This document shows positions 1 to 41,037 of a stretch of 41,037 bases of DNA, piece by piece. Source of the stretch: Deltaproteobacteria bacterium (lineage in GTDB: Bacteria > Myxococcota_A > Polyangia > JAAYKL01). Location: positions 1-41,037 of the forward strand of contig JAFGQN010000090.1 of NCBI GenBank assembly GCA_016935665.1, in the 5' to 3' direction. The first letter of the stretch is position 1, and every line of letters starts with the position of its first letter. Both the position numbers and the translations under genes were made by a program. Under the pieces are notes generated by a model that was not told the DNA's origin, did no database searches, and saw only the letters and a list, made by a program, of their open reading frames with translations.

Positions 1-96
1 AATGTCGTAAGCAAGCAGCAATGAATAAATAAACTCGTCTTCATCAATATTCAGTACGATTGAGGTCAACTTCTCTTCCAACTGCTCAAGATTCAT
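1..96 (-). CDS. N-terminus of a gene cut by the window edge, possibly a restriction-modification enzyme
   Basis: Reading leftwards from an ATG at 94-96 there is an open frame to the window edge, giving 32 residues that begin MNLEQLEEKL and contain EDEFIYSLLLAYDI. A good ribosome binding site (AGGTGG) lies 4 bases before the ATG. From memory, an acidic-EFIY-LLLAY motif of this kind opens some type IIS/IIG restriction-modification proteins with a class I SAM-dependent methyltransferase domain. No catalytic motif is inside the window, so that identity is a guess. The neighbouring defence genes make it plausible. The start and the strand are better supported than the function. Confidence 0.4.
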   Translation of the reverse strand, partial: MNLEQLEEKLTSIVLNIDEDEFIYSLLLAYDI

Positions 97-415
97 TTGC
101 CACCTATTTCAATTGTTGGCGCGACAAGCTTCGCCAAGCGAAAAAAACATTGATTAGTTCCATCTCCCATACGTACCAAAGGTGGTAAAATATTGGAATA
201 AATAGGATATTTAAGCCATTTTGTAACGTATTATGAAATTTTTGTCGAACAATATTTTTATGTGACATGCTCCAATAATCGAATTGCTGTACTTTTGTAC
301 ATCCGACAGTTTCTGTCCGGCTCAAAGATTAAGCTTAAGAAATATTGCTTCCAAATCACTTTTCAATCGTGTTTGGTGATTTCTGAAGCTCAACACCCCA
401 AGAAGGAGTCCAGCC
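97..415. other. AT-rich intergenic region between divergent genes
   Basis: This stretch separates the leftward gene at the window edge from the rightward lipoprotein gene. It is AT-rich and must hold both promoters, but I cannot single out a convincing -35/-10 pair for either. The open frames inside it have no ribosome binding site and no recognisable protein features. A short palindrome (GTACTTTTGTAC, around 290-301) is the only structure I noticed. Confidence 0.4.
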
Positions 416-1654
416 ATGAAACATAATCTCTGTATCATTATGTCGGTTTTCATCACTATTTTGCTGTCAGGATGTGAACAGGATGACGCGTCATCAAATT
501 CCACAGGAAGCAACCTCGATGGGTTAGAAATTTCATCCGCTCAATGCCATGATGGATTGGATAATGATGCCGACAACCTGATTGACTGCGAAGACGATGA
601 CTGCGCCGGATTTACATTCTGCGCAGCAACCACCGACTCGAACACAAGCGACTCTGCTACAGATATCGAAACGGAAACTGTCGCGGACACCGCCACAACT
701 GCCACCACGGATGGAGATTCCGATTCGGACACGGACTCTGACACCGATACAGACTCAGATACTGATGCTGATACAGCTTCAAATCTAGATTCGAGTAGCG
801 ACACCAATGAGTACGAAATGAATTGTAAATGGTGCAATCCAGACAGCTATCCAAACGATTTTTGTGCGCCTGACGGAAAAACCTTGCAGGAATGCGTACC
901 AGACGACGATGGATGCGGGCACTGGGAAGCAATTGAAGAATGCAATGACGCCTGCGGTTACATTTACGGGGACGATGTGGATACGCTGGGAAACCTCTCC
1001 GGTGGATACTACGGCTGTATCATGCCGGAAAACAATAACTGTGTGAGCTCTGCCAGCTGTGAAAATGGATTTCACTGTGAAGATGGTGACTGTGTGGCAG
1101 GGGATTGTCGCCACGATATACTCTGTGGCGCGGGTGAAACGTGTTCGGCAACGACGCGACTATGTGAGGAGTCAGACAACTGGGCCACTATCTCCGCCAC
1201 ACTCGAAACTGGTTTTGATGGACTTACTCATAATTTCACCGCCCATGGGGATATGTTTGTTGTCTATTGTGATTGGGCCACTACCGATTATTGGAATCAG
1301 GCATCAAATATTGGATGTACCCTTTACATTTATGCCCAGAGCTGGACTGAAAGCGATGCCGGTGAATCTTACGACGGCCACCCCCTGAGTGAGAATGGCG
1401 CTATTCTGGTTTATGCCGTAAACTCGGTTGGTACATATCCTGAAGCCAATTGCAGTAGCATTACTACCTTGACCGCGGACCGTTTCGTGCGTGAGTCTTA
1501 CGAATGCGCATTTGAAGTAACGGACGGTGATTTTCAGTCAGGCGGTTTTATAACGGGAACGTTCAGAGGGACAGGAATATACACTGGCCACGAAGAAACA
1601 GTGGGGGCATCTTCTCTGAAAGTACAGGGGGCATTCAGTGTAGCGATTCCGTAA
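416..1654 (+). CDS. lipoprotein with MopE-like motif and Asp/Ser/Thr linker
   Basis: This 412-residue protein starts at an ATG with AAGGAG seven bases upstream. Residues 1-20 form a lipoprotein signal ending in a lipobox (LLSGC, Cys20), so it should be lipid-anchored and exported. A MopE-like motif of the C-x-DGLDND-x-D-x-x-IDC type follows at about residues 43-63. Then comes a low-complexity linker of alternating Ser/Thr and Asp (about 75-130), and then a Cys-rich stretch (about 136-250). The C-terminal 150 residues are unrecognised and look beta-rich. The linker style is shared with the lipoproteins at 24370, 26251 and 40262, which suggests the same host lineage even though this copy lies in the island-like region. 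Function unknown; surface display is an inference. Confidence 0.85.
   Translation: MKHNLCIIMSVFITILLSGCEQDDASSNSTGSNLDGLEISSAQCHDGLDNDADNLIDCEDDDCAGFTFCAATTDSNTSDSATDIETETVADTATTATTDGDSDSDTDSDTDTDSDTDADTASNLDSSSDTNEYEMNCKWCNPDSYPNDFCAPDGKTLQECVPDDDGCGHWEAIEECNDACGYIYGDDVDTLGNLSGGYYGCIMPENNNCVSSASCENGFHCEDGDCVAGDCRHDILCGAGETCSATTRLCEESDNWATISATLETGFDGLTHNFTAHGDMFVVYCDWATTDYWNQASNIGCTLYIYAQSWTESDAGESYDGHPLSENGAILVYAVNSVGTYPEANCSSITTLTADRFVRESYECAFEVTDGDFQSGGFITGTFRGTGIYTGHEETVGASSLKVQGAFSVAIP
715..776 (+). repeat. low-complexity Asp/Ser/Thr-coding hexamer repeat
   Basis: In-frame degenerate GAY-TCN/ACN codon alternation encodes the acidic linker of the lipoprotein at 416-1654. The same kind of repeat recurs in the other lipoproteins of the window, with codon wobble that suggests selection on the protein rather than recent slippage. 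Confidence 0.6.
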
Positions 1655-1699
1655 TCTGTCAGGCGACTTTAAAAAAGTAGAAAAACCAAGCCTATAAAC

Positions 1700-1734
1700 G
1701 AAAACCTTTCGCATCTGTGACACAAAAGGTTTTC
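1700..1734. terminator. bidirectional hairpin between convergent genes
   Basis: A perfect 10-bp inverted repeat (GAAAACCTTT at 1700-1709, AAAGGTTTTC at 1725-1734, loop 15) lies between the convergent stops at 1654 and 1753. There is no long T-tract after either arm, so it may act as a weak terminator for both genes. Confidence 0.5.
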
Positions 1735-1752
1735 CCGTTGACTAATGATTCA

Positions 1753-2829
1753 CTACTTTTCGGAAGTCTGCGCTGTCCGCCTATCAGATGAATCGAATTT
1801 CAAAATGGCAGTGAGCGCATCTTTATCCAGCTCGGCAGGGGACACGGTATTGCCATCATATCCCAGCCAATTTGCATAGCGTACAAACCCCTCATGGATG
1901 AGGGATGCGGCAATCTGCCGTTTGGAGCTATTACCCAATTCGTCGTTGTCGAAGAAAAGCGTCAAACGTCGTGTCGGATTTATACTTGGCGATAACAGCA
2001 ACTTTCTCTGCTCCTCACTCATCTCATGCCCCATGATCGAAATAGTATTCGGAAACCCTTCCTGTACCAGTTTCATAACATCAGTGAATCCGACTGTGAC
2101 AATGATACCGAAATCCTTAACAGCTTTGCGCGTTGCTGGCTCGTGCACAAGCCTATCGATATTAAATATCTCTTTGCCTTTCACAAATCCATTGGGCAGT
2201 TTGTATTTTCCATTGTTTTTTTCATCCGCGCTTTTAACTGCTCTCCCTGCATATGCAACAACTTCACCTGTGGTGTTGCGTATTGGAAATGCTACCCTGC
2301 CCTTCATCAAGCCGGAAGTGCAATACACGACCCCAAATGATTTCGACGCTTCTTCTTTTATGCCTTTTTCCAAAAGAGAGGGGATATTAGTGCGTCCTTT
2401 CAACTCCCGTCCAAATGGTTCGTTCTCTGTGGAAGCGTTCTTTTCTTCATCGGAACTCTTTCTTTCTTCACCACCAACCTCGCTTGTTTCCGATGTCTCC
2501 AATGTCTTCGCAATAAATTCCCGATGGAGAATAACGAGCGCTTCCCGGAACGAACACTTTTCGAGTACCTGAACCAGTCCAATGACGTTTCCCGGAATGC
2601 CATCAGGCTTACCGGCAAAGTCATTCCAAATGTTCTTTTCGAGATCGGCTGAAAAATAAAGGTCGACTCCCGGCATCACAATCGACTTTCCGCTGATGCG
2701 GTTTCCCTTCTGCGTCATGTGAGGATACAGATTGTATTTTTCAAGAACGTCTTTGATGGATACTTTTGTTTTTATTTCATCGGCGTCGAGCCAAGGGGTC
2801 TGCTGTTTGTCAGCATTTTTCTCTGTCAT
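1753..2829 (-). CDS. TOPRIM primase-like protein, catalytic Glu replaced
   Basis: This 358-residue protein resembles plasmid or ICE primases of the DnaG type. The N-terminal region (about 25-110) matches the fold that follows a CHC2 finger, but the zinc cysteines are absent. Residues 175-225 fit the TOPRIM-N region (RVAFPIRNTTGEVVAYAGR), and a TOPRIM core follows. The metal-binding pair is present (FFDND, D296 and D298, numbered from the TTG two codons upstream). The usual glutamate in the V-E-G-F/Y-x-D-V motif is replaced by valine (TVGFTDV). It may therefore be inactive, or act in a non-catalytic role in replication. It lies 21 bases after ardA on the same strand. An in-frame TTG at 2833-2835 is the alternative start; neither has a clear ribosome binding site. 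Confidence 0.7.
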   Translation of the reverse strand: MTEKNADKQQTPWLDADEIKTKVSIKDVLEKYNLYPHMTQKGNRISGKSIVMPGVDLYFSADLEKNIWNDFAGKPDGIPGNVIGLVQVLEKCSFREALVILHREFIAKTLETSETSEVGGEERKSSDEEKNASTENEPFGRELKGRTNIPSLLEKGIKEEASKSFGVVYCTSGLMKGRVAFPIRNTTGEVVAYAGRAVKSADEKNNGKYKLPNGFVKGKEIFNIDRLVHEPATRKAVKDFGIIVTVGFTDVMKLVQEGFPNTISIMGHEMSEEQRKLLLSPSINPTRRLTLFFDNDELGNSSKRQIAASLIHEGFVRYANWLGYDGNTVSPAELDKDALTAILKFDSSDRRTAQTSEK

Positions 2830-2850
2830 AGACAAATTGGGTTAAAAAAA

Positions 2851-3393
2851 TTATCGATTCCAAAACACATGGGTTTTCCCGTTCACTTCAAGGGTGAAGA
2901 TGTCGCCAGAAATATCCATGTCGTTGCCGTAACTATCAAAATCAATGTAGGAGCGCAGATTTTGCGGAACATTCTCAAGTCCTCCTGTCTCTTCGAGGAA
3001 CGACTCTGCCCAGTCAGCGAGAGAATCTCCCTCCCCGGCATACTCATCCTGTAAAAGACATTTTGCCCTGTCCAGCTGACTGAGTCCGCCACAGTGATTG
3101 ACCAGTTCGGAAAAAAGCTCGCCCCACTCTTCATACGCTTCGGCAAAAGCTGCTATGTCATCGAGACACTCGTATTCAGAAAGGCGGACGGAACCGAAGT
3201 ACCGGTAGTCATGGATAGCCCATTCCTCAGCATAGGGCTGACTGCTTTGTTTTAGTATTTTTTTTATTTCGTCCCTGATTTCAGACGCGGATCTATCACA
3301 TTCAATCCAGCGTCCGTGCAGTGTTCCCGCGTTATATGAAGCCAAGCAGGCGACATAAATACTCGGAGTACCCGGACTGTGTTTCATAGGCAT
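2851..3393 (-). CDS. ardA: antirestriction protein ArdA
   Basis: This 180-residue, strongly acidic protein has the ArdA layout. It begins with IYVACLASYNAGTLHGRWI and continues with a WAIHDYR motif, a long acidic helical centre and a final domain. ArdA proteins are DNA mimics that block type I restriction enzymes and protect incoming mobile DNA; they are usually about 165-180 residues, as here. It sits between a 113-residue unknown gene and the primase-like gene on the same strand, a pairing typical of conjugative or integrative elements. A second in-frame ATG two codons downstream is an equally possible start. Confidence 0.9.
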   Translation of the reverse strand: MPMKHSPGTPSIYVACLASYNAGTLHGRWIECDRSASEIRDEIKKILKQSSQPYAEEWAIHDYRYFGSVRLSEYECLDDIAAFAEAYEEWGELFSELVNHCGGLSQLDRAKCLLQDEYAGEGDSLADWAESFLEETGGLENVPQNLRSYIDFDSYGNDMDISGDIFTLEVNGKTHVFWNR

Positions 3394-3446
3394 TTAAGTT
3401 ATGGGGTAAAAAATCATTATAGCGGAAATGCCGTTGGAAATGAAGG

Positions 3447-3788
3447 TCAAATATCCAGCTCAATTTGTAGCTGTCCCGATTGGGATGCACAATTTTTTCG
3501 GAAGGCAGGATCTTTTCTCAACTCTTCCTGATGCTTCTCATGGAGCAGATTGGCGCGAACATCAAAAGCGTCCAAGACCTCTTCACTTGATAGCTCATGA
3601 CCGTAGTTTCCAAAGAAATCTGACCGGTACCCCGTTTCAGAAATGTACTCAGAAAAGAATTGAAAATGAGGCATGCCACAGAAATTTTCATAGATGTAAT
3701 GAACGACAATTCCGTTTTTCAAAGCACGTTGTCGCATTTGGCAAATAGTTGTAAACCGACGTCGGGTTCTATCAATGTTATCTTGCAT
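3447..3788 (-). CDS. hypothetical protein upstream of ardA
   Basis: This predicted 113-residue protein begins MQDNIDRTRR and ends in a polar tail. The frame stays open further upstream to 4106. That extension overlaps the promoter and start of the divergent gene at 4015 and has poor composition, so I use the internal ATG. No known family is recognised. There are scattered aromatic residues in the middle (HYIYENFCGMPHFQFF) and a helical, charged C-terminus. It lies 53 bases before ardA on the same strand, so it is probably the first gene of an ardA-primase operon. No strong ribosome binding site is visible. Confidence 0.5.
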   Translation of the reverse strand: MQDNIDRTRRRFTTICQMRQRALKNGIVVHYIYENFCGMPHFQFFSEYISETGYRSDFFGNYGHELSSEEVLDAFDVRANLLHEKHQEELRKDPAFRKNCASQSGQLQIELDI

Positions 3789-3916
3789 GGTCGTAGGGAT
3801 TAAAAAGCGATTCCCAAACCTCGACAGCAGGGAGCCAAAAACGCAAGGAGGAATCCATCGGAGCATTCCTTGTGCTTTTGTGACTGATGGAAACTGTGCT
3901 AATCGCCATAAATCCC

Positions 3917-3954
3917 GTGACCGGCAGATACAGTGACCGGCAGATAGGCAGATA
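3917..3954 (+). repeat. direct repeats next to a promoter, possible operator
   Basis: The 14-mer GTGACCGGCAGATA occurs at 3917-3930 and 3933-3946, and its last eight bases recur at 3947-3954. The array ends just before the -35 box of the replication-relaxation-like gene, in the divergent intergenic region. It could be an operator or a short iteron set. Confidence 0.5.
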
Positions 3955-3957
3955 GGC

Positions 3958-3986
3958 TTGGAGAAAGAACGCTCATCCGCTATAAT
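3958..3986 (+). promoter_or_regulatory. sigma70-type promoter of the replication-relaxation-like gene
   Basis: A TTGGAG box (3958-3963) is followed after exactly 17 bases by a perfect TATAAT box (3981-3986). Transcription would start near 3993, so the first usable start codon is the ATG at 4015 rather than the in-frame codon at 3958. Confidence 0.75.
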
Positions 3987-4014
3987 ATACTTTTGCCAAA
4001 CTAACCCACCGTCT

Positions 4015-4878
4015 ATGCGACACTCACGATTCATGGAACTAATGGAGCTGCTGATTAAATACCCTATGACTGCCTCCATGATTTTTCGTGCGTCGCGAAA
4101 CTTCAAGAACCCTTACGGAAGTATAGGCACACTCAGAAATGAACTGAAAAGCCTGCACGATGGAGAATGGATACAACGCCAGAAATTGCCATCTGTGCGA
4201 AAAGGGGAGCGGGAATTCATCTATTTTCCATCAAAAAAAATCAAACGGGTCGATTGCTTTGAAGAGCATCAACTTTCTGATGCTACATTTGAAGGATTCT
4301 CCGGTCATGAATGGCACGCTGAAGCCGTTTCTGATTTCATGAGTCATGTGGAGCGCTGTGCTGGCACCATCAAAGAACGCGTTCAAATACTTTGCACTGT
4401 TCAGGATAGATACTTTCAACAAGCCGTTCACGTCACTTTTCTCGGTGACGACAAACAAACCGCGCTGGAACCCGACCATGTACTCGTCGTAAAAATCGAT
4501 GGTGCTATTAATCTGTTGTTTCTTGAACTATGGAATCAGCCGGCACTGGCAAACCCACGAAAACCTGCATCCATATCCCGTTCCATCCGCTTCCGTATGG
4601 CAAAATACAAAAGCTTTGCCGGAAATTTCAGACAAAACCACCAGGTTCGCCAATGGGAGACAGAATTCCGACACCGTTTCAAAGGATTCCGTGTATTAAT
4701 GGTAACGACAAGAGGAGATGCGCCAAGAAATAGAATGCTGTCAATTGCGAAAAATGATGGCTACAGGTCAATGTTTTACTTCGCCACAATGGACGATATT
4801 CGCCAATCCGCCAACATCTTCACCAAACCAGTTTGGCACTTACCGAATGGCAAGGTACGTGGCCTTATCGACGATTAA
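4015..4878 (+). CDS. replication-relaxation family-like protein
   Basis: This 287-residue protein has a winged-helix-like N-terminus (about 1-70) containing the phrase GSIGTLRNELKSLHDGEWIQR, typical of DNA-binding wings. The middle and C-terminal part (LEPDHVLVVKIDG-x-x-x-LLFLELW, then RFRMAKYKSF) resembles the restriction-fold domain of replication-relaxation (Replic_Relax) proteins found on plasmids and integrative elements. The start at 4015 is chosen because a perfect promoter lies just upstream and would leave any earlier codon untranscribed. The gene is divergent from the ardA operon, and direct repeats in the shared upstream region may regulate it. The role in replication or relaxation of the element is inferred from family resemblance only. 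Confidence 0.6.
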   Translation: MRHSRFMELMELLIKYPMTASMIFRASRNFKNPYGSIGTLRNELKSLHDGEWIQRQKLPSVRKGEREFIYFPSKKIKRVDCFEEHQLSDATFEGFSGHEWHAEAVSDFMSHVERCAGTIKERVQILCTVQDRYFQQAVHVTFLGDDKQTALEPDHVLVVKIDGAINLLFLELWNQPALANPRKPASISRSIRFRMAKYKSFAGNFRQNHQVRQWETEFRHRFKGFRVLMVTTRGDAPRNRMLSIAKNDGYRSMFYFATMDDIRQSANIFTKPVWHLPNGKVRGLIDD

Positions 4879-5048
4879 ATTTCGGTTGAACAAGTTACGC
4901 AGTCGGTTTCGCATTTAGTCCAAATGTCGATAGTCGGGATGTCTGCGTCAATTCTTATCCCAAACACGTTACGCGGGTTGACGCTCTGCATGACGTCGGA
5001 CGGAAAAAGAAGAGGCATACCCCAAAGCCCGCCTGCGTAACCATTATT

Positions 5049-5076
5049 AAAGCACCTCTCTTCTGAGGGGTGCTTT
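5049..5076. terminator. rho-independent terminator-like hairpin
   Basis: AAAGCACCTC pairs with GAGGGGTGCTTT (one bulged G) around a short loop, followed by T on the + strand and preceded by A. It could end transcription of the replication-relaxation-like gene 170 bases upstream. Confidence 0.55.
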
Positions 5077-5113
5077 TCTCCAACCTGTTTATCCGTGCCC
5101 TATTTTCATGCAA

Positions 5114-5164
5114 CCAGTAAACCAGATTACCCGTACCCAGTAAAACCCGTTTCACCGTAAATCC
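5114..5164 (+). repeat. iteron-like decamers
   Basis: Three related decamers, CCAGTAAACC (5114), CCAGTAAAACC (5137) and CCGTAAATCC (5155), lie 18-23 bases apart and just before the large palindrome. They resemble weak iterons, but the copy number is low. Confidence 0.35.
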
Positions 5165-5179
5165 GTTCCAAACCCAGTT

Positions 5180-5256
5180 GGGTGTCGGCAGAGCGGAGCG
5201 CCGCCCAAGAGCAGCGTGTCGTCTGGTCTTGGGCGGGGGGATGCCCGCCGACACCC
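5180..5256. repeat. nested 77-bp palindrome
   Basis: The outer arms GGGTGTCGGC (5180-5189) and GCCGACACCC (5247-5256) are perfect 10-bp inverted repeats. Inside them CCGCCCAAGA (5201-5210) and TCTTGGGCGG (5227-5236) form a second perfect 10-bp stem. The result is a long GC-rich cruciform or hairpin in an AT-rich region, downstream of a replication-related gene. Confidence 0.7.
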
Positions 5257-5518
5257 TCTCCTAACCATTTGCCGTTTTCCCAGACAGAAAGCCGTAAAAA
5301 AATGAACGATTAATGATTACCCCGTGAACACCGTTCACAGTTAAAACACCAAAAAAACATTCTGGCGGTTAGTTAATGGAAACCCATATTTCGCTGGCAT
5401 CCTTTGATATTCCGCACACGTCATACTTTCAGAAACAAGTTACCGAATATTGAGCAATCCGGTACCTCCATACCCCATTAAATATATAAAAATAATCATT
5501 TTATGGATAGAACACCAA

Positions 5519-5547
5519 TTGAATCGCCTACCACAACATGTTATGAT
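5519..5547 (+). promoter_or_regulatory. sigma70-type promoter of the RloC-like gene
   Basis: TTGAAT (5519-5524) and TATGAT (5542-5547) are separated by 17 bases. This leaves a leader of about 120 bases before the ATG at 5674 and rules out the earlier in-frame start at 5503. Confidence 0.6.
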
Positions 5548-5673
5548 TCAGCAGGCAAGGTATTAAATCCAAGCGCATTCAGTTTCTGTTTCCCCAATCT
5601 CTGTTCATGCCAATTTTATTGCGACCACGGGTTTAATGTTTGTTTCTCATTAAATAACTTGGAGCGAACAGAA

Positions 5674-8226
5674 ATGAATCAGCACTCAAAAGACTATCTA
5701 CAGGAATATGCAGCCACCGCACCCTATTGGTTGCAAAATTTAATTATAGAGGCAATTGCCACGAACGGTAAAATTGATAGCGCGAAATTGAGCGACGTCT
5801 ACAACATGGTTCTTGCGAATGACAATAATAAAACAGTTCCCGCCGCAGCAACACCAGCAAACCACAGCGATGACAGACTTTTGGTATTAAAACAAATGAC
5901 ACATGAGAAGGGTGTCAACGCGCTGAAATATGACGAATCTTTCAAATTTAGCCCCCATTGTACTGTTCTATTCGGCCTGAATGGCTCTGGAAAGAGTGGG
6001 TACTTCAGAATTTTAAATGAAATCGCCGGTGGCAATCAGAAGAAAGAAATTCTGAAAAACATCTATTCGCCAACCGGCGATACACTTTCTGCCAAAATCG
6101 AATACGAGTATGACGGTGCTCAATTAACAATGAATTGGAACAATCAGGCTCGGGCAATCGCGCCATTCAACAGAATTAAAGTATTTGATTCCTCATATCT
6201 TGATGGTCTTCTTTCAAAACGCGGTGTTGATGAGACCCTCGTGCAACCTTTTGGATTGCATCTTTTCTCGTATATCATTGCAATTTTGGATAATTTTAAA
6301 GCCAAGCTGGCGCAAGAAGCTACCTCAAAAAAAAATCAGCAACCAAGTTTAGCATTGGAGAATCTGTCTGAGCCACTTCGTACCGCATTTCAAAGCCACT
6401 CGGTCACTGTCCCACAGATGAAAAGCATTCGGTCCCTGACCGTTTTCAATCCTCAGGAACAATCAAAACTAACAGAGTTAGAAAACGAAATTCGTACGCT
6501 TCAGCAAACCAATATTGAAGACAGGATAAAAATCGAAACGCAAAAAAAGACGAAATTAGCTGCACTGAAAAAATCACTTTCAGATAAACGGACAAAATTA
6601 GTGAATGAATTGAAGTCAACGCAACTTCTCCTAGCCACCTACAAAACGGCGAAAGCGAGTAGCGATGCACACAAAAAGCAAATCTCGATTCTCGAAACTC
6701 TGCCCGGAAGTGATTCTAAAGCGTGGAAGGATTTCATTTCTGCTGCAGATTTGTACGCGACAGAAAGTGGAATACCTAGTGATGAAAAAATCTGTGTCTA
6801 CTGCCGACAACCCTTGGATGCAAATGCAATTAAACTGGTGCAAGCATATGGCGACTATCTTGGCAACGACTCGAAACAGAAGCTCGACAGCGCTATTTCT
6901 GCCATCAAGCAAAAAAAAGACGACCTAGCAATCGTGCAAACCGGCATTGCCGTTGATGCGGATATTCAGGAATATTTCCAAAATACAGCCTTCAACGCGG
7001 AAAAATCTTTGTCTGACGCTCTGGCGGATGTATCGACGAATTTTTCTGAAGTACTCAGCACTATGAAAAAAAAGTTGGATGAGCACAGCGATTTAATAGA
7101 ACCAAACATTTTGCCAATCGAAGAGATTTGCACACGCTTGCAGACAGAAATTGATGCTTCCGAAAATAAAATTAAGGGGTACCAATCCTCCAGTGCTGAG
7201 AAGACAACCAAGATTCAGACTCTGCAGCAACAAGCCGCTCCGCTCCGGGAAAAAAAATCGCTCACAGAACAGAAGGTTTCCATTGAAAAATGGCTAGCGC
7301 TTCATTTGGAAGAAAAGGAACTCAATAAAAAAAGGAATGAAATCAAAACCCGTCCACTGACAGACCTTAGCGGAAAAGCTCATAACGAACTCCTTACAGA
7401 AAATCTCAAATCCAAGTTCTCTACCGAGTTAGCCAATCTCGGATTTCTCGCAAGTGTCGAGCTGCAAACTGCCGGAACATCAAAAGGAATTCCATTCACA
7501 GTTCTAACCATTACGAATACCAATCATCTAAGAGATGTATTAAGCGAGGGAGAACAAAAAACAGTTGCGCTCGCACTGTTCCTTGCCGAATCGATGCTTC
7601 AGAATCAGAAGAATCCAATCATTCTTGACGACCCGGTAAACAGTCTTGACCACAAAATCGCTGCAAGATTCGCAGAACGCCTCCTAGAGTTGGAAAGTCA
7701 GGTCGTTGTTTTTACGCACAAAAAGTTATTTCTCGACGCTTTCGAGACATCAAACCATGCACATATCTGCAAGAACATGAGCAACGGATGCAACTCACCC
7801 AAAAAACATATTTTCCTATACACGGTTCAGTCCGAAGGAATTTCGAGAAAAGGTGTCATCGTAAACAGAAAAGCCAATAAGGCAAAAACCCACTTAGAAA
7901 CCGCAAAACAACATCTTTTAGAAACACCATTCGTGAAACATCTGGATACTGCAACAGCGCTTCGTAAAACCGTCGAATGCATGGTTGATGAAAAGGTTTT
8001 TAATAACCAAACGCCAACGAAGCTGAGCACGAAAAACAACCGTATCCACTGGGATAGCCTAAAAAACATGTGCACAGATGCCAATCTAATCGACGTCCTC
8101 CACAGAGTACATGACAGAGTATCCGGCGGAATGATGCACAATGGAGTCGAAAGTGAAGAAAACCCAATAGAGGTCGATGAATTCAATCAGATGGTCTCGG
8201 AACTTCAAGGATGTATTGGTCAATAA
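5674..8226 (+). CDS. rloC: RloC/PrrC-like AAA ATPase with zinc hook and HEPN-like C-terminus
   Basis: This 850-residue protein has a Walker A motif at residues 101-108 (GLNGSGKS). Two coiled-coil arms flank a CVYC zinc-hook motif (C374, C377). An ABC signature (LSEGEQKTVALALF) precedes Walker B (IILDDPVNSLD, around 650-659). This is the AAA_13 plan of RloC and PrrC, ATPase-controlled anticodon nucleases that cut tRNA when phage or DNA stress is sensed. The C-terminal region carries candidate nuclease residues R764-x3-E768 with H792, and an R815-x6-H822 pattern of the HEPN type. The start at 5674 has GGAG nine bases upstream and lies downstream of the promoter. A 90-residue gene follows at once. 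The RNase activity is inferred; other HEPN-tailed AAA_13 proteins would look similar. Confidence 0.65.
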   Translation: MNQHSKDYLQEYAATAPYWLQNLIIEAIATNGKIDSAKLSDVYNMVLANDNNKTVPAAATPANHSDDRLLVLKQMTHEKGVNALKYDESFKFSPHCTVLFGLNGSGKSGYFRILNEIAGGNQKKEILKNIYSPTGDTLSAKIEYEYDGAQLTMNWNNQARAIAPFNRIKVFDSSYLDGLLSKRGVDETLVQPFGLHLFSYIIAILDNFKAKLAQEATSKKNQQPSLALENLSEPLRTAFQSHSVTVPQMKSIRSLTVFNPQEQSKLTELENEIRTLQQTNIEDRIKIETQKKTKLAALKKSLSDKRTKLVNELKSTQLLLATYKTAKASSDAHKKQISILETLPGSDSKAWKDFISAADLYATESGIPSDEKICVYCRQPLDANAIKLVQAYGDYLGNDSKQKLDSAISAIKQKKDDLAIVQTGIAVDADIQEYFQNTAFNAEKSLSDALADVSTNFSEVLSTMKKKLDEHSDLIEPNILPIEEICTRLQTEIDASENKIKGYQSSSAEKTTKIQTLQQQAAPLREKKSLTEQKVSIEKWLALHLEEKELNKKRNEIKTRPLTDLSGKAHNELLTENLKSKFSTELANLGFLASVELQTAGTSKGIPFTVLTITNTNHLRDVLSEGEQKTVALALFLAESMLQNQKNPIILDDPVNSLDHKIAARFAERLLELESQVVVFTHKKLFLDAFETSNHAHICKNMSNGCNSPKKHIFLYTVQSEGISRKGVIVNRKANKAKTHLETAKQHLLETPFVKHLDTATALRKTVECMVDEKVFNNQTPTKLSTKNNRIHWDSLKNMCTDANLIDVLHRVHDRVSGGMMHNGVESEENPIEVDEFNQMVSELQGCIGQ

Positions 8227-8245
8227 CCCCATCGAAAGGAATAAT

Positions 8246-8518
8246 ATGTCACTAAATCCTAAGCAATCCGGTGCAACACATGACCTAACCAAATTACTGG
8301 TTGCTGCGACAGGTGTAACCCATCTTCAAGTGAGAACAATACGTGCATCGGAAAGACCCGGATGCGTGGAAGTCGAAATCACATATCTGCAAAACGCCAA
8401 AATGGTCGGGGCGTCGGTTCCTGTAGAATGTGGCTATGTTAGAGGAATGTCACTTTACGAAGAGCCGACATTGGTCAGCATTCGTGAAAACTGGCCACAG
8501 AACTGGATGAATTTTTAA
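8246..8518 (+). CDS. small protein downstream of the RloC-like gene
   Basis: This predicted 90-residue protein begins MSLNPKQSG. Its ATG has AAAGGA five bases upstream and lies 19 bases after the rloC-like stop, so the two genes are probably cotranscribed. It has a beta-rich look (CVEVEITYLQNAKMVGASVPVE) and ends NWPQNWMNF. No family is recognised. It could be a regulator or partner of the upstream ATPase, but the only support is linkage. Confidence 0.6.
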   Translation: MSLNPKQSGATHDLTKLLVAATGVTHLQVRTIRASERPGCVEVEITYLQNAKMVGASVPVECGYVRGMSLYEEPTLVSIRENWPQNWMNF

Positions 8519-8538
8519 ACTATAGTGCTGGCATCGAT

Positions 8539-8562
8539 GCTGTTTGCAGATGCAACACCAGC
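8539..8562. terminator. weak hairpin between convergent genes
   Basis: GCTG/CAGC outer and TTGCA/TGCAA inner pairs form a short hairpin between the convergent stops at 8518 and 8572. No T-tract follows directly. Confidence 0.3.
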
Positions 8563-8571
8563 TGTTTGGGC

Positions 8572-9858
8572 TCACAAAAAAGAATGCAAAGTGAGTTTGC
8601 CAAAATGCTGTGCATTCACCCAGCTGCTCTGGTTTGCATCTTTTAGCGCATTGGCATCTTTTTCTGCATGCAAACAAAAAATCGTTTGCACGTTGACATC
8701 ACTTGCCTGTCGAAGTGTATCAAACAGTGCTTCTTGGTTTCGCACATCCAGTTTAACGAAAAAGCCACTGTCGATGATTAGAAGCCAATAATCATCAGAA
8801 TGTAATTGTATTACCTTTAGCACAATCTCCAAAAATGCCAGTGTTGATTCTCCACCACTGATGAGGGCTTGAGGCAAATAGAAATCTCTATTATTTTTGG
8901 GCACTTTTATTTCTAATTCTCTATGTGACGTTCTCTTAAATTTGAAACCGAATGTTGACGTCTGAAAAAATTCTTGACGGATTGAATCCCACATCAAATC
9001 TTCAGGTGTATCCAAGACCTCTGCCAGATAAGCAACACATTCCGGCCAAGCATCATTCAAATCACCAGACCGTTTGTAGAACTGTTCATTCAAATGCAAC
9101 ACACGAACCAACGTTTTCGACCACCCCATGGAAGGAAGTGAGTTCACTTCCACATGAAGTCTTGCGGAAGCGCTATTTTCTTCCTCCTCCGTTGGTACTG
9201 CTGTCAGCCTAACACTATCCGCTTTCGTTCTTGTTCGTCTCGAAACTTCAATATATGGATATGTAGCTGCCCGCTCGATAAAATGAAATCTCTCGTTGAA
9301 CTTGTTCCAATGTACAGTCCCGGAGAAACTGGCAATAATCTGACAAATCGTTGTTTTGCCAGATTCGTTTCCCCCTAAAAGGATATTGTGTTGCCCCAAT
9401 CTGAAACTATACTCTTCCTTGAATGCACCAACATTTTTAAATGAGACTCGCGTAATACCGTATGGTGCCAGTTCTTCACCGGTTTTCACTCGGTGAAAAA
9501 TCGACGCCTCATGTTGCGTTTTCCATCGCCTGAGAGTATCCGCCGTATATTCCTTCTCGTTGTCATCGACGTGCTTGGCGTGATTTTGGCAAAGCCATAT
9601 GCCATTTCTTTCACTGGAACGTTCCTCGCTACTGATGATAGAATCGTATCTTGGTCCACCCGGTGCCGCCGCGGTTATGTGAGCAGCGACTCCAATATCT
9701 GTGATTTCCGAACTCCGACTGTCTGACCCGGCAATAGTTAGCCAACCACAGTCTGGAAAAGCACATATGTATCCCGATTTTTTCGCAATAAGCTCTCTGG
9801 TTTTTGAAGAAAAATCATTTCTGTTTCTAACCGATGCTGTATCTGAATCTGTACTCAT
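8572..9858 (-). CDS. HNH-like domain fused to an ABC/AAA-type ATPase
   Basis: This 428-residue protein has two parts. Residues 25-120 form an HNH-type nuclease fold of the kind seen in defence proteins: C32-x4-C37, AHI with H60, PGGPRYD, then NGIWLCQNH with N85, C90 and H93. Residues 135-428 form an SMC/ABC-like ATPase with an NVGAF strand, Walker A at 162-170 (GGNESGKTT), a signature (ISGGESTLAFLEI) and Walker B (WLLIIDSG). The usual catalytic glutamate after the Walker B aspartate is replaced by serine. No long coiled coil is present. AAGGGA precedes the ATG. It lies 164 bases after gajB on the same strand, so it may be a third gene of that cluster or a separate system. DNA cleavage coupled to ATP-dependent sensing is inferred. 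Confidence 0.75.
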   Translation of the reverse strand: MSTDSDTASVRNRNDFSSKTRELIAKKSGYICAFPDCGWLTIAGSDSRSSEITDIGVAAHITAAAPGGPRYDSIISSEERSSERNGIWLCQNHAKHVDDNEKEYTADTLRRWKTQHEASIFHRVKTGEELAPYGITRVSFKNVGAFKEEYSFRLGQHNILLGGNESGKTTICQIIASFSGTVHWNKFNERFHFIERAATYPYIEVSRRTRTKADSVRLTAVPTEEEENSASARLHVEVNSLPSMGWSKTLVRVLHLNEQFYKRSGDLNDAWPECVAYLAEVLDTPEDLMWDSIRQEFFQTSTFGFKFKRTSHRELEIKVPKNNRDFYLPQALISGGESTLAFLEIVLKVIQLHSDDYWLLIIDSGFFVKLDVRNQEALFDTLRQASDVNVQTIFCLHAEKDANALKDANQSSWVNAQHFGKLTLHSFL

Positions 9859-10022
9859 TCTTTTCCCTTACTTTTCCTGAACCAGCACTTCGCCGAAAAG
9901 ATGGCGTGAACTCAATCCAACAATTGTCTCATATTTGGCGTACCATTCTTAATGTTCTCTGCGTCGACCCAAAATTTAGGGTCAAAAAGCATCAAATACC
10001 ATAAAAACGCCATGAGTAAATG

Positions 10023-11801
10023 TCATGCTTTCAGATATTGAATAGCCAGAAATGGATGCTCTGCAATAATACCGTCCACGCAATCAGCAATATTAACAAA
10101 AAGATGATTTTTGGCACGGCTTAAACCCACATAATAAATGCGAGCGCTGTCATCTGCATCATTGTCAATTGCATTTTTACCATTCCGTATCCATTTCTCA
10201 AACTCCTCCTCAGTGACAACGAGCATCACCGAATCAAACTGCGTTCCTTTAGCGCTGTGTATTGTTCGTATTCGCTCTTTTGCAGATGTATCTGTTCTGA
10301 TGAATGGTAACAGGTCGCCGAACTTGTGGCTGTCTGCGAACCGTTTAACGTTTCCAGCTCTATAGCCAGCTCCAATTTTTATATTCTGCTCATCGGCTAA
10401 GCGTTTTGAAATCGACGTATAGTATTCATATAACGTTTTATCTAAAAAATCAGCGGACTGCAGCTCTCGAATTATACCGATGGCAATGCGTCTAAAAGTC
10501 ATCGGAGGGTAGTTCAGCCGATGCCCACCTTTGTCCTTCTTCAAATACTTCACGACCTCAGCAACTGCGTTCTTATTTTCATTCTTTATGGAAAAATCTC
10601 TCGCAAGAAGCAAAGAATGCAAAAATGCTGGACGTGTTCTATCTGAATCAACGGCATACAACGCTTTTATCAGATTATCTCCTGAGGGCTGATTAGCGAT
10701 GCCATGCCGTATTGCATTTACTTGGCTATTGTTACGAGCGAGAATAGTCGGAGTTGGAAAACCTTGGTCTTCTATCCACCTCAATGCGCTCGTTGTATCA
10801 CCAACCAAAATCTGCGTCGCAGCATTTTCGAACGGGTCACGCCGACTTTCTTGCTGAATGTCATCTCTTAGCGTATTCAGAAATTTAACGATTTGTTCAA
10901 CGGAGCGATGGTTGTCATCGATTTTGTAATCCTTAATCCCTTCTAATGTAAAGGATTCAAAATCTTTCTTTTGTGCACCGGTAAACAAGTAAATAGACTG
11001 CGCAATATCTCCGATAACCCCAACAACTGTTGACGCGTCCGCAATTTTCTTAATTATCCACGTCTGAAGTTGCGTTGTATCCTGAAACTCATCAACGAAA
11101 ATATATGCAAACCTTTTACGTACAAATTGCAGAACCTCCGGGTGATTGGCCAAAAGGTAATGAGCGAAAAACAAGACATCCTCATGATGCAGAATGCCGT
11201 ATCTCCAATAGCCTTTCTTGTACTCGATTAATTCTTCTGGGGTAAACACAATCGGAATTTTCAAATATTTTTTTTGAGGGTCAAAAACCAACCGACAGGA
11301 ATCACCAACGAGTTGCCATTCTAACGTGACTAATTTGTTAAGTAGTGCCTTTTTATTTTTCGGATAATTTAAATAATCTAAAGATTTTCCCCGCTGGACC
11401 TCAAGCCAAGCAATCCAGCTCCGAAGTCTATCCTGTCGGACAAAATGCTCGGAATGCCCACTCAATTTCTCGCAGTCTAAATACAAGCCGGAGTCAGTCT
11501 CATCCTGAAGCAGAAATTTGAAAGGCTGAATGACGTAGCGGTACAAAAAACTATGGATAGTTGAAACATCAACTCTATACGAATCCACGCCAAGTCTTTC
11601 GGATAGCTCCTTGGCAGCCACATTCGTATATGTGATAGCGGCAATTTTTCTGGTCTTGCCAAGCTGATTTGATTCGCGCAAAACTTTTTTCAGGTGCTGC
11701 GCCAGCCAATGCGTTTTCCCTGCACCGGGACCAGCAAAAACACGAAAATGGTGTTCCGTATTCGTCATCTCACGTATATGTGCCATGCTCGGAAAATCCA
11801 T
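10023..11801 (-). CDS. gajB: UvrD/Rep-like helicase, Gabija GajB-like
   Basis: This 592-residue SF1A helicase shows its motifs in order: Walker A AGPGAGKT at 23-30, AAITYTNVAAKEL (Ia), FVDEFQDT (II), VIGDIAQSIY (III), DDNHRS (IV), TIHSAKGTQFDSV (V) and YYVGLSRAK (VI). It starts three bases after the stop of the OLD-type gene upstream, so the two should be translationally linked. A helicase directly after an ATPase-TOPRIM nuclease is the gajA-gajB arrangement of the Gabija anti-phage system. In Gabija the GajA nuclease is held in check by nucleotides, and GajB is thought to sense DNA ends and consume them. It is longer than the best-known GajB (about 494 residues), mostly in the helicase insertions. 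Confidence 0.8.
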   Translation of the reverse strand: MDFPSMAHIREMTNTEHHFRVFAGPGAGKTHWLAQHLKKVLRESNQLGKTRKIAAITYTNVAAKELSERLGVDSYRVDVSTIHSFLYRYVIQPFKFLLQDETDSGLYLDCEKLSGHSEHFVRQDRLRSWIAWLEVQRGKSLDYLNYPKNKKALLNKLVTLEWQLVGDSCRLVFDPQKKYLKIPIVFTPEELIEYKKGYWRYGILHHEDVLFFAHYLLANHPEVLQFVRKRFAYIFVDEFQDTTQLQTWIIKKIADASTVVGVIGDIAQSIYLFTGAQKKDFESFTLEGIKDYKIDDNHRSVEQIVKFLNTLRDDIQQESRRDPFENAATQILVGDTTSALRWIEDQGFPTPTILARNNSQVNAIRHGIANQPSGDNLIKALYAVDSDRTRPAFLHSLLLARDFSIKNENKNAVAEVVKYLKKDKGGHRLNYPPMTFRRIAIGIIRELQSADFLDKTLYEYYTSISKRLADEQNIKIGAGYRAGNVKRFADSHKFGDLLPFIRTDTSAKERIRTIHSAKGTQFDSVMLVVTEEEFEKWIRNGKNAIDNDADDSARIYYVGLSRAKNHLFVNIADCVDGIIAEHPFLAIQYLKA

Positions 11802-11804
11802 AGG

Positions 11805-13871
11805 TTAGTCCTTCAAAATGTACTCAAACGCGCTTTTTATATAATCAGGGACATTGAACGGTTTTCGCGTACTGGAATCAAGATTTTCCCTCAGGCTATA
11901 TTCCAATTCAAAAGCATGCTCGCCCTTTGCATCCGACACTGCTTCATAATACACACTCGAAAACAATGCCTCGCTTTTTTTCTTATCATCCCAAGCACAG
12001 GTATCATACTTCGCCGCTATATTCTCATTGAGGCACTTCTCCTTCACTGAGGAAAACTGGACCGTTCCCGCCTCCATCAATGCTTGCATTGCTTTCAGAC
12101 TCGTAGTCCCATTTTTTCCATCAGTAGCCATTGAAGAAGTAAACAAAAGGTCAGAATTCGGGTTCGCCATCGCCAGCTCATATTCAAGCGTTTTGCCAGT
12201 GCTTGCAGGGGGATGAAAAATTTTGACATTGTCATGTTCATCAGCAATGTCAATCAGGTTGATTACATGCGAAGATAAAGCCTTGAAGTCATCACCCGCG
12301 CCTAATTCCACTGGATAACATTTTTTCCAGCGAGAAGGAGTTCCCGTTTTCATTACAGGGTCAGCATCCGTAATACAGGCGATTCTCCTTTTTATAGCCG
12401 ACTCATTCTCGGGTTCCTTAAACTGAAATAGTTTCAGAAAGTGATGAAAAGTCCGGCTATCGACACCGACAATCGCGACATGTTGCTTCAATAACGAATC
12501 TTCAAGCCCAAGGTATGCAGCGAAACATGGTAACAGCAATTGTTCAGCAATACCCTCAACAAAGATTATCCGACTGGAAAACAGCATGTTCGATTTCGTG
12601 GCATCCAAGAACCGCTGCACATATGCTCGAGAATCCTTTTCCGCTACCGCACGTCCCGGATACGCAACTCGGAATTTCTCTTTTTCGTCTTCATACAAAC
12701 ACACAATACTGCCCAAATCTACAGCGGCGGTGATGTGGGTGGAATGGGTTGTAATAAATGTCTGTCTGACCTGTTTTTTGTCACTAAGGTTCTTCTTCAG
12801 AAATCGAAGAAACTGATATTGCATGGCGGGGTGCAAATGAGCCTCAGGCTCTTCGATAGCCAGAATAGGAAAAACCTTCGCATTGTCACCAACAAAGTCA
12901 GAACATTCCATCTGCATCTTTGCCAGAATGAGTGCAATGAAAAGCAGATTGTTGTAACCCAGCCCATTGTTGGTAATTGGCACGTGAAAACCGGACCGCT
13001 CAACAACGAGGCGCAGTGCGAACAACAAATCTTTCTCTGAGGCATTGGCATCGAAATCCGGCACACCTCCCTTGTGCGCCCCTGTTTCGTCCGAATACTC
13101 CAATATATCGCTTTTTGACACCCGCTCAGAAAGTCCTTTGAGCAGCTCTTTGGCCTTTGCTACAAAGTCTTCTTCACGCTGTTTAAGTTTTTTGATGGTG
13201 TCGTCATCACATTCCGTACGGCTCTTTCCTTTCAGCAAATCATAATCGAGAAAATAATTCAGAACTTCTTTCAATATCGTGTTGTGCCCGTAAAACATCT
13301 GTCGTTCAGCATCGCGAATGGCATCCAGAAACTGGAAATCGAACTTCTCCAGCATTTCGGAATCAGCCTTTTCCCGCAAAGAAGGATTGCCGCCATAGAT
13401 GCGAAATACATATTTCGGCAGATAGTATCGTTCAATCAGTGCCCAGCATTTCTCAGAATCGTACTCCCCGTCGTCATTTTTCAACTCCACGATTTCTTTC
13501 TTGTAATTGTCATAGTCACTACCGACAGGCAAAAACAGATGGTACGTTAGCTGGGCTTCATACGGAGAATCGTGTTTCACTAGCCAATCGTAGACGACAT
13601 TGCTGTCATCATCAGCATCTTCATACTCGGTGATGGTTGCTGTGATAACTATCTCCGGCGGTTCCTCAAAGTTCGTATTCGCTTTGTTAAAATCATCAAT
13701 CACGGCGCGTGAGCGGTTGCCCCGGTTCGCGAAAACTCGATGTAGAGCCTGAATCAGATTCGTTTTACCCGCATTATTGTGCCCGATGATTACGTTCAGA
13801 TTGGGCGAAAAATCGATAGTGCTATTTTTGAAGTTCCGAAAATTCTTAATTTGAAGTCTTGAGATGTACAT
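11805..13871 (-). CDS. gajA: OLD-family ATPase-TOPRIM nuclease, Gabija GajA-like
   Basis: This 688-residue protein begins with an ABC-type ATPase: the FRNF strand, Walker A at 30-38 (GHNNAGKTN), then Walker B LAIEEPEAHLHP and the TTHSTH switch in the 340-390 range. A TOPRIM nuclease follows, with E439 in FVEGIAEQ and D502/D504 in TDADP, the metal-binding set of OLD enzymes. GajA of Gabija has this plan and nicks specific DNA when nucleotide pools fall. The gene is preceded by a promoter (13904-13932) and a G-rich ribosome binding site, and is followed at once by gajB. It is longer than the best-known GajA (about 578 residues). A class 2 OLD enzyme with a helicase partner is the alternative name for the same pair. 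Confidence 0.8.
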   Translation of the reverse strand: MYISRLQIKNFRNFKNSTIDFSPNLNVIIGHNNAGKTNLIQALHRVFANRGNRSRAVIDDFNKANTNFEEPPEIVITATITEYEDADDDSNVVYDWLVKHDSPYEAQLTYHLFLPVGSDYDNYKKEIVELKNDDGEYDSEKCWALIERYYLPKYVFRIYGGNPSLREKADSEMLEKFDFQFLDAIRDAERQMFYGHNTILKEVLNYFLDYDLLKGKSRTECDDDTIKKLKQREEDFVAKAKELLKGLSERVSKSDILEYSDETGAHKGGVPDFDANASEKDLLFALRLVVERSGFHVPITNNGLGYNNLLFIALILAKMQMECSDFVGDNAKVFPILAIEEPEAHLHPAMQYQFLRFLKKNLSDKKQVRQTFITTHSTHITAAVDLGSIVCLYEDEKEKFRVAYPGRAVAEKDSRAYVQRFLDATKSNMLFSSRIIFVEGIAEQLLLPCFAAYLGLEDSLLKQHVAIVGVDSRTFHHFLKLFQFKEPENESAIKRRIACITDADPVMKTGTPSRWKKCYPVELGAGDDFKALSSHVINLIDIADEHDNVKIFHPPASTGKTLEYELAMANPNSDLLFTSSMATDGKNGTTSLKAMQALMEAGTVQFSSVKEKCLNENIAAKYDTCAWDDKKKSEALFSSVYYEAVSDAKGEHAFELEYSLRENLDSSTRKPFNVPDYIKSAFEYILKD

Positions 13872-13903
13872 CGCCCCCTCTTTCAGCTAATAGTTCGTTA
13901 CCC

Positions 13904-13932
13904 ATACTAAAGAACATCCTTCCTATTTGCAA
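13904..13932 (-). promoter_or_regulatory. sigma70-type promoter of gajA
   Basis: On the minus strand TTGCAA (13932-13927) is followed after 17 bases by TAGTAT (13909-13904). The expected transcript start near 13897 leaves a leader of about 26 bases. Confidence 0.6.
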
Positions 13933-13976
13933 CAAGAAGGAGCGTCGTCTCGCTAGAGACTCCAATGTAATTATTC

Positions 13977-14206
13977 TTACACCCCGTAAACAAGGAGCCT
14001 GCCGACACCGTGAACGGAGGTGTAAAGCCGTTTGTCGGAGGCAAAACTCCCAACGAACAAAGACATGAAGATTGAAAATCGAAATGTCGCCGTGAGTTGT
14101 TGGAGTGCTGCAATCCCGACACTCCCTTTTAATCCCCATCGAGCTGCGACCCGACAGGGGAGCTTGTGAGTGGCAAGGAGAAAAAGGGAGTGTCGGGATT
14201 TTTTCG
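13977..14206 (+). ncRNA. structured intergenic region, candidate non-coding RNA
   Basis: Four structures follow one another on the + strand. TTACACC (13977-13983) can pair with GGTGTAA (14019-14025). GCCTGCCGACA (13997-14007) can pair with TGTCGGAGGC (14033-14042), interleaved with the first pair as in an H-type pseudoknot. ACTCCCAAC (14046-14054) pairs with GTTG-TT-GGAGT (14096-14106). A perfect 19-bp stem (14112-14130 with 14182-14200) is followed by a T-run, as in a terminator. The region lies upstream of the gajA promoter and downstream of the leftward HNH gene, so neither gene explains it. No promoter on the + strand is obvious, so transcription is unproven. Confidence 0.4.
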
Positions 14207-14379
14207 GATACGAAGTAACGAAAACAATCCCGGCAAACGGCTAAAATAATTATTAAAATAGGAATTCCAATGACACCGAAGGTGTAACAGCGGTGACACA
14301 GCTTTGGTACATATTGTGGCTATTCTGCTCGTAAAAGAGCCACCCCTTTGACATACTCATAGTACACTTTTGGTACGTC

Positions 14380-15060
14380 TTACACATGTTTTTTCAAGGA
14401 CTCTTTCGGTATGGCAACAGCTTCAAAGCCCTCATAAAAAACCATTCTCAGTGCTTTATCACCATTTTCCTCCAAGAATTGGTAATAAAAAATCTCTTGA
14501 TTCTCTCCATGTCGCGGCACGTTCTGAAATGTCTGCCGATTTTTTCTCAATAGCTCTTCATGAATAATGTTTATCTGGGCATTTTCATTTTGCATAGAAG
14601 GTGGATAAACCAATAATTCATCCGTCCATTTTTCGTTGTAATGTTTGAAATGTAACCCTCTGGCAATTTTGTCCAGCTCTCCAATCACCCTTTCAGTATC
14701 AATTTTTAGTTTTACGGTTTGCTGACCACGAACACTTACGGACTGTGCATCTTGCAGAATTGTCGTAGCAAGGGCACCGTCACGTCGCTTCAACGCTCTC
14801 AGCACTTTCGTTGCAGCATGGTTGTAAGCAGCACCGTTATTCTTAAAATGCCACACCAAAACAGCCATAAGATATTCGTCATGATCTGATGTATTAAGAT
14901 TGTGTACCTTGCAGGATGGTACTTTTATCAGGTTTTTTCTATAATCCATGCCAGCAGGCAAGTCCTTCTGTTCAGGAAACAGACACTTCGGAGGAACGTG
15001 TTCTCTGCTCACTTTCGGCGCAACACACATATAACATGTTTCTGATTCTTTTTTCGACAT
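14380..15060 (-). CDS. HNH endonuclease-like protein
   Basis: The N-terminus of this 226-residue protein carries C9-x2-C12, then REHVPPK (H21), and later VPSCKVHNLNTSDHDEYL with a Cys, HN and DE pattern. This is a treble-clef HNH nuclease layout common in phage-defence and mobile loci. The remaining 150 residues are helical and charged and unrecognised; they may recognise a substrate or partner. AAGGG precedes the ATG. It follows a 248-residue unknown gene by 66 bases on the same strand, so the two may form an operon. DNA or RNA cleavage is inferred from the motif only. Confidence 0.65.
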   Translation of the reverse strand: MSKKESETCYMCVAPKVSREHVPPKCLFPEQKDLPAGMDYRKNLIKVPSCKVHNLNTSDHDEYLMAVLVWHFKNNGAAYNHAATKVLRALKRRDGALATTILQDAQSVSVRGQQTVKLKIDTERVIGELDKIARGLHFKHYNEKWTDELLVYPPSMQNENAQINIIHEELLRKNRQTFQNVPRHGENQEIFYYQFLEENGDKALRMVFYEGFEAVAIPKESLKKHV

Positions 15061-15126
15061 CGTAGCCCTTTTAGTTTTGTGAATTATCTACTTTTCAGAA
15101 TCCCTCTCTCAGGTGAGAGAAATAAA

Positions 15127-15873
15127 TTATGAAATTTTTAGACCGAAGTGGTCACATTTCTCCCATTCTATTTTCACGCGTTTGACCACTTTTAGCCTTA
15201 ATCCAAGAGGTCGTAGATACGTTTGGAAATCGTCAATGAAAGCTTCGTAAGCATCGCCTTTATTTTGAATTATTTCGAGCAGCTCGCACCCCAATTGAAC
15301 ATCGACATAGGCAACATTAGCAATGCCGATTCCATGGTTTTTGAAATCACTTCTGCTAATTATTGATATTGAATCGGAGATGTTATCTGTTTTTTCTAAA
15401 AAACGTTGGATATTTTTATTGATTCTTTCATAGTCCCAATCTTCTTTGGGCAAAATGACTATCAGTTTTTTTCTGTCTTTAGTAACCGCCAACTCTTCAA
15501 ACGAATTCGGCAGGTGAACATTGCCTGCAAACTCCCTAAGATACTGCATGAGCTTCGACTGATAAAACTCGACATACCCCACATCGATTTCAGTCGTCCA
15601 CCCACACAGATTTTCATAAATTGTCATTAGGCCTTCCAGTTTAATTCGATGAAGGACCAAAGGGCATTTGTACTCTTCGAGAACTAAAATATCCCCATGA
15701 ACCAATTGAATTTCAACTGTTTGAGCGAGTCCCTCGGCAGGCAATAACCTTCTCGCAACAAAAGTTACGAATTCCTCCAAGTCTACCGCCACGGATTTAT
15801 AGCCATGAAAGTCATCAATCTCATATTCTGACACTGCCCCTTCAATGCACCATCGCGTATCCAAATGTATCAT
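15127..15873 (-). CDS. hypothetical protein paired with the HNH gene
   Basis: This 248-residue protein is not recognised. It looks cytosolic, with no signal or membrane segment, and mixes strands and helices; examples are LIVILPKEDWDYERINKNI in the middle and LRLKVVKRVKIEWEKC near the end. GGAGGGG lies seven bases before the ATG, so the start is well supported. It is the gene nearest the tRNA-derived attachment site and the first of a likely two-gene unit with the HNH protein. A partner or immunity role is possible, but the sequence does not show one. Confidence 0.65.
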   Translation of the reverse strand: MIHLDTRWCIEGAVSEYEIDDFHGYKSVAVDLEEFVTFVARRLLPAEGLAQTVEIQLVHGDILVLEEYKCPLVLHRIKLEGLMTIYENLCGWTTEIDVGYVEFYQSKLMQYLREFAGNVHLPNSFEELAVTKDRKKLIVILPKEDWDYERINKNIQRFLEKTDNISDSISIISRSDFKNHGIGIANVAYVDVQLGCELLEIIQNKGDAYEAFIDDFQTYLRPLGLRLKVVKRVKIEWEKCDHFGLKIS

Positions 15874-16072
15874 TTATAACCCCTCCACAAATTGCACAGA
15901 CAACCTGAAATGAGGATGACTGCTCAATGGTCTTTTTATATCATTTGCCTATGCTATCATTTCTTGCCGGGAATGGTATCAAATAAACAGTGGATACCCT
16001 TTTTAAAAGCCCAAAGCCTCTCCCACTATCTGTCTCAAAGTGTCCAAAACGCGTCCAGACTGGTCGGTATTT

Positions 16073-16102
16073 CTGTGGATTCCCGTGGACTCCTGTGGAC
16101 TC
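16073..16102 (+). repeat. three tandem decamers, possible integrase arm sites
   Basis: CTGTGGATTC, CCGTGGACTC and CTGTGGACTC stand directly next to each other, about 50-80 bases inside the tRNA-derived attachment site. Three adjacent 10-bp sites near the core are the layout of the lambda P' arm sites, so they may bind a tyrosine integrase. Confidence 0.45.
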
Positions 16103-16149
16103 GAAAAGAATTTCCAACTAATTGAAAACACAGAAAAATGTAATGGTTT

Positions 16150-16221
16150 CGCCCATCTGCTGGATTTGGTTAGTTTGTCCTCATAACCCGAAGGTCATCG
16201 GTTCAAATCCGGTCCCCGCTA
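16150..16221 (+). other. degenerate initiator tRNA-fMet copy, probable attachment site of the island
   Basis: Bases 16180-16221 equal the 3' half of a tRNA with anticodon CAT: loop CTCATAA, a CCCGA 3' stem strand, a T-arm ATCGG-TTCAAAT-CCGGT, then acceptor CCCCGCT and a discriminator A. Three C's after the anticodon loop are the mark of the initiator tRNA. The D-loop (TTTGGTTAG) is still readable. The matching GGG of the anticodon stem is missing, and the 5' acceptor strand does not pair, so it cannot work as a tRNA. A 3' tRNA fragment beside its native terminator is the classic scar of tRNA-targeted integration. Confidence 0.65.
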
Positions 16222-16230
16222 AAGTGAAAA

Positions 16231-16265
16231 AGCTCGGTAATCTTAAACGGTTACCGGGCTTTTTT
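16231..16265 (+). terminator. rho-independent terminator after the tRNA remnant
   Basis: AGCTCGGTAA (16231-16240) pairs with TTACCGGGCT (16251-16260) with one mismatch and is followed by a run of T. It starts ten bases after the tRNA end, as a native tRNA terminator would. Confidence 0.8.
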
Positions 16266-16799
16266 CGTTAACGCGAAAACCTGTTCATTTTATCGCTCTT
16301 TCCAAATCCTTTCCAAATGCCTAATTCATGCCGCATCTGGAAAGCTCTGCCCTTCGGCCATCTTCAATTTTCATGTAACCTTGCCGAAGGTCTTCAAAAA
16401 GTCCATCGAGAAGCAGACTGTGAAAATGAGGGTTGAGGTTCAGCAGCCCGTACTACCATGTCGTCGAAATTGATAATTTATTAGCCGTATCATCCTTACT
16501 ATCGACAGAACCTGGAGATTATCACCAGACCGCATAAACCGGAGCATATTCGAATCACGCACATGAGACCGCTGGAGATGGAACAGGCGGCTGCAAAGGA
16601 GCGACTGGACAATGCAAATGAGGCGATTCGAATCACGGAACTGCGCCAAAAGGAACCGCAAGTCATCCAAAAAGGGGAAAACACAGCGTTGCAGCTTAAT
16701 CTTGATCGCCAGACCGCAGCATATGCGATACGTGGGCGGATCCTGGCAAACAGATTATTCCTGCGCCCTGGCGGGGAGTCTCATCCATTGATGAGCTGG
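16266..16799 (+). other. intergenic, no gene recognised
   Basis: After the tRNA terminator I see no credible gene. A frame opening near 16563 has no ribosome binding site and unrecognisable sequence until it enters the GH53-like remnant. The 12-mer ATTCGAATCACG occurs twice (about 16547 and 16625), which hints at a small duplication. Confidence 0.4.
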
Positions 16800-17207
16800 C
16801 CGACCTTGTGTTGTGTATGCCTATACCGCGGATGTGATGTCCTCCGCCATCGCTGCGGGCGCCCGTTCGAACATGGTTCAGAAAAGGTTGCGGTCGATAT
16901 TCCTGGCGTGTCCTGTTACGCTGCATCCCAGGGACAGCCTTCGGTCTGGCAGAATACATTCACCAATCTGGCGCAAACCTATCCGGATTTAAAATTCATC
17001 ATTGCCAAATACAATCCCCATCGCACTGAGGCCAATATGATGATGAAAAATCTTGAGGGAGGACGCGGTCCTGGCACCTTTTTTGGGGAACCCTCCCGCA
17101 GTGGTTCATGGGGCGATGCCATGTTTACCTGGCAGGCAGGGGCCCAGGTGGCCAATAGCGCTGATTTTAAGGAATACGACAATATGCTTTCCAACCTCGG
17201 TTTATAA
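16800..17207 (+). pseudogene. remnant of a GH53-like endo-beta-1,4-galactanase
   Basis: The end of the frame (from about 16900) reads VDIPGVSCYAA, WQNTFTNLAQTYPDLKF, IIAKYNPHRTEAN and then GTFFGEPSRSGSWGDAMFTW. This resembles the C-terminal half of GH53 galactanases (GVSYY, WQ-x-T-x-x-x-LA, then a GTFFWEP-like strand). An adjacent frame upstream reads YTADVMSSAIAAGARSNMVQ, which resembles the DMVQ-containing helix of the same family. The two pieces are in different frames, the catalytic NE residues between them are missing, and the normal N-terminus and signal are absent. I therefore call it a decayed gene with a deletion and a frameshift. The family assignment is from memory. Confidence 0.45.
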
Positions 17208-17383
17208 TGTTCTTCGCTTCATTTTTTTACTCATTGCAAGCGCGCTGCGCTCCCCAACGAAAGGGAGGCGGCCACTAAAAAGCGATGGCATTGCTGAATA
17301 ACGTAGTTGGACATCTTCGCCCGGATGTTTAGCTGATCCATTGCAATCAGGCACAAATGGAAGCCCCAAAAACAGGGTGATTT

Positions 17384-18154
17384 TTAAAATCTGTCAGCGG
17401 GGTTATTGTTGTGGTCAATCGTACCATTGTGATTCAATCCCGTTTCGCTGTTCTGTTCCGCTAATTTTTTATTAACATCATCCAGAATTTCCAATGCAAC
17501 AGTTAAACAACTGACTAAATCGGGATTTTGCAGCAGATATTTCCTGTTTGACATTATTCTTTTTGTTTGGCTGCCAAGTGAACTCTGTATTTCTTTGCCC
17601 ATGATAACGTCGTCATTATAGAAGAAAATGTATTCCTCAATGCTGTTTGCAGAAGCGCCTGAGAAACTCGCATTGACTTCTGAGAAATAATTGATTTCCA
17701 GGGTAATTGGTTTATCGAAAAAGGATACGTCATTCTTATATTTAACTGAAACGGAATTTAACGAAACATCTGCTGAACTATTTATATCAATCAGTCCCTG
17801 TTCATCGCTGTTGTTTTTAATATACAATTTAATCCCGCTGGCTGCGACATCGGGCATGATCACGAAAGTCTTCTCTTTATTCAAATTGTATACGGCAGCT
17901 CCCTTCGTCTCAAAATTTGGATTTTCAACTCTTTGAAAATATCCAAGCAGCTGATTGTCGATACCTCTTATTTTCAACATTTCATCCATTTCAAAAGCAT
18001 GCGTGTCAACTTCAATCTGAACCGGATTGGGAACAAAATCATTCACGCCTCTTATCGGTGATTCTGATTTGGAAATGACTGAGTGCGTTGCCATGGAAAA
18101 ACAAGACGTGATTAACAGGGAAGCAGTTAAAATTGACAGTGAATACTTTTTCAT
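17384..18154 (-). CDS. small lipoprotein of unknown function
   Basis: This 256-residue protein has a signal peptide with a lipobox (LITSC, Cys18), so it is probably lipid-anchored. AAGGAAG precedes the ATG. The mature part looks beta-rich up to about residue 185 ([25 protein letters not shown]), then turns helical and polar, with an Asn-rich tail. It does not carry the Asp/Ser/Thr linker of the other lipoproteins here and is more AT-rich than its neighbours, which may mean a separate origin. No family is recognised. Confidence 0.7.
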
Positions 18155-18209
18155 CGATATCTTCCTTTTGGGTTTGACTTGGTTGCGACCTATAATAGCA
18201 ATTTAAAAA

Positions 18210-18445
18210 AAACAACAAAGGACAACGACGGTTGTTCTGCCGATTGCCATGAAGAATCGGGGTATTCCTGCCTGGGGGCGGGGATGTGCAAACGATTGTG
18301 CGGCGATGGCTATTTCCACAATCTGGACGAACCGGAATGTGACGATGGCAACAATCTCGACGGAGACGGGTGCAGCGCCGATTGCAACCTGGAAGATGGG
18401 TGGCTGTGTCTGAATGGCCATGTACGTTACCCACCTCTTACATGA
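18210..18445 (+). pseudogene. fragment of a Myxococcus-type Cys-rich repeat protein
   Basis: The frame encodes one and a half Cys-rich repeats of the DUF4215 type: [16 protein letters not shown], then [21 protein letters not shown] and GWLC. It ends abruptly after LNGHV. There is no start codon with a ribosome binding site, no signal peptide and no further repeats, so it is a leftover of a larger surface protein. Such repeats are widespread in Myxococcota. Confidence 0.6.
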
Positions 18446-18650
18446 CCAATCGCAAATATTGCATTTGGCGTATGGGTGAATAATCGCATTATTTCAAAAA
18501 ATTATGGTTTTCAAACGAGATCAATTCGTCTATGGTCCCGCTCAAATTAATTAATGAGTTGATTAACCCAATGGCACCATTGCCGGCAGCGCAGTCCACA
18601 TAAGCCGCTATCCGGATAGTGTGCCATTCTTAACCATGGAGGAAACTACT

Positions 18651-20861
18651 ATGAAAAAACTACTGTTCATCCTGTCGGGGCTAATGCTGTTTAGCCTCAC
18701 CGCCTGCGACACCGACGTTGCCAAAAGCACACCACTATTGCACTCGGGGCCGCGCTCACTCATTTGCAGTCCCGGGGATCGCAATTCATGCCAAAACAAC
18801 GGTACCTGCAATGGGGCCGGAGATGCGTGTGAATGTGACTCACCCTACTACTGGGAACAGGAGGATTGTCAGATTCTGCATACCACCGCAGATCCGGCGA
18901 CCATCAACGGTCTGTTTTTCGACGCATCATCGTCCACAAACTACGTGTCTGTGCCTCCCACGACTGATTTTACCATCGATGCGAAAGGCATCACCTTTGA
19001 GGCATGGGTGAATCTGGACGAGCGTCAATATGCCAACGCGCGCGCCGGGGCGGTCATTCTCTCAACAGGGGGACACCCTTCCCAGGGAGCGACAGATTAC
19101 GGCGGTGTGATGCTCGCGTACAACGGTTCCTCGTTCTATCTGGCGTCAGAACGAATTTATGTAACAACAAGCGCCACCGGCAAAAGATTCACTAACGGAT
19201 GTCACCATGTCTCAGCTTTTATAAGCAAGGACGGCTGGGACTATGAAGCAGCTATTTTTGTGGACGGCGAGGAGCTGGTTAGAGATACCAAACATTCTGA
19301 GTACGCAAACGGCGATGTTAATGTCGATGCGGATATTGTCATTGGCGGCAGCACCCGAAGCGTAGCACAAATGTTTGGCGGCACTGCGTTTAACGGATTT
19401 ATGCGCGATATTCGAATCTGGCGCGGCCCCCGCACGGCCAATGAAATTGCAGCGGATATGGGCAGCGATTTGACAGGGGCGGAACCTGGCTTGCTGGCCA
19501 ACTGGAAACTCAATGACGGCGGCGCCGTTGGTGGACAGGTGTCCGATGTGATGGGTCAGAATCACGGCACGTTGATGGGGGGAGAGTATTCCCGAGAGTG
19601 TGACGAGTCCTGCATAAAAAAATGGTACAGAGACAGCGACAACGACACTTGGGGAGACGACGCCGCTGTAGAAGGATTATCCTGTTACAAGCCTGATTCC
19701 AATTATACGCTGACTGCCAATGCGGGTGATTGCGATGACGCGGATGCCTCGATAAATCCCGATGCGTCTGATTACCCCCCCAATGGCATCGATGACAACT
19801 GTGACGGTGTGGCGGATATAGCGATTAGTGGCGACACCACAGTATGCCCGTTCTCCAACAGCCAACTTCCTTTTGTTGTTGACCCCGCACCAGGGGCTTC
19901 ATATGCGTTTACCTATGCGGCATATTCTGGCGACTGGTTTGGTCAGACCGGCCAATATGCCGGTACGGTTTATACCTACCCGGGATTCACTGCAAGTACA
20001 CTGACCATTGAGCAGACCGCCGGGGGCGTCACCACCACCGGTTCACTGGATATTCTCGGCAACTCGCAGACACCTTCATGCTGCGGAGGACTGACTGTGG
20101 ACTTCAACCATTCAAGTGCCTGCTCCGGCGCAAGTACATCATTTTGGAGTACGTCATCCTGGCAGTTCAGCAATTTCGAATGGTACGTAAATGATACCGC
20201 CACAGCCACTGGCAATGCCATGAATTACACGTTCACTCAGCCTGGCGAGTATCGCGTTCGGCTCGTGGCCAGCGGCCCTGGTGGGTCATGTGTTAAAGAA
20301 ACTCAAAAAACAATCACAATTTATGATTTCGATATAAACGGTCCGACACAGGTGTGCCCGTTGTCGGTGAATAAAGACTACCAGCTGACCAGTGCAAATT
20401 TGCACGCCTTTTCCAATATTTCCTGGAACATTCCCAACGCGCAGATAACATCGTTGAATCCTGAAAACAGTTCGGTGGAAGTGGATTTCAACTACTTCTG
20501 GGGTGGCAATATCGCTGTCCAGGCGCAGGATATTAACGGTTGCTTTGTTTCCAGAACACAGTCTGTCACAGTTGATCCCATATGCAGCGGCGATTTCACT
20601 CTCACCGTGAGTCCCGATCCGGTGCCGGTTGGAGAATGTGCCACTATCACCTATGCGGGCGGCCTGGTAGATCAGGTTCGCATGTATATATATGACGTCG
20701 ATGGCGGCTTTTCGGAAAGTATTGGCGCTATTGGGCGCGTTTATGAGCGCCGTTGCCGTGACAGCTATAATCCCGATGGACGCCCCGGAATATACCGGGT
20801 GAATGCATACAGTCTGGTGGATGACAGCCTGTTGGGAACCGCTCTGTACACCCATCTATAA
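18651..20861 (+). CDS. large multidomain lipoprotein (EGF-like, LamG-like, MopE-like, PKD-like)
   Basis: This 736-residue protein starts at the ATG with GGAGG eight bases upstream; an in-frame start 30 bases earlier would spoil the signal peptide. A lipobox (SLTAC, Cys19) anchors it. The order of parts is an EGF-like Cys cluster (about 40-75), a LamG/jelly-roll beta-sandwich (about 100-310, with ITFEAWVNL and FNGFMRDIRIW), a MopE-like metal-binding segment (about 340-390, GDCDDADASINPDA and GIDDNCDG), and PKD-like or Ig-like beta domains to the end. It should be exposed at the cell surface and bind calcium and perhaps polysaccharide or protein, but the ligand cannot be read from the sequence. 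Confidence 0.85.
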   Translation: MKKLLFILSGLMLFSLTACDTDVAKSTPLLHSGPRSLICSPGDRNSCQNNGTCNGAGDACECDSPYYWEQEDCQILHTTADPATINGLFFDASSSTNYVSVPPTTDFTIDAKGITFEAWVNLDERQYANARAGAVILSTGGHPSQGATDYGGVMLAYNGSSFYLASERIYVTTSATGKRFTNGCHHVSAFISKDGWDYEAAIFVDGEELVRDTKHSEYANGDVNVDADIVIGGSTRSVAQMFGGTAFNGFMRDIRIWRGPRTANEIAADMGSDLTGAEPGLLANWKLNDGGAVGGQVSDVMGQNHGTLMGGEYSRECDESCIKKWYRDSDNDTWGDDAAVEGLSCYKPDSNYTLTANAGDCDDADASINPDASDYPPNGIDDNCDGVADIAISGDTTVCPFSNSQLPFVVDPAPGASYAFTYAAYSGDWFGQTGQYAGTVYTYPGFTASTLTIEQTAGGVTTTGSLDILGNSQTPSCCGGLTVDFNHSSACSGASTSFWSTSSWQFSNFEWYVNDTATATGNAMNYTFTQPGEYRVRLVASGPGGSCVKETQKTITIYDFDINGPTQVCPLSVNKDYQLTSANLHAFSNISWNIPNAQITSLNPENSSVEVDFNYFWGGNIAVQAQDINGCFVSRTQSVTVDPICSGDFTLTVSPDPVPVGECATITYAGGLVDQVRMYIYDVDGGFSESIGAIGRVYERRCRDSYNPDGRPGIYRVNAYSLVDDSLLGTALYTHL

Positions 20862-20997
20862 GGTTCTCTGGATATAGTTGCTAAGCGCAGCAGGCATGGA
20901 CTCTCCTCCCAGTATCCATCAAAAGTCGCAATTGTCCTCATCACATGTTTTCTCCGACAGATGCATTCCATTATTGATGCCGTATCCGTTCGTTTTC

Positions 20998-21017
20998 GCC
21001 CAAAGAACCTTTTGGGC
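20998..21017. terminator. hairpin between convergent genes
   Basis: GCCCAAA (20998-21004) pairs perfectly with TTTGGGC (21011-21017) around six bases, between the stops at 20861 and 21021. There is no good T-tract, so efficiency is uncertain. Confidence 0.4.
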
Positions 21018-21020
21018 AAC

Positions 21021-22664
21021 TCAGGAGGGAATCGGATGCGTGATGTAATAAATCTGCTTCTTAATTTGTTCTTTTGTCAAAGGGGGAATTTCCACCGAAA
21101 TATAGTCCAGATTCATTTCGTCCTTTGCCAACGGTCTAGCGACAAAAATCTGGTCTTCCAGACAAAGGTCCACATCCATAAGGTTTCCCGCTTTCGCCAT
21201 TTTGATTCGAACCAGCATTGTCTTTAACAGACACCACAGATACGACGGACGCTTGACCATCACTTTAAGAAACGGATTTGGAGACTTTGCTGCCCGGGCA
21301 ATATGTCCGTTCAGTTTAATAATATGCGCTGTACATCCATCCGCAAAGTATTCTGTTTCGTCGGCCATCCATTTGTTGCACGAACCGGCAGCGACAATAT
21401 CTTCATTCAATTTGAGGATATCGTCTCTGGAGTATGCGTTGCAGTCCTTGTCAAAGTAATAAATAGTATCTCCGATTTTCGCACCTTCACCCAGAAGCAC
21501 AGTGAATCTGTATTTCCGGGGATCGAAATTTTTCATGTAACGAAAATTTTCAAAAGACATAATAATGGTGGGCAGACACCCCCCTGGGCACGTTTGCTCC
21601 ATGGCCACAATTTTATCCAGTGTAATTTCCTCGGGAGACGTCAATACAGGTGCATCGTGTTTGGACGCTCCCACCAAAAATCTCGTATCAGGAAAATTAT
21701 GGGGTACCCTACCCGTCACCAGACTTTTGTCTGCCGGTCTCCATTTTATGGGGTCGCTTTCGCCAATTACCTCAACCTCCGGGTCGTTGAATCCCAATTT
21801 ATCCGCTTCCTGCATCAATCTGATTTGAGATGGATCGTGGCTCATCATGCGCGCTGCCACGCGATCTGTTTCTACACTGTTTGTACCACTGATAATCAGA
21901 CCCGCCTCTACCGGATCCACTGGTGCGGGAACATCTCCCTCTGCACCGATAATGCCGTCTATTATTGTGAGATCCGGCTTGAAAAGATAAAGCAAATCAA
22001 CGAGTTTTTTATCGATATTATAATTGTGGTTCCTATACCGCATATGCGTCGAAAGACAGCCCATTGCATTTTTAAACCCCAGAGTCACACCGGTGTATAG
22101 ATTGGTCTTCATTTTGGGAAGAGAAACATAGAACGCTTCACCGCGAACGACTTCGCTGAATGTTCTGGGGATATAAACATCTTTCATCACCTGTGCCCTC
22201 GGCAGGATATACCTGTCTACAGGCAACTCTTCCACTGCTTCAAATTTAATATTGTGAAACTTTACAAGTCTGTCTGTGCCGTTCATCTTCGCCATCAATC
22301 GAGTAACGGGCGCCCCTGAGCCTTCAATTACAGTGATGTTGCCTGTAAACTGTTTAATGTATCGAACGACAGCATCCAACACTCTTGGATCTGTGGACTG
22401 CGGATAATCATCATCCCGGTAGCCGCATTTGTGATATATCGCGACGAAATTGGGTTTAATCAATACCTTTCGCCCCCGAATAGTATTGGCAAAACCACAT
22501 CTGGAATTGAGCGCGTTGAGATTGTTAAATACGGCCTCATCAATTGCCCCGACATCTTCTCTGGCGAAATACTTTTTTGAACCGTAGTTTTTAGGCAATG
22601 CCACATAATCATTCATGTAGTTCAGCTTTTTTGCTTTCGTAACAACAACAAAATTTTGTACCAT
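21021..22664 (-). CDS. DUF362 domain protein
   Basis: This 547-residue protein contains the DUF362 core: VLIKPNFV, then a DPRVLDAVVRYIKQ helix, VIEGSG, SLPKMKTNLYTGVTLGFKNAMG, LTIIDGIIGAEGDVP, and VETDRVAARMM. Family members often carry a ferredoxin or act in cofactor or redox processes, but their function is poorly known. There is no 4Fe-4S motif here. The C-terminal 200 residues add a separate region with a CPGGC motif and further cysteines (GSCNKW, DGCTAH), which may bind metal. The start at 22664 has GGGGA just upstream; an earlier in-frame start adds 22 residues rich in Cys and His with no support. It looks cytosolic and stands alone. Confidence 0.75.
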   Translation of the reverse strand: MVQNFVVVTKAKKLNYMNDYVALPKNYGSKKYFAREDVGAIDEAVFNNLNALNSRCGFANTIRGRKVLIKPNFVAIYHKCGYRDDDYPQSTDPRVLDAVVRYIKQFTGNITVIEGSGAPVTRLMAKMNGTDRLVKFHNIKFEAVEELPVDRYILPRAQVMKDVYIPRTFSEVVRGEAFYVSLPKMKTNLYTGVTLGFKNAMGCLSTHMRYRNHNYNIDKKLVDLLYLFKPDLTIIDGIIGAEGDVPAPVDPVEAGLIISGTNSVETDRVAARMMSHDPSQIRLMQEADKLGFNDPEVEVIGESDPIKWRPADKSLVTGRVPHNFPDTRFLVGASKHDAPVLTSPEEITLDKIVAMEQTCPGGCLPTIIMSFENFRYMKNFDPRKYRFTVLLGEGAKIGDTIYYFDKDCNAYSRDDILKLNEDIVAAGSCNKWMADETEYFADGCTAHIIKLNGHIARAAKSPNPFLKVMVKRPSYLWCLLKTMLVRIKMAKAGNLMDVDLCLEDQIFVARPLAKDEMNLDYISVEIPPLTKEQIKKQIYYITHPIPS

Positions 22665-22860
22665 TTTTCCCCGATTCCTGCAGCAGTGTAATTCCACAGC
22701 ATAATACAACAAAAAATGTGCCGGCACCACATGAATGATTCAATCCCGATGTCTGTATGTTCGCCCAGATACCAAAGAGTCGCGGGTCCCCGGGGTGTCT
22801 CCGGACATTCAATTTTTCAGCGACGGAAAAGAAGGAAGTCGTTCGCGGCGGAAAAACTGT

Positions 22861-23470
22861 TCATTTGTCGAAGACAGCCACATGATCAATTGACGTTTTG
22901 CCGTTCACCCCCTTATTACAGCGAAAAACCAATTGCACCGTGCTGCCGGCGAAGGCCGAGATGTCCAGAGACTGCCTCTCCCAGGAATCTTCCCAGCCAT
23001 TCTGCAATGGGCCAGTGTATGTGGTGAGCGGCGTATCCACATTGCCTGTGCGAATGCTCACTTCCAAATCGCCAATCTGGTCACCTGAGCGGTGCAGCCA
23101 AAACTCATGTACAGGTGTCACTGCCGTGGCAAGGTCAATTTCAGGGGATACACGCAACGCGTTGTCGTAATTGTATCAAACACTTCCAGATCATATCCAT
23201 CGCTGTCAGCGACACCGCTACACTGAACATTATAGGTTTTGGCATCCACCTGCGTCACGCTGTCTATCACCGCGCTACCGGAATCGGAAACCAAATCAGG
23301 ATTGTATATGTCTACGCCCTGAACGTTTTCATCAAACACCAACCGGAAAACGCCGTCAGTGGTCCCACGGGGATAAACCCTTTTAAAGAAACAACTTTGG
23401 GACGACCAGGAACCGGATCGACGCAATCGCCAAGTTTAAAGTTGTACCTGATACACCACCACTCCCCTGT
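22861..23470 (-). pseudogene. frameshifted remnant of a secreted beta-sandwich protein
   Basis: Three minus-strand frames join into one protein-like text. One reads GDCVDPVPGRPKVVSLKG (near 23430). The next reads FRLVFDENVQGVDIYNPDLV to VFDTITTT (23426-23160). The third reads EIDLATAVTPVHEFWLHRSG to SIDHVAVFDK (23140-22861). The last piece resembles a jelly-roll or MAM-like domain. At least two frameshifts (about 23390 and 23150) and a missing N-terminus mark it as decayed. The 84-bp repeats lie directly at its broken upstream end. Confidence 0.5.
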
Positions 23471-23779
23471 TGATTCAGAGTCGTTTTCTGTTGATACAGA
23501 TTGAATAATTGCGAGACGCAGGCGCTGCCCCTTGGAGACAAACTCAATTCCCCATAAAACGGATTGCTTTTCCGCTGAGACGGCGCGCAAATTCCCGATG
23601 CAAAACCGCCCCCGGTCCCCCAAACACGCCTTCCTTTGCCGCAAAGATGGGGTTTCTTTTGAGACGGAATTAAAAATCAGTGCAAAGCGGGGGTGCCGCG
23701 GCGCCAAAGATGCTTTCTTCTGCCGCAAAGATGGGGTTTCTTTTGAGATGGAATTAAAAATCAGCGCAAAGCGGGGGTG
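23471..23779 (-). repeat. four degenerate tandem 84-bp units
   Basis: Two units (23779-23696 and 23695-23612) share a 60-bp block with only two mismatches (23637-23696 and 23721-23780 on the + strand). Two older units (to 23528, then to about 23471) are more diverged. The period is a multiple of three. Both strands stay open through the array; read leftwards it gives 28-residue repeats such as RFALIFNSISKETPSLRQ. I do not recognise the protein text on either strand. Confidence 0.6.
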
Positions 23780-24369
23780 CGCCTGCAATGCGGACGCCGT
23801 TTGCTGCAGCACGGAATGACGCCAGGGGTCATGTGTTGTCCGTTTACACGTACTCAAACGAACAAAAAATGGACAAAGGGGGCCTTAAATCCGGCAATTC
23901 TGCAGAATAAACGGTAGACGCGAAATGGCTTTTAAATTACCTGTGGTCAGAGTCCAGGGGGGCCTGGCATCTCACCTTTGTCGTTTTGTCTTTACCCAAT
24001 TTATTTGGTCATTTCTCCGGTCAATGGTTTACCTTTTTAAGGACTGACTAACCGATTTATGGGCGGCCAATAGGGAGAACAGCCCGCGGTCGGCAAACCA
24101 GGCATTGGGCCAGAGCTGATGATCCAGAAAGAGAAAAAGGGGTCACAGGCCGCGACAATCGACAGTTTTCGCTTCCGTCGCGCAACATTCAATACGATCA
24201 CCACTCTTTCTGAATACAGATTTTCAGTTTTATTTCACTCCTCCTTGGATCGATGCTGTTTTTGCACGTATAAACTCACTAGTGAAAGAAAAGTCAGTAA
24301 TTCAGTTGAGTGAACGATGGAGCCACCATGGCTTTTGAATTTCCTAAAAAAGTGGCTGAGGAGTTAAAA
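23780..24369. other. intergenic, no gene recognised
   Basis: No convincing gene, RNA or strong terminator is visible. Short frames are present but lack ribosome binding sites and family features. The end of the stretch should contain the promoter of the beta-helix lipoprotein; I could not identify it. Confidence 0.4.
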
Positions 24370-26070
24370 ATGCGCGTTATCCGTCCTGCATACAAAACCA
24401 GTACCGTGGCAAACCAGATGACCCAGTTTTGGAAATGGTGCTTTGTTCTATTGGTGATGACACTAACAGCGTGCGGCAGTGACGGTGGCGACAAAAGGGA
24501 TGGGGATACGGACAGCAACACAGATAGTGACAGTGGTTCAGGCACGACCTCCAACGGCGATACAGCCAGTAATTCGGATACGGATTCGAACAGCGATTCG
24601 GAAATCGTTGCGCCGCCAGGGGGTGAGCTGCCGGCGGGGATTCCAACACCGGAATTCGGATATCGTTACGACACCAGTTTGGACGCAACGCTTTATGTGG
24701 ACAACACCAACCCCGGTTGCGACAACGACGGGCCGGGCAGTGCACAGACCCCCTATTGCGATCTGTTTCGCGGTCACAACAACGTGACCTACGAAGCGGG
24801 CGACGTCGTGCACATTCTGGGCGGCCCGTATGACTACCCGGTAGACCAGCGACTGGTGATGAACGGCACGCTGGAGAACCCGGTGATTATCCTTGGGGTG
24901 GATACGCCACTGTTCAGGGGGCCCGGCAGCCGCATCAACTTCGAATACGATGGCAGCTACGGCATTTTGGAGAACATCGAGTTTTTCAACCACACCCGCC
25001 ACCGGGTACTGGACACCGGTCACCACCTGGTGTTTCACCGGTTGGAAGTCCACAATCCCACCGACGCCATCATCGACTTCAACCCGGTGTTCAATGTGAG
25101 CGGCACGCATGTGCTTATCTACGAAAGCCACATCCACCACAACTGGCGAGACGGAGACAATGACGCGCATGGCATCCAGGCGGGGGAGGGTTCCTCATAC
25201 GTCTTTATCCTGTTCAATGAACTGCATCACAACAGTGGTGATTCAATCCAGGGGTGCCACCACTGCTTTGATGCACCACCTCACCACGTGTTTATCGGCG
25301 GCAACGTGATGCACGACGATCGAGAAAACGCGGTGGACCTTAAAACCATCCATGATGTAGTGGTTTCACAGAACCGGATGTACGGCTACATGGATTCGGC
25401 CACATCCGGTGGAGACGCGATGGTGGTGGGAAGCAACGGCTACGATGAGGCCACCAATATGGGGCCCAGGAATGTATGGGTTATTCACAACGAGTTCTCA
25501 AGCGCTGCCCGTGGCGTGCGAATCGAAGGGGTGGAAGATGTGTGGCTCATTGGCAACTTGTTTCACACTCTCGACCGAGCGATACAAATCGACAACAAGG
25601 TGTATCGGGACATCACCATCGCGTCCAGCACCATCTGGAATACGGGCGACGGCATCATCAACTCAAATGACAGTTGCACGGCCCGTTCGGTCACTTTGAC
25701 CAACAACCTCCTTGGCACAATGAGCGATGGTCGCCATCTGGATTTGCCCCCGTGCGGGAACCACACCCTTCAAAACAACCTGCTGTGGCAGGAGGGCGGA
25801 ACCTTCACCGCGGATGTGGAAGGAGGGAACTACACCACTGCGGCAGCGCTCAACGGGGCGGCCGAGGCATCGGGGACCCTCGATGGAGACCCACAGCTCG
25901 ACGAAGCGGGTCTCCCGGCGGCCGGCGCGATTCCCATTGACGCCGGCGTCTCCCTGGAGCCACTGTACGCCCTGTTCGAGTCCACCTTCAATGCAAGTAT
26001 CCGAACCGATTTCAACGGGACAACGCGTCCAATCGGAAATGTCGAGGATGTGGGAGCGCTGGAACAGTAG
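24370..26070 (+). CDS. lipoprotein with right-handed beta-helix domain
   Basis: This 566-residue protein starts at the ATG with GAGGAG six bases upstream. That start gives a basic n-region followed by a hydrophobic segment and lipobox (LTAC, Cys35). Earlier in-frame ATGs (24310, 24328) would lengthen the n-region beyond a normal signal. An Asp/Ser/Thr linker (about 37-80) leads into a parallel beta-helix of the pectate-lyase or NosD type. It opens with LYVDNTNPGCDNDGPGSAQTPYCDL and has many short turns such as VHILGG, HHLVFHRLEVHN, HVLIYESHIHHN and VFIGGNVMHDDREN. Such proteins often bind or cleave polysaccharides; the catalytic residues cannot be assigned here. Confidence 0.85.
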   Translation: MRVIRPAYKTSTVANQMTQFWKWCFVLLVMTLTACGSDGGDKRDGDTDSNTDSDSGSGTTSNGDTASNSDTDSNSDSEIVAPPGGELPAGIPTPEFGYRYDTSLDATLYVDNTNPGCDNDGPGSAQTPYCDLFRGHNNVTYEAGDVVHILGGPYDYPVDQRLVMNGTLENPVIILGVDTPLFRGPGSRINFEYDGSYGILENIEFFNHTRHRVLDTGHHLVFHRLEVHNPTDAIIDFNPVFNVSGTHVLIYESHIHHNWRDGDNDAHGIQAGEGSSYVFILFNELHHNSGDSIQGCHHCFDAPPHHVFIGGNVMHDDRENAVDLKTIHDVVVSQNRMYGYMDSATSGGDAMVVGSNGYDEATNMGPRNVWVIHNEFSSAARGVRIEGVEDVWLIGNLFHTLDRAIQIDNKVYRDITIASSTIWNTGDGIINSNDSCTARSVTLTNNLLGTMSDGRHLDLPPCGNHTLQNNLLWQEGGTFTADVEGGNYTTAAALNGAAEASGTLDGDPQLDEAGLPAAGAIPIDAGVSLEPLYALFESTFNASIRTDFNGTTRPIGNVEDVGALEQ

Positions 26071-26250
26071 AGCCCCGCCACGTTAATCAAACATCACCCG
26101 GAACGGGATTCCTGAAGAACACACGTACATTCGCTCAGAGCAAAAAGACCTGTCTGTAAGGAATCATCATCTTTACAATTTTGCCGAATCTATGGCACTC
26201 TTCTTAAAGGAACAAATTCTGGATAAAACGAAAAAATGGAGGAAACGAAA

Positions 26251-28029
26251 ATGAGATTGCGACACATTTCATTGATTACTTTGCTGGCGTTGCTCGCATT
26301 TGGTTGCAAAAATGAATCAAGCGGCAACGACAAAAAAGGCAGCGATGCCGATTCTGACGCGGATTCCGATGCGGACGGCGATTCGGAGGAGAATTCCGAT
26401 TCGGATGCGGACAGCGATTCGGATACGGACGGCGACTCGGATACGGACGGCGATAGCGATAGTGATAGTGATGGTGATGGTGATGGTGATGGTGACACGG
26501 ATTCGGATTCGGATGGCGATCCTGTACTGGATAACCCGGCGCCTGCCGAAGACTTCACCGAGGAGGTCGGCGGTGTGTCCTTTGACATGATATATGTTGA
26601 AGGCGGCACATTTACATTGGGATGCGAGAGCTCACCCTGCCCGGCCAACACTGATCCCATAGCGGGCGTGACCGTTAGCAGCTATCACATAGCGAAAAAC
26701 GAAATGACGGGCGCGCTGTGGAATGCGGTGATGGGCGGTGAGTCGTCGGGGTTCGGCGGCCCCAGCATCAGCTGGTATGATGCCATGGCATTTGCGTGCA
26801 GGTTAAGCCAGATGACCGGCAGGGCGTATCGGATGATGACCGAGGCGGAGTTTGAGTTTGCAGCTAAAAATTACGTGAGCAAACTGGACGATATTGGCAG
26901 CGGCGAAGAATGGGCGTACAACTCATGGAGCGCGACGCATATGGGCGGGACCGATCCTGTCGGGCCAGGCAGCGGCGTGCACACACAAAAAACGCGGCGT
27001 GATGCGCAAAATACCGGCGACAACATCACAGGGCGCCTCATCCGTTCAATCGATGGCATCGGCCCCCAGTTGCGCCTGGTTATCTCGGCGGAGATGGACT
27101 TCCCGCCCACCTATGTTCCGCCGTGTGATCTCCACCCACCGGTGGTCGACGAACCCGAGAATTCCTACCGCGATCAAAGATGGATTACCGGCAGCGACAA
27201 GCGTTGGACGGCGAGTTCGGATTGGGGCGGTTTTGATCTTCGGGTATGGGAGGACGGTACTGCAACCATGGGCGGTAGGATGGGGGGGAGCACGGATGGG
27301 CAATGGTTCACTTCAAACAACATTGCTTTTGTGTTTGTGCCGAGTTCAGGGGCGCTTCGAAAATACCCGTATATCTTTCTTGATGAAACGCAGGGGTCGG
27401 TACTTTCCGCCGCGGGTTTCGGGAGCGGTGGTTATATCGGCAGAATATTTAAGGAGGATGCCGATAGCGTCGATAAACCGGCCATGTCTGATCTGAAAAG
27501 CGGTGCGGACCTGGCGGCGGCGGCGGGGGATGACTATAAAATGATTGATATGCAAAACATTCCGGACTCCGCTAAAGGCCAGGATGAGCGACTCATAGAC
27601 GGGCCGGACATTGGATGGTCCCAAAAGAATGAGGGCTCCCAGCACCACTACAGAAAAGACGTGGATGCGGACGAATTCCGATTCACCGTTAATCAGTCGG
27701 GCAAAAGGATCATGCTCGCCAACGGTGAGTGGTTTACCGTTGGCAACACCTTCCTGCGCGTCACGCACGCAACCGGATACGTATGCGACTATCTGTACGC
27801 CATATCCGAGGATGGAGAAACTTTCTATCACGACTCATTCCAGGGGTATGAGCGCGGCGACTTCAGGATGTTCACGAAAGCGGACAACGGCCCGGACTTC
27901 AACGATCTTTGCGGCGAAATCTGCAACGACGAAATCCCCAAAGATGAACCCGCTTCGATGTATGCCAATATGGAAGAAGGCAAGTCGACGTTTGTACCGG
28001 CCCCCTGCCCGTCGGATGGTTGCAAGTAA
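26251..28029 (+). CDS. lipoprotein with acidic repeat linker and FGE-sulfatase-like domain
   Basis: This 592-residue protein starts at the ATG eight bases after GGAGG. Lipobox Cys19 follows an AFGC end. The linker (about 27-92) is an almost pure Asp-Ser/Ala/Gly/Thr alternation. An FGE-sulfatase (SUMF1-like) domain follows at about residues 105-285, seen in FDMIYVEGGTFTLGC, ISWYDAMAFACRLSQMTGRAYRMMTEAEFEFAA and GRLIRSIDG. The last 300 residues (from about WITGSDKRW) are beta-rich and unrecognised. Family members in Myxococcota are often secreted and need not make formylglycine. It may be surface-displayed; the substrate is unknown. Confidence 0.85.
   Translation: MRLRHISLITLLALLAFGCKNESSGNDKKGSDADSDADSDADGDSEENSDSDADSDSDTDGDSDTDGDSDSDSDGDGDGDGDTDSDSDGDPVLDNPAPAEDFTEEVGGVSFDMIYVEGGTFTLGCESSPCPANTDPIAGVTVSSYHIAKNEMTGALWNAVMGGESSGFGGPSISWYDAMAFACRLSQMTGRAYRMMTEAEFEFAAKNYVSKLDDIGSGEEWAYNSWSATHMGGTDPVGPGSGVHTQKTRRDAQNTGDNITGRLIRSIDGIGPQLRLVISAEMDFPPTYVPPCDLHPPVVDEPENSYRDQRWITGSDKRWTASSDWGGFDLRVWEDGTATMGGRMGGSTDGQWFTSNNIAFVFVPSSGALRKYPYIFLDETQGSVLSAAGFGSGGYIGRIFKEDADSVDKPAMSDLKSGADLAAAAGDDYKMIDMQNIPDSAKGQDERLIDGPDIGWSQKNEGSQHHYRKDVDADEFRFTVNQSGKRIMLANGEWFTVGNTFLRVTHATGYVCDYLYAISEDGETFYHDSFQGYERGDFRMFTKADNGPDFNDLCGEICNDEIPKDEPASMYANMEEGKSTFVPAPCPSDGCK
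26343..26522 (+). repeat. acidic-linker coding repeat
   Basis: Degenerate hexamers of the GAY-NCN and GAY-GGN kind run for about 180 bases, including a stretch of near-perfect GATGGT units around 26466-26492 that may be prone to slippage. They encode the linker of the FGE-domain lipoprotein. Confidence 0.7.
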
Positions 28030-28057
28030 GAAAAATCGGTAACGGACGAAAAAAGAC

Positions 28058-28092
28058 GGGGCACGATCGACGGATATGGCTCCGCCCCTTTT
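28058..28092 (+). terminator. weak terminator-like hairpin
   Basis: GGGGC (28058-28062) pairs with GCCCC (28084-28088), followed by four T's, 29 bases after the FGE-lipoprotein stop. The stem is short and the loop long. Confidence 0.35.
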
Positions 28093-28226
28093 GTCACTTC
28101 CGGTACATACAACACCGATTTATCGAGCTGTTGAGTCTTCAGTGCCTGGTATTTTTAAAGTTATCTAAAAAAAAAGCGACACCTGCCGTTTATTAAGTGG
28201 CTCTCATATCATCTTTTGGCCCAGTG

Positions 28227-28244
28227 TTGTGATTTTTTTCACAG
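28227..28244. promoter_or_regulatory. Rex/CRP-type palindromic operator upstream of the Mbx-like operon
   Basis: The palindrome TTGTGA-N6-TCACAG has perfect TGTGA/TCACA arms. It fits the CRP consensus fully, and 12 of the 14 fixed positions of the Rex consensus (TTGTGAA-N4-TTCACAA). It ends 24 bases before the GTG start of mrpE, where a repressor would cover the promoter. Rex senses NADH/NAD+, which fits the redox operon behind it; a CRP/FNR-family regulator is the alternative. Confidence 0.55.
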
Positions 28245-28268
28245 CGCATGCGAAACGGAGATTTTCCG

Positions 28269-28760
28269 GTGAACGTTAAGGCAGTTTTTTTAACAACTAT
28301 TTTTGGATTTTTGCTGTGGCTTGGACTGACGTTGCAGGTTGATCCGTACAATATGGCAATCGGCGGAGTTGTGGCGCTGTTGCTGGGTGGCATTTTTGGT
28401 GCAAAATCATCCTGGCGGGATTTGAAACTGACACCCAGGTCGATTTTGGCTGTAGCTATCTGGGTTGTAGTACTGATGATTGAAATTGTCCGCTCCACCA
28501 TTGATGTAATGCTGAGGGTAATTGCCCCACGGGTACGAATCAATCCGGCCATTGTGGAAGTTAAGACTCGGCTAAAAACCAAAACCGGGCGTCTGGCGCT
28601 GGCCAGTTCCATTACACTGACCCCTGGCACACTGACCGCCGACATTCAGGATGACCGTCTGTATATTCACTGGATCGATGCCCAGTCTACCGACGTGGAC
28701 GCTGCCACCAGAGAGATTGTCCGCAAATTCGAAAAGCATTTGGAGGTGATTTTTGGCTGA
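28269..28760 (+). CDS. mrpE: MrpE/MnhE-like subunit
   Basis: This 163-residue membrane protein has two to three hydrophobic segments at the N-terminus, then the MrpE signature region: SSITLTPGTLTADIQDDRLYIHWID with TPGT. MrpE is an accessory subunit of multisubunit Na+/H+ antiporters and, as MbhA/MbxA, of archaeal respiratory complexes. The start is the GTG at 28269 with GGAG eight bases before; the in-frame ATG at 28248 has no ribosome binding site. It is the first gene of a 12-gene operon and overlaps mrpF by a few bases. Confidence 0.9.
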   Translation: MNVKAVFLTTIFGFLLWLGLTLQVDPYNMAIGGVVALLLGGIFGAKSSWRDLKLTPRSILAVAIWVVVLMIEIVRSTIDVMLRVIAPRVRINPAIVEVKTRLKTKTGRLALASSITLTPGTLTADIQDDRLYIHWIDAQSTDVDAATREIVRKFEKHLEVIFG

Positions 28761-29013
28761 CCAAATTGTCTACATCGCCTTGCTTATTATCGCGTTGAGT
28801 ATTGGCATCTCCATGTTTCGTTTTGTCAAGGGACCGTCCATTCCAGATCGCGTCGTTGCTTTTGACACCGCGGGAATCATCTCGATTTCGGTGATAGTTG
28901 TTCTGGCGCACAGCTTTGGGCGACTGATTTACGTCGACGTGGCGCTGGTGTATGGGCTGCTCAGTTTTATTGGCGTGCTTGTGGCCGCCCGATATCTCGA
29001 CAGGGGGCTGTAA
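28753..29013 (+). CDS. mrpF: MrpF/MnhF-like subunit
   Basis: This 86-residue protein has three membrane segments and the MrpF pattern: GPSIPDRVVAFDT between the first and second segments, then DVALVYGLLSFIG in the third. It begins at a TTG codon with GGAGG six bases upstream and overlaps the end of mrpE by eight bases, so translation is probably coupled. In Mrp and Mbh/Mbx complexes it forms part of the ion-translocating membrane module. Confidence 0.9.
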   Translation: MADQIVYIALLIIALSIGISMFRFVKGPSIPDRVVAFDTAGIISISVIVVLAHSFGRLIYVDVALVYGLLSFIGVLVAARYLDRGL

Positions 29014-29015
29014 TC

Positions 29016-29336
29016 ATGGAAATGACCGGTGCGATATTATTACTTCTGGCATCCATTGTGTTTCTGGTCAGTGCGCTGGGACTCGTGCGAATGCCCGACG
29101 TGTACAATCGAATTCAAACCAGTACCAAAGCCACAACACTGGGCACCATTTTGGCGATGGCGGCAGTGGCGTTCCTTCATCCGGACTGGACGCCCAAACT
29201 GGCGCTGGTGGTGCTGTTCATTCTGCTGACCAATCCCATCTCTTCTCACGTGGTGGCGCGCGCCGCCTATTTTAAGCGGGTGAAATTAAGTGACCGTACC
29301 GTGGAAGACCAGCTGAAAGACAAATTGGAGGGATAG
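29016..29336 (+). CDS. mrpG: MrpG/MnhG-like subunit
   Basis: This 106-residue protein has three membrane segments and the MrpG signature LGLVRMPDVYNRIQTSTKATTLG, followed by LFILLTNPISSHVVARAAY. It starts two bases after mrpF. It corresponds to MbhC/MbxC of the archaeal complexes and belongs to the Na+/H+ antiport module. Confidence 0.92.
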   Translation: MEMTGAILLLLASIVFLVSALGLVRMPDVYNRIQTSTKATTLGTILAMAAVAFLHPDWTPKLALVVLFILLTNPISSHVVARAAYFKRVKLSDRTVEDQLKDKLEG

Positions 29337-29339
29337 CTG

Positions 29340-29597
29340 ATGGAGATATTTCTCATTATTTTTGCTGTACTTACTGTTGCTTCCGCACTTATCGCGGTTG
29401 CCACAACGAAAAAAGCCGTCTCCATCCTCGCGGCAGGGGTGATGGGACTGTTTGCGTCTATAGTCTTCATTTTTCTGGCCGCACCGGATGTCGCCATGAC
29501 AGAGGCTGCCATTGGCAGTGGTCTGACAACGTTCATATTTTTCTTCGCCCTGAATCGAGTGAAAAGTGATCGGGCCCAGGGAGGCGCCGATGATTAA
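29340..29597 (+). CDS. mbxD: MbhD/MbxD-like subunit (DUF4040)
   Basis: This 85-residue protein has three hydrophobic segments, with the motif LAAPDVAMTEAAIGSGLTTFIFFFALNR typical of the DUF4040/MbhD domain. That domain equals the C-terminal part of MrpA, split off here as in Mbh and Mbx. It starts three bases after mrpG, and its end overlaps the next gene by eight bases. Confidence 0.88.
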   Translation: MEIFLIIFAVLTVASALIAVATTKKAVSILAAGVMGLFASIVFIFLAAPDVAMTEAAIGSGLTTFIFFFALNRVKSDRAQGGADD

Positions 29598-30297
29598 GAA
29601 AGCGCTGGCGGTATTGTTGCTTGCCCAGCTTTGCACCATACTGTTTTCATTTCTGTCTGTATACCAGGAACCAACATCGCTGAATGCGGTTTCGAGTCAC
29701 TACATCCACAATGAGCCCAAAGAACTGGGGGCGGCCAATGCGGTGACAGCGGTGGTGGTCACCTATCGCGGACTGGATACTCTGGGAGAAGTCACCATCC
29801 TGTTTGCTGCGTCGGTCGTTGTTGGGCTACTGATGTTTTTGCACAAAAACGAATCGGCGCCGCGAAGAGACGGCAGCGAGCTTTTAAAGACCGGGGCATC
29901 TCTGCTCTTTCCGCTGATTCTACTGTTTGGCGCGTATGTGTTTATCAACGGCCATCTGTCGCCCGGAGGGGGGTTTCAGGGCGGAGCTATTATCGCCTCG
30001 GCATTGATGCTGACCATACTGGCAAATCCCAACCGCCATGTTGGTCATGGGTTTTTCTGGGCCATCGAGTCCATTTCCGGATTTGTTTTTGTATTGCTCG
30101 GGATAGCGGGACTGGTGCTGGCAGGCGGATTTCTGGACAGTCGCGTGTTGCCTCCCGGCACATTCGGCCATGTGGCGAGCGCCGGACTGATTCCCGTTAT
30201 TTACATTTTCGTTGGTTTGAAGGTGGGCGCCGAGCTCAGCTCCGTCGTGCTCTCGCTCCACGGAAAAAGCGAAGGAGGGGTACAGCACCATGACTAG
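29590..30297 (+). CDS. mrpB: fused MbhE-MbhF (MrpB-like) subunit
   Basis: This 235-residue protein begins MIKKALAV. The first 90 residues (VTAVVVTYRGLDTLGEVTILFAA) match MbhE or the MrpA tail. The rest (from about ELLKTGASLLFPLILLFGAYVFINGHLSPGGGFQGGA) is a full MrpB domain, MbhF in archaea. Pyrococcus-type operons often keep these as separate genes, so a fusion is seen here. The start is set at 29590 inside the preceding gene; an earlier in-frame codon would add eight soluble residues. It overlaps the next gene by eight bases. Confidence 0.88.
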   Translation: MIKKALAVLLLAQLCTILFSFLSVYQEPTSLNAVSSHYIHNEPKELGAANAVTAVVVTYRGLDTLGEVTILFAASVVVGLLMFLHKNESAPRRDGSELLKTGASLLFPLILLFGAYVFINGHLSPGGGFQGGAIIASALMLTILANPNRHVGHGFFWAIESISGFVFVLLGIAGLVLAGGFLDSRVLPPGTFGHVASAGLIPVIYIFVGLKVGAELSSVVLSLHGKSEGGVQHHD

Positions 30298-30640
30298 CAC
30301 AATCGCCATGACAACAGGTATCCTGCTGGTGTTGATTGGGCTGTTCGCCATTTTGACCCAAAAGGACCTTATCCGTATTATCGTTGGTTTCTCCATTTTT
30401 GACATCGGCGTCCATGTCATCATGATAAGCATTGGATATATCAGTGACGCCACGGCCCCCATCATTGAAAATCTGTCACAGCTGGGCCAATCGTATGTAG
30501 ACCCGGTCCCCCAGGCGCTGGTGCTCACTGCCATTGTGATTGGCCTTGGCATTTCCGCATTCATGCTCACGTTTGCCGTGTTTATGTTCAAAAAGCGCGG
30601 CTCACTGGACATCAACAGTTTTAGGGATTTAAAATGGTAG
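30290..30640 (+). CDS. mrpC: MrpC/NuoK-like subunit
   Basis: This 116-residue protein has three membrane segments in the NuoK/MrpC pattern: GLFAILTQKDLIRIIVGFSI in the first loop and DPVPQALVLTAIVIGLGISAF in the third segment. It equals MbhG/MbxG. It overlaps its neighbours at both ends, which supports tight translational coupling within the operon. Confidence 0.9.
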   Translation: MTSTIAMTTGILLVLIGLFAILTQKDLIRIIVGFSIFDIGVHVIMISIGYISDATAPIIENLSQLGQSYVDPVPQALVLTAIVIGLGISAFMLTFAVFMFKKRGSLDINSFRDLKW

Positions 30641-33600
30641 AACCTGTCTATCTCATTGTTGTTGCGCTCGGCGCCGCGTTTTCACTGGGACTTCTGCGCA
30701 AGGCCGGATTTGTGATGCATCATCTGGTGCTGCTGCTGTCACTGGCCACAATGACCGCTATTTCCGCGCAGTGGACAGTGGGGTTATTCACCGGCAGTGT
30801 GTCGCCTGCGGCAATACCCACCGCGGGATTTTCGCCACCCATTTCCATTAATCTGCAAATGGGAAAAACCGAAGGGTTCCTGACTCTACTGGTTAATCTG
30901 TCGGTATTTCTGAGCAGTCTATTTATGATAAAAACAGTAAAACGCAGGTCGGTGTATGTGCCCATGCTGATGCTGGTGTTTGCCTCCGGTTTAAACGGCA
31001 TCATCATGACCCGGGATCTGTTTAATCTTTTTGTATTTATTGAAATCATGAGTATTGCTCTGGCGGGACTCATTGTGTTGAATGGTGACATTCAGCAGCT
31101 GGGAGCCGGGTTTAAATACATTCTGGCCGGCGCCCTGACGTCCGGACTGATGCTCATTGGCATCATTTTCACATACCATACAACCGGGTCACTCAATATT
31201 GATACCATTGCCAACGCGCTTACGCCTGAACTGAAGGCAGTGGGATATGCCGGTCTGTTCCTTATATTTATTGGTGTGCTCATCGAATTAAAACCGTTTC
31301 CGGTCAACGGCTTTGGTCTGGATGTATACGAATCCGCCCATCCCGCGGTTGGCGCTGTGGTATCCGCCGGGGCCGCAACCGCAACGCTGTATGCTTTTGC
31401 GAAGATTGCCATCATGAGCGGCGACTTGTTTCTTGAGCTGTCGATGGTGGTGGGCGCCGTTACGTTTGTGGGCATGAATGTGGTGGCGCTGCAGCAAAAA
31501 ATCGCCAACCGCCTGTTGGGATACTCATCCCTGTCTCAGGTGGGGTTGCTGGTGCTGGTTTGGTCTCTTGTGAAATGGCAGAATATCGCCAATGGTGATC
31601 TGATCGTGTTGGGACTGCTGGTGACCCATGCATTTGCCAAAGCAACACTGTTTTGGTTAAGCGGCATTATTCAGAAGGAAAAAATTGAGGACTGGGGAAT
31701 TATAAAACAGCGCATTTATCTGCTGTTCCCGTTTGCCATTGCGCTGCTGGCCCTGATTGGACTGCCGCCATTTCCATCGTTTTTTGCCAAGTGGGAACTG
31801 ATAATGGCCCTTGCCGCCAATCAATCCCATCTGGCCATCGCGCTGATTCTGGGCGGTTCCCTTGTCGAAGCGGTCTATCTGATGCGCTGGTTTGGTCATG
31901 CGTTTAAAAACACCGCTGCCGAAGACGAGACGCTTTCGGTCTCCTTCTGCCAGTTGCTGCCGGTTTTCGCAGGTGGGCTGCTGCTGATTGGATTGGGATA
32001 TCCGGCATCGCTTCTTTCAGCAACGGCATCTCCCATTCCCTGGATGTTAACGGCGTTTGTACTGTTTACCTTTGCCATGGAGTTTTTGCCGGCGAAGATA
32101 AAAAACATTATCGTGATGGCGGCCATTGCATGGTATGGATATCCGTTGCTCACCACCATAGGCGGCTACCGCGTGATTTTTGCCGGCATCTTTGTCATTG
32201 GCGCGCTGGTTACCATGATTCCCGGATTTAGCCATAAGGGAAACCGTCTGGGATTTTATCCGTCCCTTACTATGATGTTTGCCGGGTTAATCGGTATTAT
32301 CGAAGCCAAAGAAACCATGTCGTTCTTCTTTTACTGGGAGATGATGACTGTGGGGTCTTACTTTTTGATTTTGCGCGGTAAAAACAGCAAACCCCACGCG
32401 TTGAGTTATTTCCTCTTTTCATTGGGCGGCGCCTATCTGATTCTGGCGGCATTTGGATACAGCTTTGGCCAAACTACCAGTGTATCGCTGGATACGCTGT
32501 CGCAAGTGGCCAGCACACCTTACGCCGCACTGGTCATGCTGTTTTTATCCATTGGATTTATGACCAAGACCGCATCTGTGGGATTGCATATCTGGCTTCC
32601 GGGCGCCCATGCGGAGGCCGAAAGCGACGTTTCGCCAATGGTGTCGGGCATCCTTTTAAAGGCGGGTATATTTGGGTTGTTGATGACGTTTATTGCCCTT
32701 GGAGACCAAAAAATTGGGTTCGTTGACATCGCATACGTTCTAAGCTGGGTGGGCGCCATTTCCGCGCTGGTGGGCAATTACCTGGCGGCCATGCAGGAAG
32801 ATGCCAAGCGCCTGCTGGCGTACTCCAGTGTGGGTCAAATGGGGTATGCCCTGTTTGGATTGTCACTGATGAGCCATCTGGGTTGGTTGGGCGCCCTTTC
32901 GCTCTCCGTTATTCACTTTACATACAAGGTCATTCTATTTCTTGCCGTGGGTGGTATCGTGTATCGCCTTAAAACCAAAAACATGTATGAGATGGGCGGG
33001 CTGATTCGCAAAATGCCAATCACGTTTTTTGCGGTGCTGGTCAGTATCATCGCGCTTTCCGGTATTCCACCGCTGGCGGGATTTGGCGGCAGATGGGTGG
33101 CCTACAATGCAGTGATTGAAAAAGGATGGATGCTGCAGGGCGCGATCATCGGCTTCTCGGGCATCATCGCGTTTCTGTACCTGTTTCGGTTGATACATAC
33201 TATTTTTCTGGGGCAGCTCAAAGACGCCCACCGCAAGGTAAAAGAAGCGCCGCTGCCATTTCTGCTGCCTCAGATGCTGCTCATTGGTCTGGTGATGTTT
33301 TTGTCATCTCGGCCCCATACTTTCCTTGCACCCATTGGTGAAATTGTGAAGGAATTTAAACCGGACGGTGCATTGACATGGACTGGACCTTTGGCCCAAA
33401 GCCATTTGGGATATTGGGATGGCGTGATGGTGATGTGGGTGTTCATGGGACTTTTCGCCGCCAATTTTGCGCTGCTCTTTATTATGAACCGACGCGCTCA
33501 ACCAGTAAAACAGTTCAACATAGTATATGCGGCGGAACGACCTGCACGGCCGGAAACCACACACTTTGCGTACAACTTTTTTGCGCCGTATCGCAGAGCG

Positions 33601-33774
33601 CTTGGGTTCCTGGAGTATCCACTTGCGACCCATTTCTTTGATGGCATCACCGACTTTCTCCATGCGGCCGCCGGATTCATCAGGCGTCTGTACACCGGAA
33701 ATGGTCAAACCTATCTGTTTCAGATTGTCGCCTTTGTGGTGGTCGTCTTTCTGCTTGCAAACGGGGGGTTCTGA
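30634..33774 (+). CDS. mbxH: fused double antiporter-like proton/sodium pump (MbxH-MbxH')
   Basis: This 1046-residue membrane protein contains two MrpD/NuoN-type pumps in tandem. The first (about 1-490) has the conserved pump Glu at E137 (FIEIMSIALAGL) and Lys at K220 (IELKPFPVNGFG). The second (about 500-960) has E569 (FYWEMMTVGSYF) and K645 followed by HIWLPGAHAEAESDVSP. A cytosolic tail of about 80 residues follows. Mbh has one such pump, and the Mbx/Mbs complexes have two as separate genes (H and H'); here they are joined in one frame. No stop or frameshift separates them. It should drive Na+ or H+ translocation for the complex. It overlaps mrpC by seven bases and ends at the start of the NuoH-like gene. 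Confidence 0.88.
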   Translation: MVEPVYLIVVALGAAFSLGLLRKAGFVMHHLVLLLSLATMTAISAQWTVGLFTGSVSPAAIPTAGFSPPISINLQMGKTEGFLTLLVNLSVFLSSLFMIKTVKRRSVYVPMLMLVFASGLNGIIMTRDLFNLFVFIEIMSIALAGLIVLNGDIQQLGAGFKYILAGALTSGLMLIGIIFTYHTTGSLNIDTIANALTPELKAVGYAGLFLIFIGVLIELKPFPVNGFGLDVYESAHPAVGAVVSAGAATATLYAFAKIAIMSGDLFLELSMVVGAVTFVGMNVVALQQKIANRLLGYSSLSQVGLLVLVWSLVKWQNIANGDLIVLGLLVTHAFAKATLFWLSGIIQKEKIEDWGIIKQRIYLLFPFAIALLALIGLPPFPSFFAKWELIMALAANQSHLAIALILGGSLVEAVYLMRWFGHAFKNTAAEDETLSVSFCQLLPVFAGGLLLIGLGYPASLLSATASPIPWMLTAFVLFTFAMEFLPAKIKNIIVMAAIAWYGYPLLTTIGGYRVIFAGIFVIGALVTMIPGFSHKGNRLGFYPSLTMMFAGLIGIIEAKETMSFFFYWEMMTVGSYFLILRGKNSKPHALSYFLFSLGGAYLILAAFGYSFGQTTSVSLDTLSQVASTPYAALVMLFLSIGFMTKTASVGLHIWLPGAHAEAESDVSPMVSGILLKAGIFGLLMTFIALGDQKIGFVDIAYVLSWVGAISALVGNYLAAMQEDAKRLLAYSSVGQMGYALFGLSLMSHLGWLGALSLSVIHFTYKVILFLAVGGIVYRLKTKNMYEMGGLIRKMPITFFAVLVSIIALSGIPPLAGFGGRWVAYNAVIEKGWMLQGAIIGFSGIIAFLYLFRLIHTIFLGQLKDAHRKVKEAPLPFLLPQMLLIGLVMFLSSRPHTFLAPIGEIVKEFKPDGALTWTGPLAQSHLGYWDGVMVMWVFMGLFAANFALLFIMNRRAQPVKQFNIVYAAERPARPETTHFAYNFFAPYRRALGFLEYPLATHFFDGITDFLHAAAGFIRRLYTGNGQTYLFQIVAFVVVVFLLANGGF

Positions 33775-34716
33775 ATGGGAAACTTCGACACAATGAACAT
33801 CGTTTACGCTGTGGCCACCATCTTTATTACAATCAACTATGGTCTCGTCCTGCAGGGCATCATCGGCAAGGTATACGCCCGTGTGGCCACGCGAATTGGT
33901 CTTCGCATTTATCAGCCGTACATCAATATTATTCGGCAATGGGTGACCCGGACTTCGATTAATCACGGAATCATGTATTATCTGGGACCGGTGTTTCGGT
34001 TCACAGGCGGCGGCGGCATTCTAATCTTTTTACCTGTTATTTACGGCGCGCCTTTCTTTTCATCGTTTTCATCCGCCGGGGATATGCTGCTGATTATGTA
34101 CTTTATGTTCCTGGGCACCCTTGGAATGGCTCTGGGCGGCGGGGAATCGGGACATCCCTATGCGGCTATTGCTGTGACGCGCGGATTGGCGCAAACCACA
34201 GCAGCGGAATTTCCCCTGATTCTGGCGATTTTTTCCATTGTCACTCAGTACCAGACCCTTGATGTCAATCAGATTGTGGCTGCCCAGCAGGGCAGCGTTT
34301 TGAATTGGACATTGTTTACCAATCCGTTGGCGACCATAGCGGCAATGCTGGCCTTTTTGGGTTCAATGATGCGCTCGCCTTTTGATGTTGTGCTGGCGCC
34401 TCAGGAAATTCCCATTGGCCCGCCCACGGAATATCAGTCGCAGTTTCTGGCCATGCTGATGACCAACCGCACTATTTTTCCGGTGGCTAAAACGATCTTG
34501 TATGTAAATCTGTTTTTCGGTGGTGTGGCGTTGCAGGACAGCTGGTTACTGACATTCGTCATCTTCTTTTTAAAAACATTTTTTGTGTACATGTGGTCCG
34601 TGTTTGTGGGGGTCTCCTTCCCCAGATTTCGTGTGGATCAGAGTGTGCGCTGGTTCCTGAAGGCGCCGGCGGCGCTGGGTGTACTGGCAATTATTTTCGT
34701 TCAGACAGGTATGTGA
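33775..34716 (+). CDS. mbxM: NuoH/MbhM-like membrane anchor
   Basis: This 313-residue protein has about eight membrane segments. Characteristic phrases are GKVYARVATRIGLRIYQPYINIIRQW, the ESGHPYAAIAVTRGLAQTTAAEFPLIL loop, and MMRSPFDVVLAPQEIPIGPPTEYQ. This is the NuoH/HyfC/MbhM family that docks the electron-transfer arm to the ion pumps. Its start codon follows directly on the stop of the pump gene. The acidic loops that carry coupling in complex I are present in part, with Glu in both AAEFP and APQEIP. Confidence 0.9.
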   Translation: MGNFDTMNIVYAVATIFITINYGLVLQGIIGKVYARVATRIGLRIYQPYINIIRQWVTRTSINHGIMYYLGPVFRFTGGGGILIFLPVIYGAPFFSSFSSAGDMLLIMYFMFLGTLGMALGGGESGHPYAAIAVTRGLAQTTAAEFPLILAIFSIVTQYQTLDVNQIVAAQQGSVLNWTLFTNPLATIAAMLAFLGSMMRSPFDVVLAPQEIPIGPPTEYQSQFLAMLMTNRTIFPVAKTILYVNLFFGGVALQDSWLLTFVIFFLKTFFVYMWSVFVGVSFPRFRVDQSVRWFLKAPAALGVLAIIFVQTGM

Positions 34717-34717
34717 C

Positions 34718-35383
34718 ATGGCAAAGATGAATTACAGGAAGCGGCTGATTGACTTTGACAAACGGACGGTGGAATCACCGGACGGCGAGACGTTTGAAGT
34801 GAATCCCATGCAGGATTATTACTGCGATGCCAAACCAAAGGTGCATCCCCCTTCGAAGATTGCACCCCTCGAAACGTTTTACAATTGGTGTCGGGCCGAA
34901 TCCATTTTCATTCTGGGATTTGGTACCGGTTGCGGGGCCATCGAAATGCGTCCTTTGATGGGGCCTATGTACGACGCCTCCAGGTTTGGTGTGTTCTGGC
35001 GTCCAACACCTCGTCAATCAACGGTGTTTTTTATCGGCGGGTATGCATCAGTGAAAACCCTCAAGCGAATTGTGCGCAGCTACGAACAGATGCAGGGCCC
35101 CAAATGGGTGTTTGCGGTCTGTTCGTGCACCATCAACGGTGGCATGTATTTTGACAGCTACAACACCATTAACCGACTGGATCATTACATCCCGGTCGAT
35201 GTGTATGTGACCGGCTGTATGCCACGTCCCGAAGCGATACTGGATGGGATTGATACGCTCAAAAAGCGCATCAAAGAAGGCCGGGGCGAAGGGGCAAACA
35301 AATACGCAAAAAACTTTGAGTGGTACAAGGCCAACCAGAAAAAAATCATTAAAGACTGGGATATGCCCGACTACAACTGGTGA
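34718..35383 (+). CDS. mbxJ: NuoB/MbhJ-like iron-sulfur subunit with altered cluster ligands
   Basis: This 221-residue protein belongs to the NuoB/small-subunit family: GFGTGCGAIEMRPLMGP, KWVFAVCSCTINGGMYFDSYN, and VDVYVTGCMPRPEAILDGI. In complex I the first motif has two adjacent cysteines; here it reads Cys72-Gly73. C137 and C167 align with the other two ligands, so three of the four usual cysteines remain. C58 and C135 are extra and could substitute. The Mbs sulfur reductase is described as using a site-differentiated cluster, which makes the pattern notable. The start follows the NuoH-like stop by one base; an upstream start would lie inside that gene. Confidence 0.85.
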   Translation: MAKMNYRKRLIDFDKRTVESPDGETFEVNPMQDYYCDAKPKVHPPSKIAPLETFYNWCRAESIFILGFGTGCGAIEMRPLMGPMYDASRFGVFWRPTPRQSTVFFIGGYASVKTLKRIVRSYEQMQGPKWVFAVCSCTINGGMYFDSYNTINRLDHYIPVDVYVTGCMPRPEAILDGIDTLKKRIKEGRGEGANKYAKNFEWYKANQKKIIKDWDMPDYNW

Positions 35384-35393
35384 GGAAATGGCG

Positions 35394-35939
35394 ATGGAGA
35401 CCGTATTGAAAAATGTTCGCGATCGTTACAATGTGCTTCATGAAACCCACACCCACGGCGTGTTCATCACGGTGTCGCCCAACGACGTAATTGGTTTGCT
35501 GGCGTATTTGAAGAATGTGGAAGGGTTCACCCATCTGGTACTCTTAACAGCTGTCGACTGGATTGAAGAGAATCAGTTTCAGCTGACCTGGCTTGTCAAT
35601 AACCCCGTGCTCAAACAGGAAATGGGCATTCGCGCATTTATCGAACGCAGTGTGTGGCCGGAAGAATCCGTAATGGACTCGGCCCATCATCTGTGGCCGG
35701 CTGCTAAAACCTACCAGCGGGAACTCCATGAAATGTTTGGCATTGATTTTCCGGACAGTCCCGAAGTCAATGAGCCGCTGATTCTTGAATACTGGGATCA
35801 GTTGCCGCCGTATCGCCGGGATTTTGACACCAAAAAGTATTCGGAGGAAACGTATTTTCCACGAGAAGGCCGATACACGCGGGATCCCAAAACACATATG
35901 GAAGCTAAATTATACGCACGTGAAGGTAAAAAGCAGTGA
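35394..35939 (+). CDS. mbxK: NuoC/MbhK-like subunit
   Basis: This protein of about 181 residues has the 30-kDa subunit pattern: FTHLVLLTAVDWIEENQFQLTWLVNN, RAFIERSVWPEESVMDSAHHLWPAAKTYQRELHEMFGIDFP and then PPYRRDF. It links the small and large subunits of complex I-like enzymes. GAGGAA lies six bases before the ATG at 35394; the ATG at 35388 is an alternative but too close to it. The upstream open frame overlaps the preceding gene and is ignored. Confidence 0.88.
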   Translation: METVLKNVRDRYNVLHETHTHGVFITVSPNDVIGLLAYLKNVEGFTHLVLLTAVDWIEENQFQLTWLVNNPVLKQEMGIRAFIERSVWPEESVMDSAHHLWPAAKTYQRELHEMFGIDFPDSPEVNEPLILEYWDQLPPYRRDFDTKKYSEETYFPREGRYTRDPKTHMEAKLYAREGKKQ

Positions 35940-35948
35940 GGCAAATCG

Positions 35949-37133
35949 ATGTTGTTTGATGATGGCAAAATGCAAAAGCACAAAACTGGGCAGATTGTGA
36001 ACAGTACAACTGCTGAACCGGACCTTGGCAGTCACAAATATTCCAAACTGTGGCAGGGGCCAAATCATCCGGGAATCACCGGCAATATGTCGCTGGAGCT
36101 CACACTGCAAGGGGACGAGATAAAAAAAATGCGCACCCATGTGGGCTACCTTCATCGCGGTTTTGAAAAACTGATGGAACGGCGTCGTTTTATCAATAAC
36201 TTTCCTCTGGTGTGCCGCATTGCCGTACCGGAACCGGACTTCAATGAGTACTGTTATGCTGCAGCGCTCGAAGAACTGGCGGGGATTGAAGTGCCCGAAT
36301 ACGCCCACTGGATGCGCACACTGATTCTGGAAATGGCCAGGTTGCAGTCTTACCTGATGTGGCTTGGGGGACAGGCGGGTGCATTTGGCATGGGAATGGT
36401 GGGCCAATGGACATTGTATGCCAGGGACCGAGTGCTGGACCTGTTTGAGGAGCTGTCCGGCGCCCGGATTTATCACATTTTTATTTTGCCAGGTGGCGTA
36501 CGCAACACCTTGCCGGATGGTTTTGAACAACGGGTGAACGAGACATTACGCGTGATTGAAGACACGCTGAAGGATGTGGACCGCGTATTGTTTAACAACG
36601 CCGTATTTAAGAAGCGCGCAGTGGGACTGGCCCACATAGATCCCAAATGGGTGGATGAGTATGGCATAACCGGTCCCAACGCCCGCGCGTCCGGTGTGCC
36701 CCGGGATGTGCGTGTGGATAATCCGTACGCTGCGTATCCGCATTTGGATTTTGAGCCGGTGGTTGAATTTGATGGGGACGTGTATACCCGTGCCCGACTT
36801 CGCTGGCGCGACATGTTGCTGTCTGTTGATTTGATTCGTCAGATTTTTGCGCGGATGCCAAAGGGGGGTGAATTCAAGGCCCAGTTGCCCAACATGCTTC
36901 ACTGGACCATTCCCAAAGGGGAAACCTACAAAAAAGCCGAATGCACGCGGGGCGAATATGGCTACTACATTGTAACGGACGGTTCAAAATTTCCGCGTCG
37001 AGTGAATGTTCGGGGACCCAGTTATACCCATGCGGTCACCCTTGCCGAAATGATGCTTGAAAACTGTAATCTGGCAGATGTCGCCGGCACGATGGTGTCG
37101 CTGCACACCTATCCGCCGGAAGTGGAGAGGTAA
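35949..37133 (+). CDS. mbxL: NuoD/MbhL-like large subunit lacking [NiFe] and quinone-site residues
   Basis: This 394-residue protein has the NuoD/hydrogenase large-subunit fold text: QGPNHPGITG near the start, HVGYLHRGFEKLMERRRF, EELAGIEVPEYAHWMRTLILEMARLQSYLMWLG, ARDRVLDLFEELSG, GVRNTLPDG and ADVAGTMVSLHTYPPEVER at the end. The L1 motif of hydrogenases (ERICGIC) aligns with CRIAVPE (89-95), so both Cys are gone, and the final DPCxxC is HTYPPE. Complex I places a His in HPSTHG and a Tyr in PYTDR for quinone; here these align with T44 and L87. It cannot be a [NiFe] hydrogenase. The start lies nine bases after the NuoC-like stop. Confidence 0.85.
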   Translation: MLFDDGKMQKHKTGQIVNSTTAEPDLGSHKYSKLWQGPNHPGITGNMSLELTLQGDEIKKMRTHVGYLHRGFEKLMERRRFINNFPLVCRIAVPEPDFNEYCYAAALEELAGIEVPEYAHWMRTLILEMARLQSYLMWLGGQAGAFGMGMVGQWTLYARDRVLDLFEELSGARIYHIFILPGGVRNTLPDGFEQRVNETLRVIEDTLKDVDRVLFNNAVFKKRAVGLAHIDPKWVDEYGITGPNARASGVPRDVRVDNPYAAYPHLDFEPVVEFDGDVYTRARLRWRDMLLSVDLIRQIFARMPKGGEFKAQLPNMLHWTIPKGETYKKAECTRGEYGYYIVTDGSKFPRRVNVRGPSYTHAVTLAEMMLENCNLADVAGTMVSLHTYPPEVER

Positions 37134-37137
37134 TCTG

Positions 37138-38964
37138 ATGCGCTTCAAAGACGTGATTTATCCATTTACGACGTGGAAACACATTTTGAACGAACCCAGA
37201 ACGATTAAACATCCAGAAGATCGTGAAGGCAGTGACCGGTATCGCGGATTTCACACAAATGATATTCAAAAATGCATTGGCTGCGGCAGTTGCGAGGAAA
37301 TATGCCAGAACGAAGCTATCGATTTGGTTGAAGTGGATGGCATAGAAACAACACATGGTGACAGTGGTTTGCGTCCCAAAGTGGATTACGGTCGCTGTTG
37401 CTGGTGCGCCCTGTGTGTGGATGTCTGCACCACCAATTCGCTTGGCATGTCCAATCGTTTTCGCTGGGCTGTCGAAGGAGAGAATGAGCTGGGTGAACAT
37501 GGTTCTCCTGAAGATTACCGCTTTGTGATTGGTGCGCAAAACAAGTACTGGGACAATGTGAAAGAAGGCTACAAAAAGCCTGACAGCTATGATTTAACTC
37601 CCTCCACAGCGGTGGAGATGGACCACCTGTCTCCTTCGGAGAGGAGCGCATCGTTTGTGGAGATGATGAAGGGATACACCCGGCAGCAGGCTCAAAAAGA
37701 AGCCGATCGCTGTGTGGAATGCGGTATCTGCATAGCCACCTGCCCTGCGCATATGGGTATTCCCGCGTATATTAAAGCCGTTCGTGAGGACGATTTAGAA
37801 GAAGGATTGCGCGTGGTCTATGACTCCAATCCGCTGCCCGAAGTGTGTGGAAGGGTGTGCACCCACAAATGTGAAACCGTTTGCGCCATTGGCCACAAGG
37901 GAGATCCGGTGTCTATTCGCTGGCTCAAACGGTATATTGCAGATCACGTGCCCGCTGAAAAGTACGCCGAAATTCTGGGGACAAAGCAGATTGAAAAAAA
38001 CGGGAAAAAGGTGGCGGTCATTGGCTCCGGACCTGCTGGACTTTCGGCTGCGCATTTCCTTTCAACCATGGGATATGCCGTCACCGTATTGGAGGCATTG
38101 CCGAATGCGGGTGGGATGATGCGTTATGGCATTCCGGAATACCGGTTACCTTACGATGCTCTCGATAAGGACATCAATTATATCCAGTCACTGGGTGTCG
38201 AATTTAAAACCAACTGCCGAGTGGGAACAGATGTGACGATACTTGATTTGAAGCGGGATTTCGATGCGGTGTTTGCCGCTACCGGATTGCCGCTGGGACG
38301 TTCAACCCGATTAGAAAACGCGGACCACAAAAAGGTATTTCAGTCCATTGATTTGTTAAGGGAGATCACTCTTGGCAATGAAATTATCGTTCCTGAAAAA
38401 ATAGTGGTCATCGGCGGTGGTAATGTGGCGATGGACATCACCCGTTCTCTGGCCCGCATGCAGAAACAAAAGTTTGGTGTTGTCAATGTGACAGCCACAT
38501 GTCTTGAACCCGAAGGTCAGATGCCGGCAGATGATGAGGAGGTGATTGAAGCCAGAGAAGAAGGCGCCGTGATTACCCCTGGATACGGTCCGCAATCCAT
38601 CGAAATAAAAGACGCCGATACCCTTTTGGGATTGCGCGTGGCTCGATGTGTTCGCATCTTTGATGAAGAGGGTCGGTTCAACCCGTCGTTCAACACCACT
38701 GACACGCGATATTATGAAGCAGACATGATAGTGGAATCCATTGGTCAGAGTTCTGATATGTCGTATTTGAAATCGGATTTAAACATCGCTTTCGGCCCCC
38801 GGGGCCAGATGGTCATGGATGCGGACGGTCAGGTAAACGGCGAACCGTGGCTGTTTGTTGGCGGCGATATGGTCAAAGGCCCGGACGTCATTACCGGCAT
38901 CGCTACCGGCCACTTTGCAGCCATGGGAATTGATCGCTATTTGAACAGCGATGATCGGGATTAG
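37138..38964 (+). CDS. mbxN: NuoI-like 2x[4Fe-4S] ferredoxin fused to GltD/NfnB-like NAD(P)H flavoprotein
   Basis: This 608-residue protein is a fusion. Residues 40-105 hold two [4Fe-4S] motifs of the NuoI/MbhN type (C46, C49, C52, C56 and C87, C90, C93, C97). Residues 180-608 are a GltD/NfnB-like unit: the CVECGICIATCP and VCTHKCETVC clusters, an FAD-binding GSGPAG motif (296-301), an NAD(P)H-binding GGGNVAMD motif (426-433) and a C-terminal VGGDMVKGPDVITGIATGHFAA. The join lets electrons pass between NAD(P)H and the complex, replacing the NuoEFG arm of complex I. GGAGAGG precedes the ATG at 37138, four bases after the NuoD-like stop. It is the last gene of the operon. NADPH versus NADH cannot be read safely. 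Confidence 0.88.
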   Translation: MRFKDVIYPFTTWKHILNEPRTIKHPEDREGSDRYRGFHTNDIQKCIGCGSCEEICQNEAIDLVEVDGIETTHGDSGLRPKVDYGRCCWCALCVDVCTTNSLGMSNRFRWAVEGENELGEHGSPEDYRFVIGAQNKYWDNVKEGYKKPDSYDLTPSTAVEMDHLSPSERSASFVEMMKGYTRQQAQKEADRCVECGICIATCPAHMGIPAYIKAVREDDLEEGLRVVYDSNPLPEVCGRVCTHKCETVCAIGHKGDPVSIRWLKRYIADHVPAEKYAEILGTKQIEKNGKKVAVIGSGPAGLSAAHFLSTMGYAVTVLEALPNAGGMMRYGIPEYRLPYDALDKDINYIQSLGVEFKTNCRVGTDVTILDLKRDFDAVFAATGLPLGRSTRLENADHKKVFQSIDLLREITLGNEIIVPEKIVVIGGGNVAMDITRSLARMQKQKFGVVNVTATCLEPEGQMPADDEEVIEAREEGAVITPGYGPQSIEIKDADTLLGLRVARCVRIFDEEGRFNPSFNTTDTRYYEADMIVESIGQSSDMSYLKSDLNIAFGPRGQMVMDADGQVNGEPWLFVGGDMVKGPDVITGIATGHFAAMGIDRYLNSDDRD

Positions 38965-39172
38965 GGATGCACAGAAAAAGTGTTTCGTATCATTAACGAT
39001 GCTTTGGAAGACGACGAATGGGGAGTAACCGAAACCGAGTTTCGGTCATTGGATCATCGGTTCAAGAAATAAAAAAGTCGAATATTTGAGATGACAGTCT
39101 CAGCCCAGCGGTTATATTACCCCAATACTAAAATCAAATTTTTGTTGCGTGTTGACCAAAGGGGGTATGATC

Positions 39173-39604
39173 ATGACGACAGAAAACCAGCCTCATTCCG
39201 GGGCATCCAGCCAATCGGATTCCATTGACAACGAACCGCTCGAAATAAAAAGAGATAGCCCGATTCCCGCTCTGATGGGCCTGCTGGTCCTGATAGGGGG
39301 CATCATCTTCGCTGTAGTTTGGACACTGGGCGATTCCAACGATGAAATCAGCACCGCCACCTCTGCTATTGAAGTAAATAACGACGGGAAAAAACCAATC
39401 GCCGGACCCATTTCCACAATTGAAGTGACAGCAGAGACTCCGGTCAAAGCGGGCCAGAAACTTCACGTCAAATGGGGAGAAAACTGGTACCGCGGAAAAG
39501 CCATGCAGGTTGGCAGCAACGGAGAAATCACCGTTCACTATGAAGATTGGGGCGATAATTACGACGAAGTGGTTCCCCGGGAGCGATTGCGTCTGGCAGA
39601 ATAG
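39173..39604 (+). CDS. membrane protein with Tudor/agenet-like C-terminal domain
   Basis: This 143-residue protein starts at the ATG seven bases after AAAGGGGG; an ATG six bases earlier is too close. A polar N-terminus of about 25 residues is followed by one membrane segment (LMGLLVLIGGIIFAVVWTLG) and a linker. The C-terminal domain of about 50 residues (LHVKWGENWYRGKAMQVGSNGEITVHYEDWGDNYDEVVP) has the WY-x-G and W-x-x-x-x-DE marks of Tudor/agenet or chromo-barrel SH3-like folds, which are known from eukaryotes and some Myxococcota. The ligand is unknown. It lies 208 bases after the Mbx-like operon and is probably a separate unit. Confidence 0.75.
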   Translation: MTTENQPHSGASSQSDSIDNEPLEIKRDSPIPALMGLLVLIGGIIFAVVWTLGDSNDEISTATSAIEVNNDGKKPIAGPISTIEVTAETPVKAGQKLHVKWGENWYRGKAMQVGSNGEITVHYEDWGDNYDEVVPRERLRLAE

Positions 39605-40261
39605 TCAAGCGGTGTTCAATGTAATGTGGCAAACTGCTAGTCCGGGATAAAACAGCGATATAACTGCCCAGTAACTCCGCTGTTCCGTTTTCGGGACAGA
39701 AACTGAAATACTGTTTTATTCGATCGGACGATGAGTCCTGTTTCAGGTAAATGCATTCTCATGCTGATTCCAGAAATTTAGCCTGGAACAATCGATTTAA
39801 TACTGCGAAAGGCGCGGTCAGGGCCTCTCGTTCCGTTTTTTTTTTGCTGTGTAACTCATTTTCTCGACAAACGGCTTCTCCATACTGCCAACAAATTTGT
39901 TTGCGCAACATCAACGGCCTGACATGGGCTGAGGGATGAGGCTTTCTCAATGCTTTTTTTTGGGGGGGACACATATTGGTTGTGATAGGAACAACTTTTC
40001 AACACCGTCCCCTGGACCGTTCACGATTTATCCAAGGCTTTCAGGTTGCTCGAATCTAACTTGCAAAAGTCAAAAAAAATGAAAAAACTGTATAACATGG
40101 CTTTTTTTCATTACTTAAAACTGTTTCTCTGTGCTACAAGCAGCAGGTTCAACGTGCGATTTTAGCACCTTCGGACGTGCAAACCCAACTGTCCTGATTC
40201 TTGTGAACGTCTAAAGTTGCTCTGAATCCACTAAATATAAGTCAAAAAAAGGAGATATTCG
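39605..40261. other. long AT-rich intergenic region, no gene recognised
   Basis: Short frames occur on both strands but none has a ribosome binding site plus sensible protein text. Homopolymer runs (T around 39838, G around 39962, A around 40073) stand out. The promoter of the following lipoprotein should lie here; I could not single it out. Confidence 0.45.
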
Positions 40262-41037
40262 ATGCGTACTGCCACAGGTGCAAGTATGGCTTGTCGGGCT
40301 GCCAATCGGGCATTGTTTACTGTTGTGATGCTCTGGTGTGCCACTGCTGGAATGCAAGGTTGTAAACATGATACACCAGGGTTAAAGGAACTGGATTCCG
40401 CCTCGGAAGCGATCCATACAGGATCCGATTCCGACACAGAATCCACCTCTGATTCATCGGGAACGGACAGTCTCAGCCTCGAGTCTGACTCCGGAGGGAT
40501 TGGGACAACGCCCCCTGGCGATTCAGATACCGGTGCTGACAGTGAGTCTGTATCTTCAATGGACAGTAGCAGCGATATTGACACTTCTACCGATTCGACA
40601 ACGGACGTCGATAGCGAAACCGTCCAAACATGTGCGGATTCCCCATGTGACCCCAATTCGACCTGTGATGATTCCAGTGGTAGAGTGCTTTGTTCCTGTA
40701 AACCGGGCTGGGAAGGGAACGGAAAAAAATGCCAGGACATAGACGAATGTGCACATGACCTCCACATGTGCAGCCATGGATGCGTGAACACGCCAGGTGC
40801 ATTTAAGTGCTCCTGCGAGAATGGCTTTGCCCTGAACGAGGACGGCAGAACCTGTTCGGATGTGGACGAATGTGCATTAGGACAACACAACTGTGCCCAG
40901 CAGTGCGAAAACCTCAATGGGACCTTTGCATGCAGGTGTGCCAACGGATATCGAATCAATGAAAACGGCTGGGCTTGTGACAACATTAACGAATGCACTG
41001 AAAATCTGGATAACTGCGCGCAAACCTGTACCGATAC
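40262..41037 (+). CDS. EGF-repeat lipoprotein, cut by the window end
   Basis: An open frame from the ATG at 40262 (preceded by AGGAGAT) runs off the window with no stop, giving 258 residues. A hydrophobic segment ends in a weak lipobox (MQGC, Cys34). A Ser/Asp/Thr linker (about 45-118) resembles that of the other lipoproteins here. Then come one EGF-like module (about 121-155) and calcium-binding EGF modules: DIDEC at about 157, DVDEC at about 198 and NINEC at about 239, each with the D-x-(D/N)-E-C opening and six cysteines. Such modules form rigid, calcium-stabilised rods in animal proteins and are seen in some Myxococcota. The C-terminal domain lies outside the window. Confidence 0.85.
   Translation, partial: MRTATGASMACRAANRALFTVVMLWCATAGMQGCKHDTPGLKELDSASEAIHTGSDSDTESTSDSSGTDSLSLESDSGGIGTTPPGDSDTGADSESVSSMDSSSDIDTSTDSTTDVDSETVQTCADSPCDPNSTCDDSSGRVLCSCKPGWEGNGKKCQDIDECAHDLHMCSHGCVNTPGAFKCSCENGFALNEDGRTCSDVDECALGQHNCAQQCENLNGTFACRCANGYRINENGWACDNINECTENLDNCAQTCTD

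Follow-up and report, generated by a model that had tools for sequence, protein, structure and literature searches.

Genes and features around the scar

The window, meaning the whole 41,037-nt stretch of contig JAFGQN010000090.1 analysed here, carries a fragment of an initiator tRNA gene with a complete Gabija system and other candidate cargo genes to its left. It belongs to genome G000, a draft assembly of 249 contigs with 3.4% contamination. The main features are as follows.

1753–2835 (−): DnaG-like primase/TOPRIM protein (Pfam DNAG_N and Toprim_4)
2851–3393 (−): ArdA antirestriction protein (Pfam PF07275, E 8.9e-39)
5503–8226 (+): candidate defence ATPase of the PDC-S06 family, 907 residues (PADLOC PDLC04892, E 1e-291, residues 58–903)
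8572–9858 (−): HNH-like N-terminal domain (PDC-M68A/Cap-type endonuclease effector) fused to an ATPase (PADLOC E 2.9e-27, residues 15–126)
10023–11801 (−): GajB of Gabija, a UvrD helicase (PADLOC PDLC00119, E 2.9e-158)
11805–13871 (−): GajA of Gabija, full length (PADLOC PDLC00069, E 6.7e-235; Pfam AAA_15 and OLD-like TOPRIM)
14380–15873 (−): two scar-proximal ORFs with no confident family (14380–15060, HNH-like by eye, and 15127–15873)
16036–16058 (+): CAAAGTGTCCAAAACGCGTCCAG, a putative arm-type site for the integrase, lying within the element some 122 bp left of the scar
16180–16221 (+): att scar, the displaced tRNA-fMet 3' half corresponding to positions 33–74 of the intact gene; no functional tRNA is called
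16230–16266 (+): terminator-like hairpin and T-run after the scar, read directly from the sequence
16298–16318 (+): direct repeat of 11-bp period (CTTTCCAAATCCTTTCCAAAT, 10/10 match), a putative arm site of an older right-hand element, about +76 from the scar end

The gajA and gajB genes are adjacent, 3 bp apart, and form a complete Gabija system; a search of the genome contigs found no relatives of it. Gabija, ArdA and primase genes had been named by the first-pass annotation, and the PADLOC and Pfam matches confirm these identities. The gene at 5503–8226 had been called RloC-like and is now corrected to PDC-S06 on the strength of its match; neither Pfam nor PADLOC returned an RloC model for it, the presence of such a model in these libraries being itself unconfirmed. 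The ATPase part of the 8572–9858 product matches SMC_N below the Pfam cut-off, and this predicted fusion of HNH-like and SMC-like ATPase domains is possibly an undescribed effector arrangement. The two ORFs nearest the scar gave no Pfam or NCBIfam matches, and PADLOC returned a weak DndC match for 14380–15060 only. A broken remnant of the window primase gene, about 72% identical, is present in a congener (G002:C50 2622–2924).

The scar and the intact initiator tRNA gene

The 42 bases of the fragment are all identical to positions 33–74 of an intact tRNA-fMet on another contig of the same genome (C177:15521–15594, minus strand), which confirms the earlier assignment to tRNA-fMet. This exact match has a whole-genome E value of 4e-15, far above chance expectation. 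It begins where the anticodon loop (CTCATAA) begins, at position 33, and spans the gene to the tRNA 3' end; identity extends a few bases further (AAA). The remnant had been drawn as 16150–16221, of which only 16180–16221 stands, as tRNA similarity is absent from 16150–16179. Likewise, the anticodon-stem partner had been described as deleted: the 5' strand (TCGGG) is indeed missing, but by replacement rather than simple deletion, with unrelated sequence occupying the place of the tRNA 5' half. ARAGORN calls no tRNA and Rfam no RNA family in the window.

ARAGORN calls the C177 gene tRNA-Met(CAT), and inspection by eye reveals initiator marks, namely an anticodon stem with three G-C pairs and an unpaired 1:72 position (U-U). 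It is the only full-length tRNA-fMet match in the assembly. A tyrosine integrase of 365 residues (C177:14307–15404; PF00589, E 4.9e-19) converges on it, with 117 bp between the integrase stop codon and the tRNA 3' end, so that the predicted pairing of an intact tRNA-fMet with an integrase gene elsewhere in the genome is present. On the opposite side of the tRNA, many family members share the gene order of C177, whose last gene encodes an S4/RluD-type pseudouridine synthase. These conserved upstream neighbours indicate that the C177 gene is at its native locus and that the integrase side is the insertion. A database search with the tRNA neighbourhood returned a single matching record, JAFGWT010000121.1, a metagenome-assembled 'Deltaproteobacteria bacterium'.

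The integrase side of C177 also encodes a replication-relaxation protein, a HerA-like ATPase and two further tyrosine recombinases. When the available 15.5 kb was checked for the relaxase and type IV secretion genes of an integrative conjugative element, HerA/TraD-like and Replic_Relax proteins alone were seen. The two recombinases are adjacent (C177:1308–3577), 35% identical to each other, and kept as a pair in genome G006 at 54–56% identity.

The geometry of scar and integrase is that of tRNA-targeted integration. The scar is ordinary in kind, and the finding stands largely as the first-pass annotation predicted. The probability that 16180–16221 is a tRNA-fMet integration scar, with the left side of the window inside an element, is put at about 0.93.

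A probable link between C177 and the window as ends of a single element

Integrases of the lambda type usually have arm sites visible as short repeats near the core. About 74–92 nt downstream of the intact tRNA, C177 carries the motif AGTGTCCAAAAGGCGTCTA, which matches AGTGTCCAAAACGCGTCCA just inside the window scar at 17 of 19 positions, a score equalled by none of 200 shuffled pairs. The scar on contig C42, the second tRNA-fMet scar in this bin, reaches only 13 of 19 against the same C177 motif. The position of the window motif resembles that of repeats beside the scars in G001, C42 and G028; in G001, two copies of a 22-base repeat (AAGTCGCCCAAAAGTCGCCCAG) are present, one at 70 nt downstream of the intact tRNA and the other immediately inside the scar. 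The 17/19 match favours C177 and the window being ends of one element.

A separate observation concerns 16036–16058, which is an exact 23-base match to C177:15046–15068, within the integrase coding sequence and at a distance of some 453 nt from the 3' end of the tRNA. The length of this match exceeds chance between these regions. In five relatives, searched with their own motifs, no second copy like that of C177 was found within 6 kb downstream of the intact tRNA.

Base composition follows the same division. The inner sides have a GC content of 45.1% (C177 element side) and 43.6% (window 1–16179), and the outer sides of 50.4% (C177 chromosomal side) and 50.6% (window beyond 18 kb); on C177 the step falls in the bins around tRNA-fMet. 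The local orientations of the scar and the intact tRNA are compatible, and the two lie on different contigs. They are quite probably the two ends of one element, which would then be no shorter than 31 kb, given 15.5 kb on C177 and 16.2 kb in the window. An end-overlap comparison showed that the C177, C42 and window contigs end without overlap, so other elements may sit between C177 and the window.

DNA to the right of the scar

Downstream of the tRNA 3' end, hardly any two copies, whether intact tRNA or scar, have the same sequence, a pattern that would follow from each element carrying a sequence of its own. Repeats of period 11, with 9 or 10 of 10 positions matching, lie about 65–80 nt after 6 of 12 intact tRNAs; random 85-nt stretches reach 10/10 in about 1% of cases and 9 in 2.6%. 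Low GC (45%) persists right of the scar to about 18 kb, and 16563–17207 is a broken gene copy, a longer version of which is found on contig C113. For the right-flank genes tested, G001 and G002, the two congeners, gave either no match or a weak one. This flank yielded no integrase ORF and no significant integrase relic, and no relative joins the window right flank to an intact tRNA-fMet as an empty site would. Farther right, 28248–38964 holds a cluster of Mrp/Mbh-type antiporter and complex-I-like genes, one antiporter subunit of which has 1046 residues. This cluster is without orthologue in the two congeners; among the genomes checked only G010 has it, at 51–69% identity and on a contig without tRNA-fMet.

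Recurrence of scars and stacking in relatives

A scan of 39 genomes from the class located tRNA-fMet 3' fragments of 42–48 nt, near-exact in sequence, in G000 (two), G001, G002 (on a shared contig), G010, G012 and G028, and no 5' fragments of comparable kind were found. Two of these 3'-half scars have defence genes inside: AbiEi/AbiEii at C42, and DruE-like, PDC-M51A and UvrD-type genes in G012. C42 is identical to G002:C179 over 4068 bp, including the tRNA-fMet scar, AbiE and a DUF1016-SNase protein, which suggests that bins of related metagenomes share the contig or that it was transferred very recently. The host of C42 is therefore uncertain.

Stacking of elements is clearer in two relatives than in the window. 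In G028, the intact tRNA and the scar are each followed by the same attL-like sequence of about 90 bp; in G012, an integrase fragment with 68% identity to the G001 integrase comes after the scar. The first-pass annotation called initiator tRNA a rarer target than many elongator tRNAs, but within this family it is not an unusual one. In E. coli, metV encodes initiator tRNA. This gene is among the most-used tRNA targets of that species (PMC7545054).

Related modules are found at other tRNA genes. Contig C3 of G006 has the same backbone order as C177, with homologues of the gene at 182–889, the paired recombinases, the genes at 6303 and 7835, the HerA-like protein (33% identity) and the replication-relaxation protein (37%), and has at its end a diverged integrase, which adjoins tRNA-Asp; another G006 contig carries a 3' fragment (24 nt) of this tRNA-Asp. 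This arrangement indicates that a C177-type backbone can occupy another tRNA with a different integrase. An arm-like repeat (GTTGCCGCAATGTTGCCGTGAC) follows the tRNA-Asp scar (G006:C24 6149–6320), so stacking may occur at that site too. Homologues of the integrase INT1 adjoin several kinds of tRNA, namely fMet (G000, G012, G014), Arg, Lys/Glu, Glu and Ala. The idea that cargo near such scars is always defence was rejected: eight proteins of the G006 tRNA-Asp element gave no PADLOC matches.

Proposed mechanism and alternative readings

In the proposed mechanism, the attP of the element would carry a copy of the tRNA-fMet 3' half, and the tyrosine integrase would recombine it with the single-copy chromosomal tRNA-fMet through a crossover near the anticodon loop. 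The element's 3'-half copy would restore the tRNA, now on C177 beside the integrase gene, while the original 3' half would be displaced to the far end of the element as the window scar. Window positions 1–16179 would then be scar-proximal cargo, comprising Gabija, PDC-S06, ArdA, primase and HNH genes. Sequence identity, geometry, the integrase, arm-motif similarity and base composition are observed; the recombination event itself is not observed, and we infer it from them.

That the fragment arose without integration, as a chance duplication or as a tRNA piece borne by a CRISPR array or transposon, is highly improbable. No point in its support was found, and against it stand the integrase adjoining the intact tRNA-fMet, the form of the scars in the relatives examined, all of them 3' fragments beginning in the anticodon stem or loop, and the arm-like repeats inside most of those scars. 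A fairly unlikely alternative accepts integration but makes the scar an internal junction of a tandem array, the window element being older than and distinct from that on C177 and separated from it by at least one further element. The repeated attL-like sequence in G028, the integrase fragment in G012 and the second scar in the same bin agree with such an array. However, the window arm motif fits C177 and that of C42 does not, and C42 may be mis-binned given its identity to the G002 contig.

A different question is what the scar borders on its right. The first-pass annotation took it as the right end of a defence island, followed by the native terminator. An element very probably does end here with defence genes inside it, and a terminator-like hairpin does follow; what is doubtful is that the terminator is native and the edge an outer one. 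Were the scar a true outer edge, everything to its right would be native chromosome with the tRNA's own terminator, in keeping with the hairpin, the lack of integrase ORFs and a GC content beyond 18 kb that matches the chromosome. This is somewhat unlikely in view of the arm-like repeat at +76, the low GC that reaches about 18 kb, the broken copy of the C113 gene and the poor representation of the right-flank genes in both congeners. Rather, an older element at this site probably has its worn end in the DNA right of the scar, which would make the scar a junction between elements instead of the outer edge of an island. On a broader scale, the evidence tips slightly towards the apparently single-copy initiator tRNA of this family being a reused docking site, at which elements with different integrases stack in tandem, several with anti-phage genes near the scar.

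Significance and comparison with known systems

For an uncultured lineage, the analysis locates one end of a mobile element that bears defence genes. It also indicates that scars of one tRNA gene lead to more defence cargo in relatives, with Gabija and PDC-S06 in the window, AbiE at C42, and DruE-like and PDC-M51A genes in G012. In addition, it carries a warning for island calling: tRNA scars may not mark island edges, because the next element may start directly behind the scar.

Integration at initiator tRNA is already known, as are anticodon-centred crossovers and tandem arrays of islands at a single tRNA gene. An anticodon-centred crossover is the subsite of 2083 of 3919 tRNA-gene islands of the Islander class, 125 tandem arrays at one tRNA are known, and target switching among such integrases has been described (PMC4383910). 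Like these islands, the present element would have an intact tRNA and a tyrosine integrase at one end and a 3' tRNA fragment at the other; unlike them, its two putative ends lie on separate contigs, and the right side looks like another element. Like mobile defence islands that bear Gabija, it has both GajA and GajB, forming a complete pair, together with an ArdA gene and a further candidate defence gene; it differs in its host, from an uncultured deltaproteobacterial lineage, and its defence role is predicted from its genes. The host is unrelated to that of the E. coli metV islands, the cargo is different and the initiator tRNA gene is seemingly single-copy, yet both systems share the use of an initiator tRNA gene as a recurrent integration site.
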